Source: a virus
DNA: 37,120 nt
Strand: one strand, 5' to 3'
IMG/VR virus record: IMGVR_UViG_3300044611_001873
Coordinates: 1 to 37,120 of that record
Each line of letters opens with the position of its first letter. Position 1 is the stretch's first letter. Under the pieces are notes generated by a model. That model ran no database searches. It was not told the DNA's origin and was given only the letters and a program-made list of their open reading frames with translations. This document shows, piece after piece, positions 1-37,120 of the stretch. Position numbers and translations under genes: made by a program.

Positions 1-3
1 TTT

Positions 4-9
4 CTCCTT
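4..9 (-). promoter_or_regulatory. Shine-Dalgarno of a gene starting off the left edge
   Basis: The minus strand reads AAGGAG here, followed by AAA and the window edge. This is a strong ribosome binding site, so a leftward gene should begin just outside the window. The gene itself cannot be seen. Confidence 0.5.
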
Positions 10-27
10 GTAAAATGTTGCTACTAT

Positions 28-102
28 TGGCGACTCGTAGGGGAATCGAACCCCTGTGTCCGGATAGACAGTCCAGCATAATGACCTTTATATGAACGAG
101 CC
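28..102 (-). tRNA. tRNA-Asp (GUC)
   Basis: The minus strand folds as a cloverleaf. The acceptor stem GGCTCGT pairs with ACGAGTC (one G-U). The anticodon arm is CTGGA-CTGTCTA-TCCGG, giving anticodon GUC with U33. The T-arm is AGGGG-TTCGATT-CCCCT. The discriminator is G and CCA is encoded at 30-28. The D-stem is weak (about 3 bp) but GG is present in the D-loop. It lies 5 nt downstream of tRNA-Trp, so the tRNAs are probably processed from one transcript. Confidence 0.93.
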
Positions 103-107
103 TTGTT

Positions 108-181
108 TGGCTCCGGAGGAGGGAATCGAACCCCCACTAACGGTTTTGGAGACCGCCGCACTGCCATTATACTACTCCGGA
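108..181 (-). tRNA. tRNA-Trp (CCA)
   Basis: Acceptor stem TCCGGAG pairs perfectly with CTCCGGA. The anticodon loop is CTCCAAA (anticodon CCA, reading UGG). The T-loop is TTCGATT and the discriminator is G, followed by encoded CCA at 110-108. It sits between tRNA-Tyr and tRNA-Asp with only a few spacer bases on each side. Confidence 0.95.
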
Positions 182-187
182 ATTGTT

Positions 188-274
188 TGGTGGGTGCTCT
201 CCGATTCGAACAGAGAAGGCCAAAGACAACGAATTTACAGTCCGCCCCCGATACCATTACGGGACTAAACACCC
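188..274 (-). tRNA. tRNA-Tyr (GUA)
   Basis: Acceptor stem GGGTGTT pairs with AGCACCC. The anticodon loop CTGTAAA gives GUA. There is a long variable arm, as expected for bacterial class II tRNA-Tyr. The T-arm is TCTCTG-TTCGAAT-CGGAGA, the discriminator is A, and CCA is encoded at 190-188. First gene of the Tyr-Trp-Asp cluster in transcription order. Confidence 0.93.
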
Positions 275-330
275 TTAACACTCTCCCCTATGGTTTTAGA
301 CGCCGTCGAAGGGCGAATGAAGAATGTGTA

Positions 331-426
331 GTAAAGTGTACTATAGTGGGACTCGTACCCACATACCGACGAAGTCGTCGGATCTTCTACATAATATGTA
401 CTATTAGATCATATAGTACACTTTAC
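331..426 (-). ncRNA. tRNA-like structured RNA inside a 15-bp perfect inverted repeat
   Basis: Bases 331-345 and 412-426 are perfect reverse complements (15 bp). Read on the minus strand, the stem encloses a T-arm-like hairpin GTGGG-TACGAGT-CCCAC, a 7-bp hairpin CCGACGA-CT-TCGTCGG resembling a class II variable arm, and an AT-rich arm (TAATA-GTACA-TATTA). The T-arm abuts the stem exactly as in a tRNA, but there is no D-loop GG, no 7-nt anticodon loop and no CCA. It is therefore not a normal tRNA. It could be a decayed tRNA or a tRNA mimic, and it lies just upstream of the true tRNAs in the same direction. Confidence 0.55.
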
Positions 427-548
427 TACGCTACCATTTTACACATTCCCGTTACCGCCAGGAACTTATCATCCGGTAGGCCGCCCTCATTATAGCCGAT
501 GTTTAAAGTGCCAGCAGGGTCGCGTTCCCTATACACTCACTGCATAAA
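427..548. other. Intergenic stretch with no recognised gene
   Basis: No convincing ORF is visible. A minus-strand TATAAT sits at 494-489 with no good -35 element at the right distance. A short T-arm-like hairpin AGGG-AACGCGA-CCCT is visible on the minus strand near 516-530. The stretch may be the leader of the tRNA transcript. Confidence 0.3.
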
Positions 549-549
549 C

Positions 550-577
550 AAAAACCCCAGGGTTTTTAATCCTGGGG
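550..577 (-). terminator. Rho-independent terminator
   Basis: On the minus strand CCCCAGG, an ATTAAAAAC loop and CCTGGGG form a GC-rich stem followed by TTTTTG. It ends the transcript of the small gene at 604-738. The tRNA cluster would need readthrough or its own promoter. Confidence 0.85.
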
Positions 578-603
578 TCCTTTGAAGTTTGTGTGTAATC
601 TTG

Positions 604-738
604 TTAACTTACACGATCCTCCATGGACCCCATCCCTAGTTCACGATTAATAATGCAATCAATCGCTGACCAATAAGAGGGCACAAAGCTCTCCTGCTTG
701 GCTATCGTTTTGACTGTCATATGCTTCGTGAATTGCAT
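604..738 (-). CDS. Small phage protein of 44 aa, function unknown
   Basis: The ORF begins MQFTKHMTVKTIAKQESF and ends MGSMEDRVS. It has AGGAAC a few bases before the ATG, two tandem consensus promoters upstream and a terminator directly after it, all of which argue for a real, well-expressed gene. The protein is soluble, with no membrane segment or Cys motif. I do not recognise the family. Strong sigma70-type promoters suggest expression early in infection by host RNA polymerase, so a host-takeover role is possible but unproven. Confidence 0.65.
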   Translation of the reverse strand: MQFTKHMTVKTIAKQESFVPSYWSAIDCIINRELGMGSMEDRVS

Positions 739-769
739 TTTTGTTCCTAAAAAATAATTTATGTAACCT

Positions 770-798
770 ATTATATAGGTAATTTATCTTGTTGTCAA
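770..798 (-). promoter_or_regulatory. Consensus sigma70-type promoter P2
   Basis: The minus strand carries TTGACA (798-793), exactly 17 nt, then TATAAT (775-770), a perfect match to the bacterial housekeeping consensus. The predicted start is about 30 nt upstream of the 44-codon gene. Confidence 0.88.
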
Positions 799-853
799 CA
801 ACTTTTTGCTTTTTTGGCAAAGTTGCTATCTGTGCAACAAGTAACTATGTCCT

Positions 854-882
854 ATTATATGAGTATTTATATCTTATGTCAA
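854..882 (-). promoter_or_regulatory. Consensus sigma70-type promoter P1 (tandem)
   Basis: A second perfect TTGACA (882-877), 17 nt, TATAAT (859-854) lies 84 bp upstream of P2 in the same direction. Both -10 boxes continue as TATAATAGG, so the pair looks duplicated or co-selected. Likely an early phage promoter using the host sigma factor. Confidence 0.88.
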
Positions 883-939
883 TAACTGCCCTGAAATGTG
901 GCTTTTTTACAACATTAGAAATTAACAATTAAATAAGTG

Positions 940-1512
940 ATGAATAATTTAACAGTATACGAAGATTGCATCGAATTGTCAATACCCGTTGATGTTATTG
1001 ATTTAACAACATTGAATTGGGTTCGTTATAATCCTAGAAAAAAAATTGAACGATATGGTTGTAGTATTACCAGCATGGATGGCAACGACACTGGTGTTCC
1101 AGACCTGGACAGTGTACTAGAATATAATCGTGAAAATGGAACACATCTTCAGGAAAAAGACTTCGCTATTCAAACTAAACATTCATTTCCGTTTAAAGAA
1201 TTTCTAAATAGATTTACTGTAGGAAGATGTCACTATATTAAATTACCACCTGGTGGCTTTTTTCCGTGGCATAGGGATGTAGATCCGAATACTTTTAGAA
1301 TTATATATACCGTAGAACATTGTAGTCCAATCGACTTCGTTTGGTTGGAAGATGATAAAATTTTAGAATTACAGGATCAACGCTGGTATTATATTAACAC
1401 TAGAAAGAAACATGCTGTATTCAGTTTTCAAACTGCTATATTTGCTGTGTTTAATGTTTTTACAACTGAACAAAATCTTCATCAGTTAGAACAACACTTT
1501 CATATAAAATAA
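940..1512 (+). CDS. 2OG-Fe(II) dioxygenase-like phage protein
   Basis: 190 aa from the ATG at 940 (a GTG lies one codon upstream; no clear Shine-Dalgarno decides between them). In the 191-residue numbering, His112-x-Asp114 in 'PWHRDVD' and His159 in 'INTRKKHAVF' form the HxD...H iron triad of the double-stranded beta-helix oxygenases. This type is common in T4-like phages. The substrate cannot be told. It is one of two plus-strand islands, diverges from the tandem promoters and ends in a bidirectional terminator. A second HxD protein lies at 15612-16148. Confidence 0.6.
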   Translation: MNNLTVYEDCIELSIPVDVIDLTTLNWVRYNPRKKIERYGCSITSMDGNDTGVPDLDSVLEYNRENGTHLQEKDFAIQTKHSFPFKEFLNRFTVGRCHYIKLPPGGFFPWHRDVDPNTFRIIYTVEHCSPIDFVWLEDDKILELQDQRWYYINTRKKHAVFSFQTAIFAVFNVFTTEQNLHQLEQHFHIK

Positions 1513-1535
1513 AAGGACTCCGTAGAGTCCTTTTT
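1511..1535. terminator. Bidirectional terminator between 940-1512 and pqqA
   Basis: AAAAGGACTC-CGTA-GAGTCCTTTTT is a near-perfect hairpin with an A-run on one side and a T-run on the other. It serves both the rightward oxygenase gene and the leftward pqqA-like gene. Confidence 0.9.
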
Positions 1536-1552
1536 AACTGTGTGTATACTAA

Positions 1553-1624
1553 TTAACGATTAGCGATATACATAGTGATTTCAAAACCGAAACGCATATC
1601 AGTTGCTGTTGGCTTAGTCCACAT
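1553..1624 (-). CDS. pqqA: PqqA-like precursor peptide of pyrroloquinoline quinone (23 aa)
   Basis: The 23-residue peptide starts MWTKP, continues TDMRFGFE and ends ITMYIANR. It has the family length and pattern: MW.KP at the N-terminus, Glu15 and Tyr19 in an E-x3-Y spacing, and a C-terminal 'NR'. In PQQ synthesis the radical-SAM enzyme PqqE, with chaperone PqqD, crosslinks this Glu and Tyr, and the cofactor is cut out for dehydrogenases such as methanol dehydrogenase. The ATG has AAAGGA 7 nt upstream, and a bidirectional terminator follows, so it is its own strong unit. No pqqB-E genes are in the window; host enzymes would process it. It is easily missed because of its size. Confidence 0.85.
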
Positions 1625-1732
1625 AATGTTTCCTTTCAAATTAAACATACTACAATTGTATGTATCTGTATTTTACCTTAAAAAACGGTAAAAATACATA
1701 CTGATAATCATTAAAAGAATCTAAGTAAAAAT
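1625..1732 (-). promoter_or_regulatory. pqqA leader with two hairpins
   Basis: On the minus strand TTTTACC-(GTTTTTTAA)-GGTAAAA forms a hairpin without a following T-run, and CATAC-AATTGTA-GTATG forms a second one before the AAAGGA site. They may end or process the upstream transcript or stabilise the pqqA message. No consensus promoter is seen. Confidence 0.35.
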
Positions 1733-2038
1733 TTAGCTTAATTTAATTACTGTTAGTAATGCTTCGTCTCGACTCCAAAATGCCCAATACCATTTTCCAT
1801 GCGTATCACGTTCTAGAAATATTGGAGCCATCTTATATCCTGTATCTACAATTTGATTGTGACAAGTATCCCAATTACTCCAATTGATGCCGTTCTTTAG
1901 ATTAGTTTCTACTCTGTCTATAGGATTTATAATTAGGATTACTTCGGGCGGGTTATCCAAAAATCTACTACGTTGCCTATCGATTTCGTAATAGGGGATA
2001 TACTTTTCTAACCAATCATGCCAAGATACTATTTTCAT
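1733..2038 (-). CDS. Conserved-looking protein of unknown function (101 aa)
   Basis: A soluble, Trp-rich protein (WHDWLEKYIPYYEIDR near the start, 'KWYWAFWSRDEALL' near the end). Its start overlaps the end of the DUF3501 gene by 23 nt, so the two are likely translationally coupled and it may belong to the rubrerythrin-DUF3501 unit. No family recognised. Confidence 0.65.
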   Translation of the reverse strand: MKIVSWHDWLEKYIPYYEIDRQRSRFLDNPPEVILIINPIDRVETNLKNGINWSNWDTCHNQIVDTGYKMAPIFLERDTHGKWYWAFWSRDEALLTVIKLS

Positions 2039-2612
2039 TAAAATCCTTGACTAACATTTCCTTAGTCAAAGTATTTACTCTAGTGTACTCATTATAGGTA
2101 GGGTGGTCAACTCCTACAGTAAACGCAGTATCTGAATCACACATGTCTTTGATCATTTCTGGTGTTAGTTCAAAACGTAAAAAATGTACAGCAGCAGTTT
2201 TAGTATCGTTTGAACGATCCATATCTTCATCCGCAATAGCATACACTGGTTGATGTCCTTCTACTTTGATATAGATTTTATCTTCTACACGATGTAATTC
2301 TTCTAATTTAGCCGCACGTATTTCTGGATTGCTATACTCTATAGTCAAAGTCGCTTTTAGATTAGTACCAGTAGGTATGAGAGGATTATATGCATCTAAT
2401 TCATCCTGAATACCTTCAGAGGTAAATGTTTTTTCAATTAGCAGCATTTCTTGTATTTGATATTTGACAGTTACACGATCCTCGAAATGTAAGGTCATAT
2501 GATTACCTAATTGTACCTGTCGATGCTTACGATGGTTTACTGCTATACGTTTAAAGTCGTTACGGATTCGACTGTATTCTTCTAATGAGTGTAAATCACT
2601 GTGTGTTAACAT
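2016..2612 (-). CDS. DUF3501 family protein
   Basis: 198 aa. The sequence follows the DUF3501 pattern closely: 'LEEYSRIRNDFKR', 'FEDRVTVKYQIQEMLLIEKTF', 'QDELDAYNPLIP', 'VYAIADEDMDR', 'AVHFLRFELTPEMI', 'GVDHPTYNEY'. In proteobacteria this uncharacterised family is typically encoded next to rubrerythrin and an Fe-S oxidoreductase, suggesting a role in peroxide or redox defence. Here it is directly downstream of rubrerythrin, separated by a terminator hairpin and an AAGGA site. The Fe-S oxidoreductase partner is absent from the window. Full length. Confidence 0.88.
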   Translation of the reverse strand: MLTHSDLHSLEEYSRIRNDFKRIAVNHRKHRQVQLGNHMTLHFEDRVTVKYQIQEMLLIEKTFTSEGIQDELDAYNPLIPTGTNLKATLTIEYSNPEIRAAKLEELHRVEDKIYIKVEGHQPVYAIADEDMDRSNDTKTAAVHFLRFELTPEMIKDMCDSDTAFTVGVDHPTYNEYTRVNTLTKEMLVKDFNENSILA

Positions 2613-2627
2613 TTTTATTCCTTAGAG

Positions 2628-2650
2628 AAAAAAAGGGGACTAGGTCCCCT
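2628..2650 (-). terminator. Terminator between rubrerythrin and DUF3501
   Basis: The minus strand reads AGGGGAC, a short loop, GTCCCCT and a 7-T run. The gene beyond it keeps its own AAGGA site, so the hairpin probably sets a high rubrerythrin to low DUF3501 ratio by partial readthrough. Confidence 0.85.
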
Positions 2651-2665
2651 ATTAAATACTACAAA

Positions 2666-3103
2666 TTAAGCGTTGTCTGCTTTGTAAGCGTCAAGAGTTT
2701 TCTGAAACTTACCAGCGTGGCTACGTTCTGCTTTAGCAAGAGTATCGAACCAGTCAGCAATTTCATCAAAGCCTTCTTCACGTGCATCACGTGCCATACC
2801 AGGGTACATATCAGTATACTCGTGTGTTTCGCCATGAATAGCACTTTCAAGAGCTTGTACAATATCTTTAGCTGGTAATCCAGTTTCTGGATCGCCGCTG
2901 CCACCTTCGATCAAATATTCCATATGACCATGAGCATGGCCTGTTTCACCTTCTGCGGTATGACGGAAGATGTTGGCTACATCAGTAGCACCTGCAATGT
3001 CAGCCATGTTTGCGAAATACAAATAACGACGGTTAGCTTTTGATTCTCCTGCGAATGCATCCTTTAAATGCTGTTCGGTTTTAGTTCCTACTAGTTTTTC
3101 CAT
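2666..3103 (-). CDS. Rubrerythrin-type diiron protein without rubredoxin domain
   Basis: 145 aa, a ferritin-like four-helix bundle. Diiron motifs are visible at '[12 protein letters not shown]', '[12 protein letters not shown]', '[14 protein letters not shown]' and '[11 protein letters not shown]'. The usual C-terminal CxxC rubredoxin domain is missing, so electrons must come from another donor. Rubrerythrins reduce hydrogen peroxide. It has a strong AAGGAG, its own sigma70-like promoter and a terminator, and is followed by DUF3501 as in bacterial operons. Confidence 0.9.
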
Positions 3104-3149
3104 TTTGGTCTCCTTGTGTGTAAATGGTGCAGTTTAAAACTGTCTTAAT

Positions 3150-3178
3150 ATTATACTTTTATTTAATCTATAAATCAA
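3150..3178 (-). promoter_or_regulatory. Sigma70-like promoter of the rubrerythrin unit
   Basis: Minus-strand TTGATT (3178-3173), 17 nt, TATAAT (3155-3150), about 50 nt upstream of the rubrerythrin ATG. One or two mismatches in the -35 box. Confidence 0.7.
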
Positions 3179-3227
3179 GCGATTTCAATAGATTCTTTAT
3201 GGTATTTTTCTATAGGAGCAATAGACA

Positions 3228-3258
3228 AAATTAAAGGGCCTTGTGAGCCCTTTAATTT
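3228..3258 (-). terminator. Terminator after the coiled-coil membrane protein gene
   Basis: AAATTAAAGGGC and GCCCTTTAATTT are inverted around a 7-nt loop. The minus-strand copy continues with a T-rich tail. It begins 2 nt after the stop codon of the 3260-3883 gene. Confidence 0.8.
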
Positions 3259-3259
3259 A

Positions 3260-3883
3260 TTAGTTGGCTAATGGGTTATCCAAGGCCTTTTTGATTTTAT
3301 CATCTACTTCTCGTCGAAGTTGTTTGATTTCTTGTTGTGTTTCTTTTTGATTACGAGTTAGCTCTTGATTAATTTCTTTAATAGTTTGATCTGAATAACG
3401 ACGTATATCTTTAATAGCATTATCACTTTCTTTACGTATTTCCTTAACCGCTAAATCTACTTCTTTTTTAGTCGAGTTAACAGTTTGGTCAGCATCGCGA
3501 AGACCGCTCTTACTACTACGCTCTACATTTTCGACTACAGTTTCTAAACGACGTATATCATTTTTTAAATCGTTTTTGATATCTTGAGTATACTCCGTAC
3601 TCTTGTTTACATTAGCTTCTATAACTTCTAACTTTTTCTCAAGCTCACTTAAATCAGGCGCTACATAGTTAGCAATCTTATCTTTCATATCCATATAGTC
3701 TTTGTATACTTCAAATGCACCGTAAAGTCCGCCAAGTATTGTACTGACTATAGTACCTGCAATCATTAACTTTGCCGGAGTAAAACTATAGCCGCCAATA
3801 CTAATCACAGTATTAGCACTGGCATATTTTTCTGCGGCCTCTTCTAATTTATCTACTTGTTCGTCTATATTTTTGTCGCTCAT
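3260..3883 (-). CDS. Membrane-anchored coiled-coil protein, unknown
   Basis: 207 aa. Residues about 37-58 (LMIAGTIVSTILGGLYGAF) form one membrane segment. From about 77 to the end the protein is charged heptad-like coiled coil with repeats such as 'EIRKESDNAIKDIRR' and 'YSDQTIKEINQEL'. Its start overlaps the stop of the holin-like gene (ATGA). The architecture and position would fit an inner-membrane partner in lysis or a membrane scaffold. No family recognised. Confidence 0.65.
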   Translation of the reverse strand: MSDKNIDEQVDKLEEAAEKYASANTVISIGGYSFTPAKLMIAGTIVSTILGGLYGAFEVYKDYMDMKDKIANYVAPDLSELEKKLEVIEANVNKSTEYTQDIKNDLKNDIRRLETVVENVERSSKSGLRDADQTVNSTKKEVDLAVKEIRKESDNAIKDIRRYSDQTIKEINQELTRNQKETQQEIKQLRREVDDKIKKALDNPLAN

Positions 3884-4104
3884 TTTTTATCCTTGTTTAC
3901 AAATTTTTCCGAAGCAGTAAATCCTAACCCGCCTAATACTATGTACACAATAGCATCAAACATTTGCGTACTTACTTTTAATTGAAAAAATAACTCTGCA
4001 AAGAATCCTACTACAATTAAAAGAAAAGCCAAAAATGTAATGACTCTCTTACTACTTAGATTTTGTTCGCCTTCACCTGAAAGCATTTTAATTATGAAAT
4101 TCAT
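3880..4104 (-). CDS. Small two-TM protein, putative holin
   Basis: 74 aa with two hydrophobic segments (about 22-42, ITFLAFLLIVVGFFAEL, and 49-66, FDAIVYIVLGGLGFTA) and charged ends (KRV; KFVNKDKK), the layout of small phage holins. Good AAAGGAG site. It sits in an apparent operon with exported phage proteins and a coiled-coil membrane protein. The SleB-like hydrolase is far away at 28222, so the lysis assignment rests on topology only. Confidence 0.5.
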   Translation of the reverse strand: MNFIIKMLSGEGEQNLSSKRVITFLAFLLIVVGFFAELFFQLKVSTQMFDAIVYIVLGGLGFTASEKFVNKDKK

Positions 4105-4113
4105 ACTGCTCCT

Positions 4114-6120
4114 TTAATTTCCTATGTTATACTGTTGTTCAATCATCATTTGATGTAGAACGTCGCTCTTGCCGTTTAAGAAACGCTCGGCTCTTGCGTT
4201 ATCTACTGTTCGTTGACCCTTATATATTTCCTTAGGTGCGTAAAATTGTCCGTCACGCATACCATTCATATATAATTCAAAACCTTGAGGCGTTTGTGCT
4301 ATAGCGGCAATATCGACATTGCCAGCAGCCTGATTAGGTTGTACATTTTTATTTACAGAACTTCCTGAAGTTTCTTTACTAGTAGTTTCTGGTAGTCGAG
4401 GTTGTAAATTATTTTGAATATTATTAGTAGGTCCAAATACACTAAAGTTTGCACCACTTGGATCCTCGTTCTTATTCTGCTGCTGTTCTGAATTTTGTCT
4501 ACTTGAATTAGTTGTTATACTTAGAGCAGATGACACAGTGGCAGCTAATGCTATACTCTGACTTTGTTCTTGTGTTTTACTAACTAAATCTCCTACTAAT
4601 GCATCTTGATTAGCACGAGTTTGCAATGCTGCTGTTTCATTTTTTTGCAGAATATCTCTTACAATACTTTGTTCTCTTTCTGCATTACGTCTTACAGTAT
4701 TAAGAGCAGTCGTTAATGCATTAGGATTTACTTCTCTTTTTTCTCTTTCTTGTGTCTGACTTTGATTATTAGCTGTAGATACTGCTTCACGGCTTACAGT
4801 AGGAATTCCGTCTGGAGCTGTAATAGTTCCGGTAGTAGTTAGTTCTACACCTCCAGCATTTTGTACTGTAGGGTCTGTTCTTGTACTATCGGGTGCAAGT
4901 GCTATACTAGTATAACCTGAACTTGTATTGTAAGTCACTGTAGGTATACTAGTAGAAGAACTACTTGTTGCTATTGAAGCAGCATAAGCTGCATTATATC
5001 CTGGACAAGTTGGACTGCTTAAAGGATTAATAATACATTGATCTGGAGTATACAGTATAGTAGCCCACATATTGCTTATGCCGGCGTTGTCTGCTGCATA
5101 TCCTGTAAAATTAAAATTACCTAATGTGCCTAACGTCTTACTAGTAGGAAATCTATATTGGTAACTAAAGTCCGTAGGATTAATATCAGAATGTGTTCTG
5201 GTTATGCTATATAAACTTTGTCCGGTGTTTGACGTAATGTTTACGTTTATCTGTGCATACGGATCTCTATTATCGAAACAAAATATTGCCCAAAAAGCGC
5301 AGTATGGTCCTCCACTGTTAGCACGATAACCATAATTAAAACCGTGAACTAGTAATCCAGTACCTCCTTGAGCTAATGCTGTCTGTATAGCAAAACTATT
5401 ATCAATAAAAGCATTCCAACTGACTGCTGCGGTAGGATTAGGTACCTGGTTAGTAGTTTCTAATACTGAACTAAATCCTGAACAGCTGGTACTATAGGCA
5501 GGATTAGTAGCACAAGGATCTACGCCATAGTTTAGACTAAGTCCAACATTACGTACTTGTGGTCCATAGTAACCTGCCCAGAAACCGCCGTCTTTGCCGC
5601 TAAATGTAATACTTAAATTACCACTAGATGCTAATGCCGAAGCAGACGTTAGTGTACGTGAACCACTAAATGTAGTCCAATCAAATTGTGTATTGTAGGT
5701 ATTGATAACTTGATCTAATGTACTACCTGTGTTGTTGGTCATCCTAACAGTGGCAGTTAATGTGTCTGTACCGGCCTGTCCTCCTGCCCAACCGTTCATA
5801 TTTCTAATATCATATGTATAGTTGTAACCAGTAACTGTAATTCCACTACCTGAATTAGCCAAAGCAGATTGTATTCCTATGCTTTGACTTACATTAGCCT
5901 GTCCATAGCTAAAGTGTATTGTTCCTGTACTGTTTTCATAAAGAGCACCTGCTCCTCCAGTACAGCAATTGTAAGGATGACTACCGTAGGTAACTCCTGA
6001 CCAACTGTTATTGTTGATCAGGTTACCTGTAGTATAGTCTACCTGTGCATTAGAGACCGAACAGTGCAAAGACAGCAGCGCCAATAAGAGCGCCGAAGCC
6101 CAATTTCTTATATGTATCAT
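4114..6120 (-). CDS. Large exported phage protein with a duplicated Cys-motif domain
   Basis: 668 aa. A clear signal peptide (LLLALLSLHCSVSNA, cleavage near 25) supports this start although the gene begins inside the upstream gene. Two tandem beta-rich domains (about 27-205 and 210-370) each end in a similar Cys motif: 'DPCATNPAYSTSCSGF' and 'DQCIINPLSSPTCPGYN'. The C-terminal half is Asn/Gln/Ser-rich with a helical stretch ('ALNTVRRNAEREQSIVRDIL') and a compact end domain ('GFELYMNGMRDGQFYAPKEIYKGQ'). It is probably secreted to the periplasm or assembled on the virion. Function unknown. Confidence 0.75.
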   Translation of the reverse strand: MIHIRNWASALLLALLSLHCSVSNAQVDYTTGNLINNNSWSGVTYGSHPYNCCTGGAGALYENSTGTIHFSYGQANVSQSIGIQSALANSGSGITVTGYNYTYDIRNMNGWAGGQAGTDTLTATVRMTNNTGSTLDQVINTYNTQFDWTTFSGSRTLTSASALASSGNLSITFSGKDGGFWAGYYGPQVRNVGLSLNYGVDPCATNPAYSTSCSGFSSVLETTNQVPNPTAAVSWNAFIDNSFAIQTALAQGGTGLLVHGFNYGYRANSGGPYCAFWAIFCFDNRDPYAQINVNITSNTGQSLYSITRTHSDINPTDFSYQYRFPTSKTLGTLGNFNFTGYAADNAGISNMWATILYTPDQCIINPLSSPTCPGYNAAYAASIATSSSSTSIPTVTYNTSSGYTSIALAPDSTRTDPTVQNAGGVELTTTGTITAPDGIPTVSREAVSTANNQSQTQEREKREVNPNALTTALNTVRRNAEREQSIVRDILQKNETAALQTRANQDALVGDLVSKTQEQSQSIALAATVSSALSITTNSSRQNSEQQQNKNEDPSGANFSVFGPTNNIQNNLQPRLPETTSKETSGSSVNKNVQPNQAAGNVDIAAIAQTPQGFELYMNGMRDGQFYAPKEIYKGQRTVDNARAERFLNGKSDVLHQMMIEQQYNIGN

Positions 6121-6952
6121 CTGATTTTACCACTTCTACTTTAGGAATCTTATTAGGATTTTGTTCCCATAATTCTCTTGCCGCATCACCAATTTTTCCA
6201 TCATATGGACAAGGTGTGCCTGCACTCCACATTGCATCGAACACACGACGATCCTGACACATTGTTGCCACAGCAGCAACCTTCATTCCCATATCGTAAA
6301 GTGTTTTGCTTAACTTTAATCTTTCACAATTCATATCACGAACAGTTCCACCAGAACTAATACCTAATATTTGTGTTTGTAATGCTCCGCTGGTTCCTGT
6401 GGTACAAAGGTCATTATTACCTCCGCTCATCATTGCTGGTGCAATTGCTGTAGGAGGAGGTTGTATAACTTTCTGTGTAATGGTACTATCGTTGATATTA
6501 CGATTAGTCATATCACCAGTATTGATATTATTATTAGTATTAACATTAGTATTGTTTAAGCCACCACTTTGTACATTACGATTGGTCATATCACCAGTGT
6601 TGATATTACGATTGGTCATATCACCAGTATTAACATTTGTATTAGTGTTAGTACTAGTAGTAGTGTTCACATTATTATTATTAAAAGTTTGAGTACCGCT
6701 GTTTACGTTATAGTTTGTGTTAGTGTTTGTACTAGTACTGGTATTATTGTTATTATTGGTATTTGTACTTGTACTGTTTACGTCTGTGGTGTTTACATTT
6801 GTGCTGGTACTCGTACTGGTACTATTAGAATTAACTGTACTAGTACTTGTACTTGTGCTATTTGTATCTACTAAACTGCTACTGTCATATGTTTGGGCAT
6901 AGGTGTTTGCCATAAATGCCCATATTGTTATTGTTATAATTTGCTTCTTCAT
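6050..6952 (-). CDS. Exported Asn/Ser/Thr-repeat protein with C-terminal TM
   Basis: 300 aa. Signal peptide (MKKQIITITIWAFMANTYA), then about 140 residues almost only N, T, S, V, including near-identical 'NINTGDMTNRN' repeats. A folded domain with four Cys follows (about 182-250, 'DMNCERLKLSKTLYDMG', 'CQDRRVFDAMWSAGTPCPYDG') and finally a membrane helix (FGALIGAAVFALFGL). GGGAG lies 10 nt before the ATG and TTAAATA lies at 6983-6977. The last 71 nt also encode the signal peptide of the next gene in another frame. It looks like a flexible stalk or spacer between a membrane anchor and a small domain. Function unknown. Confidence 0.75.
   Translation of the reverse strand: MKKQIITITIWAFMANTYAQTYDSSSLVDTNSTSTSTSTVNSNSTSTSTSTNVNTTDVNSTSTNTNNNNNTSTSTNTNTNYNVNSGTQTFNNNNVNTTTSTNTNTNVNTGDMTNRNINTGDMTNRNVQSGGLNNTNVNTNNNINTGDMTNRNINDSTITQKVIQPPPTAIAPAMMSGGNNDLCTTGTSGALQTQILGISSGGTVRDMNCERLKLSKTLYDMGMKVAAVATMCQDRRVFDAMWSAGTPCPYDGKIGDAARELWEQNPNKIPKVEVVKSDDTYKKLGFGALIGAAVFALFGL
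6500..6640 (-). repeat. In-frame ~30-bp direct repeats coding NINTGDMTNRN
   Basis: At least three near-identical copies of 'attggtcatatcaccagt' with flanks, with spacing that keeps the reading frame. They encode the T-G-D-M-T-N-R-N peptide repeat inside the stalk of the 6050-6952 gene. Likely a length-variable coding tandem repeat. Confidence 0.8.
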
Positions 6953-7023
6953 AGTTGATTCGCTCCCAACTTATTATATTTAATAGGTAGTTCTCAAATA
7001 TTGTATATGTGTATAATCGTAAA

Positions 7024-7044
7024 AAAAGACCCAGAGGGTCTTTT
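7024..7044 (-). terminator. Terminator downstream of the porin gene
   Basis: The minus strand reads AAAGACCC-TCTG-GGTCTTT followed by more T. Two further small hairpins (GCGGG..CCCGC near 7047-7065, and GCACA..TGTGC near 7067-7083) precede it in the 3' UTR. Confidence 0.85.
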
Positions 7045-7088
7045 ATGCGGGTTACGAGTTCCCGCAGCACTCTATATGTGTGCTCGAT

Positions 7089-8498
7089 TTAGAAGTTTAG
7101 CTGACTACGGAACATTACTGCTCTGTCGCCATTTACTCGACTACCTGAACTGCCTACTAAACTATCAAATTTAGTATCAACGTAGTTCAACATAAAGCGA
7201 AGATTATCAGTTGCAAACCAAGTTAGACCATAGGTCATTGCTGTAGCACGATTGGTTTTACCAGTAGCAACAGCGATGTCACCGGCATCAAACTCACTCA
7301 TACGCACACCAACTTGCCATGCACCACGACCACCTTTATCTAAAGCATTTGCTGGCTTGATTGAACTAAATGCACCATCTTTGTAGTTAAATGATTCACC
7401 AGTTAGATTGTACACGGCTTGTACATAGTAACCTTTAATTTCTTGATTGCTACCTGTGGTAGGATCATATTTGAAATTAAAATATTCACTCTGTACTTTA
7501 AAGGCATTGTAAGCGATAGCCGCTTCCAGACCTTGGCGTGTGCGTTCAGTCACACCACTTAGAGCAGTACCTGTGAAGAACGCATTAGCTGAACGAGATT
7601 CTGTTCTACCACTTGCAGGAGTTACTCCGCCTTTGATTTCTCCGGTACTATAAGCTGCACCTAAGTGAGCAATGTATGCCTTACTACCTTGCAATTCAGC
7701 GATGTTGGTGGTAACACGACCGATGTAATCAAAGCCATCGGATACTGCGTCTTTGTTGGCACGACCACGACTTGCTGCAACGGCATAGGTTAAACCAGCC
7801 TTAGGCACACCATGTATCATAAAACCAGTTTCTTTACCAGGAATAAATTCCCCCTCTACTTGACCAACTAGGCTACGTTCCATGAAGTCAATGTTATTAG
7901 AACTAGTTAACTGTTCAAGACTGAACGGCATTTTAAATAAACCAAATTGGTATTGTAGTTCTGGGTTGGCTGCATAGTTTACCCAGGCCACATCCATCGT
8001 AGTCGATGTTGAAGACATTCCTACATCGTTACCGAAGTTACCAGAAAATTCATATTTGAAATCCTTTTGGAATTGTCCACGTACACCAAATCTAGCACGA
8101 CGAACTTCTGCTAAGTTCTGATACGAATCTGTGGTTTGACCTGTACCGTAATCTGGGGAGTACTGACGATAGTCCATGTGTAATCGACCTGTAACCTGCA
8201 AGGTATTGTTTCCATCCTTGCTTTTAAGTCCGACTCCGTTTTCTGTAACTGATCCGTCGTTGGCTCTTGCAAATCTGTAGTTAAAGTTTTCACGGAGGTC
8301 TTTGTCAATTCTTTGTTCCGCGAACTTTTTGTTTTCTGATCGTTCTTCGTATGCTTGGATTTTAGCATTATATTCCTTTTGTGTTAAGATACCCTTATCG
8401 CGAAGAATATTAAGTGTGTCAATGTATTCGTCTGCCTGTGCCGCACCAAAACAAAATGTCAAAGCGATGGCAAGACTTAATTTTTTTAAGTTTTTCAT
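7089..8498 (-). CDS. Phosphate-selective porin O/P (OprP/OprO) family
   Basis: 469 aa from the ATG at 8498, chosen because it has AAGGACACAG upstream and begins a clean signal peptide (MKNLKKLSLAIALTFCFGAAQA). A longer reading frame runs into pstS and is not used. After a short coiled N-terminus come repeated amphipathic beta strands ('LQVTGRLHMDYRQYS', 'VRRARFGVRGQFQKDFKYEF', 'QYQFGLFKMPFSLEQ') ending in Phe (RSQLNF), as in outer-membrane barrels. The family forms trimeric phosphate/anion channels. It is directly downstream of pstS (10 nt) and so under the same Pho-box promoter. Confidence 0.88.
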   Translation of the reverse strand: MKNLKKLSLAIALTFCFGAAQADEYIDTLNILRDKGILTQKEYNAKIQAYEERSENKKFAEQRIDKDLRENFNYRFARANDGSVTENGVGLKSKDGNNTLQVTGRLHMDYRQYSPDYGTGQTTDSYQNLAEVRRARFGVRGQFQKDFKYEFSGNFGNDVGMSSTSTTMDVAWVNYAANPELQYQFGLFKMPFSLEQLTSSNNIDFMERSLVGQVEGEFIPGKETGFMIHGVPKAGLTYAVAASRGRANKDAVSDGFDYIGRVTTNIAELQGSKAYIAHLGAAYSTGEIKGGVTPASGRTESRSANAFFTGTALSGVTERTRQGLEAAIAYNAFKVQSEYFNFKYDPTTGSNQEIKGYYVQAVYNLTGESFNYKDGAFSSIKPANALDKGGRGAWQVGVRMSEFDAGDIAVATGKTNRATAMTYGLTWFATDNLRFMLNYVDTKFDSLVGSSGSRVNGDRAVMFRSQLNF

Positions 8499-8508
8499 GT
8501 CTGTGTCC

Positions 8509-9534
8509 TTATTTCCAAATTGGGTTATTGTCTGGGCCACGGAACTCCTTCTTCCAATTTTCCTGAACAAGTTTGATTACATCAGCTGGCATGTGAACAT
8601 ATTCTAAGTCTGCTGCCATTTGACCGCCATTTTTATATGACCAGTCGAAGAATTTGAGAACTGCACGACCTGTCAGTGTGTCTGCTTGTTGCTTGTGCAT
8701 GATAATAAAACTAGCACCTGTGGCTGGCCAAGCATCTTTACCTGTTTGCCAAGTTAGCAACAAATACATGCCAGGAGCATTTGCCCAATCTGCATTGGCT
8801 GTTGCTGCTTTGAATGTGCCATCATCTGGCAATACAAAGTTACCATCACGGTTTTTTAATGCAGCATAAGGAATCTTGTTTCTCTTTGCAAATGCGTATT
8901 CGACATATCCAAATGCACCTTTGATACGTTGCACTTGTGCGGCAACACCTTCGTTACCTTTGCCTCCTACGCCTACTGGCCACTTAACAGCTGATCCTTC
9001 GCCAACACCTTTAGCAAAATCAGCATTGGCTTTGCTTAAGAAGTTAGTCCAGATAAATGTAGTGCCGGAACCATCTGCACGATGAATTACCACGATAGGA
9101 ATAGCAGGCAGACTGATGCCTGGATTTAAATCTGCGATTGCTTTATCATTCCATTTATTGATTTTGCCAAGATGAATGTTAGCAATGATGTCTGGTGTGA
9201 GTTTGAGTTGTCCTGGTGCAATACCGTCTAGATTGAACACTGGTACAACACCACCTATGATAGCCGGGAATTGCACAAGACCTTCTTTGTCCAATTCTTC
9301 TTTTTTCAACGGCATGTCACTGGCACCGAAGTCAACTGTCTTGGCCTTGATTTGACGAATACCGCCACCACTGCCAATTGATTGATAGTTTAGACCAATA
9401 CCAGTTTGAGCTTTATAGGCTTCTGCCCACTTAGCGTAAATTGGGAATGGGAATGTAGCACCTGCTCCAGTAAATTCTGCTGCTGATGCTAACGAGGATA
9501 CTGCTAGTAAAACGGTTGCGATTAAATTTCGCAT
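8509..9534 (-). CDS. pstS: PstS, periplasmic phosphate-binding protein
   Basis: 341 aa. Signal peptide to about residue 18, then 'FTGAGATFPFPIYAKW', 'NYQSIGSGGGIRQI', 'DFGASDMPL', 'HRADGSGTTFIWTNFL', which are the phosphate-binding PstS signatures. Delivers phosphate to the host PstCAB transporter; no pstCAB is present here. First gene of a two-gene unit with the porin, so a matched outer-membrane and periplasmic uptake pair. The leader carries a Pho box, a GAAGC-AGAGTC-GCTTC hairpin and AGGAG. pstS is a known auxiliary metabolic gene of marine phages. Confidence 0.96.
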   Translation of the reverse strand: MRNLIATVLLAVSSLASAAEFTGAGATFPFPIYAKWAEAYKAQTGIGLNYQSIGSGGGIRQIKAKTVDFGASDMPLKKEELDKEGLVQFPAIIGGVVPVFNLDGIAPGQLKLTPDIIANIHLGKINKWNDKAIADLNPGISLPAIPIVVIHRADGSGTTFIWTNFLSKANADFAKGVGEGSAVKWPVGVGGKGNEGVAAQVQRIKGAFGYVEYAFAKRNKIPYAALKNRDGNFVLPDDGTFKAATANADWANAPGMYLLLTWQTGKDAWPATGASFIIMHKQQADTLTGRAVLKFFDWSYKNGGQMAADLEYVHMPADVIKLVQENWKKEFRGPDNNPIWK

Positions 9535-9582
9535 AGTGTGTCTCCTATTTGAGTATTATGAAGCGACTCTGCTTCAAGCAAA

Positions 9583-9645
9583 TATTTAAGCATACAAATA
9601 TTACAAGCGTGTTACAAATTACAACTTTTTTACTCAAATATTACA
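9583..9645 (-). promoter_or_regulatory. Pho box array and -10 element of pstS
   Basis: On the minus strand TGTAACA-CGCT-TGTAATA (9616-9599) is the 7-4-7 direct repeat of a PhoB site. It is followed by exactly 10 nt and TAAATA (9588-9583) in the -10 position. Further half-sites (TGTAATT at 9623-9617 and TGTAATA at 9645-9639) lie upstream. The same arrangement occurs before the PlcP-type gene. Confidence 0.82.
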
Positions 9646-9654
9646 CAAATATGA

Positions 9655-10374
9655 CTATGACCAATACTTATTATGAATTGTTTTTTTCCAATATGAAGGA
9701 TTTTTTAAATTAATAAAATTTTTTATCATATACCATGCCATTCCAAAATAACCCATTTTTTTGAATCTGCGACTGTCCTGGCCATAATAATGATTAATAA
9801 TTCTAAATTTTTTCACATCATATTTTGATGATAAAAAAAAGTCTTCTGATGTTGTAAACTGTTCAGGAAATCCTCCGAACTCATCAAATTTGTCTTTTCT
9901 AGTAAGCATAAAAGCACCTACTGCGAAAGGTGAAAAGTGTTTCAAAATATGATTGAGTTTATTAAAAATAAAAAAACTAAGTTCTGCTTTCCAGTCGTTT
10001 TCATAGCATCTTATGTTAGCACCTATTAAGTCTAGATTGTCTAACTCAAGTTCAAATACAGCATCACGAATTGTAAAGCTGTCAAAAAATATCACATCGG
10101 CATCTATAAACAAAATATAAGGTGTAGTGACTAACTTGGCTGCATTGTTTCTTGCTACAGAAACAGGACCACCATCGATGATTTCTATATTAAGAAATGA
10201 ACGATTATTTGTTATTATATCTCTGGTGCCATCAGTTGAACAGTCGGCAATAATTACTCTTGTGTTGCCTATCTTTTGTAGTCGCAGTGAATCAAGCAAA
10301 TGGCCTATGTATTGTTCTTCATTTTTACAGGGAATTATAATAGTGAGTTTTTCACTTAGGGTATCTTTTGACAT
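9655..10374 (-). CDS. GT2 family glycosyltransferase
   Basis: 239 aa. GT-A fold signatures: N-terminal 'LTIIIPCKNEEQYIGHLLDSL', 'ADCSTDGTRDII', and the metal/nucleotide DxD in 'YILFIDADVIFF'. 'GAFMLTRKDKFDEFGGFPEQF' with 'TSEDFFLSSK' matches the acceptor/catalytic region. It lacks clear membrane segments. It ends an operon behind a Pho box with a PlcP-like phosphoesterase. PlcP releases diacylglycerol and a partner glycosyltransferase makes glycolipid, so a glycolipid role is plausible. Polysaccharide modification is the alternative. Confidence 0.8.
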   Translation of the reverse strand: MSKDTLSEKLTIIIPCKNEEQYIGHLLDSLRLQKIGNTRVIIADCSTDGTRDIITNNRSFLNIEIIDGGPVSVARNNAAKLVTTPYILFIDADVIFFDSFTIRDAVFELELDNLDLIGANIRCYENDWKAELSFFIFNKLNHILKHFSPFAVGAFMLTRKDKFDEFGGFPEQFTTSEDFFLSSKYDVKKFRIINHYYGQDSRRFKKMGYFGMAWYMIKNFINLKNPSYWKKTIHNKYWS

Positions 10375-10529
10375 TTACCTTCTACCTTAAAATTTTCAAA
10401 TTTTAACCAATATTCCATAGTACTTAATACCTGTTCGCATTGCTGTTGTGTTTGAAGTTGCAATGTAATTCTTCCAGGTATATCTTTAGAATCGTTGATG
10501 TGTACCGCTATCAATATCATCAGCCACAT
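10356..10529 (-). CDS. Small membrane-anchored peptide (57 aa) between plcP-like and GT2 genes
   Basis: Starts MWLMILIAVHINDSKDIPGR, with a short N-terminal hydrophobic stretch. It then has Cys31 and Cys53 and an aromatic run 'MEYWLKFENFKVEG'. It overlaps the end of the phosphoesterase gene by 44 nt and the start of the glycosyltransferase by 19 nt in other frames, bridging what would otherwise be a 111-nt gap. This fits translational coupling. Function unknown. Confidence 0.6.
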   Translation of the reverse strand: MWLMILIAVHINDSKDIPGRITLQLQTQQQCEQVLSTMEYWLKFENFKVEGKCQKIP

Positions 10530-11283
10530 TATCGCTCTCCTGTGTCCATATTACTATTTCCCAACGTCCATCGTGATGCTCTACAAGTGCTGTACAACTT
10601 TCGACCCAGTCGCCGTCGTTCATATATGTAACACCATCTATTTCTTTGATTTCCGCATGGTGTATGTGACCACAGATCACTCCATCGAACCCACGCTTTT
10701 TACAATAACCTGCTAGATTTTTTTCAAATTGAAAAATAAAATCTACTGCCTTTTTTACGCGGTGCTTAAGAAAACGGCTAAGGCTAAAATAACCAATACC
10801 AATTCTATGTAAGAACCAATTAAGCTTACTATTAGTTGATAAGATAAAATCATATGCTTTGTCTCCTAAAAATGATAACCATGGTGCTAATCTGGTAATT
10901 CCATCAAACAAATCGCCATGAATGACAAGATAGTGTTTTCCATCGACACCTGTATGCTCGCATTGATTTGTCATTTCTATCATGCCGAAATTTAAATTGT
11001 ATTGCAGAAATGGTCGTAAAAATTCGTCGTGGTTACCTAACACATAGATAACTTTAGTATTACGTTTAGCATGACCTAAGATTCTTCGTACAACGTTTGT
11101 ATGACTTTGTTTCCAACGCCATTTATTTTGTGTAATTTTCCATCCGTCAATTATATCGCCTATAAGATATAAAGTATGACAAGTATTATGTTTAAGAAAA
11201 TTATTCAGCACTCCTGCTTTACAATCTTTAGTTCCAAGATGTATATCAGAGATAAAAATAGATCTGTAAGTCCTAGCAGTCAT
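10486..11283 (-). CDS. plcP: Metallophosphoesterase of the PlcP / UDP-2,3-diacylglucosamine hydrolase-like family
   Basis: 265 aa. Calcineurin-fold metal motifs in order: D13-x-H15 ('FISDIHLG'), GD43-x2-D ('YLIGDIIDGW'), GN84-H85-D-E, 'VIHGDLFD', 'GHIHHAEI'. The sequence, including 'YMNDGDWVESCTALVEHHDGRWEIV', resembles PlcP, the phospholipase C-like enzyme that strips phosphate head groups from membrane lipids during phosphate starvation. Older annotation calls this family LpxH-like. A Pho box just upstream strongly supports PlcP over LpxH. No Shine-Dalgarno; the start codon lies 5 nt after the TTAAATA element. Confidence 0.8.
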   Translation of the reverse strand: MTARTYRSIFISDIHLGTKDCKAGVLNNFLKHNTCHTLYLIGDIIDGWKITQNKWRWKQSHTNVVRRILGHAKRNTKVIYVLGNHDEFLRPFLQYNLNFGMIEMTNQCEHTGVDGKHYLVIHGDLFDGITRLAPWLSFLGDKAYDFILSTNSKLNWFLHRIGIGYFSLSRFLKHRVKKAVDFIFQFEKNLAGYCKKRGFDGVICGHIHHAEIKEIDGVTYMNDGDWVESCTALVEHHDGRWEIVIWTQESDNVADDIDSGTHQRF

Positions 11284-11288
11284 GCTAG

Positions 11289-11322
11289 TATTTAAGTGTG
11301 CAAATATTACAAATAGATTACT
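11289..11322 (-). promoter_or_regulatory. Pho box and -10 element of the PlcP-like operon
   Basis: Minus strand: AGTAATC-TATT-TGTAATA (11322-11305), 10 nt, TAAATA (11294-11289). Spacing is identical to the pstS promoter, and the following bases are alike. It overlaps the stop codon of the 11318-11962 gene. Transcription would start at or next to the ATG, so the message may be leaderless. Confidence 0.72.
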
Positions 11323-11962
11323 TTTGCATTAATTGATTAACAAAGTCCAACAGTAATTTATGATGTGTACCTTTGTGCCAATGTTTAGGCATCCAAGTAT
11401 AATCATCATACCAATGTTTTTGACTTTCCATATGACAGCCAATTAATCCAACGTTGTTTTGAATTATGGCCATAGGATCACCGTTAGCATAAGTTGCTAT
11501 GGTTTTAAATTTTGTACGATCACCTACAATAGCACAACCGTCATAGAAGAATGCCTTGTAAGGTTTACGCTGCCATTTTATATCTATGGCTTTAGCGTGT
11601 GGTCTACGTGTGTCTGTGCCAGGACGTTTAATATATTGTACAGTTCTTGCTCCGTCTAATATATTAAAGTAGTCTTGATCTGCCCAATAAGCTCCCATAC
11701 AGATACCAAGATATTTTCCACCACGTTCTACGAATCTTCTTATTGCTCTGGTGTGATGTGTTAGAAGATAGTCATAACTATCAGCATCGCCTATACCACC
11801 AGGAAAACATATACAATCCACATCTTTAAAAAATCCTCTTTCGAGTTCATGTTTAGTAAACATTTTGAATTCGTATTCGGAGGATAATGCAGAAATTATA
11901 CCATTACCACTTTGGATACTAGCTTTGGGTTGGTGCAAGAAAATTGCTATTTTTGGTTTCAT
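11318..11962 (-). CDS. BPL_N / class I glutamine amidotransferase-like protein
   Basis: 214 aa. Rossmann-like start 'KIAIFLHQPK', 'CICFPGGIGDADSYD', and the nucleophile elbow 'YLGICMGAYWA' with Cys88. Ends with 'GLIGCHMESQKHWYDDY' where the catalytic His is expected. This fits the domain named after the N-terminus of biotin-protein ligase (BPL_N), related to the DJ-1/GATase family. Similar genes occur in marine phages. The substrate is unknown. A late-type GATAAATA lies 22 nt upstream of the ATG, inside the end of the radical-SAM gene. Confidence 0.78.
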   Translation of the reverse strand: MKPKIAIFLHQPKASIQSGNGIISALSSEYEFKMFTKHELERGFFKDVDCICFPGGIGDADSYDYLLTHHTRAIRRFVERGGKYLGICMGAYWADQDYFNILDGARTVQYIKRPGTDTRRPHAKAIDIKWQRKPYKAFFYDGCAIVGDRTKFKTIATYANGDPMAIIQNNVGLIGCHMESQKHWYDDYTWMPKHWHKGTHHKLLLDFVNQLMQK

Positions 11963-11990
11963 GAGTTATATTAGCACATAACTGTATTTA

Positions 11991-13478
11991 TCACTTATCG
12001 TAGTTCAATTTGTTAATTACGTACTTTTTTAAGTATTCGTATACTCCTGGTTGTTTCCAAAAGTCCGAATCTCGATTGGCATAACCGATAGTAGTTTCTC
12101 TAGTGTCTATCCATTTTTTATTAGCTGCTTCTTCAAATGAAAGATCGTTAATTAATTGTTGTTCGCCTATTAACCAATTGCTTACTAAAGATTCAGACTT
12201 ATGACAAAGCGGGTGATTAATAACGATGTCATATGCTTCCTTAAAACTTGTTCCTGTTTCGTAATTTACCCAGTCTATAATATCGTCTACATCATTATCT
12301 TCTTTTAAATTTGTATATCCGTATTTTTCATAAGCTTCTGAAATTGCATTAGAATCTTTACCTATTAATTTATTTCTATTAAAAATATTTAAAGGAAAAA
12401 ATGCCGGTGAACAATATTTTAAATTTTCTCTAATCCATTTAATTCCACTCAAAAAGCTATCAAAAGTTTCATAAGGTAACCCGCAAATAAAAGATGTTCT
12501 ACATCTATAGAAACTTCTTTCAGAAAAATATTTTTCTATATCTAATAAACCTTGCTTGACTTTATCAGGATGCATACCTTTTTTAATTGCCTTACCGCTT
12601 TTATGATTAAATGTCTCGATTCCGTATGTATGACTTACATAACCCATGGCAATCATATCTTCCCAAGTCTCGGGATGACTTATCATTAAGTCTACTCTTG
12701 TAAAGGCAGTAATCCAAGGTTTAAATTTAATTTGTTGTTGTGTAGCTTCTGCTAGTAATTTAAGTTTTTCAGGATTCACATTAGCTGTACTATCTGCACT
12801 GAAAAAAGTAGTTACGCCAAAATTATCATAGAGATAATTCATATTATCTACATAATTTTGTACTTCTCTAAAGTTATCTCCTTTAACTCCTAAAGGTTGA
12901 TATCCGCAAAAGTCGCACATGAACTTACATCCTCTACTCCATTCAATACCTAATTGTTCTTGAGGTTGAATGAAATCTCTATCTTCATATCTTAAAGTTA
13001 GATCTTTCATAAAAATTGAAGGATAATCATAGGTTGCTCTGACAAGTTTTCCTTTTCCAAATAATGTATATTTCAATCTTTCTGTATTAGTACCAAGTAT
13101 ATTTTTTATCACTTCTAGCATAGCATGTTCTCCATATCCTTCTATATAATAGTCGGCTGGCATAGATACTTGTGTAATTTTTTGACCGCCTGTGATAATT
13201 TTTACTCTAGGATATTCTTTCTTCAACCATGTTGTAAGTTCAGAAAAATCAAGATTATGTACAGTACCCCATGTATCACTAAATCCTAAAAAAACAGTGT
13301 CTTTGTTTATTCGAGTTTTAACAATTTTAGTAATATATTCAACTGGTATTAACCCGGCATAATCGATGACTTCTACATCCCAATCTTGCTGTCTCAAAAA
13401 ACTGGCAATTTTGTGAGCACCAAGATTTCGTGTTATGTATACAGTTTGTATGCTTATGATTACTGCATGATTCATCAT
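11991..13478 (-). CDS. B12-binding-domain-like radical SAM enzyme A
   Basis: 495 aa. N-terminal Rossmann-like domain (1-130; 'RNLGAHKIASFLRQQDWDV', 'VKIITGGQ') of the cobalamin-binding type, but without the DxHxxG cobalamin ligand motif. It is followed by a radical-SAM core with C184-x3-C188-x2-C191 ('CKFMCDFC'), 'TFFSADSTANVN' and 'YGIETFNHKSG'. AAAGGATA precedes the start. It is the downstream partner of a paralogue only 6 nt away. The pair follows the tmRNA terminator. Substrate unknown. Confidence 0.82.
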   Translation of the reverse strand: MMNHAVIISIQTVYITRNLGAHKIASFLRQQDWDVEVIDYAGLIPVEYITKIVKTRINKDTVFLGFSDTWGTVHNLDFSELTTWLKKEYPRVKIITGGQKITQVSMPADYYIEGYGEHAMLEVIKNILGTNTERLKYTLFGKGKLVRATYDYPSIFMKDLTLRYEDRDFIQPQEQLGIEWSRGCKFMCDFCGYQPLGVKGDNFREVQNYVDNMNYLYDNFGVTTFFSADSTANVNPEKLKLLAEATQQQIKFKPWITAFTRVDLMISHPETWEDMIAMGYVSHTYGIETFNHKSGKAIKKGMHPDKVKQGLLDIEKYFSERSFYRCRTSFICGLPYETFDSFLSGIKWIRENLKYCSPAFFPLNIFNRNKLIGKDSNAISEAYEKYGYTNLKEDNDVDDIIDWVNYETGTSFKEAYDIVINHPLCHKSESLVSNWLIGEQQLINDLSFEEAANKKWIDTRETTIGYANRDSDFWKQPGVYEYLKKYVINKLNYDK

Positions 13479-13484
13479 TATCCT

Positions 13485-14912
13485 TTATGCTTTTGATTTT
13501 AGTAGTAATTTATACTCTTCAAACAATTTTTGTTCTAAATCATATAAATCGCCTGTTAAAGCAATAATATCTTTTATTTTATGATTAACAATCTGTTCTA
13601 TTTTAAGTCCTGCTGTAGTATATGCACCTAAACTAAATCCAAACGGTCGTTCATGTACTTTAAATTCTCTATTAAGTTCACATGTTAATTGAAAAGCCTC
13701 TAAATAAGTATATTCACCCCATTTCCAAAAAAAAGGTTCAGAATCATCTGGCCATTCTATTTTTAAATTTTTAGCATTATCTTCCCAAGTACTTTGATAA
13801 CTTTCAGATCCTTTTATCATAACTAATGGTTTCCAGGTAAAAAATCCAATTTCTGATTTTGAAAACCATTCGCCTGTTTCAAAATGATGTTCTCTAGATA
13901 CACCTGGTAATCCTCCTATGAGACTACAATCAATGTGTACTTTTTGCCATTTTTCTCTTAGTTCCAATAAAAAGTCTTTGCCTCTTCTTCCACTCCAAGG
14001 TTTTAAAACTAATTTAGATGCTTCAGGATGAAAAGTTTCCATGCCTAATAATGTAGCTCTAAGACCTGACTCTTGTAAAAGATCTATAGTATGAGGATGT
14101 TTATCTAATAAATCCGGCCTATTGTATGAAATAAATTCTAATTTAAATGGCAGTTGTTGACTAACTTTGTGTAATGTTTCTAATCGTTCGTTATCTGCAT
14201 TAAAAGTTTCATCTAAAAAATAATAGCTAGTTGTCCCGTATCGTTCATACATCTCTGTTAGGACATCAACCATCAAGCTACCATCTTTTTCATTTGTACC
14301 TGCTTTTTTTCCTAAATTTGGATATTTACAGAAAGGACATTTAAAAATACATCCTCTTCCCCATTCTAAAGGAACTGTTTCATTAGGTAATAAGCAATCA
14401 TGATCTTTAAAAATAAATCTATGATGATTAAAGTCAAATTTATTTCTTTTTAATCTTGTGCCTATTTTTTTGTTTGACAACTCATCTAATAAATTTAGTA
14501 ACCAATCTTCTCCCCAATCAATAACACATTTAAAGTCAAAAACTTCCATACCTTGCATATCATGGTAACCTCGATGACCACCTACTGCGGTTTTAATTTT
14601 AGGAAATTCTTTTTTAATTTCTTTTAAGGCATTGTATATATTATCAGGAACACTTCTTGCATGGACGTTCATCATTAACTCAGAACGATAAGTTGACCAC
14701 ATATTACTGCTTGCACCTATTAATATAGTGTCATCGTCTACGAACATCTTTGTATATTCGTATAATTCCTGAGGATCAAATAGGTGTGTAAATTCTATTA
14801 CTTGGCAAGTATAGCCATTTTCTTCAATCCATCTGGCCAACAAATAGCAACCTATCGTTCTCCAAACTAAGGGTCTATAACCTAATTGATTATATAAAAT
14901 AACATTTGCCAT
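13485..14912 (-). CDS. B12-binding-domain-like radical SAM enzyme B
   Basis: 475 aa, same architecture as its neighbour: N-terminal Rossmann-like domain without DxHxxG, then C188-x3-C192-x2-C195 ('CIFKCPFC'), 'YYFLDETFNADNERL' and 'ATLLGMETFHPEAS'. The C-terminal third differs, ending in a charged helical tail. No strong Shine-Dalgarno; TATAAGTA lies a few bases before the ATG and after the tmRNA terminator. It probably acts with enzyme A on the same or sequential substrates, perhaps a peptide or lipid. This is inference. Confidence 0.82.
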   Translation of the reverse strand: MANVILYNQLGYRPLVWRTIGCYLLARWIEENGYTCQVIEFTHLFDPQELYEYTKMFVDDDTILIGASSNMWSTYRSELMMNVHARSVPDNIYNALKEIKKEFPKIKTAVGGHRGYHDMQGMEVFDFKCVIDWGEDWLLNLLDELSNKKIGTRLKRNKFDFNHHRFIFKDHDCLLPNETVPLEWGRGCIFKCPFCKYPNLGKKAGTNEKDGSLMVDVLTEMYERYGTTSYYFLDETFNADNERLETLHKVSQQLPFKLEFISYNRPDLLDKHPHTIDLLQESGLRATLLGMETFHPEASKLVLKPWSGRRGKDFLLELREKWQKVHIDCSLIGGLPGVSREHHFETGEWFSKSEIGFFTWKPLVMIKGSESYQSTWEDNAKNLKIEWPDDSEPFFWKWGEYTYLEAFQLTCELNREFKVHERPFGFSLGAYTTAGLKIEQIVNHKIKDIIALTGDLYDLEQKLFEEYKLLLKSKA

Positions 14913-14931
14913 TTACGTACTTATAGAAATT

Positions 14932-14953
14932 AAAAGGCACCGAAGTGCCTTTT
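14932..14953 (-). terminator. tmRNA terminator
   Basis: Minus-strand AAAAGGCAC-TTCG-GTGCCTTTT is a UUCG tetraloop stem with T-run, a few bases after the tmRNA 3' hairpin and just before the radical-SAM operon. Confidence 0.9.
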
Positions 14954-14955
14954 AG

Positions 14956-15345
14956 ACTATTTTTGGTAACAAGGCATAGTTGCCCCGAAGTTCTGCTGTT
15001 TCTTAAGCAGCTAAAGCAAAAGCTTCATCGTTAGCGGCTACGCTAACTGGGCTTTGCCAGAACTTGAATGTAGATACGTTTGCATCTATAGTTTTGCTTG
15101 ATTTACGGTCATCGCCTACCGTGTTGTCCATATCCTTACTCATTACCCTGTCGAAACCAAATTCAGGCCCATCAGAATAAATCACAATTTCGTTCTTTTT
15201 CTTTGTCCAAAGTTTTATCACGAGCAATATATACTGCTCCAAACACTACTAACGATAAGATAAAAATATAATATATCATAATTTATTTTGGTGGACCTGC
15301 CCGGGGTCGAACCGGGGTCCAGAATACCTTTCATTCAACTTCATA
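14956..15345 (-). ncRNA. ssrA: Circularly permuted (two-piece) tmRNA
   Basis: The coding piece starts at 15170 with GGGCCTG then AATTTGGTTTCGACAGG, a typical tmRNA 5' end. Its tag reading frame (15035-15003) encodes ANDEAFALAA and a TAA stop, and a GGCA-ACTA-TGCC hairpin follows. The 3' tRNA-like half lies upstream, not downstream: T-arm CCCGG-TTCGACC-CCGGG, acceptor CAGGTCC, A73 and CCA (15289). Acceptor GGGCCTG/CAGGTCC pairs over 7 bp with the G3-U70 alanine identity pair, and CAGGGTA/TATTCTG forms the P2 helix. The halves are separated by a 118-nt intervening segment (15171-15288). Rescues stalled ribosomes with SmpB. The 5' end of the acceptor piece is approximate. Confidence 0.93.
15172..15279 (-). 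CDS. Possible 35-aa membrane peptide inside the tmRNA intervening segment
   Basis: Starts MIYYIFILSLVVFGAVYIAR and ends in a charged tail (DKTLDKEKERNCDLF). One membrane helix followed by positive charges. The ORF runs from 10 nt after the acceptor CCA to 2 nt before the 5' G of the coding piece, filling the segment almost exactly. There is no Shine-Dalgarno. It may be a real peptide or chance in AT-rich DNA. Confidence 0.4.
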   Translation of the reverse strand: MIYYIFILSLVVFGAVYIARDKTLDKEKERNCDLF

Positions 15346-15480
15346 CAACAATTCTTTTAACTTTTGAACATACTTTTGACACTCACCGCATTGATGATCT
15401 ACTTGCATTATACGTTCTATTAGATCTTCTTGTCTACTAAAATCGGATTCTTTTATATTGCGACAAATACAAATTATCAT
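15331..15480 (-). CDS. Bfd-like [2Fe-2S] mini-ferredoxin (49 aa)
   Basis: Starts MIICICRNIKESDF and has 'QCGECQKYVQ' at 30-39, giving the C4-x-C6 ... C31-x2-C34 pattern of the bacterioferritin-associated ferredoxin (BFD-like [2Fe-2S]) family, at a similar compact size. Bfd reduces bacterioferritin to release iron, and related domains act as electron or cluster carriers. The ATG follows the preceding gene's stop by 1 nt. Its stop codon abuts the tmRNA acceptor piece, so its 3' end may be part of the tmRNA precursor. No bacterioferritin is in the window. Confidence 0.72.
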   Translation of the reverse strand: MIICICRNIKESDFSRQEDLIERIMQVDHQCGECQKYVQKLKELLYEVE

Positions 15481-15481
15481 T

Positions 15482-15604
15482 TTAATTTTTTTTTGATTCT
15501 TCTAACCATTCGTAGTAAATTATCAGTCCAGCTATGAATAAACATCCTGTAAGTAACACACCTAACAAAAAACCAACTAAAAAATAAAGTTGTTCTATAC
15601 CCAT
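15482..15604 (-). CDS. Small single-TM protein (40 aa)
   Basis: Starts MGIEQLYFLVGFLLGVLLTG, with a membrane helix to about residue 29 and a charged tail 'YYEWLEESKKN'. It lacks a Shine-Dalgarno; AATAAATA lies 4 nt upstream of the ATG. It is followed 1 nt later by the Bfd-like gene. Function unknown. Confidence 0.55.
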   Translation of the reverse strand: MGIEQLYFLVGFLLGVLLTGCLFIAGLIIYYEWLEESKKN

Positions 15605-15611
15605 AAAATAT

Positions 15612-16148
15612 TTATTTTTTAATTTTTATGCTAGAAGAGATTTCATCAAAATGATTTTTGTCCCATAAAAATCTTAAAATTCTTCTTACATTATGTACTG
15701 ATCGTTTTTTTACAGAATGAATTTTAGAAATGTCTAATAAGTACAGACTATTTGCTTCTGCACAAAATGAACCAATGGAGATTAATTCATGTTCGAAGTA
15801 AGTTTTAACTTGAGATTGTTTATTAATCTGATTTTGACACAAAAATCCGCTATCATCATTTTTTGTAGTCCAAAATAATGTCTCTGCTTCACAGCCTTCA
15901 AAATAATAATTTAAGCTAGTTTTAGATTCATCTATGTGCGGACCAGCACCTTCTTTTGTAACTTCGACATAGAAATAAAAATCAGGAAGTATAGTAAAAT
16001 CTAGAATTTTTGAAAATTCTGATAAAACATAGTCAACATCTTTTACAAAATAAGATGTAAAAGTATCTCCATATTGTTCTACATAATCACCCTTAATTCT
16101 GCTTACATCTAATGAAGGCATCTTAACATCAAATTTTTGAAATGGCAT
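15612..16148 (-). CDS. Putative HxD non-heme iron (2OG-Fe) protein
   Basis: 178 aa with H71-x-D73 ('GAGPHIDESKTSLNYYF') and a downstream His144 ('DISKIHSVKKRSVHNVRRILRFLW') followed by Arg155/156, which could bind a 2-oxoacid. This resembles, distantly, the oxygenase-like protein at 940-1512, and both are typical of large marine phages. It has AGGA near the start and a perfect T4-type late motif (TATAAATA) 38 nt upstream. Substrate unknown. Confidence 0.5.
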   Translation of the reverse strand: MPFQKFDVKMPSLDVSRIKGDYVEQYGDTFTSYFVKDVDYVLSEFSKILDFTILPDFYFYVEVTKEGAGPHIDESKTSLNYYFEGCEAETLFWTTKNDDSGFLCQNQINKQSQVKTYFEHELISIGSFCAEANSLYLLDISKIHSVKKRSVHNVRRILRFLWDKNHFDEISSSIKIKK

Positions 16149-16186
16149 ATAAAATCCTGCGGAAATAAATACAGTCTCTAGGAGTG

Positions 16187-16194
16187 TATTTATA
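16187..16194 (-). promoter_or_regulatory. T4-type late promoter motif TATAAATA
   Basis: A perfect minus-strand TATAAATA, the late -10 box recognised in T4 by gp55, positioned for the 15612-16148 gene. It overlaps the start region of the divergent plus-strand gene. Variants occur before several other minus-strand genes. Confidence 0.6.
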
Positions 16195-16353
16195 ATGCAT
16201 GTTTTTGAAGATAATATGTCTTACATTAAACCAAATAAATGCTCTTGTGGATGTCATAAACATTGCGGACATAGTTGTTTAACAGACGATTGCGATTGTA
16301 ATGAATGCCTATGTCCAGATTGCAAAGATAACGAAGGGGAAATAAATGGCTAA
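16195..16353 (+). CDS. 10-Cys metal-binding peptide (52 aa)
   Basis: The core (residues 15-43) reads KCSCGCHKHCGHSCLTDD then CDCNECLCPDC, giving ten Cys and three His within about 30 residues in CxC and CxxC spacings. This suggests a metallothionein-like or zinc-cluster peptide. AGGAG lies 10 nt before the ATG. The stop overlaps the next ORF's start. First gene of the plus-strand desaturase island. No exact family recognised. Confidence 0.65.
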   Translation: MHVFEDNMSYIKPNKCSCGCHKHCGHSCLTDDCDCNECLCPDCKDNEGEING

Positions 16354-16486
16354 AGCAAAAGGTACCGGAGTAGCAGCTCATACTCCTATTGTAAAACTAA
16401 GCAAACAAGGCGGTAAAATTAAAACAAGCACTATGAATAAACAAGAAAAGAAAAGTTTTAAACGATACCGCGGTCAAGGTAGATAA
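16346..16486 (+). CDS. Small basic protein (46 aa)
   Basis: Starts MAKAKGTGVAAHTPIVKLSK and ends 'KQEKKSFKRYRGQGR'. Strongly basic and probably nucleic-acid binding. GAAGGGGA precedes the ATG, and it overlaps the Cys-rich gene by 8 nt and the desaturase follows after 7 nt. Function unknown. Confidence 0.6.
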   Translation: MAKAKGTGVAAHTPIVKLSKQGGKIKTSTMNKQEKKSFKRYRGQGR

Positions 16487-16493
16487 GTAACTA

Positions 16494-17207
16494 ATGTATA
16501 CAATTATTGCAACACTGGTGATGACACATATCACCATAGTCTGCGTCACTCTCTTTTTACACCGTAGTCAAGCACATAGAGGAATCGAATTTCATCCTGT
16601 GGCAAAACACTTTATGAGATTTTGGTTATGGCTTACCACTGGCATGATAACTAAACAATGGGTAGCCGTACATCGAAAGCATCACAGATTTACCGATGGA
16701 TTAGAAGATCCACACAGCCCAAAAGTATATGGTATTTTTTATGTACTTTTTTATGGTGCATTCCTTTACAGTCAAGCTGCTAAAGATAAAGATATGATCA
16801 ACTCGTATGGAGCAGGTACTCCAGACGATTGGATAGAACGTAACATTTATACTCCCCACAACTGGTTAGGGATTCTTTTGATGTTGGTCATTGACCTTGT
16901 TCTTTTTGGCCTTGCTGGTTTTATTGTGTGGGGAGTACAAATGTTATGGATTCCTCTTTGGGCTGCTGGTGTTATTAACGGCCTAGGACATTATTTTGGT
17001 TACCGTAACACCGATACTGACGATTCAAGCACTAATATTGTTCCATGGGGAATCATAATAGGTGGCGAGGAATTACATAATAATCATCATGAAAATCCAG
17101 CTAATCCTAAACTAAGTTCTAAGTGGTGGGAATTTGATATAGGTTGGATGTGGTTTAAGATATTAGAATTCTTTAATCTTGCGTGGCGTAGGCAAGCACT
17201 CGTTTAA
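16494..17207 (+). CDS. Fatty-acid (delta-9 acyl) desaturase
   Basis: 237 aa. The three histidine boxes of membrane di-iron desaturases are present: H23RSQAH28, H60RKHH64 and H195NNHH199. Hydrophobic segments lie at about 4-22, 42-52, 80-93 and 125-165. It introduces a double bond in acyl chains of membrane lipids, affecting fluidity, and needs ferredoxin or similar electrons. Shorter than plant forms but normal for bacterial/phage members. Its 3' end overlaps the convergent 17173-17781 gene by 35 bp. Desaturase genes are known in cyanophages. Confidence 0.9.
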   Translation: MYTIIATLVMTHITIVCVTLFLHRSQAHRGIEFHPVAKHFMRFWLWLTTGMITKQWVAVHRKHHRFTDGLEDPHSPKVYGIFYVLFYGAFLYSQAAKDKDMINSYGAGTPDDWIERNIYTPHNWLGILLMLVIDLVLFGLAGFIVWGVQMLWIPLWAAGVINGLGHYFGYRNTDTDDSSTNIVPWGIIIGGEELHNNHHENPANPKLSSKWWEFDIGWMWFKILEFFNLAWRRQALV

Positions 17208-17781
17208 CAATTCTTTCATATCCAGGATATTCTGTTAGTTTCAATTCATCTAACATATCTTTAATTTCGGGCCATAACTCTTTTATACTGGCTCCTGGAT
17301 TATCTCTTTTAATATAATCTACATTGTGCAATGCTTGTTGAACACGAGCATTTATTTCACTGGGTTTACTCCAGTAAGGTTCATCTTTATTTTTAGGCTG
17401 CTGATATCTATCTTGTGCTGCCCAGTAACTTACATGATGTTTACCTTTAAATTTCACATCGTCTAATGCGTGTCTTAATTCATGTGCTACATATTCGGCA
17501 ATGCTGGCATAATCTTCATCGTGCCATTCATCAAGATTTACAACAATCATAGGTTTACTTTCGTGTTCTCTATGATATTCTGCTACTGTATCTTTTTCTA
17601 GGTAATCAAATGTAATTCCTAATTTACTTAAAGGAGTATCTTTAATACCTGTCATTTTTCCAATAGATTGAACAGGATATTCTGCTGGTTCATTTTGATA
17701 CATCCATTTGGCCACAGCATTGGCCAAACGATTGATCATTGAACTGTCTTCTACAGTTTCTTTAATTTCACTGAATCTCAT
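17173..17781 (-). CDS. Zinc metallopeptidase-like protein with N-terminal tag
   Basis: 202 aa with H100-E101-x2-H104 in 'AHELRHALDD', the HExxH-type zinc site; a third ligand could be further on (H119/H120). The N-terminus MRFSEIKETVEDSS resembles the T4 capsid-targeting peptide ending in a prohead-protease-type site. No Shine-Dalgarno; AATAAATA lies 4 nt before the ATG. Possibly an internal head protein or a host-wall/protein protease. Function not established. Confidence 0.55.
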   Translation of the reverse strand: MRFSEIKETVEDSSMINRLANAVAKWMYQNEPAEYPVQSIGKMTGIKDTPLSKLGITFDYLEKDTVAEYHREHESKPMIVVNLDEWHDEDYASIAEYVAHELRHALDDVKFKGKHHVSYWAAQDRYQQPKNKDEPYWSKPSEINARVQQALHNVDYIKRDNPGASIKELWPEIKDMLDELKLTEYPGYERIVKRVLAYATQD

Positions 17782-17793
17782 TCAGTATTTATT

Positions 17794-17874
17794 TTATCTT
17801 TGCGGTGTTCTGTGTGGCTCTGGGGGTGAGGGTGGTACTGGGTATTTTTTAGGTCTATGTGCGAACCATGTCAT
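17794..17874 (-). CDS. Proline-rich mini-protein (26 aa)
   Basis: Starts MTWFAHRPKKYPVPPSPPEP and ends HRTPQR. GGAG precedes the ATG with normal spacing. It lies between the terminator of the 17910 gene and the start of the 17781 gene. Function unknown; the SD and biased composition make it more than a random ORF. Confidence 0.45.
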   Translation of the reverse strand: MTWFAHRPKKYPVPPSPPEPHRTPQR

Positions 17875-17884
17875 ATTTCACTCC

Positions 17885-17911
17885 AAAAAAAAGCCTGGAA
17901 TTTCCAGGCTT
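17885..17911 (-). terminator. Terminator after the 113-aa exported protein
   Basis: Minus-strand AAGCCTGGA-AAT-TCCAGGCTT followed by an 8-T run, overlapping the end of the 17910-18251 gene. Confidence 0.9.
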
Positions 17912-18251
17912 ACTTATAAATTATTCTTGTTCCTTTCACAGAGTCCTGTTTAAGCGGACTATCATCTGGAATGTGTATAGCTTTACCTACGCCGACCATA
18001 CAATATTCGTCTGTTCGTAAATCATGTAAAATCCAGCTTGAAGTTTGTGTTTCTAAATTTACATAAAGTATGTTTACAGTTAGTTCGTTAGGAGCTTGTG
18101 TAGCTATAACCATTTTTTCACCGTATCTTTCTATGGTCGCTTCAAGATCTTCAAAACTTGCACACACGAACTTAACTTGTTTTGATCGAGGTTCAGCTGT
18201 AGCTGCCACGGCTGTAGTGGCCAGTAAGATGGCAGCTAGTAGTGTTTTCAT
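17910..18251 (-). CDS. Small exported protein, unknown
   Basis: 113 aa with a signal peptide (MKTLLAAILLATTAVAATA), two Cys ('KFVCASFEDLEATI', 'RTDEYCMVGVGK') that could form a disulfide, and a beta-rich body. Ends at a strong terminator. Likely periplasmic. No family recognised. Confidence 0.65.
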   Translation of the reverse strand: MKTLLAAILLATTAVAATAEPRSKQVKFVCASFEDLEATIERYGEKMVIATQAPNELTVNILYVNLETQTSSWILHDLRTDEYCMVGVGKAIHIPDDSPLKQDSVKGTRIIYK

Positions 18252-18259
18252 AATTTTAT

Positions 18260-19663
18260 TTACTTAGATTTCTTAAATCTATTATATGCTGCTAATTCCT
18301 TTAGCAACGACCCAGGCTCAATTATATGATTAGCATAATTTCCTCTTGCCCTGTATCTAATCTCAACTAATTTTCCAGCTTTACCAGGAGTATTTTTATC
18401 ATAAAAAATTATTCTAGGCATAGAGCCTTCCTGAATTTTGGATGAAACTCCTGCAGAATAATCAATAGCTACATCTATATTATTTTTAGCAAAAACTTGT
18501 TTTAACCCTTTGTAGTTTAACAATCTATAGTCACCGCCAGGGCTTTGTTCGATTACTTGTATTTCAGGGTCATTTGCTGTGGCATGATAGTCTGTTAATT
18601 TTGCAACTCGTTGTGCTAAGGACACATCATTTTTTTCTCCCTTAGCAATTCTAGATAACTGATTAGCAGCTTCTTTATATGCAACTTCCATTGCACCTGC
18701 AAATTGATTATGTATGCCTGATGTCAATGCTGCTTTTAAAATTTTAGCTTTCTTTAAAGATAAATCTACACCTAAAGGATCAAATAATTTTTCTAAATTA
18801 ACATATACTTCTTCGTGTGTTTTACCTCTTGCTTGTTGACCAATTAGACTGTCAGATAATTTAACACTTAACTTTACTTGTGCTAATTTTTTAGTTGGAC
18901 GACCTTCTTTGTCAAGAACATTTATCAGCACATCGACCTTGCCGCCTTCTTTACCTGCTAATCTAATAGTAACGTTATCTGGTCTATTATTTTTGTACAA
19001 AGTGTCTGCATATTTTTGTGAAAGATCTGCATTCACATAGTTACACCAACTCTGGACTTTTTCTTTAAACATCGACTGATATTTTGGATTCGTTAAAACT
19101 TCTTGAATATCTGTTGCTAGAGTAATAACAAGGCTTATAGAATCTGAAACTTTATTATCAATGTCTTTTACGTTGTCTACTAAAGAATCTGATCCTTGTG
19201 GTTTAATTCTACCTACAATATTCCAGACATCCTCTGAAGTAATTTCTGCTGTAAGGTCACCGCCTCTTGAAATTAATTTGGCATACATGGCTACACCAAG
19301 TAGTGCTTCTGCTACTAATCCAGCAGTTCTTGTTTGAAGAGCAGGAATAGCATCTGTTGAACCTTTAAGTCCAGGACTTTTAAATATATGACTTATTTTT
19401 GCCTGTGTTCCATTGGTAAAAGTTAAAACAGTATTTGCTATTTGCAGAGCATATTGCCCTTTGTCTGTTGCAGTATAAACTCCATCAATTAGTGATTTAA
19501 CTGCATTTTTAGATTCTAAATCTAATTCTAAACCTTGTGCTTTTTCACCCGAAGTACCTAAACTTATGTTGCCGGATAAAAGTCCTTGAAGATATGTTGG
19601 CCAACTAGTGAAAGTTGTGCCGCTAGATAGGGTAGCTTCTACTAAGAATTCATTTGCTCGCAT
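18260..19663 (-). CDS. Possible PD-(D/E)xK-like protein with capsid-targeting-like N-terminus
   Basis: 467 aa. The start MRANEFLVEATLSSG closely resembles the capsid-targeting peptides of T4 internal proteins (MKTYQEFIAEA type), with a predicted cut at 'LVE|A'. In the body, E119 in 'AGLVAEALLGVAMYAKL', D244 in 'GKVDVLINVLD' and 'AQVKLSVK' (Q262-x-K264) would fit the acidic and Q/E-x-K residues of a restriction-endonuclease-like fold. This fold assignment is tentative. No Shine-Dalgarno; CTAAATA lies 7 nt upstream of the ATG. Confidence 0.5.
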   Translation of the reverse strand: MRANEFLVEATLSSGTTFTSWPTYLQGLLSGNISLGTSGEKAQGLELDLESKNAVKSLIDGVYTATDKGQYALQIANTVLTFTNGTQAKISHIFKSPGLKGSTDAIPALQTRTAGLVAEALLGVAMYAKLISRGGDLTAEITSEDVWNIVGRIKPQGSDSLVDNVKDIDNKVSDSISLVITLATDIQEVLTNPKYQSMFKEKVQSWCNYVNADLSQKYADTLYKNNRPDNVTIRLAGKEGGKVDVLINVLDKEGRPTKKLAQVKLSVKLSDSLIGQQARGKTHEEVYVNLEKLFDPLGVDLSLKKAKILKAALTSGIHNQFAGAMEVAYKEAANQLSRIAKGEKNDVSLAQRVAKLTDYHATANDPEIQVIEQSPGGDYRLLNYKGLKQVFAKNNIDVAIDYSAGVSSKIQEGSMPRIIFYDKNTPGKAGKLVEIRYRARGNYANHIIEPGSLLKELAAYNRFKKSK

Positions 19664-19673
19664 AGTCTAATAT

Positions 19674-20354
19674 TTAGCGTATTTCAGGGAACAAGCAGTC
19701 CTGTATAAAAACACGCACATCTTCTTCATCGAGCCCTAAACTAGCCATAACTTTGGGTGTATGCGGGTTTTGTTTTTGATTTTCGCAGTAATAGTTCTGA
19801 TTAGGTATAGTGTTTTTATGTGTAAAATTAGATTCGGCTACACAATTCAGATAGTGTCTTATACTACGATTTGCGATATCAAATATCTGATTTAGTTCAT
19901 TCTCGTCTTGAACGTTGCCCGCAGCTATCATACTACCAGTAAAAATACGCTCTGCCCAATCTGGTAATTTTCTAGTTTTATTCCACCGTAATTTGGCCGC
20001 TTCAGCAGAGAACCAATCTATTAAGGGATGTTCGTGATCGCCTGCTGGACTGAAATCGTGAAAACAACCGGTAATTTTGTTCTTACCGGCTATTACATCA
20101 AATCCATATATTGGAGCAGGATTATGGATATGTGGAAAAACACAGCAATGCATCATCCAAAGACCTTTTGTTTCTCTGGCATCAACGACATCTATGTGTG
20201 CTCTGCGATAACGTTCGCCACTCCATACGCGATTAACCCAACCAGGCTGGTTAAAACGATCCATGCCAGGCTCATGTATTTCTCTGCCGGTTTCATTAAA
20301 TTTGTCTTCTAGTAAATTCTGTATGCCAATTAGTGTATTCCAAACATCACTCAT
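19674..20354 (-). CDS. pcyX: Ferredoxin-dependent bilin reductase (PcyX/PcyA-like)
   Basis: 226 aa. FDBR family signatures: 'HIDVVDARETKG', 'WMMHCCVFPHIHNPAPIYGFDVIAG' and 'CFHDFSPAGDHEHP', with Asp86 and Asp100 at conserved family positions. The enzyme reduces biliverdin IX-alpha to a phytobilin with ferredoxin electrons. It overlaps the heme oxygenase gene by 8 nt, giving a heme to biliverdin to bilin cassette. Outside cyanophages, such cassettes are known from viral PcyX, which makes phycoerythrobilin. PcyX versus PcyA product cannot be settled by eye. Confidence 0.86.
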   Translation of the reverse strand: MSDVWNTLIGIQNLLEDKFNETGREIHEPGMDRFNQPGWVNRVWSGERYRRAHIDVVDARETKGLWMMHCCVFPHIHNPAPIYGFDVIAGKNKITGCFHDFSPAGDHEHPLIDWFSAEAAKLRWNKTRKLPDWAERIFTGSMIAAGNVQDENELNQIFDIANRSIRHYLNCVAESNFTHKNTIPNQNYYCENQKQNPHTPKVMASLGLDEEDVRVFIQDCLFPEIR

Positions 20355-20889
20355 CTTTTACCAAAGCTTTCATAATTTTAATTGCCCATTGAAAAGCAAC
20401 TTTGGCTTCGTCGCCTAAGTCATCTGTTAACTCTGCTCTTATAGCAGTTTTCAAATTTTCAGCATCTTTGAATTGATAAAAGCGGCCTTGGCCTGGACAT
20501 TTTTTAGCAATAATTTGTCCGCCAAATAAATCACCCATATGACGACAATACAAGTGTGCTTTAACTAAATGACGTCTTTCAGTGTCATAGTTAAGAGCTA
20601 GTACATATTGATAATATTCAATAGTTTCTGGCAACCACTTAAGATTATGATTATTACCTACTAGTTCGATACAGTCTTGATAGATTTTGTGTGCTCGTTC
20701 AATGTCAGGTAAGTTTTTTAACATACCTTGACTATTTGCCGAAGTTTCTATTCCGTTATAAACGAGAACCATTTGCCAAAGATAGTTAGCATATTCTTCT
20801 TTAGTAAATGATCCTGTTACAAGTTTTTTAGCAAATATAGTTCTTTCTGCGTCTGCATGTAACTCTTTGGTTATTTCACGTAAACTCAT
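20347..20889 (-). CDS. ho1: Heme oxygenase (HO-1 type)
   Basis: 180 aa, shorter than plant/cyanobacterial forms (about 240). Proximal heme ligand His11 ('ITKELHADAE') and the distal helix 'YCRHMGDLFGGQII' (G119-D-x2-GG) are present. Opens heme to biliverdin, CO and Fe2+ using ferredoxin. Its start overlaps the clpS stop (ATGA) and its stop overlaps the bilin reductase start. Confidence 0.92.
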   Translation of the reverse strand: MSLREITKELHADAERTIFAKKLVTGSFTKEEYANYLWQMVLVYNGIETSANSQGMLKNLPDIERAHKIYQDCIELVGNNHNLKWLPETIEYYQYVLALNYDTERRHLVKAHLYCRHMGDLFGGQIIAKKCPGQGRFYQFKDAENLKTAIRAELTDDLGDEAKVAFQWAIKIMKALVKDE

Positions 20890-21191
20890 TCTTCTTCCAT
20901 TTTAACTTGGAGTGGGAATCCTTGTGATCTAGCAACTGTGGTTACTTCGACAGCTTTGGCTTCTGCTATGTCGAATGTATAAACACCTGCAATACCACTA
21001 CCACTATTATGTATCTCCATAGTGATCTCTTTTGCAGTTTCTTGGCTATGTTTAAAAACTTCTGTTAATACTTCTATAACGAAATCCATCGGAGTGTAAT
21101 CGTCGTTTAGAAATATGACTTTCCACTTTTTCGGTTCTTGATATTTTTGTTTAATTTTTTCGTCGATTTTTACATCAGAATCTACTGCCAT
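20886..21191 (-). CDS. clpS: ClpS, adaptor of the ClpAP protease
   Basis: 101 aa from the ATG at 21191, preferred because GGAGG lies just before it and partly inside an earlier in-frame ATG at 21203. Core motifs 'WKVIFLNDDYTPMDFVIEVL' and 'AKEITMEIHNSGSGIAG' are typical. ClpS delivers N-degron substrates to ClpA and blocks ClpAP from ssrA-tagged proteins, notable because this phage also carries tmRNA. No clpA or clpP is here. Follows the hsp20 terminator; translationally coupled to heme oxygenase. Confidence 0.93.
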   Translation of the reverse strand: MAVDSDVKIDEKIKQKYQEPKKWKVIFLNDDYTPMDFVIEVLTEVFKHSQETAKEITMEIHNSGSGIAGVYTFDIAEAKAVEVTTVARSQGFPLQVKMEEE

Positions 21192-21210
21192 CACTGCCTC
21201 CATAAAAATT

Positions 21211-21233
21211 AGGGGAAAGTTAAACTTTCCCCT
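21211..21233 (-). terminator. Terminator between hsp20 and clpS
   Basis: AGGGGAAAGTT and AACTTTCCCCT form an 11-bp stem with a 1-nt centre (3-nt loop in practice), followed on the minus strand by AATTTTT. The clpS ribosome site is just beyond. Confidence 0.85.
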
Positions 21234-21240
21234 TATTATA

Positions 21241-21690
21241 TTACTTAACTTCTACAATGTCAATTACTCGAGCTTTCTTTTCTTCTGGAATAATATATTC
21301 AAGGCTAATAGTTAAGATTCCGTCTTTAATCTCGGCTCCATTTACAACCATATGTTCTGCTAGTTGCCAACTTCTTACAAAACTTCTGCTACTTAAACCT
21401 CGGTGTAGGTATTGTCTAGTTAAAGTTTCGTTAGTTGCTTCTGATTCTCCCCTCACTGTTAGCATGTCTTGTTCAACTTCAACATTTATCTCATGTTTTT
21501 TGAAACCAGCAACTGCTATTTCAATTTGATAATGTGTGTCGTCAGTTTTAACAATATTATGCGGAGGATAGTTAGTAGATAACTGATTTGCAAATCTTGA
21601 TTCGAAAGTATCGAACAATCTGTCAAATCCTACTAAAGCTTTGTTTAATGCTGTTGTATCAAAACGTGCTACTGTACCATTCATTGTCAT
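21241..21690 (-). CDS. hsp20: Hsp20 / alpha-crystallin small heat-shock protein (IbpA-like)
   Basis: 149 aa from the ATG at 21690, which has AAGGAG upstream; the longer frame would start inside that site. The alpha-crystallin domain has 'YQIEIAVAGFKKHEINVEVE', 'LTVRGE', 'YLHRGLSSRSFVRSWQLAEHM' and 'AEIKDGILTISLEY', as in IbpA/B. It holds unfolded proteins for DnaK, which is encoded just upstream. The 5' UTR carries the SD-sequestering hairpin described separately. Confidence 0.93.
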   Translation of the reverse strand: MTMNGTVARFDTTALNKALVGFDRLFDTFESRFANQLSTNYPPHNIVKTDDTHYQIEIAVAGFKKHEINVEVEQDMLTVRGESEATNETLTRQYLHRGLSSRSFVRSWQLAEHMVVNGAEIKDGILTISLEYIIPEEKKARVIDIVEVK

Positions 21691-21697
21691 TTGATTT

Positions 21698-21746
21698 CTC
21701 CTTAAATTAAGCAAGATACAATATTTGACCCAAAGGCGTCAAATAT
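21698..21746 (-). promoter_or_regulatory. ROSE-like RNA thermometer of hsp20
   Basis: Minus strand: CTTGCTT-AATTT-AAGGAG (21715-21698) folds so that CUU(G)CUU pairs with AAGGAG around a bulged G, the hallmark UUGCU/AGGA core of ROSE thermometers. Upstream ATATTTGAC...GTCAAATAT (21746-21721) forms a stable 9-bp hairpin, as in ROSE leaders. Confidence 0.65.
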
Positions 21747-21751
21747 AAGTC

Positions 21752-23629
21752 TTAAGTGGTTTCCTTGAATTCTGCATCAACTACAACTTCGTCGGAATTT
21801 CCACTTGAAGATTCGGTTTTACTTTTCGCTGTTGCAATGATTTGTTGAACTTCGAAAAGCTTTGAAATACATTCATTAATTTTTTCTTTATCTGTGCCTT
21901 TATGTGCCTCTTCTGCTGCCTGACAAGCCTCGTTAATCTTTGTTTTTTCTTCTTCGGTAAGATTTGATTCTACTTCTTTCATATCATTACGAAGATTATG
22001 TACTATACCTTCGGCGTTGTTACGTGCCTCGATTAATTCACGTTGTTTACGATCCTCTTCTGCATTAACTTCTGCATCTTGTACCATACGTTCGATTTCT
22101 TCAGCAGTTAAACCACTGTCACTCTTAATGGTAATCTTATTTTCCTTACCTGTGTTTTTATCTTTAGCACTAACATGCATAATGCCGTTGGCATCGATAT
22201 CAATTGTAACTTCGATTTGAGGAACACCTCTACGTGCAGGTGCAATACCTTCTAAGTTAAATTCGCCTAATGATTTATTATAAGCGAACATTTCACGCTC
22301 ACCCTGTGCAATTTTGATAGTAACTGCTGGCTGATTATCTTCCGCAGTACTAAACACTTGACTAGCTTTGGTAGGAATAGTTGTATTCTTAGTAATTAAT
22401 TTAGTAAAGATACCGCCCATAGTTTCAATACCAAGACTTAATGGAGTGACATCTAATAGTAGAACGTCTTTACGATCTCCTCCTAGCACAGCACCTTGTA
22501 CCGCAGCACCAGCAGCCACTGCCTCATCAGGGTTAACATCTTTGCGTGGTGTCTTGCCAAATAGTTTTTCAACTTCTTCTTGCACCTTAGGCATACGTGT
22601 TTGACCACCAACTAAAATAACTTCATCGATATCGGCGGCAGTTACTTTTGCATCATTTAATGCTTGACGACAAGGAGCAAGACTACGTTGAATCAAATCT
22701 TCGACTAAGCTCTCTAATTTTGCACGAGTTACTTTAATATTAAGATGTTTAGGACCTGTAGCATCTGCGGTAATATAAGGAAGGTTAACGTCAGTTTGTG
22801 TGCTATTACTTAATTCAATCTTTGTACGTTCTGCTGCTTCTTTTAGACGCTGTAGTGCCATAACGTCTTTACTCAAATCAATTCCTTGTTCCTTTTTAAA
22901 TTCGGAAACAAGATGATCCATAATACGATTATCAAAATCTTCGCCACCAAGGAATGTATCACCATTTGTGCTTAGTACTTCGATTTGTTTATCGCCATCT
23001 ACATTGGCGATTTCAATAATGGAAACATCAAAAGTACCACCACCTAGATCATAAACAGCAACTTTACGATCTTTCTTGTCAGTCTTATCTACACCATATG
23101 CAAGAGCTGCTGCGGTAGGCTCGTTAATAATACGTAGAACTTCTAATCCAGCAATCTTACCAGCATCTTTAGTTGCTTGACGTTGACTGTCGTTGAAGTA
23201 TGCAGGTACGGTGATAACTGCTTGAGTAACTTCTGCACCAAGATAGTCTTCAGCAGTTTTTTTCATTTTACGTAGAACTTCTGCTGAAATTTGAGGAGGT
23301 GCTAATTCTTTGTCGTTAGCACGAATCCATGCATCGCCATTTTTAGCCTCTGTGATTTCGTAAGGCATCAAATCGATATCTTTTTGTACTGCTTGTTCTT
23401 TAAATTTGCGGCCGATTAAACGCTTGGCTGCATAGATTGTGTTTTTAGGATTAGTTACTGCTTGACGTTTAGCTGGTGCTCCAACTAAAATTTCTTCGTT
23501 TGTGTATGCGACGATACTTGGAGTAGTTCTGGCACCTTCACTGTTTTCAATAATTTTAACTGTGCCATTTTCAATTACTGCTACACAACTGTTTGTTGTA
23601 CCCAAATCGATACCAATGATTTTGCTCAT
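21752..23629 (-). CDS. dnaK: DnaK (Hsp70) chaperone, full length
   Basis: 625 aa, close to the bacterial length (about 638). The ATPase domain starts '[19 protein letters not shown]', and has '[20 protein letters not shown]', '[11 protein letters not shown]', '[13 protein letters not shown]' and '[12 protein letters not shown]'. The substrate domain starts after '[18 protein letters not shown]'. The tail ends '[11 protein letters not shown]'. No dnaJ or grpE is here, so it would use host co-chaperones. A complete phage-borne DnaK is uncommon. The leader has an SD-sequestering hairpin and a late-type GATAAATA. Confidence 0.97.
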
Positions 23630-23636
23630 ACATTTT

Positions 23637-23700
23637 CTCCTTAATTAAGCAAGATTGTTTGGACTCATGTCCTTTGTATAACCCGTATGGCGATATACAA
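23637..23700 (-). promoter_or_regulatory. ROSE-like RNA thermometer of dnaK
   Basis: Minus strand: CTTGCTT-AATT-AAGGAG (23653-23637) is the same SD-masking hairpin with bulged G as before hsp20. Upstream hairpins are GGAC-ATGA-GTCC (23672-23661) and TTGTATA...TATACAA (23700-23674), giving a three-hairpin leader ending at the ribosome site. Confidence 0.68.
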
Positions 23701-23703
23701 TTT

Positions 23704-23711
23704 TATTTATC
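23704..23711 (-). promoter_or_regulatory. Late-type promoter motif GATAAATA before dnaK
   Basis: Minus-strand GATAAATA overlapping the stop codon of the exonuclease gene. Transcription would begin just upstream of the dnaK leader hairpins. Confidence 0.45.
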
Positions 23712-24288
23712 TCTGATTAGCCAAGGGCTGAATCAGTTTTCCATTAAATTGTGTGCTGCTGCGTAACCTTTGAAATACATTTTGTACGCCTACTGCTTGA
23801 TTCCAAGCATCTTCTAAAGCATGGTGTTTAAGCACTGGAGGTCTTTGAGGGTCAATCCCTAAATCAAAAAGCGTCCTAGTATCCCTAACTTCCCAGAAGT
23901 TCCAAGGGACTGCCTTATTAAGTTTTCTAAAAACGTTTTCGCAAATAACAATGTCAAAAGCGGCACCATGACTCCAAACACGCTTGGCTCCCCAACAAAA
24001 TTTATACAATTGATTAAATGCTTCTCTTATATGAATTCGATTGTCTGTACTGAAAGCTTCTTCCTGTGCTTCTTTACTTTGTTTACTCCACCATTCTAAT
24101 GTATCTTCGCTTACATCTAAGCCTAGTGCATCACAACTATCTAAGTCTACTTTTAGATAAAACTTCTCGCAAGTAGAATTATCGATATCGTTGTTGAACG
24201 GATCAAATTTTACAGCACCGATAGTTAATATCGATGCATTTGTTGAAGTAGACAAGGTCTCCAAATCTATCATTATATCAGATAGCAT
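23707..24288 (-). CDS. DexA-like 3'-5' exonuclease (RNase H fold, DEDD)
   Basis: 193 aa. Exo I motif 'IMIDLETLST' (D-x-E), Exo II-like 'VWSHGAAFDIVICENVF', and Exo III 'KHHALEDAWNQAVGVQNVF' (H-x3-D). Matches the T4 DexA / Rv2179c-like family, which degrades single-stranded nucleic acid. In T4 DexA is an early exonuclease. AGAAAG precedes the ATG; a start at the second Met (MIDLETLS) is also possible. Confidence 0.85.
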   Translation of the reverse strand: MLSDIMIDLETLSTSTNASILTIGAVKFDPFNNDIDNSTCEKFYLKVDLDSCDALGLDVSEDTLEWWSKQSKEAQEEAFSTDNRIHIREAFNQLYKFCWGAKRVWSHGAAFDIVICENVFRKLNKAVPWNFWEVRDTRTLFDLGIDPQRPPVLKHHALEDAWNQAVGVQNVFQRLRSSTQFNGKLIQPLANQR

Positions 24289-24327
24289 AAATTCTTTCTA
24301 AAATTTTATTGTACTAGATTTTGTTAA

Positions 24328-24552
24328 TTAAAACAACTTTTTTGGTAATTGTTCTTTTTCTAATTTCTTTAAGAAACGTGCTCTGCCAGCAGCTTTTTTA
24401 CGCTTTCGAGCAGTTGTGGGTTTTTCGTAATGTTCTTTCTTTTGAAGAGCTTTTAATGCTCCGCCTTCTTCGACTTTGTTTTTTAATTTTCTTAGAGCCT
24501 TGTTTACATCGTCTCCATCTCTAAGGATTACTGTAGTTCCTTTTTTAGGCAT
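24328..24552 (-). CDS. rpsU: Ribosomal protein bS21
   Basis: 74 aa from the ATG at 24552, preferred to an upstream in-frame ATG because of GAGGAAG spacing. It has 'GDDVNKALRKLKNKVEEGG', 'LKKEHYEKPTTARKRKKAAG' type features ('HYEKPTTARKRKKAAGRAR') and a basic C-terminus ending 'PKKLF', all bS21 signatures. bS21 sits at the small-subunit platform near the mRNA exit; phage copies have been seen in aquatic viruses and may bias translation initiation. Overlaps the preceding gene's stop by 8 nt. Confidence 0.9.
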   Translation of the reverse strand: MPKKGTTVILRDGDDVNKALRKLKNKVEEGGALKALQKKEHYEKPTTARKRKKAAGRARFLKKLEKEQLPKKLF

Positions 24553-24946
24553 CGTCTTCCTCGTCATCTCCATTTAAAACTTCTAATACCCAGTCCAAAT
24601 TAAAAATCCTATTCCTACTTATTAAAGACCAAGGAGTAGATTCGTCACTAGTTAGGTAGTAAGAATTTGGTTGAATCAGCAAAAGCGATATAAACAATTT
24701 TGTTTGATAATCACAATTATCTATATCTACAATAATGAAATCTGCAATCTTGCCTACACTTAACAGCCAATCGATGTCAGTTTCTGTATCATCAAAAATG
24801 TAAACATTAACATCGTCATCTATTTGTTTTAGATTATGCTGAAATTGAATTTTCAGTTTGGCACTAGGTTTCACCAAAAGGTACGAAATATTCGAATTAT
24901 ATAATCTGTCAGGTGCTGTGATTAAATTAATTTTTCCAATATGCAT
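24545..24946 (-). CDS. Unknown protein (133 aa)
   Basis: Begins MHIGKINLITAPDRLYNSN, with alternating beta/alpha pattern ('DVNVYIFDDTETDIDWLL', 'ADFIIVDIDNCDY') and an acidic tail 'NGDDEEDDA'. Could be a Rossmann-like regulator or nucleotide-binding fold. Coupled to bS21 by overlap and starts 7 nt after the 24954 gene ends. No family recognised. Confidence 0.65.
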   Translation of the reverse strand: MHIGKINLITAPDRLYNSNISYLLVKPSAKLKIQFQHNLKQIDDDVNVYIFDDTETDIDWLLSVGKIADFIIVDIDNCDYQTKLFISLLLIQPNSYYLTSDESTPWSLISRNRIFNLDWVLEVLNGDDEEDDA

Positions 24947-24953
24947 CTTTTAC

Positions 24954-26534
24954 TTAGCTTTGATTTTTCTTAATTTGCTGCCAAATTGATTCTTGATTCT
25001 GTTCTTGGTTCTGAACATATGTTATTTTATCAGCAGTTTTTTCTTCGTCAAATTTTTCTATGGTTTCCCAAGGAAGATGATCAATTAAACCTTTTTCATA
25101 TAATGCTCGTTGTCTTTTAATTGTGTCATTAGGATTTTCTAATTTCCATTGACGTTTTGCATCTGTGTCTTCGGGATCATCCTGCTCATCTATAACTCTT
25201 TGAGTCCAAGTTTCTTCATTTTCTAAAACAGGCATACTATTAATAATGTCCTGTTCTAACTTAGCATCTCCTTCTATAGGACGTTGCATAGGGAAAGGAT
25301 ATGGTTCTTGATTCTCTTCGAACAAGTTATCAGTTTTAACTATATCGCCTTTAGGAAGATCTTCTTCGGCTTGTTCACGTAATTGAGCAATTTGCTCATC
25401 AGTCAATGGACCATCATCGGCTTCATATTTGCCTTCGTCTATTTCTTTGGCCGTTTCTCTTAAATGAGCGAAGAAAGCATCAACTTCTGGATTGCCTGAT
25501 TTATTATATTCACATTCTTTATCAGGACAGAATGTATCAATACCAGGAGCGACAATTAAATGCTTGCCACAATGTGGACAAGGACCAGGACTTGTATATT
25601 CTACACGTTGAGATTCAACTATTGGCTCTGCGGATTCTTCGACGGGTTGTTCGATAGGTTGTTCAACCACGGGTTCATTTCCAACCACAGGTCCACCCAC
25701 AGGTACACTATCAGGTGCGGTAATAATATCGGCAGCAGCATCTTCTTCCTCCTTGACTCGTCTAAAGTATTGGAAACTATACTGACTAGCTAATAACATC
25801 ACAACTGCCAGTGGATCAAAAATGATAACAATTAAAATTATTACCCAACGTACAGCACGTTCTAAAACATTTTGATCCGGATTATCACCATAAAGTAAAG
25901 CCGCAATATATTTAATCGGGCCTACTTCGGCTTCTACTTTGCGTAACTCGCTAGCGATTGGAGCACGTTCAACGTTTAATGCTGCAATAGCTTTTTGACT
26001 CTTTGCAATATCTGCTTGTAAGCTGGCACGTTCTTTGGCCTGTGCTTTACGAATTTGTACTGCACGTTCTGCACCACGTTCATCGTCACTGCGACTTAGT
26101 CTAGCATCGACCTGTGCATCCATTTGCAGTAGTGCTTTTTTAGCAACATCAATGTTATCACGTTCTGTTTTAATCTTTTCATCTATTAATGCGACTTTGG
26201 CAACAACATCGCCTGTAGGTACTGCTTGATCTAAATGGGCCTTGGACAAATAACCAAAGATACCCATGGATGTAATTACCATTAAAATGGTAACTGCAAT
26301 TAATAGATATGCCTTAATTAATCTTGGTGCAATGAACCAGTTTTGTTTTAACCAAACAGTGGCTACTAATTTGCTGAGTTCAAGCACTATTCCCATAATA
26401 GCAATAGGAATCGCCGCGGCGGCGAAAATACTAATCAGTCCTGCGACTGAATAGTAAACTGCAACAGCAGAAATGGAAAGGCCGCTTAATAAGGCAAGCC
26501 ATGCTATACCTTTATCGGCAAATGTAATTTTCAT
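24954..26534 (-). CDS. Large membrane protein with coiled coil and zinc-ribbon-like motif
   Basis: 526 aa from the ATG at 26534 (a TTG lies two codons upstream). Membrane helices at about 13-35, 38-62 and 76-97, then an alanine/lysine-rich coiled coil (about 113-215), a fourth helix (about 228-252, 'WVIILIVIIFDPLAVVMLL') and a long acidic cytoplasmic tail with 'CPHCGK' and 'CPDKEC' (four Cys, zinc-ribbon-like). Similar proteins occur in marine myoviruses; function unknown. GATAAATA sits 6 nt before the ATG and no Shine-Dalgarno is visible. Confidence 0.7.
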   Translation of the reverse strand: MKITFADKGIAWLALLSGLSISAVAVYYSVAGLISIFAAAAIPIAIMGIVLELSKLVATVWLKQNWFIAPRLIKAYLLIAVTILMVITSMGIFGYLSKAHLDQAVPTGDVVAKVALIDEKIKTERDNIDVAKKALLQMDAQVDARLSRSDDERGAERAVQIRKAQAKERASLQADIAKSQKAIAALNVERAPIASELRKVEAEVGPIKYIAALLYGDNPDQNVLERAVRWVIILIVIIFDPLAVVMLLASQYSFQYFRRVKEEEDAAADIITAPDSVPVGGPVVGNEPVVEQPIEQPVEESAEPIVESQRVEYTSPGPCPHCGKHLIVAPGIDTFCPDKECEYNKSGNPEVDAFFAHLRETAKEIDEGKYEADDGPLTDEQIAQLREQAEEDLPKGDIVKTDNLFEENQEPYPFPMQRPIEGDAKLEQDIINSMPVLENEETWTQRVIDEQDDPEDTDAKRQWKLENPNDTIKRQRALYEKGLIDHLPWETIEKFDEEKTADKITYVQNQEQNQESIWQQIKKNQS

Positions 26535-26536
26535 AG

Positions 26537-26962
26537 TCAATATTTATCGATAAAATTCCAACTATTTGTTGTATTATTATAACAGGCAGTATCTTGAAAA
26601 CTTTTTTCGTCTGCACCGAACCTTACCCAACTATGTACTCTGCGGCAAATGTTGCCACTACCTGGATAAGTGTAAACGATTCTAGTTTTGCCCTGTGCAT
26701 CTGTTCTATGATTAAACCATTCGACCAGTTCACCATTTTCTAGATTGTTCAATGCATGATATACACTTTGAGTATGCATTGCTGCATCTTCAGGTTTTAA
26801 TCTTTTTGAAAACCATTTAGTAATGTTAAAGAAAAATCCAGGAAGATTGTCAGAACGTTGCCAATTTTCGTAAACTGGTGTTTCCCAACTTTGAGCAAAA
26901 CTATTGGTACATACTAGGATGAGGCACAATTTCGTAAGTACCATCAAATTTTTTGCAGGCAT
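26537..26962 (-). CDS. Exported surface-antigen-like protein
   Basis: 141 aa with a signal peptide ('LTKLCLILVCTNSFAQ') and a C-terminal region 'GNICRRVHSWVRFGADEKSF' and 'DTACYNNTTNSWNFID' resembling the 17-kDa surface antigen (RT0821/Lpp0805) family. GGAGAGG precedes the ATG. It overlaps the upstream lipoprotein gene by 62 nt. Confidence 0.6.
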   Translation of the reverse strand: MPAKNLMVLTKLCLILVCTNSFAQSWETPVYENWQRSDNLPGFFFNITKWFSKRLKPEDAAMHTQSVYHALNNLENGELVEWFNHRTDAQGKTRIVYTYPGSGNICRRVHSWVRFGADEKSFQDTACYNNTTNSWNFIDKY

Positions 26963-27242
26963 ATCCTCTCCGTTCTACTGGTCGATTATTAAGTGTCATA
27001 AAATATTTGTATTCGCCACAATTTTGTGCCATACCACTTTGTGCATGAAACAATCTGTCTACCTGATTATCATTACACTTCATAACCTCGATAGTTCTCT
27101 CATCCTGAACTTGTCCGTGTTTACCTTTAATGACCACTGTTTCCGATTTAAGGTCGCAGTATTGTTCAGATTGAGCACGTGGAGAATATGTAGTGCAAGC
27201 CGCGAGACTCACACTACATACTAGAACAAGATAGCGTACCAT
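26901..27242 (-). CDS. Small lipoprotein, surface-antigen-like
   Basis: 113 aa. Lipobox 'VSLAAC' with Cys16 as the lipidated residue. Four further Cys ('QYCDLKSE', 'EVMKCNDNQ', 'AQNCGEYKYF', 'GYACKKFDGTYEIV'). The C-terminal 'YACKKFDGTYEIV' resembles the exported neighbour, so the two may be related. Start overlaps the stop of the LPP20-like gene (TAATG). Confidence 0.6.
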   Translation of the reverse strand: MVRYLVLVCSVSLAACTTYSPRAQSEQYCDLKSETVVIKGKHGQVQDERTIEVMKCNDNQVDRLFHAQSGMAQNCGEYKYFMTLNNRPVERRGYACKKFDGTYEIVPHPSMYQ

Positions 27243-27838
27243 TATTTTCTCGCTTGTTCAAGAACTTCTCTAGCAGTTTCGTCTACAGTTTTGCCTGCTA
27301 CTCGATTCTGTAGTTTGACCTGTTTGCTTTGATCATATTGTGCTGCCATAGTTTCTACATCTTTTTTACTAATTTTCATTAGTACAAAAGCACGATAGTT
27401 TCTTAGTTCTGGATTCCAAATTACCATCTTCTTTTCTAGACCATAAGTTCTAAGAACACTTTCTGCAATAAGGTTAACAATAACATCTTGTGATTCGGCA
27501 CGACCAATAGGAGCATCTGGAGAACCAGATTCACCATATACCAAAGTTGTGCGGTTGTTCATTTCACCGTTGACTCGGTCTACAATTTTGGCCTTTGCTT
27601 TCAGCGTAGCTTTTTTCAATGCCATTTCCATACTTGGACTAACATCTTCTGCTACTGCATAAAACATGCCTTCTCGATCCCAAAACTTTAATCCTTTAGA
27701 TTCAGTTCCAGTATCGGCATGTTCTAGATACCAAGTGGGTACTTGTTTCTTTTCAACATTTTCGGTTTGAAGAGTACTCATGCTTGAACAAGCGGTAAGG
27801 GTAAGTGCTACAGTAGTAACTACAAATGCCTTTTTCAT
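27242..27838 (-). CDS. LPP20-like outer-membrane lipoprotein
   Basis: 198 aa from the ATG at 27838, where a clean lipoprotein signal starts (MKKAFVVTTVALTLTACSS, lipobox LTAC) with AAAGG upstream. The body has 'YAVAEDVSPSMEMALKKATLKAKAKIVDRV' and 'VLRTYGLEKKMVIWNPELRNYRAFVLMKI', as in LPP20/flagellar-assembly-T-like domains. Probably modifies the host envelope or is part of a lysis/superinfection barrier; unproven. Confidence 0.65.
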   Translation of the reverse strand: MKKAFVVTTVALTLTACSSMSTLQTENVEKKQVPTWYLEHADTGTESKGLKFWDREGMFYAVAEDVSPSMEMALKKATLKAKAKIVDRVNGEMNNRTTLVYGESGSPDAPIGRAESQDVIVNLIAESVLRTYGLEKKMVIWNPELRNYRAFVLMKISKKDVETMAAQYDQSKQVKLQNRVAGKTVDETAREVLEQARK

Positions 27839-27866
27839 ATGTGCCTTTCTGTGTGTTAAAAATAAA

Positions 27867-27903
27867 AAACCTTCTACAGTACATATAATACTATAGAAGG
27901 TTT
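27867..27903 (-). terminator. Terminator after the 27924 membrane gene
   Basis: AAACCTTCTA and TAGAAGGTTT are inverted around a 17-nt loop. On the minus strand a T-rich tail (TTTTTTATTTTT) follows. Confidence 0.75.
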
Positions 27904-27923
27904 CAAATGTCAACAACTTTTGG

Positions 27924-28235
27924 TTATTTAAAGAAAATCAACATCATTAATACACTTTGAATGATAAATCCAAAACCAATTGTTGCAACATTGAGCATAT
28001 CTTTGATAATCACTGCCTTGGCAAATAGCAAAGTCAATGCACCCCAAGTAAGTAAAACCAAATCTACACTAGGTAGTTTATCTGTAAGACTCATGCTAAC
28101 TGCTAACAAACTAGGAATAGTTGCAGCATGTAACATGATATTGGCCAACCAAGCCATAGTTTCTGAACTAATTACACCAATTCGTTTAGTAAACACAAAT
28201 TTAGTGTGTTCGATCCATCTATTAACTCTTGACAT
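27924..28235 (-). CDS. Multi-TM phage membrane protein
   Basis: 103 aa from the ATG at 28235, preferred for its AGGGA site. Three hydrophobic segments (about 30-48, 62-80, 84-101, ending 'GFIIQSVLMMLIFFK') after a basic start 'MSRVNRWIEHTKFVFTKR'. It overlaps the end of the SleB-like hydrolase gene by 14 nt; proximity makes a role in lysis (holin-like) possible. Similar proteins are found in marine phages. Function unproven. Confidence 0.6.
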   Translation of the reverse strand: MSRVNRWIEHTKFVFTKRIGVISSETMAWLANIMLHAATIPSLLAVSMSLTDKLPSVDLVLLTWGALTLLFAKAVIIKDMLNVATIGFGFIIQSVLMMLIFFK

Positions 28236-28797
28236 TTCGATCCCTATAAAAAACATGATTACCGATTACACCAATCCGTTCCTTACCCCAATTTGGGTTA
28301 ACATAAACGGCATGAAAGTACATAGCATCTTTCATTGAAGATAAGCGGAAGTTTTCCAAAAGAACTTTTTTAGCAACTTCATAACTTTCTTTGTACAACT
28401 CAGGATGCTTAATTTTTGGTCTGCCACCATTCTCGCAGTACCAACTAAATTGGCAAACAACATACTTGTCAAAATATGTTTTTTGGTAGACTACTTGGCA
28501 AATATCATTTGGGAAGTTAGGATGCTTTGATCTATTCAAAGTAACCTGGGCCACTGCCACTTTTCCTTCGAAACTTTCTGATCCAGATTCGAAATAAACA
28601 TTTCTTGCCAAACATTCTAATTGACGCTCTCTATCTTTTAGAGCAACAAGTTCTCGATTTTTAGCTTCAATTTTTGCTTGAGTAGCTATTTCGACTTGTT
28701 TATAGTAGGCTATACGATTTTTGGTAATAGCCTGTATTGCTGATCCTACTAAGAATACGCCCAGCACGAGCATACCAATTCTTAGATATTTTTCCAT
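28222..28797 (-). CDS. SleB-type cell-wall hydrolase, putative endolysin
   Basis: 191 aa. N-terminal anchor helix (about 7-24), a coiled linker, then the Hydrolase_2/SleB domain: 'ECLARNVYFESGSESFEGKV', 'AVAQVTLNRSKHPNFPNDIC', 'CQFSWYCENGGRP', 'DAMYFHAVYVNPNW'. Glu70 ('YFESGSESFEG' region) is the likely catalytic acid. The uncleaved-looking anchor suggests a signal-arrest-release endolysin. GGAGG precedes the ATG closely. Downstream overlap with a 3-TM gene supports a lysis role. Confidence 0.83.
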   Translation of the reverse strand: MEKYLRIGMLVLGVFLVGSAIQAITKNRIAYYKQVEIATQAKIEAKNRELVALKDRERQLECLARNVYFESGSESFEGKVAVAQVTLNRSKHPNFPNDICQVVYQKTYFDKYVVCQFSWYCENGGRPKIKHPELYKESYEVAKKVLLENFRLSSMKDAMYFHAVYVNPNWGKERIGVIGNHVFYRDRNVKS

Positions 28798-28938
28798 AGT
28801 TAAATCCTCCTATTAGTTAATGTGTATCGCTACACACCAGCCGTCCAAAAAATATTAAAAACTGCTGTGGGCTGAAATCCGAGGGCCATAAGTTCTCTTT
28901 TTTCAAACCGTTAATTAATTATCTCGATTGAAAATGAA
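28798..28938 (-). other. Gap with a doubtful 19-codon ORF
   Basis: Minus strand 28889-28830 encodes MALGFQPTAVFNIFWTAGV after AGAGAA. A small hairpin GTGT-AGCGAT-ACAC follows. No promoter or terminator is obvious. The peptide may be real or chance. Confidence 0.25.
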
Positions 28939-29328
28939 TTATCTACGCATTTTGCTAATGTCAACTGCTTCTTCATCACTGAAGATAGGAACTGCATTAG
29001 ACTTGTGCATAGTACCGATTCCTTTTACTTTTGTACCTGTATAAACCTTTTGTTCAGGCTTAGTACAAGCACCACCAGTAAATGGTAAACTTGGGATTTT
29101 GGGCTGATCTGCACCTCTATGAAACGGTTTCGGTGCTACGTAAGTACTTGCTGACATCGCACGTTTTTTACGCTTCTGTTCAGCTTCAAAGCCCCATTTT
29201 TTCTGTAATTCTTTCCAATCTTCGTCCAATTGTCTTGCCTTTTGTGCCTCTTCGGAATTTCTAAATTTCTGTTTGCCTTTTCGCTTGCCTGTAGTTGATA
29301 GCCACGGGCCTTCCAAATGCATAGTCAA
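28939..29328 (-). CDS. Conserved-looking basic phage protein, unknown
   Basis: 129 aa. TTG start at 29328 chosen because AGGAGA lies 7 nt upstream (the ATG two codons later is 13 nt away). Lys/Arg-rich first half ('GKRKGKQKFRNSEEAQKARQ', 'DEDWKELQKKWGFEAEQKRK') and a second half 'SLPFTGGACTKPEQKVYTG' ending 'DEEAVDISKMRR'. Not membrane; might bind nucleic acid. No family recognised with certainty. Confidence 0.65.
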   Translation of the reverse strand: MTMHLEGPWLSTTGKRKGKQKFRNSEEAQKARQLDEDWKELQKKWGFEAEQKRKKRAMSASTYVAPKPFHRGADQPKIPSLPFTGGACTKPEQKVYTGTKVKGIGTMHKSNAVPIFSDEEAVDISKMRR

Positions 29329-29382
29329 AATATGTCTCCTGAAGTGTTAAAACATGTATTATATTACAAATTTTGGTAAATG

Positions 29383-29709
29383 TCAATCTTCAGCGAAATT
29401 TTTGCACACTTTATATAGCAATGATTCGTGATCGAGGTCTTGAAATTCTATACCCAATTCATATAAGTCGTTCGAAAAATCAGGCTGTTCGAATCCTAAA
29501 ATTTCAAATACTTCTGTTTTGGTTAGTTTTTCGCCTCTCATATAACTGACCCAAACAATGGTCATTGTGTAGCACATAAACAACTGTGCATCGTTGATGA
29601 TGCCATGAAGCTCGCACCAATTTTCGGTTTGTTTTAGATAATATTCAAAATCTTCTATCCTATGCTCTATTTGAAATAACCAATTTTTGGTATCTTCTCT
29701 AGTCCACAT
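29383..29709 (-). CDS. Unknown protein next to iscA (108 aa)
   Basis: Helical, acidic, Trp-rich ('MWTREDTKNWLFQIEHRIED', 'MCYTMTIVWVSYMRGE'). Ends 'YKVCKNFAED'. Starts 2 nt after iscA ends, so probably co-transcribed with the Fe-S genes. Function unknown. Confidence 0.65.
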   Translation of the reverse strand: MWTREDTKNWLFQIEHRIEDFEYYLKQTENWCELHGIINDAQLFMCYTMTIVWVSYMRGEKLTKTEVFEILGFEQPDFSNDLYELGIEFQDLDHESLLYKVCKNFAED

Positions 29710-29711
29710 AG

Positions 29712-30038
29712 TCAGATTCTAAATGATTCACCGCAACCGCATCGGTCCTTTTCTTTACTGTTAATAAAATCAAAACCTTCATTGAGACCTTGACGTCGCC
29801 AATCCATAGTCATTCCATCAATGTATGGTAAGTCTCGGCCGTTGACCCAAATTTTTATTCCATTGCTATCGTATGTCATATAATCACGTGTTACCGGAGG
29901 ATTATCAACATACTCTAATTTATAGGCGAGGCCTGAACAACCGGTGGTTCTTACACCAATCATTATGCCAAGGCCTCGACCTCTTTTAGATAGTTGTTGC
30001 TGTACCTTCTTCGCTGCTATTTCTGTTAGCTGTATCAT
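29712..30038 (-). CDS. iscA: IscA/HesB-type Fe-S carrier protein
   Basis: 108 aa. The three conserved Cys are present: C34 in 'TTGCSGLAYKLEY' and C100-x-C102 in 'DRCGCGESF'. Together they bind iron or a cluster for transfer to apoproteins. It overlaps iscU by 53 nt in another frame. Phage iscA genes are known in a few aquatic viruses; together with iscU they form a partial assembly system, without cysteine desulfurase (IscS). Confidence 0.92.
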   Translation of the reverse strand: MIQLTEIAAKKVQQQLSKRGRGLGIMIGVRTTGCSGLAYKLEYVDNPPVTRDYMTYDSNGIKIWVNGRDLPYIDGMTMDWRRQGLNEGFDFINSKEKDRCGCGESFRI

Positions 30039-30408
30039 TTTTTGATTTATAATCTGCTAATGCTGCTTTAATTGCATCTTCCGCCAATATGGAACAGTGG
30101 ATTTTGACAGGAGGTAACGCGAGTTCTTCCGCAATGTGGGTATTCTTAATCGAATTCGCCTCATCCAGACTCTTTCCCTTAAGCCACGTAGTGACAAGCG
30201 ACGAAGATGCGATCGCCGAACCGCAACCATATGTCTTAAATTTAGCATCTGTGATAACATTGTCCTCTACCTTGATTTGAAGTTGAAGTACATCTCCGCA
30301 AGCAGGTGCACCAACTAACCCGGTGCCCACGCTTGGATCATCTTTATCAAGTTTTCCAACATTACGTGGATTTTCGTAGTGGTCTACAACTTGATCCGAA
30401 TAAGCCAT
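29986..30408 (-). CDS. iscU: IscU-type Fe-S cluster scaffold
   Basis: 140 aa. Scaffold Cys C37 ('GAPACGDV', with Asp39), C62 ('TYGCGSAIA') and C105 ('VKIHCSILA') with His104 are intact. The HscA-binding 'LPPVK' loop (98-102) is there too. The C-terminal tail (NDTANRNSSEEGTATTI) is an unusual extension coded over the start of iscA. The ATG overlaps the stop of a tiny basic gene (TAATG). Confidence 0.94.
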   Translation of the reverse strand: MAYSDQVVDHYENPRNVGKLDKDDPSVGTGLVGAPACGDVLQLQIKVEDNVITDAKFKTYGCGSAIASSSLVTTWLKGKSLDEANSIKNTHIAEELALPPVKIHCSILAEDAIKAALADYKSKNDTANRNSSEEGTATTI

Positions 30409-30491
30409 TATTTGCTCTTCTTTCTTCTCGTAGTTTTAGCTCTTGATGCTGCTTTTGTTTTTGCTGCTCTTTCTCTAAGTATTTTAGCCAT
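30408..30491 (-). CDS. Tiny basic protein (27 aa)
   Basis: Starts MAKILRERAAKTKAASRAKT and ends TRRKKSK. About half of the residues are Lys or Arg. GGAAG precedes the ATG, and its stop overlaps the iscU start. Protamine-like or ribosomal-peptide-like; function unknown. Confidence 0.6.
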   Translation of the reverse strand: MAKILRERAAKTKAASRAKTTRRKKSK

Positions 30492-30492
30492 T

Positions 30493-30564
30493 TTAAATTC
30501 TTCCTTTTCTACGTAAAACACGTCTTGCTGCTGCTTTGGTTTTTGTTTTAGCTCTATAACCCAT
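30493..30564 (-). CDS. Tiny basic protein (23 aa)
   Basis: Starts MGYRAKTKTKAAARRVLRRK and ends GRI. Strong AGGAGG with good spacing, which argues for translation. It is directly followed by a second basic mini-gene and preceded by the Hc1-like gene. Probably nucleic-acid binding. Confidence 0.6.
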   Translation of the reverse strand: MGYRAKTKTKAAARRVLRRKGRI

Positions 30565-30580
30565 ATTGGCCTCCTATAAA

Positions 30581-30775
30581 TTATTTAGTTTTAGATTCTT
30601 TACGTTCGTTTTTGACAGCAGTTACATCGTTACGCACATCTTTACAAAACTTAGATAATTCTTGTAGTCCTTTACGCACACGAGTGCCAGCACTGCCTAC
30701 ACCTTTGTCATAAAACTTTTCGAAGTCGCCTTCCATTGATTCTACTAATGCTACTAATTCTTGATACTTACTCAT
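30581..30775 (-). CDS. Histone H1-like Hc1 family protein
   Basis: 64 aa. 'FEKFYDKGVGSAGTRVRKGLQELSKF' matches the Hc1/HctA pattern (FYxKGNKAAGTRxRKxLQEL). Hc1-type proteins compact DNA in Chlamydia and are widespread in Bacteroidetes and phages. Ends with a lysine-rich tail. Overlaps the HAD gene stop by 8 nt and is followed by two tiny basic genes. Confidence 0.8.
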   Translation of the reverse strand: MSKYQELVALVESMEGDFEKFYDKGVGSAGTRVRKGLQELSKFCKDVRNDVTAVKNERKESKTK

Positions 30776-31367
30776 TATTTTCTCCTTGGGTTATAATGTT
30801 ATATATATCTTTCCAATTTTTTACAATTGGATAAGAACACGCATGATTCATATTATGTCCGTGTTCCATTAAAATAGATCTTAAACCTAATTTGTATCCA
30901 ACATCTGCGTTTTCTGGCTTATCTTCAATCCAGAATAAGTTGCTGTCTTTATAATTAGATAAAACCTCGTCTTTATCTCCGCCAGTATCTAAAAAAATAA
31001 ATTTTTCAAATGTGTTAGATCCAAAGATTTTTTTTATATTCATTTCTCTAAGACGCTGTGCATTTTCATCTTTACTTAGACTAGTGATTAAATGAAATTG
31101 ATAACCATGTTCTTCATGTAGTCTCTTAACATAGTGTGCAGCGTCTCTTAATGCAGGAAGGAAACCTATGGCAGCACTTTCGTTAAAAGTTCTTACCATT
31201 TTCTTAGAATCTTCTTGAGTTAAATTTTCGAAATGATCGTGAAAGTGATAGCTGTAATGCCCATTAGGGATAAGTTTATATCCTCGTTCTTGCATCCAAA
31301 TTCTAAATGCCCATTCCCAGTCTAAAATTACACCGTCGGCATCAGTTAAAATAATTTTTTTCTTCAT
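30768..31367 (-). CDS. HAD-superfamily hydrolase
   Basis: 199 aa. HAD motif I 'ILTDADGVILDW' (D8-x-D10), motif II 'HLITSLS', motif III Lys near 'FEKFIFLDTGGDKDE', and motif IV 'LFWIEDKPENAD'. Similar to 5'-nucleotidase-like/polynucleotide phosphatase-like HADs of marine phages. Substrate not determined. Confidence 0.82.
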   Translation of the reverse strand: MKKKIILTDADGVILDWEWAFRIWMQERGYKLIPNGHYSYHFHDHFENLTQEDSKKMVRTFNESAAIGFLPALRDAAHYVKRLHEEHGYQFHLITSLSKDENAQRLREMNIKKIFGSNTFEKFIFLDTGGDKDEVLSNYKDSNLFWIEDKPENADVGYKLGLRSILMEHGHNMNHACSYPIVKNWKDIYNIITQGENNE

Positions 31368-31403
31368 GAATTAAACATAACGATTTGTTGGTCGAAAGTC
31401 AAC

Positions 31404-31700
31404 TTAATTGGCAAATACATTTGGTGATCCGGATGTAATAGCACCGGCATCGGCTGAATCTCCAACTCTTCCGATTGCTTTATTGTTTACAAACACGTTC
31501 CCAGATCCTACATTTATAACGGCAGTATGAGTGACTGAACAACCTCTACCTGTTAAACGATGAACGACAGTAGGGTCTCCCTGTCTTTCTATACCTTTAC
31601 TATTAGCAAATACGTTAGTTGATGGACTGGTTAATGTAGTTGTTCCATCACACCCGTGCCCAGTTGATATAGTATCCCCGATTCTAGCTACTGATGGCAT
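31404..31700 (-). CDS. PAAR-domain spike-tip protein
   Basis: 98 aa. Typical PAAR repeats: 'VARIGDTISTGHGCDG', 'VFANSKGIERQGDPTVVHRL', 'VFVNNKAIGRVGDSADAGAI', 'GSPNVFAN'. Forms the sharp cone at the tip of the phage tail spike (gp5.4-like in T4), with His and Cys likely holding a metal. This is direct evidence of a contractile-tail phage. Stop and start overlap by 1 nt with the 31700 gene. Confidence 0.93.
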   Translation of the reverse strand: MPSVARIGDTISTGHGCDGTTTLTSPSTNVFANSKGIERQGDPTVVHRLTGRGCSVTHTAVINVGSGNVFVNNKAIGRVGDSADAGAITSGSPNVFAN

Positions 31701-32014
31701 TATAAAACTATCCCTCCGTTAGTTACAGGTTGAATACCTGTAGTTTGATATATGTACTGTTTAGCAATTTCGTCATCTGAATGTGCGGCAACTATAACTG
31801 CATTTTTATTGAATCTTAATTTTGTTTCTGGATTCACGGTGACTAGTATAGGAGCCATTCCTATTCCTTTTTGACTCATAGCTAACATTAAAGGCCTATC
31901 CAATGTAAAATGTTTTTCATCATCACTGACAAATTTACCTATAACTTCTTCGCCTGACATTAACTTAATTGTAACTACATCGTTTTCATCAAATCTTGTT
32001 TTTTCTAATAACAT
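31700..32014 (-). CDS. Conserved beta-rich phage protein, Sm-like fold possible
   Basis: 104 aa. 'DVVTIKLMSGEEVIGKFVSDDEKHFTLDRPLML' has the strand pattern of Sm/Lsm-like small barrels, followed by 'NKNAVIVAAHSDDEIAKQYI'. Seen in many T4-like marine phages; function unknown. Lies between glutaredoxin and PAAR with 1-nt junctions. Confidence 0.65.
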   Translation of the reverse strand: MLLEKTRFDENDVVTIKLMSGEEVIGKFVSDDEKHFTLDRPLMLAMSQKGIGMAPILVTVNPETKLRFNKNAVIVAAHSDDEIAKQYIYQTTGIQPVTNGGIVL

Positions 32015-32015
32015 A

Positions 32016-32240
32016 TTAGCCTTTCAAATATTGTTTAAGTTCTGTAAATCCACCGACTAATTTTCCATCTAAAAAAATCTGCGGAACTGTACGTGCTGTT
32101 GGAACTGCTTCTAATAAATCTTCTTTGGAAAATCCATCTCCAATTTTCTTTTCTTCAAATTCAATGCCTTTCATTGTGAGCAAAGCCTTGGCCTGATCAC
32201 AAAACGGACAATGGTACTTACTCCATACTACTGCTTTCAT
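32016..32240 (-). CDS. grx: Glutaredoxin (NrdC-like)
   Basis: 74 aa. Active site 'CPFCDQAKALL' (C11-x2-C14), cis-Pro loop 'TARTVPQIFLDG' and 'VGGFTELKQYL'. Provides electrons for class I ribonucleotide reductase, whose genes lie a few kilobases upstream in the same direction. Overlaps the next gene by 4 nt. Confidence 0.94.
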   Translation of the reverse strand: MKAVVWSKYHCPFCDQAKALLTMKGIEFEEKKIGDGFSKEDLLEAVPTARTVPQIFLDGKLVGGFTELKQYLKG

Positions 32241-32695
32241 TCTTTATCCTTTATATTTGATGTATCGTAAGTTTGATGAAAGATGTCTTTTTTAACTGCA
32301 CCATAATCTCCTTCGCCATGTCTTACTATATAATCATTTCCTTTTGTGTATTCTAGATCTCCCCAAGATGTATGTAATACTCCATCATGGTCTGCTAATT
32401 TAGCATACTTAATTATTTTTTTAGGTGTTGCTGTATTTTCATCATCTACATCATATTTGTCATAAAACGATTCTGGACTTACAGGATATTTTTCTCCTTT
32501 AGGGCCAGTAATAATTTTATGACCAGCTTCATATCTAACAGGACCTTCTAATGTATCGATTGTTCCTGAATCTGTAGCTGTTTCATAATGGACAGGATTT
32601 GGTTTTTTATAAGTTTTAAATCCTCCACTTTTAAACCAATTATCTTCTATGGCTTCTTCTGTGACCAAATTAATATATTCTCTTAGTGTTTTCAT
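32237..32695 (-). CDS. Two-repeat protein with capsid-targeting-like N-terminus
   Basis: 152 aa. MKTLREYINLVTEEAIEDNW resembles T4 internal-protein leaders (MKTYQEFIAEA), with a candidate cut at 'LVTE|EA'. The rest has two related units: 'VRYEAGHKIITGPKGEKYPV' with 'FYDKYD', and 'LEYTKGNDYIVRHGEGDYG' with 'FHQTYD', like the PGDYG domain of phage proteins. Possibly packaged in the head and injected. Confidence 0.6.
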   Translation of the reverse strand: MKTLREYINLVTEEAIEDNWFKSGGFKTYKKPNPVHYETATDSGTIDTLEGPVRYEAGHKIITGPKGEKYPVSPESFYDKYDVDDENTATPKKIIKYAKLADHDGVLHTSWGDLEYTKGNDYIVRHGEGDYGAVKKDIFHQTYDTSNIKDKE

Positions 32696-33897
32696 ACTAT
32701 AAAATGTTCTGTTCCATCTACATAAAAATTGTATTGAAAATTTTTATCTAATAATAGTAGTGCAGGTTCATTAAAACACCAACTATTACCAGTTCCATAA
32801 CTATAACTTTTATTTTTAGTTATATTTTTTAATGAATCTTTAAAAAAATTAAATGAAACAGAGTTGAAAACTATTGGTTTTGTTTTTTCAGAAGTAATTT
32901 TCCAAAAGTCTGTATCATATGTAGAACCTCCAATATAATGGTAAGCTATCATATCTCTAACTTGTTCTGCAAGAGATCGAAAATCAGATTCAACTTTATC
33001 TGCAGACATTTTCTGGGTTATATAATCAAAGAAAATTCTATTAATTCTATCATAGTTAAAAATAGAATTAGCAAATAATGGTTCGAAGAATATTGCAGCA
33101 TTGCCATTCTTTATAATTCGGTTATCTAAAATATTTTTACTATAAAAAGACTTAAAAGTGTATTCGATGTTATCTAATTGTTCCAAAGGTATATTAATGA
33201 GTTGAGAAAAATTTGCTCGGGCATCATTTATAGATGTAATTTTGTCATTAAACATATAACCATAACTTCTTCTGAAAGTTAAGGGTATTTCAAACATCCA
33301 CCCATCTGGAGTAGCAGTATGTCCGGTATAGTGCCAGTCGCCGGGTTGTCTAACATTATGTATCAATGCATGATTTACCGTGAAATCTTCTAAGACTACG
33401 CAGTTTTCGAAATTAGAAGGAAATCCTGTGCAATCCATTACATAATCAAAAGAATAGTCGATGTTATTGATAGATAGAAACACAGATTCGTTAGTTTGAT
33501 TTACCGATGTTACCTTGCCTTCTATGACAGATAACTTTTCCTTCCATTTTTTTACTAATCTAGGCAGTATGAATGATTTCAATTTTTCCGAATCAAAGTG
33601 AATCGCCAAAGATCCTGCTAAAAACGGATTAAGAAAATCAGCTTCTCTCCAATCTTTGTATAGACTTCCTAACTTTAATGTTCCGTCTAATTTATCTAAA
33701 TCAAAGACTAGATCAAAATCTGCACCAGTTTGAAGAGCTGCGATGAAAGAAGGATTAGAACTTTCTCCTATACCAAAAATTTTCGTAGAAGGGTCATGAA
33801 TACACACTACTTGCCATGTTTCATCTAAGTATGATAAAAAATGACACAATGCTTGTATTCCGGCTGTTCCAGCACCAACTATGGCTAATTTTTTCAT
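32692..33897 (-). CDS. Flavin-dependent (tryptophan) halogenase-like protein
   Basis: 401 aa, shorter than classic tryptophan halogenases (about 530). FAD-binding 'LAIVGAGTAGIQAL' near the N-terminus, 'GIGESSNPSF', 'DCTGFPSNF', 'GWMFEIPLTFRRSYGY' (cf. the WxWxIP motif) and 'FEPLFANSIFNYDRI'. The active-site Lys of halogenases (usually about residue 79) is not obvious: K76 or K82 in 'LDGTLKLGSLYKDW'. May halogenate or hydroxylate an unknown substrate; phage halogenases are known from cyanophages. Coupled to nrdB (1-nt overlap). Confidence 0.78.
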   Translation of the reverse strand: MKKLAIVGAGTAGIQALCHFLSYLDETWQVVCIHDPSTKIFGIGESSNPSFIAALQTGADFDLVFDLDKLDGTLKLGSLYKDWREADFLNPFLAGSLAIHFDSEKLKSFILPRLVKKWKEKLSVIEGKVTSVNQTNESVFLSINNIDYSFDYVMDCTGFPSNFENCVVLEDFTVNHALIHNVRQPGDWHYTGHTATPDGWMFEIPLTFRRSYGYMFNDKITSINDARANFSQLINIPLEQLDNIEYTFKSFYSKNILDNRIIKNGNAAIFFEPLFANSIFNYDRINRIFFDYITQKMSADKVESDFRSLAEQVRDMIAYHYIGGSTYDTDFWKITSEKTKPIVFNSVSFNFFKDSLKNITKNKSYSYGTGNSWCFNEPALLLLDKNFQYNFYVDGTEHFIV

Positions 33898-34997
33898 TAT
33901 AATACTGGCAACTCTTCATAATCTATAGCATCTGACATAACACCTATAACATAGTTAGTCGACTCGTTCTCTTGTAAGGCAGTTTGTTTCTTACTAGTGT
34001 CGCTGTGCTTGTTGAACCAAGGTATTGGTGTAGTTTTCGGTGCAGGACTTTGATACTTAATGCCAATTTCTTTTAGAGCCGCGGCTGCTGTGTAATCTAC
34101 AAAATCTTTTAAGATATTTGCATTAAGTCCAATTACAGGACCCTTTTTGAACAAATAATCTGCCCACGCTTTTTCTTCTCTGATTACATCTTCATACATA
34201 GCATATACTTCTGCTTCACATTCTATTTTGGCACGAACGAATCTTTCATCTTCTTTAACCACTGCATTGATAAGCATAGCAGTCCATTCTTTATGTAATA
34301 GTTCGTCTTGTAAAATTAAACTAATAATATTACCATTGCCAATAAAGATCTTGTTCTCTACCATGGCCAAGCTTGTAGCAAAGCTAACCATAAATCTAAA
34401 AGCTTCTAAAGCATAGCTGGCGTTCAATGCTAACCAAATTGCTTTGACATGTTCAATTTCTGTTACATTCTCTGTCAGTTCTTTACGGCAATTTAGTCTG
34501 TGTAATAAATCATAGTACTTGCCTACACTACTGGCCATATCAACTATTTCTTGTGTATCGTGAATAGTATTAAACACTTCCTTAGGCACGTTGTAGATGT
34601 TACGAATAATGTGGCTGTAACTACGGCTATGAATATTAGTTTCAAAGAAACTCCAGTTGTACATTAGTGCTTCTAATTCAGGCAAACTAACACAAGGAGT
34701 AAAAACTTGTGCGGGTCCACGCCCTTGCAAACTGTCTAAGGCTGTCTGTCTTAACAAGTTACTGGTAAAGATATGTTTAACTGCATCGCTGGCTTCTTTA
34801 AAATCTCCGGCATCTTTAGTTAGACTAATTTCTTCTGGTACCCAAAAGAATCCTCTAGCTGTCTGTTCAATCTTTTGAATCTTAGGATATTTCACTTCTT
34901 CAAATCGTTGAATAGTAACAGGACCTTCTGGATCTAAAAACATCTTACGTGATAGATAGTCTGTCTTAGTGTTTAAATTATATTGCTGTTTGCTCAT
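33897..34997 (-). CDS. nrdB: Ribonucleotide reductase small subunit NrdB (class Ia)
   Basis: 366 aa. Iron ligands and radical tyrosine are recognisable: D88 ('TALDSLQGRGP'), E119, H123 and Y127 in 'ETNIHSRSYSHIIRN', and 'LQDELLHKEW' downstream. The spacing E119-x3-H123 has one residue more than the E-x2-H of E. coli and T4 NrdB. The C-terminal tail that docks on NrdA is 'YEELPVL'. Makes dNTPs for phage replication. Coupled to the upstream SOD-like gene by a 20-nt overlap. Confidence 0.95.
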   Translation of the reverse strand: MSKQQYNLNTKTDYLSRKMFLDPEGPVTIQRFEEVKYPKIQKIEQTARGFFWVPEEISLTKDAGDFKEASDAVKHIFTSNLLRQTALDSLQGRGPAQVFTPCVSLPELEALMYNWSFFETNIHSRSYSHIIRNIYNVPKEVFNTIHDTQEIVDMASSVGKYYDLLHRLNCRKELTENVTEIEHVKAIWLALNASYALEAFRFMVSFATSLAMVENKIFIGNGNIISLILQDELLHKEWTAMLINAVVKEDERFVRAKIECEAEVYAMYEDVIREEKAWADYLFKKGPVIGLNANILKDFVDYTAAAALKEIGIKYQSPAPKTTPIPWFNKHSDTSKKQTALQENESTNYVIGVMSDAIDYEELPVL

Positions 34998-35529
34998 TGA
35001 TGTGATCCCAATTTATTATTTTCCATTGATTTTCTAAATATTTCTTTTTATCTGATTGATAGTCTAATGCCCAAGAATGTTCCCACCAATCGATTAACAA
35101 TACTATATCTTTTTTAATTTCGTGATTTACAATTTTTTTAATCTTACCGCTCTTGCTAAGATATACCCAACCACTGCCTTGTATACTCATTGCTTCTTTT
35201 TCAAATTCTTTTTTGAAATTATCAAAACTTTTAAAATGTTTTTCAATAAAAGTTAAAATATTTCCTGTAGGTTTGTTTGACCCACTTGGTCCTTGATATT
35301 GTTGAAACAAAATATTGTGTAGAAAAACTCCTGCTTCGTTGAACACTGGATCGCCTTCGTTATTGTTGTAGCGTTCAGCATATGTCTTAGCCAATTTTCC
35401 GTAATGATATCTTATTGTCTCTTCAGAAATAGCTGGATCAAGTTCGTCATAATCGTAAGGCAGTTTTTTAATTTCTAATTTATCAGGTCTACCTTCTAAT
35501 AATACATTTCTAATAAAACTATATGTCAT
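34978..35529 (-). CDS. sod: Fe/Mn superoxide dismutase family protein with N-terminal tag
   Basis: 183 aa. Metal ligands of Fe/Mn-SOD are all in place: H42 ('IRYHYGKLAKTY'), H71 ('VFLHNILFQQY'), D147 and H151 ('LLIDWWEHSWALDY'). 'KLPYDYDELDPAIS' and 'GSGWVYLSKSGK' are typical too. A 13-residue leader MTYSFIRNVLLEG, ending in a T4 prohead-protease-like LLE|G, precedes the SOD domain. It lies between nrdA and nrdB with overlaps at both ends. Removes superoxide; unusually placed. Confidence 0.85.
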   Translation of the reverse strand: MTYSFIRNVLLEGRPDKLEIKKLPYDYDELDPAISEETIRYHYGKLAKTYAERYNNNEGDPVFNEAGVFLHNILFQQYQGPSGSNKPTGNILTFIEKHFKSFDNFKKEFEKEAMSIQGSGWVYLSKSGKIKKIVNHEIKKDIVLLIDWWEHSWALDYQSDKKKYLENQWKIINWDHINEQTAI

Positions 35530-37120
35530 AACTTACAGGCCTCGCAGTCGGCATCATCTAGTAGATCCATATTAATTTCGTGATAGCCATTCATCTTTGG
35601 CTCGCCGAGATCTTCTTGTAGTTTAACACCTGTCTTATTAATTAAACTATAATAAAAAGTCTTAATTCCCCAGTAGTGTGCCTGCATTAGATTTTTAGCA
35701 ATCAATGTAGTAGGAACTTTACGATCTGCATAATGAGCAGGATTATAGAAAGTATTAGTACTAATACTTTGATCTACATAAGCTGCTAACACTGCTGCTG
35801 TTTTGATATAACCGGCACAGTCTCTCTGATCCCACATCAGCTGATATTTGTTTTTTAGTCTGTGATATTCAGGAACCACTTGTGTAAACGACCCTGCTTT
35901 ACTTTCCTTAACACTGATTAAGCTCATGGGCATCTCAATACCGTTTGTGCTGTTTATAACAACACTGCTACTTTCGACTGGAGCAATAGCCATTAGTGTA
36001 GCATTGCGAACACCGTGCTGTTTCATTTCAGCACGTAGAGGCTCCCAATCAAGTTCAGGACTGAAGTCAGCTAATTCGTTAACACCCTCTGCACGTAGTT
36101 CCCAAGGAAAAATACCTTGTCCATATCTTGTTCTATCACTGTCTTTACACTTGCCTCTTTCTTTGGCTAGTTCAACTGTAGCTTCGGTTAGGTAGTAAGC
36201 TTGATGCTCGATCCAGGTCTTAACCTCTCCCAATGCATCGGCTTCTCCATATTTGAGATTACGTTTAGCATGCCAATAAGCAAGATTAGTAACACCAATA
36301 CCCAAAGGTTGAATTTCGTCATTGCTTAGTTTACTTTGAATTGATAAGAAATCTTGATAGTCCAAGATATTACATAGACTGCGTTGTAGAATGCGACAAG
36401 CACGTCGCATATCTTCTGGATTACGAAAGGCACCCCAGTTGATACTTCCCAAGGTGCATAGGGCAATACGTCCTTCTTCATCATCTAATCTCTTAAACGC
36501 CTTAGTAGGCAGTAAAATTTCACAGCATAAATTACTTTGATAGATAGTGTGCCATTCTGGATCGAATGGTCCTTGATTCATCACATTATCAATAAACACA
36601 AGATAGATACGTCCTGTGTCTGTACGTTCTTTTAAAATTCCACCTTTAAAAACTTCTTCTGCTGAGATAGTTTTCTTGCGGAGACTAGGTACTTTCTCGT
36701 ACTTGGTGTATAGATCTTCAAACCGTTTCGTGTCTCTGTAGAAAGCTTCATAAAGGTCTGGTACTTCATTGGGATCGAAGAACGTAATGACTCCTTTATC
36801 CTTAAACCTTCTCCAGAAGAAAGCACTGAGCACCACGCCGTAGTCCATGTGTCGTACTCGTGTTTCTTCTGTGCCTTGATTATTTTTAAGCACAATAAGA
36901 TCATCAAACTGATGATGCCAAATTGGATAAAAAACAGTAGCACTAGCATTTCTAATTCCACCTTGTGAACAACTCCTTAAGTCAGCGAACCATTTCTTTA
37001 AAAAAGGCAGCATACCAGTGTGCATGATTTCGCCACCGCGAATAGGGGAGCCCAATGGGCGTAGGCGACCAATTTCCAATCCAATCCCCGCACGTTTACT
37101 GGCATACTTAGCCATCATTT
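35526..37120 (-). CDS. nrdA: Ribonucleotide reductase large subunit NrdA, 5' end outside window
   Basis: About 530 C-terminal residues; roughly the first 200 codons lie beyond the right edge (E. coli NrdA is 761 aa). 'QSNLCCEILLPT', 'RIALCTLGSINWGAF', 'PLGIGVTNLAYWHAKRN', 'IAPVESSSVVINSTNGIEMP' are class I large-subunit motifs. The C-terminal redox pair is 'DADCEACKL' (C-x2-C). The apparent Met codons at 37113-37118 are internal. Stop overlaps the SOD start (ATGA). Confidence 0.96.
   Translation of the reverse strand, partial: MMAKYASKRAGIGLEIGRLRPLGSPIRGGEIMHTGMLPFLKKWFADLRSCSQGGIRNASATVFYPIWHHQFDDLIVLKNNQGTEETRVRHMDYGVVLSAFFWRRFKDKGVITFFDPNEVPDLYEAFYRDTKRFEDLYTKYEKVPSLRKKTISAEEVFKGGILKERTDTGRIYLVFIDNVMNQGPFDPEWHTIYQSNLCCEILLPTKAFKRLDDEEGRIALCTLGSINWGAFRNPEDMRRACRILQRSLCNILDYQDFLSIQSKLSNDEIQPLGIGVTNLAYWHAKRNLKYGEADALGEVKTWIEHQAYYLTEATVELAKERGKCKDSDRTRYGQGIFPWELRAEGVNELADFSPELDWEPLRAEMKQHGVRNATLMAIAPVESSSVVINSTNGIEMPMSLISVKESKAGSFTQVVPEYHRLKNKYQLMWDQRDCAGYIKTAAVLAAYVDQSISTNTFYNPAHYADRKVPTTLIAKNLMQAHYWGIKTFYYSLINKTGVKLQEDLGEPKMNGYHEINMDLLDDADCEACKL

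What the first reader, a model, noticed from the sequence alone, without database searches (positions are those of the whole stretch)
1553..1624. Phage-borne pqqA: a 23-codon gene for the PQQ precursor peptide
The minus strand encodes a peptide with the length, MW.KP start, E15-x3-Y19 core and NR end of PqqA. It has its own SD and a bidirectional terminator but no other pqq gene nearby. Known chemistry: PqqE/PqqD crosslink the Glu and Tyr. Inference: the phage raises substrate supply to the host PQQ pathway to sustain methanol or alcohol dehydrogenase during infection. It points to a PQQ-dependent, probably methylotrophic host and is missed by standard gene calling.
Basis: partly seen in the sequence, partly recalled or inferred. 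Interest (0 to 1): 0.92.

Follow-up and report, generated by a model that had tools for sequence, protein, structure and literature searches.

The report
Phage gene for PQQ precursor peptide
This virus of bacteria carries a tiny gene for the peptide from which its host makes the redox cofactor PQQ, and many other viruses of water bacteria carry the same easily overlooked gene, often behind a control region that seems to serve this gene alone.

Summary
Window 1553-1624 (minus strand) encodes [23 protein letters not shown], a PqqA over the Pfam and NCBIfam cut-offs. With position 19 left free, Glu15 and Tyr19 were kept in 126 of 126 peptides. PqqD was found in 0 of 44 phage records, PqqB in 0 of 45, PqqE over its cut-off in 0 of 44.

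New here: window-type genes have their own cassette (promoter box, -10, start-site stem-loop, SD, ORF, terminator). A scan of IMG/VR for box plus -10 alone gave 54 matches; 49 precede PqqA within 190 nt.

Best reading: the phage supplies only the consumed substrate of the host's PQQ pathway. Phage pqqA itself is in print (PMC7678222). 'Probably methylotrophic host' is not supported here: the peptide's end fits ITMYIA[NT]R, found in 21 of 27 other-Burkholderiales and 0 of 56 Methylophilaceae peptides. Expression and function are untested.

The parts
1553..1624 (-). pqqA, 23 codons, [23 protein letters not shown]
   Evidence: conserved in kin that have it
1697..1712 (-). upstream promoter box AATGATTATCAGTATG, ending 21 nt before the -10
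   Evidence: consensus of 52 non-redundant upstream regions; the strict core TCASTATG is in 25 of 52; box plus -10 precedes PqqA in 49 of 54 matches in IMG/VR
1670..1675 (-). -10-like hexamer TAAAAT (perfect TATAAT in 46 of 73 relatives)
   Evidence: the window copy has one mismatch to TATAAT
1645..1663 (-). palindrome ACATAC-AATTGTA-GTATGT at the predicted transcript start; predicted 5'-terminal stem-loop
   Evidence: 1 match in window, 0.05 expected; fold; a copy at pqqA in each of the 8 of 11 large records that have it
1631..1635 (-). Shine-Dalgarno-like AAGGA
   Evidence: read directly
1511..1534 (-). intrinsic-terminator-like hairpin after pqqA, between it and the convergent gene
   Evidence: folds
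937..1512 (+). convergent neighbour (191 aa, no family match); 64% identical in syntenic kin
1733..2038 (-). upstream neighbour (101 aa, no family match); 82% identical in syntenic kin
2016..2612 (-). DUF3501 protein, used to find relatives of this phage

Best explanation
The gene encodes a genuine PqqA, the peptide whose Glu15 and Tyr19 are joined by the host's PqqE and PqqD and turned into PQQ. It does so from a free-standing short unit: an upstream box, a -10, a transcript predicted to begin at a stem-loop, an SD, 23 codons and a terminator, giving a mRNA of about 155 nt. The likely benefit is to keep PQQ-dependent alcohol or methanol dehydrogenases supplied for respiration while host gene expression is shut down. 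Shown by sequence: identity of the peptide, its conservation, its occurrence without PqqB/D/E in the records searched, and a cassette found almost only at pqqA. Inferred: transcription from that start, stabilisation by the hairpin, processing by host enzymes, and benefit to the phage.
For: PqqA family cut-offs passed. Nine isolate records and one metagenome-derived phage genome carry it; the six fetched belong to different groups (Zobellviridae, Kyanoviridae, others unplaced) and have different genes beside pqqA, so it is not binning contamination. E15 and Y19 in 126 of 126 peptides from a pattern that left position 19 open and fixed only the middle base of codon 15. A scan using no coding sequence gave 54 matches: 49 precede a peptide recognised as PqqA, and a 50th (L503), which my PqqA expression did not recognise, is a variant that keeps both residues. 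pN/pS 0.18 in kin. PqqD in 0 of 44 and PqqB in 0 of 45 phage records; PqqE 3 of 44 weak partial matches, none over cut-off. Hosts do alike: 1-12 pqqA copies in 16 Methylophilaceae-named genomes; PMC4109929 (passages) reports 3-12 pqqA copies against typically single copies of the other pqq genes, with one exception; PMC3615186 (passages) lists pqqA transcripts of 11857 and 13927 against 166 and 161 for pqqE in a methanotroph. Cassette.
Against: No transcript or protein was seen. Kin can lack it: 9 of 18 DUF3501-related records have no pqqA, including one of 191,865 bp whose DUF3501 is 74% identical, so it is dispensable or some records are incomplete. A methanol-dehydrogenase-family gene was found in only 1 of 44 pqqA-bearing records. 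The host of this phage, and whether PqqA limits its PQQ supply, are unknown. PMC9851590 (passages) notes only a limited PQQ rise after overexpressing pqqABCDE in a methylotroph.
Confidence: 0.74

Rival explanations
1. Neutral passenger: a host pqqA copy picked up by chance, with no role in infection.
For: Host pqqA is often multicopy, so easily captured; 9 of 18 kin records lack it. By folding energy host leaders are as structured as viral ones.
Against: pN/pS 0.18 in kin; presence in isolate phages of different groups; a promoter and leader found almost only at pqqA, with perfect leader stems enriched in viral but not host pqqA.
Confidence: 0.08
2. The peptide acts on the host pathway otherwise than as substrate: a decoy that occupies PqqD/PqqE or a protease, or a signal that represses or activates pqq or dehydrogenase genes.
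For: The gene is without PqqB, PqqD or PqqE in the records searched, and its promoter looks specially controlled.
Against: A decoy would not need the two residues that become PQQ, yet E15 and Y19 are kept in all 126 peptides, and in variants where neighbouring positions changed (Thr17 to Ser in L424, L429, L471; L503).
Confidence: 0.09
3. The functional product is the short structured RNA (hairpins at both ends), with the peptide secondary.
For: The 160-nt unit folds better than 200 shuffles (z -3.4); conserved leader stem-loop.
Against: Codon-level conservation with synonymous drift (window against a kin, 5.5 synonymous differences at 14 sites, 2.5 nonsynonymous at 52); leaders of other phages with near-identical peptides differ in sequence.
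Confidence: 0.04
4. Mis-binned or misread sequence: a bacterial fragment or a chance ORF.
For: Two 'Acinetobacter phage MD-2021a' records match; the one inspected carries pqqB, pqqC, pqqD and a radical-SAM gene among bacterial genes.
Against: Isolate genomes carry it; synteny with a 364,554-bp contig that has T4-like baseplate genes.
Confidence: 0.01

Closest known systems
Lake Baikal T4-like methylophage population VP_266 (PMC7678222, section 9 read)
   Same: A T4-like freshwater phage sequence carrying pqqA, proposed to support PQQ-dependent methanol oxidation; GC 35% (window 36%).
   Different: Reported as carrying methanol dehydrogenase too and assigned to Methylophilaceae; the window record has no such dehydrogenase (it may be a fragment) and its PqqA is of the type of other Burkholderiales. 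No promoter or leader is described in the section read. The paper says P19250A had none of the reported genes, but an unannotated pqqA lies there.
Extra pqqA copies of Methylophilaceae (PMC4109929 passages)
   Same: Several 23-codon pqqA genes per genome beyond the single set of other pqq genes; the same substrate-dosage logic.
   Different: Chromosomal; the loose palindrome expression hit 2 of 129 host upstreams against 23 of 173 viral ones, which include repeats, and host leaders show no excess of perfect stems (28 of 118 against 31 and 23 further upstream).
PqqA family (PF08042, TIGR02107)
   Same: Length, MW.KP start, E15-x3-Y19 core, family scores.
   Different: Carried by a phage, without PqqB, PqqD or PqqE in the records searched.
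Phage auxiliary metabolic genes such as psbA, pstS or hsp20 (recalled)
   Same: Host-type gene kept by phages to steer metabolism in infection.
   Different: Supplies a consumed precursor peptide of a cofactor, not an enzyme, transporter or chaperone.

Membership tests
PqqA (PQQ precursor peptide) | Match above curated cut-offs | tested here: met
   40.8 bits vs 21.1, and 41.6 vs 20
PqqA (PQQ precursor peptide) | Glu and Tyr three residues apart (E15-x3-Y19), later joined into PQQ | tested here: met
   kept in 126 of 126
PqqA (PQQ precursor peptide) | Crosslinked by PqqE with PqqD and converted to PQQ | not testable with these tools
   needs peptide and enzymes
PqqA (PQQ precursor peptide) | Next to pqqBCDE (usual, not required: host genomes hold extra copies) | tested here: not met
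   PqqD 0 of 44, PqqB 0 of 45; PqqE 3 of 44 weak matches, none over cut-off; PqqC not searched
Phage auxiliary metabolic gene | Lies in a true phage genome | tested here: met
   isolates; window kin with baseplate genes
Phage auxiliary metabolic gene | Homologue of a host metabolic gene | tested here: met
Phage auxiliary metabolic gene | Kept by selection | tested here: met
   pN/pS 0.18 over 7 distinct kin genes (21 pairs); but 9 of 18 kin records lack it
Phage auxiliary metabolic gene | Expressed and useful during infection | not testable with these tools
   no transcriptome or infection data held
Methylophage (phage of a methylotroph) | Host is a methylotroph | tested here: inconclusive
   ITMYIA[NT]R end in 21 of 27 other-Burkholderiales peptides, 0 of 56 Methylophilaceae; DnaK tree leaves the window on a long branch; porin closest to unnamed G242

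The most novel reading that the evidence does not exclude
Many large T4-like freshwater phages share a control cassette used for pqqA and almost nothing else: an activator-type box, a -10 and a stem-loop at the start of the transcript. With it they drive the host's PQQ pathway by supplying only the consumed substrate, and this extends to hosts that are not methylotrophs. Lone pqqA would then be one of the commonest, and most overlooked, metabolic genes of phages of PQQ-using bacteria.
Probability: 0.6. Interest if true: 0.78.

Novelty: new variant of a known kind. Interest (0 to 1): 0.7.

Why it matters
PQQ is the cofactor of the dehydrogenases by which aquatic methylotrophs and many other proteobacteria oxidise methanol and other alcohols. 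A phage that carries only the consumed precursor peptide would reveal which step it finds limiting and would tie viral infection to one-carbon turnover in lakes and seas. Cultured phage-host pairs with the gene exist (Venkman, MEP301/401/402, Melnitz, P19250A), so the idea can be tested directly. The gene is easily missed because it is 23 codons long; a promoter-plus-peptide pattern finds it.

Tried and rejected
PHROGs has no family for the peptide. The sigma-70 consensus scan found no promoter; the promoter emerged only from comparison of relatives. DnaK as a host marker was indecisive: none of the first 13 of 39 genomes is Methylophilaceae-named (10 are Burkholderiales-named, one Thauera, two not named to order), but the bit-score gap is small and in the tree the window sits on a long branch. 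Peptide type as a host marker is imperfect: Melnitz, whose listed host is Methylophilales H5P1, ends in IMTR rather than the Methylophilaceae type, and the promoter cassette occurs with both VMNR and IANR peptides. The window's radical-SAM ORFs as a maturase for this peptide: considered and rejected, since in NCBIfam they match other families, all below cut-off, and not PqqE. Whether every Methylophilales phage in the collection has pqqA could not be decided: taxonomy lists further names and I could not tell which are held; a paper search for MEP431 gave nothing. PqqC was not searched.

Dropped rows: H11 and H12; H11 is a bacterial contig, H12 was dropped by organism name without inspection. 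Near-duplicate upstream sequences were collapsed to 139 viral and 122 host, 137 and 118, 52 of 77; the counts are not de-duplicated. Control starts are mechanical ORFs, some surely not genes. The host sample required Met10 and RFGFE, which biases it, and about half of its 27 Burkholderiales loci are Paraburkholderia, Caballeronia or other Burkholderia. In one search the 47 'no PqqA' loci include at least five pqqA genes cut by contig ends and three Ser17 variants, so the contrast there is understated. The strict box core TCASTATG is present in only 25 of 52 cassette upstreams, and 34 of the 49 PqqA-preceding box matches have the ACATAC-type stem by my expression: box and stem are not always found together.

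Full report
What is there. On the minus strand, window 1624-1553 encodes [23 protein letters not shown]. It matches Pfam PF08042 at 40.8 bits against a cut-off of 21.1, and the NCBIfam equivalog TIGR02107 at 41.6 against 20. It is the only such match in the record. A terminator-like hairpin closes the unit at 1534-1511, and the next gene downstream is convergent (937-1512). The window is a whole IMG/VR record of 37,120 bases, with tRNA-Asp, tRNA-Trp and a tmRNA.

Relatives of this phage. A scan with the neighbouring DUF3501 protein gave 18 related loci, on contigs up to 364,554 bp. Of the 18 records, 9 hold pqqA (two of them near-identical to the window, two near-identical to each other) and 9 do not, one of the latter 191,865 bp long with a 74% identical DUF3501. 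In the 364,554-bp record and its 165,799-bp near-copy the order 191-aa gene, pqqA, 101-aa gene, DUF3501, rubrerythrin, 207-aa, 668-aa and 300-aa genes, porin, PstS is kept, with proteins 61-98% identical; the longer one has baseplate hub and wedge proteins. Among seven distinct kin pqqA genes mean pS is 0.67 and pN 0.12, ratio 0.18.

Other phages. A tblastn search of 50,697 phage records gave 12 with a match. One of the two 'Acinetobacter phage' records is a bacterial contig with pqqB, pqqC, pqqD and a radical-SAM gene; both were dropped. The other ten are nine isolate records (Venkman, MEP301, MEP401, MEP402, P19250A, four Melnitz) and one genome from Manatee Spring. None of the six that I fetched annotates PqqA: four have no feature there, and in two a different ORF is called on the opposite strand. 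The Lake Baikal paper says that P19250A had none of its reported genes (PMC7678222, section 9), yet a 23-codon pqqA lies at 28085-28153 (-) there.

IMG/VR. A second pattern left position 19 free and fixed only the middle base of codons 15 and 17; it gave 120 contigs (limit), and with the window and five named phage records 126 peptides, all with E15, T17 and Y19 and all 23 aa. Of 44 phage records searched whole (the window, six named genomes, and the 37 IMG/VR contigs of 20 kb or more among the pattern hits), none has PqqD; 3 have weak partial PqqE-model matches, none over cut-off (that model also matches in all 14 control genomes below cut-off); none of 45 has PqqB. One of 44 carries a PQQ-dependent alcohol dehydrogenase.

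A cassette that belongs to pqqA. Upstream of pqqA, most window-type phages share ACATAC-loop-GTATGT or a variant. It occurs once in the window against 0.05 expected, and in 8 of 11 large related records, each time with a copy at pqqA; only the 364,554-bp record has two further copies, while the reversed control pattern occurs once in each of three records. The three records without it have pqqA too; two of them show a variant stem, one has none. A scan for this element followed by a short W-x-x-P pattern stopped at 120 loci: 73 have a full PqqA behind it, with perfect TATAAT in 46 of 73, GAT directly before the element in 64 of 73 and a seventh T-A pair, not required by the pattern, in 61 of 73; the other 47 loci show 5, 7 and 5, and at least eight of those 47 are truncated or variant pqqA genes. 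The majority consensus of 52 non-redundant upstream regions reads TTTAATGATtTTCAgTATg, about 21 nt, TATAAT, then the element; the strict core TCASTATG is in 25 of 52. PqqA follows within 190 nt in 49, of which 34 have the ACATAC-type stem by my expression; one more match precedes a PqqA variant with E15 and Y19, one is cut by the contig end, and three look, by eye, like chance or coding sequence. The matches were not de-duplicated; the spacer is 21 in 41 of 54. So this promoter is, as far as the collection shows, a pqqA promoter. The window copy has TAAAAT for TATAAT and otherwise conforms, spacer 21.

Reading the anatomy. The -10 lies 12 to 7 nt before the element, so transcription should start at the base of the stem: a 5'-terminal hairpin of the kind known (recalled) to protect bacterial mRNA. 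Loop length varies from 4 to 14, and two relatives show paired changes in the stem (L302, L313), which favours an RNA hairpin over a fixed-spacing operator; this is inference, and single leaders of this set fold only modestly better than shuffles (z -0.2 to -4.6). Leaders of other phage pqqA genes differ in sequence but are also rich in stems: perfect stems of 6 or more in 71 of 137 viral leaders against 41 and 24 in two bins further upstream; host leaders show 28, 31 and 23 of 118. By folding energy alone, however, host leaders resemble viral ones (mean z -0.83 against -0.90, controls -0.20), so the contrast with hosts rests on the stem count and on TATAAT (perfect in 30% of viral, 1% of host, 4% of control upstreams).

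How it most likely works. PqqA is consumed one for one while PqqB-E are catalysts (established pathway). Hosts treat it so: 16 Methylophilaceae-named genomes hold 1-12 copies and five Methylophaga-group genomes 3-9, while 9 of 12 Burkholderiales-named genomes hold one and the other three 2-3. PMC4109929 reports 3-12 pqqA copies against typically single copies of the rest, with one exception, and PMC3615186 lists pqqA transcripts about 70-87 times those of pqqE (passages). A phage that adds pqqA alone acts where the host itself adds copies. Retention of both chemically used residues argues for substrate and against decoy. That the peptide is processed, that PQQ rises and that the phage gains are inferences.

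Host. Peptides ending ITMYIA[NT]R make up 21 of 27 from other Burkholderiales (the window's exact ITMYIANR, 8 of 27), 0 of 56 from Methylophilaceae and 0 of 22 from the Methylophaga group; none of the six named phage peptides, five of them from phages with a Methylophilales host, ends so. Over 22 positions the window peptide matches Thauera at 20 and Hydrogenophaga at 19, and no Methylophilaceae-named peptide above 17. DnaK of the phage does not settle the matter. I put a non-methylotrophic Burkholderiales host at about two in three.

Prior art. In the searched library, pqqA or PQQ with phage, viral or auxiliary-gene terms led to the Lake Baikal paper and a 2026 reservoir paper that lists pqqA, pqqE and pqqD among viral genes (PMC13188868, passages); a third paper notes a PqqA-annotated peptide family of bacteria co-expressed with defence systems (PMC11118758, passage). 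In the Melnitz, MEP401/402 and Venkman papers a find for PQQ terms showed no mention of a phage pqqA (passages). I found no report of the promoter cassette in these searches, which did not aim at promoters as such. Phage pqqA is therefore known; its breadth in isolates, its solitude, and the dedicated cassette appear new.

None of these required a change of odds.

Noticed in passing
L358 (G052, 72,356-bp IMG/VR record): 3989-5863, 5943-8783, pqqA near 11889: One record combines a PQQ-dependent methanol/ethanol-family dehydrogenase (over cut-off), a formate dehydrogenase alpha subunit (over cut-off) and pqqA, with ribonucleotide reductase, GroEL-like and DNA ligase genes elsewhere in it: a possible viral methanol-oxidation set.
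   Followed up: partly
KX815270.1 28085-28153 (-), L006: Unannotated pqqA in P19250A, the cultured LD28 phage that the Lake Baikal paper says lacks such genes.
   Followed up: yes
L008 (CAKLQF020000010.1): Record labelled 'Acinetobacter phage MD-2021a' carries pqqB, pqqC, pqqD, a radical-SAM gene and siderophore genes; it looks like a bacterial contig filed among phages.
   Followed up: partly
window 11991-14912: Two adjacent radical-SAM proteins (one B12-binding), distantly like PhpK/BchE/HpnJ but below all NCBIfam cut-offs; role unknown.
   Followed up: partly
window 2666-3103, 7089-9534, 20347-23629, 29712-30408, 32692-37118: Rich metabolic load: rubrerythrin, phosphate porin, phosphate-binding protein, heme oxygenase, ClpS-like, Hsp20-like, DnaK-like, IscA- and IscU-like, tryptophan-halogenase-like protein, superoxide dismutase, ribonucleotide reductase (ClpS, Hsp20, DnaK, IscU and NrdA named only from reading the translations).
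   Followed up: no
window 14912-15381: tmRNA gene whose predicted tag is unusually long (26 aa, ending ANDEAFALAA); may be a mis-set tag start.
   Followed up: no
L353 (G242) 4973-7409: In the genome with the porin closest to the phage's, pqqA is followed by a TonB receptor related to the PQQ importer PqqU (546 bits, below the cut-off of 1200).
   Followed up: no
L012, L020, L022, L028, L035, L046, L054, L062: Virus contigs with a different PqqA type (RLGFE[VI]TMYF...), suggesting further host groups.
   Followed up: no
L424, L429, L471: PqqA variants with Ser for Thr17 behind the same cassette, E15 and Y19 intact.
   Followed up: partly
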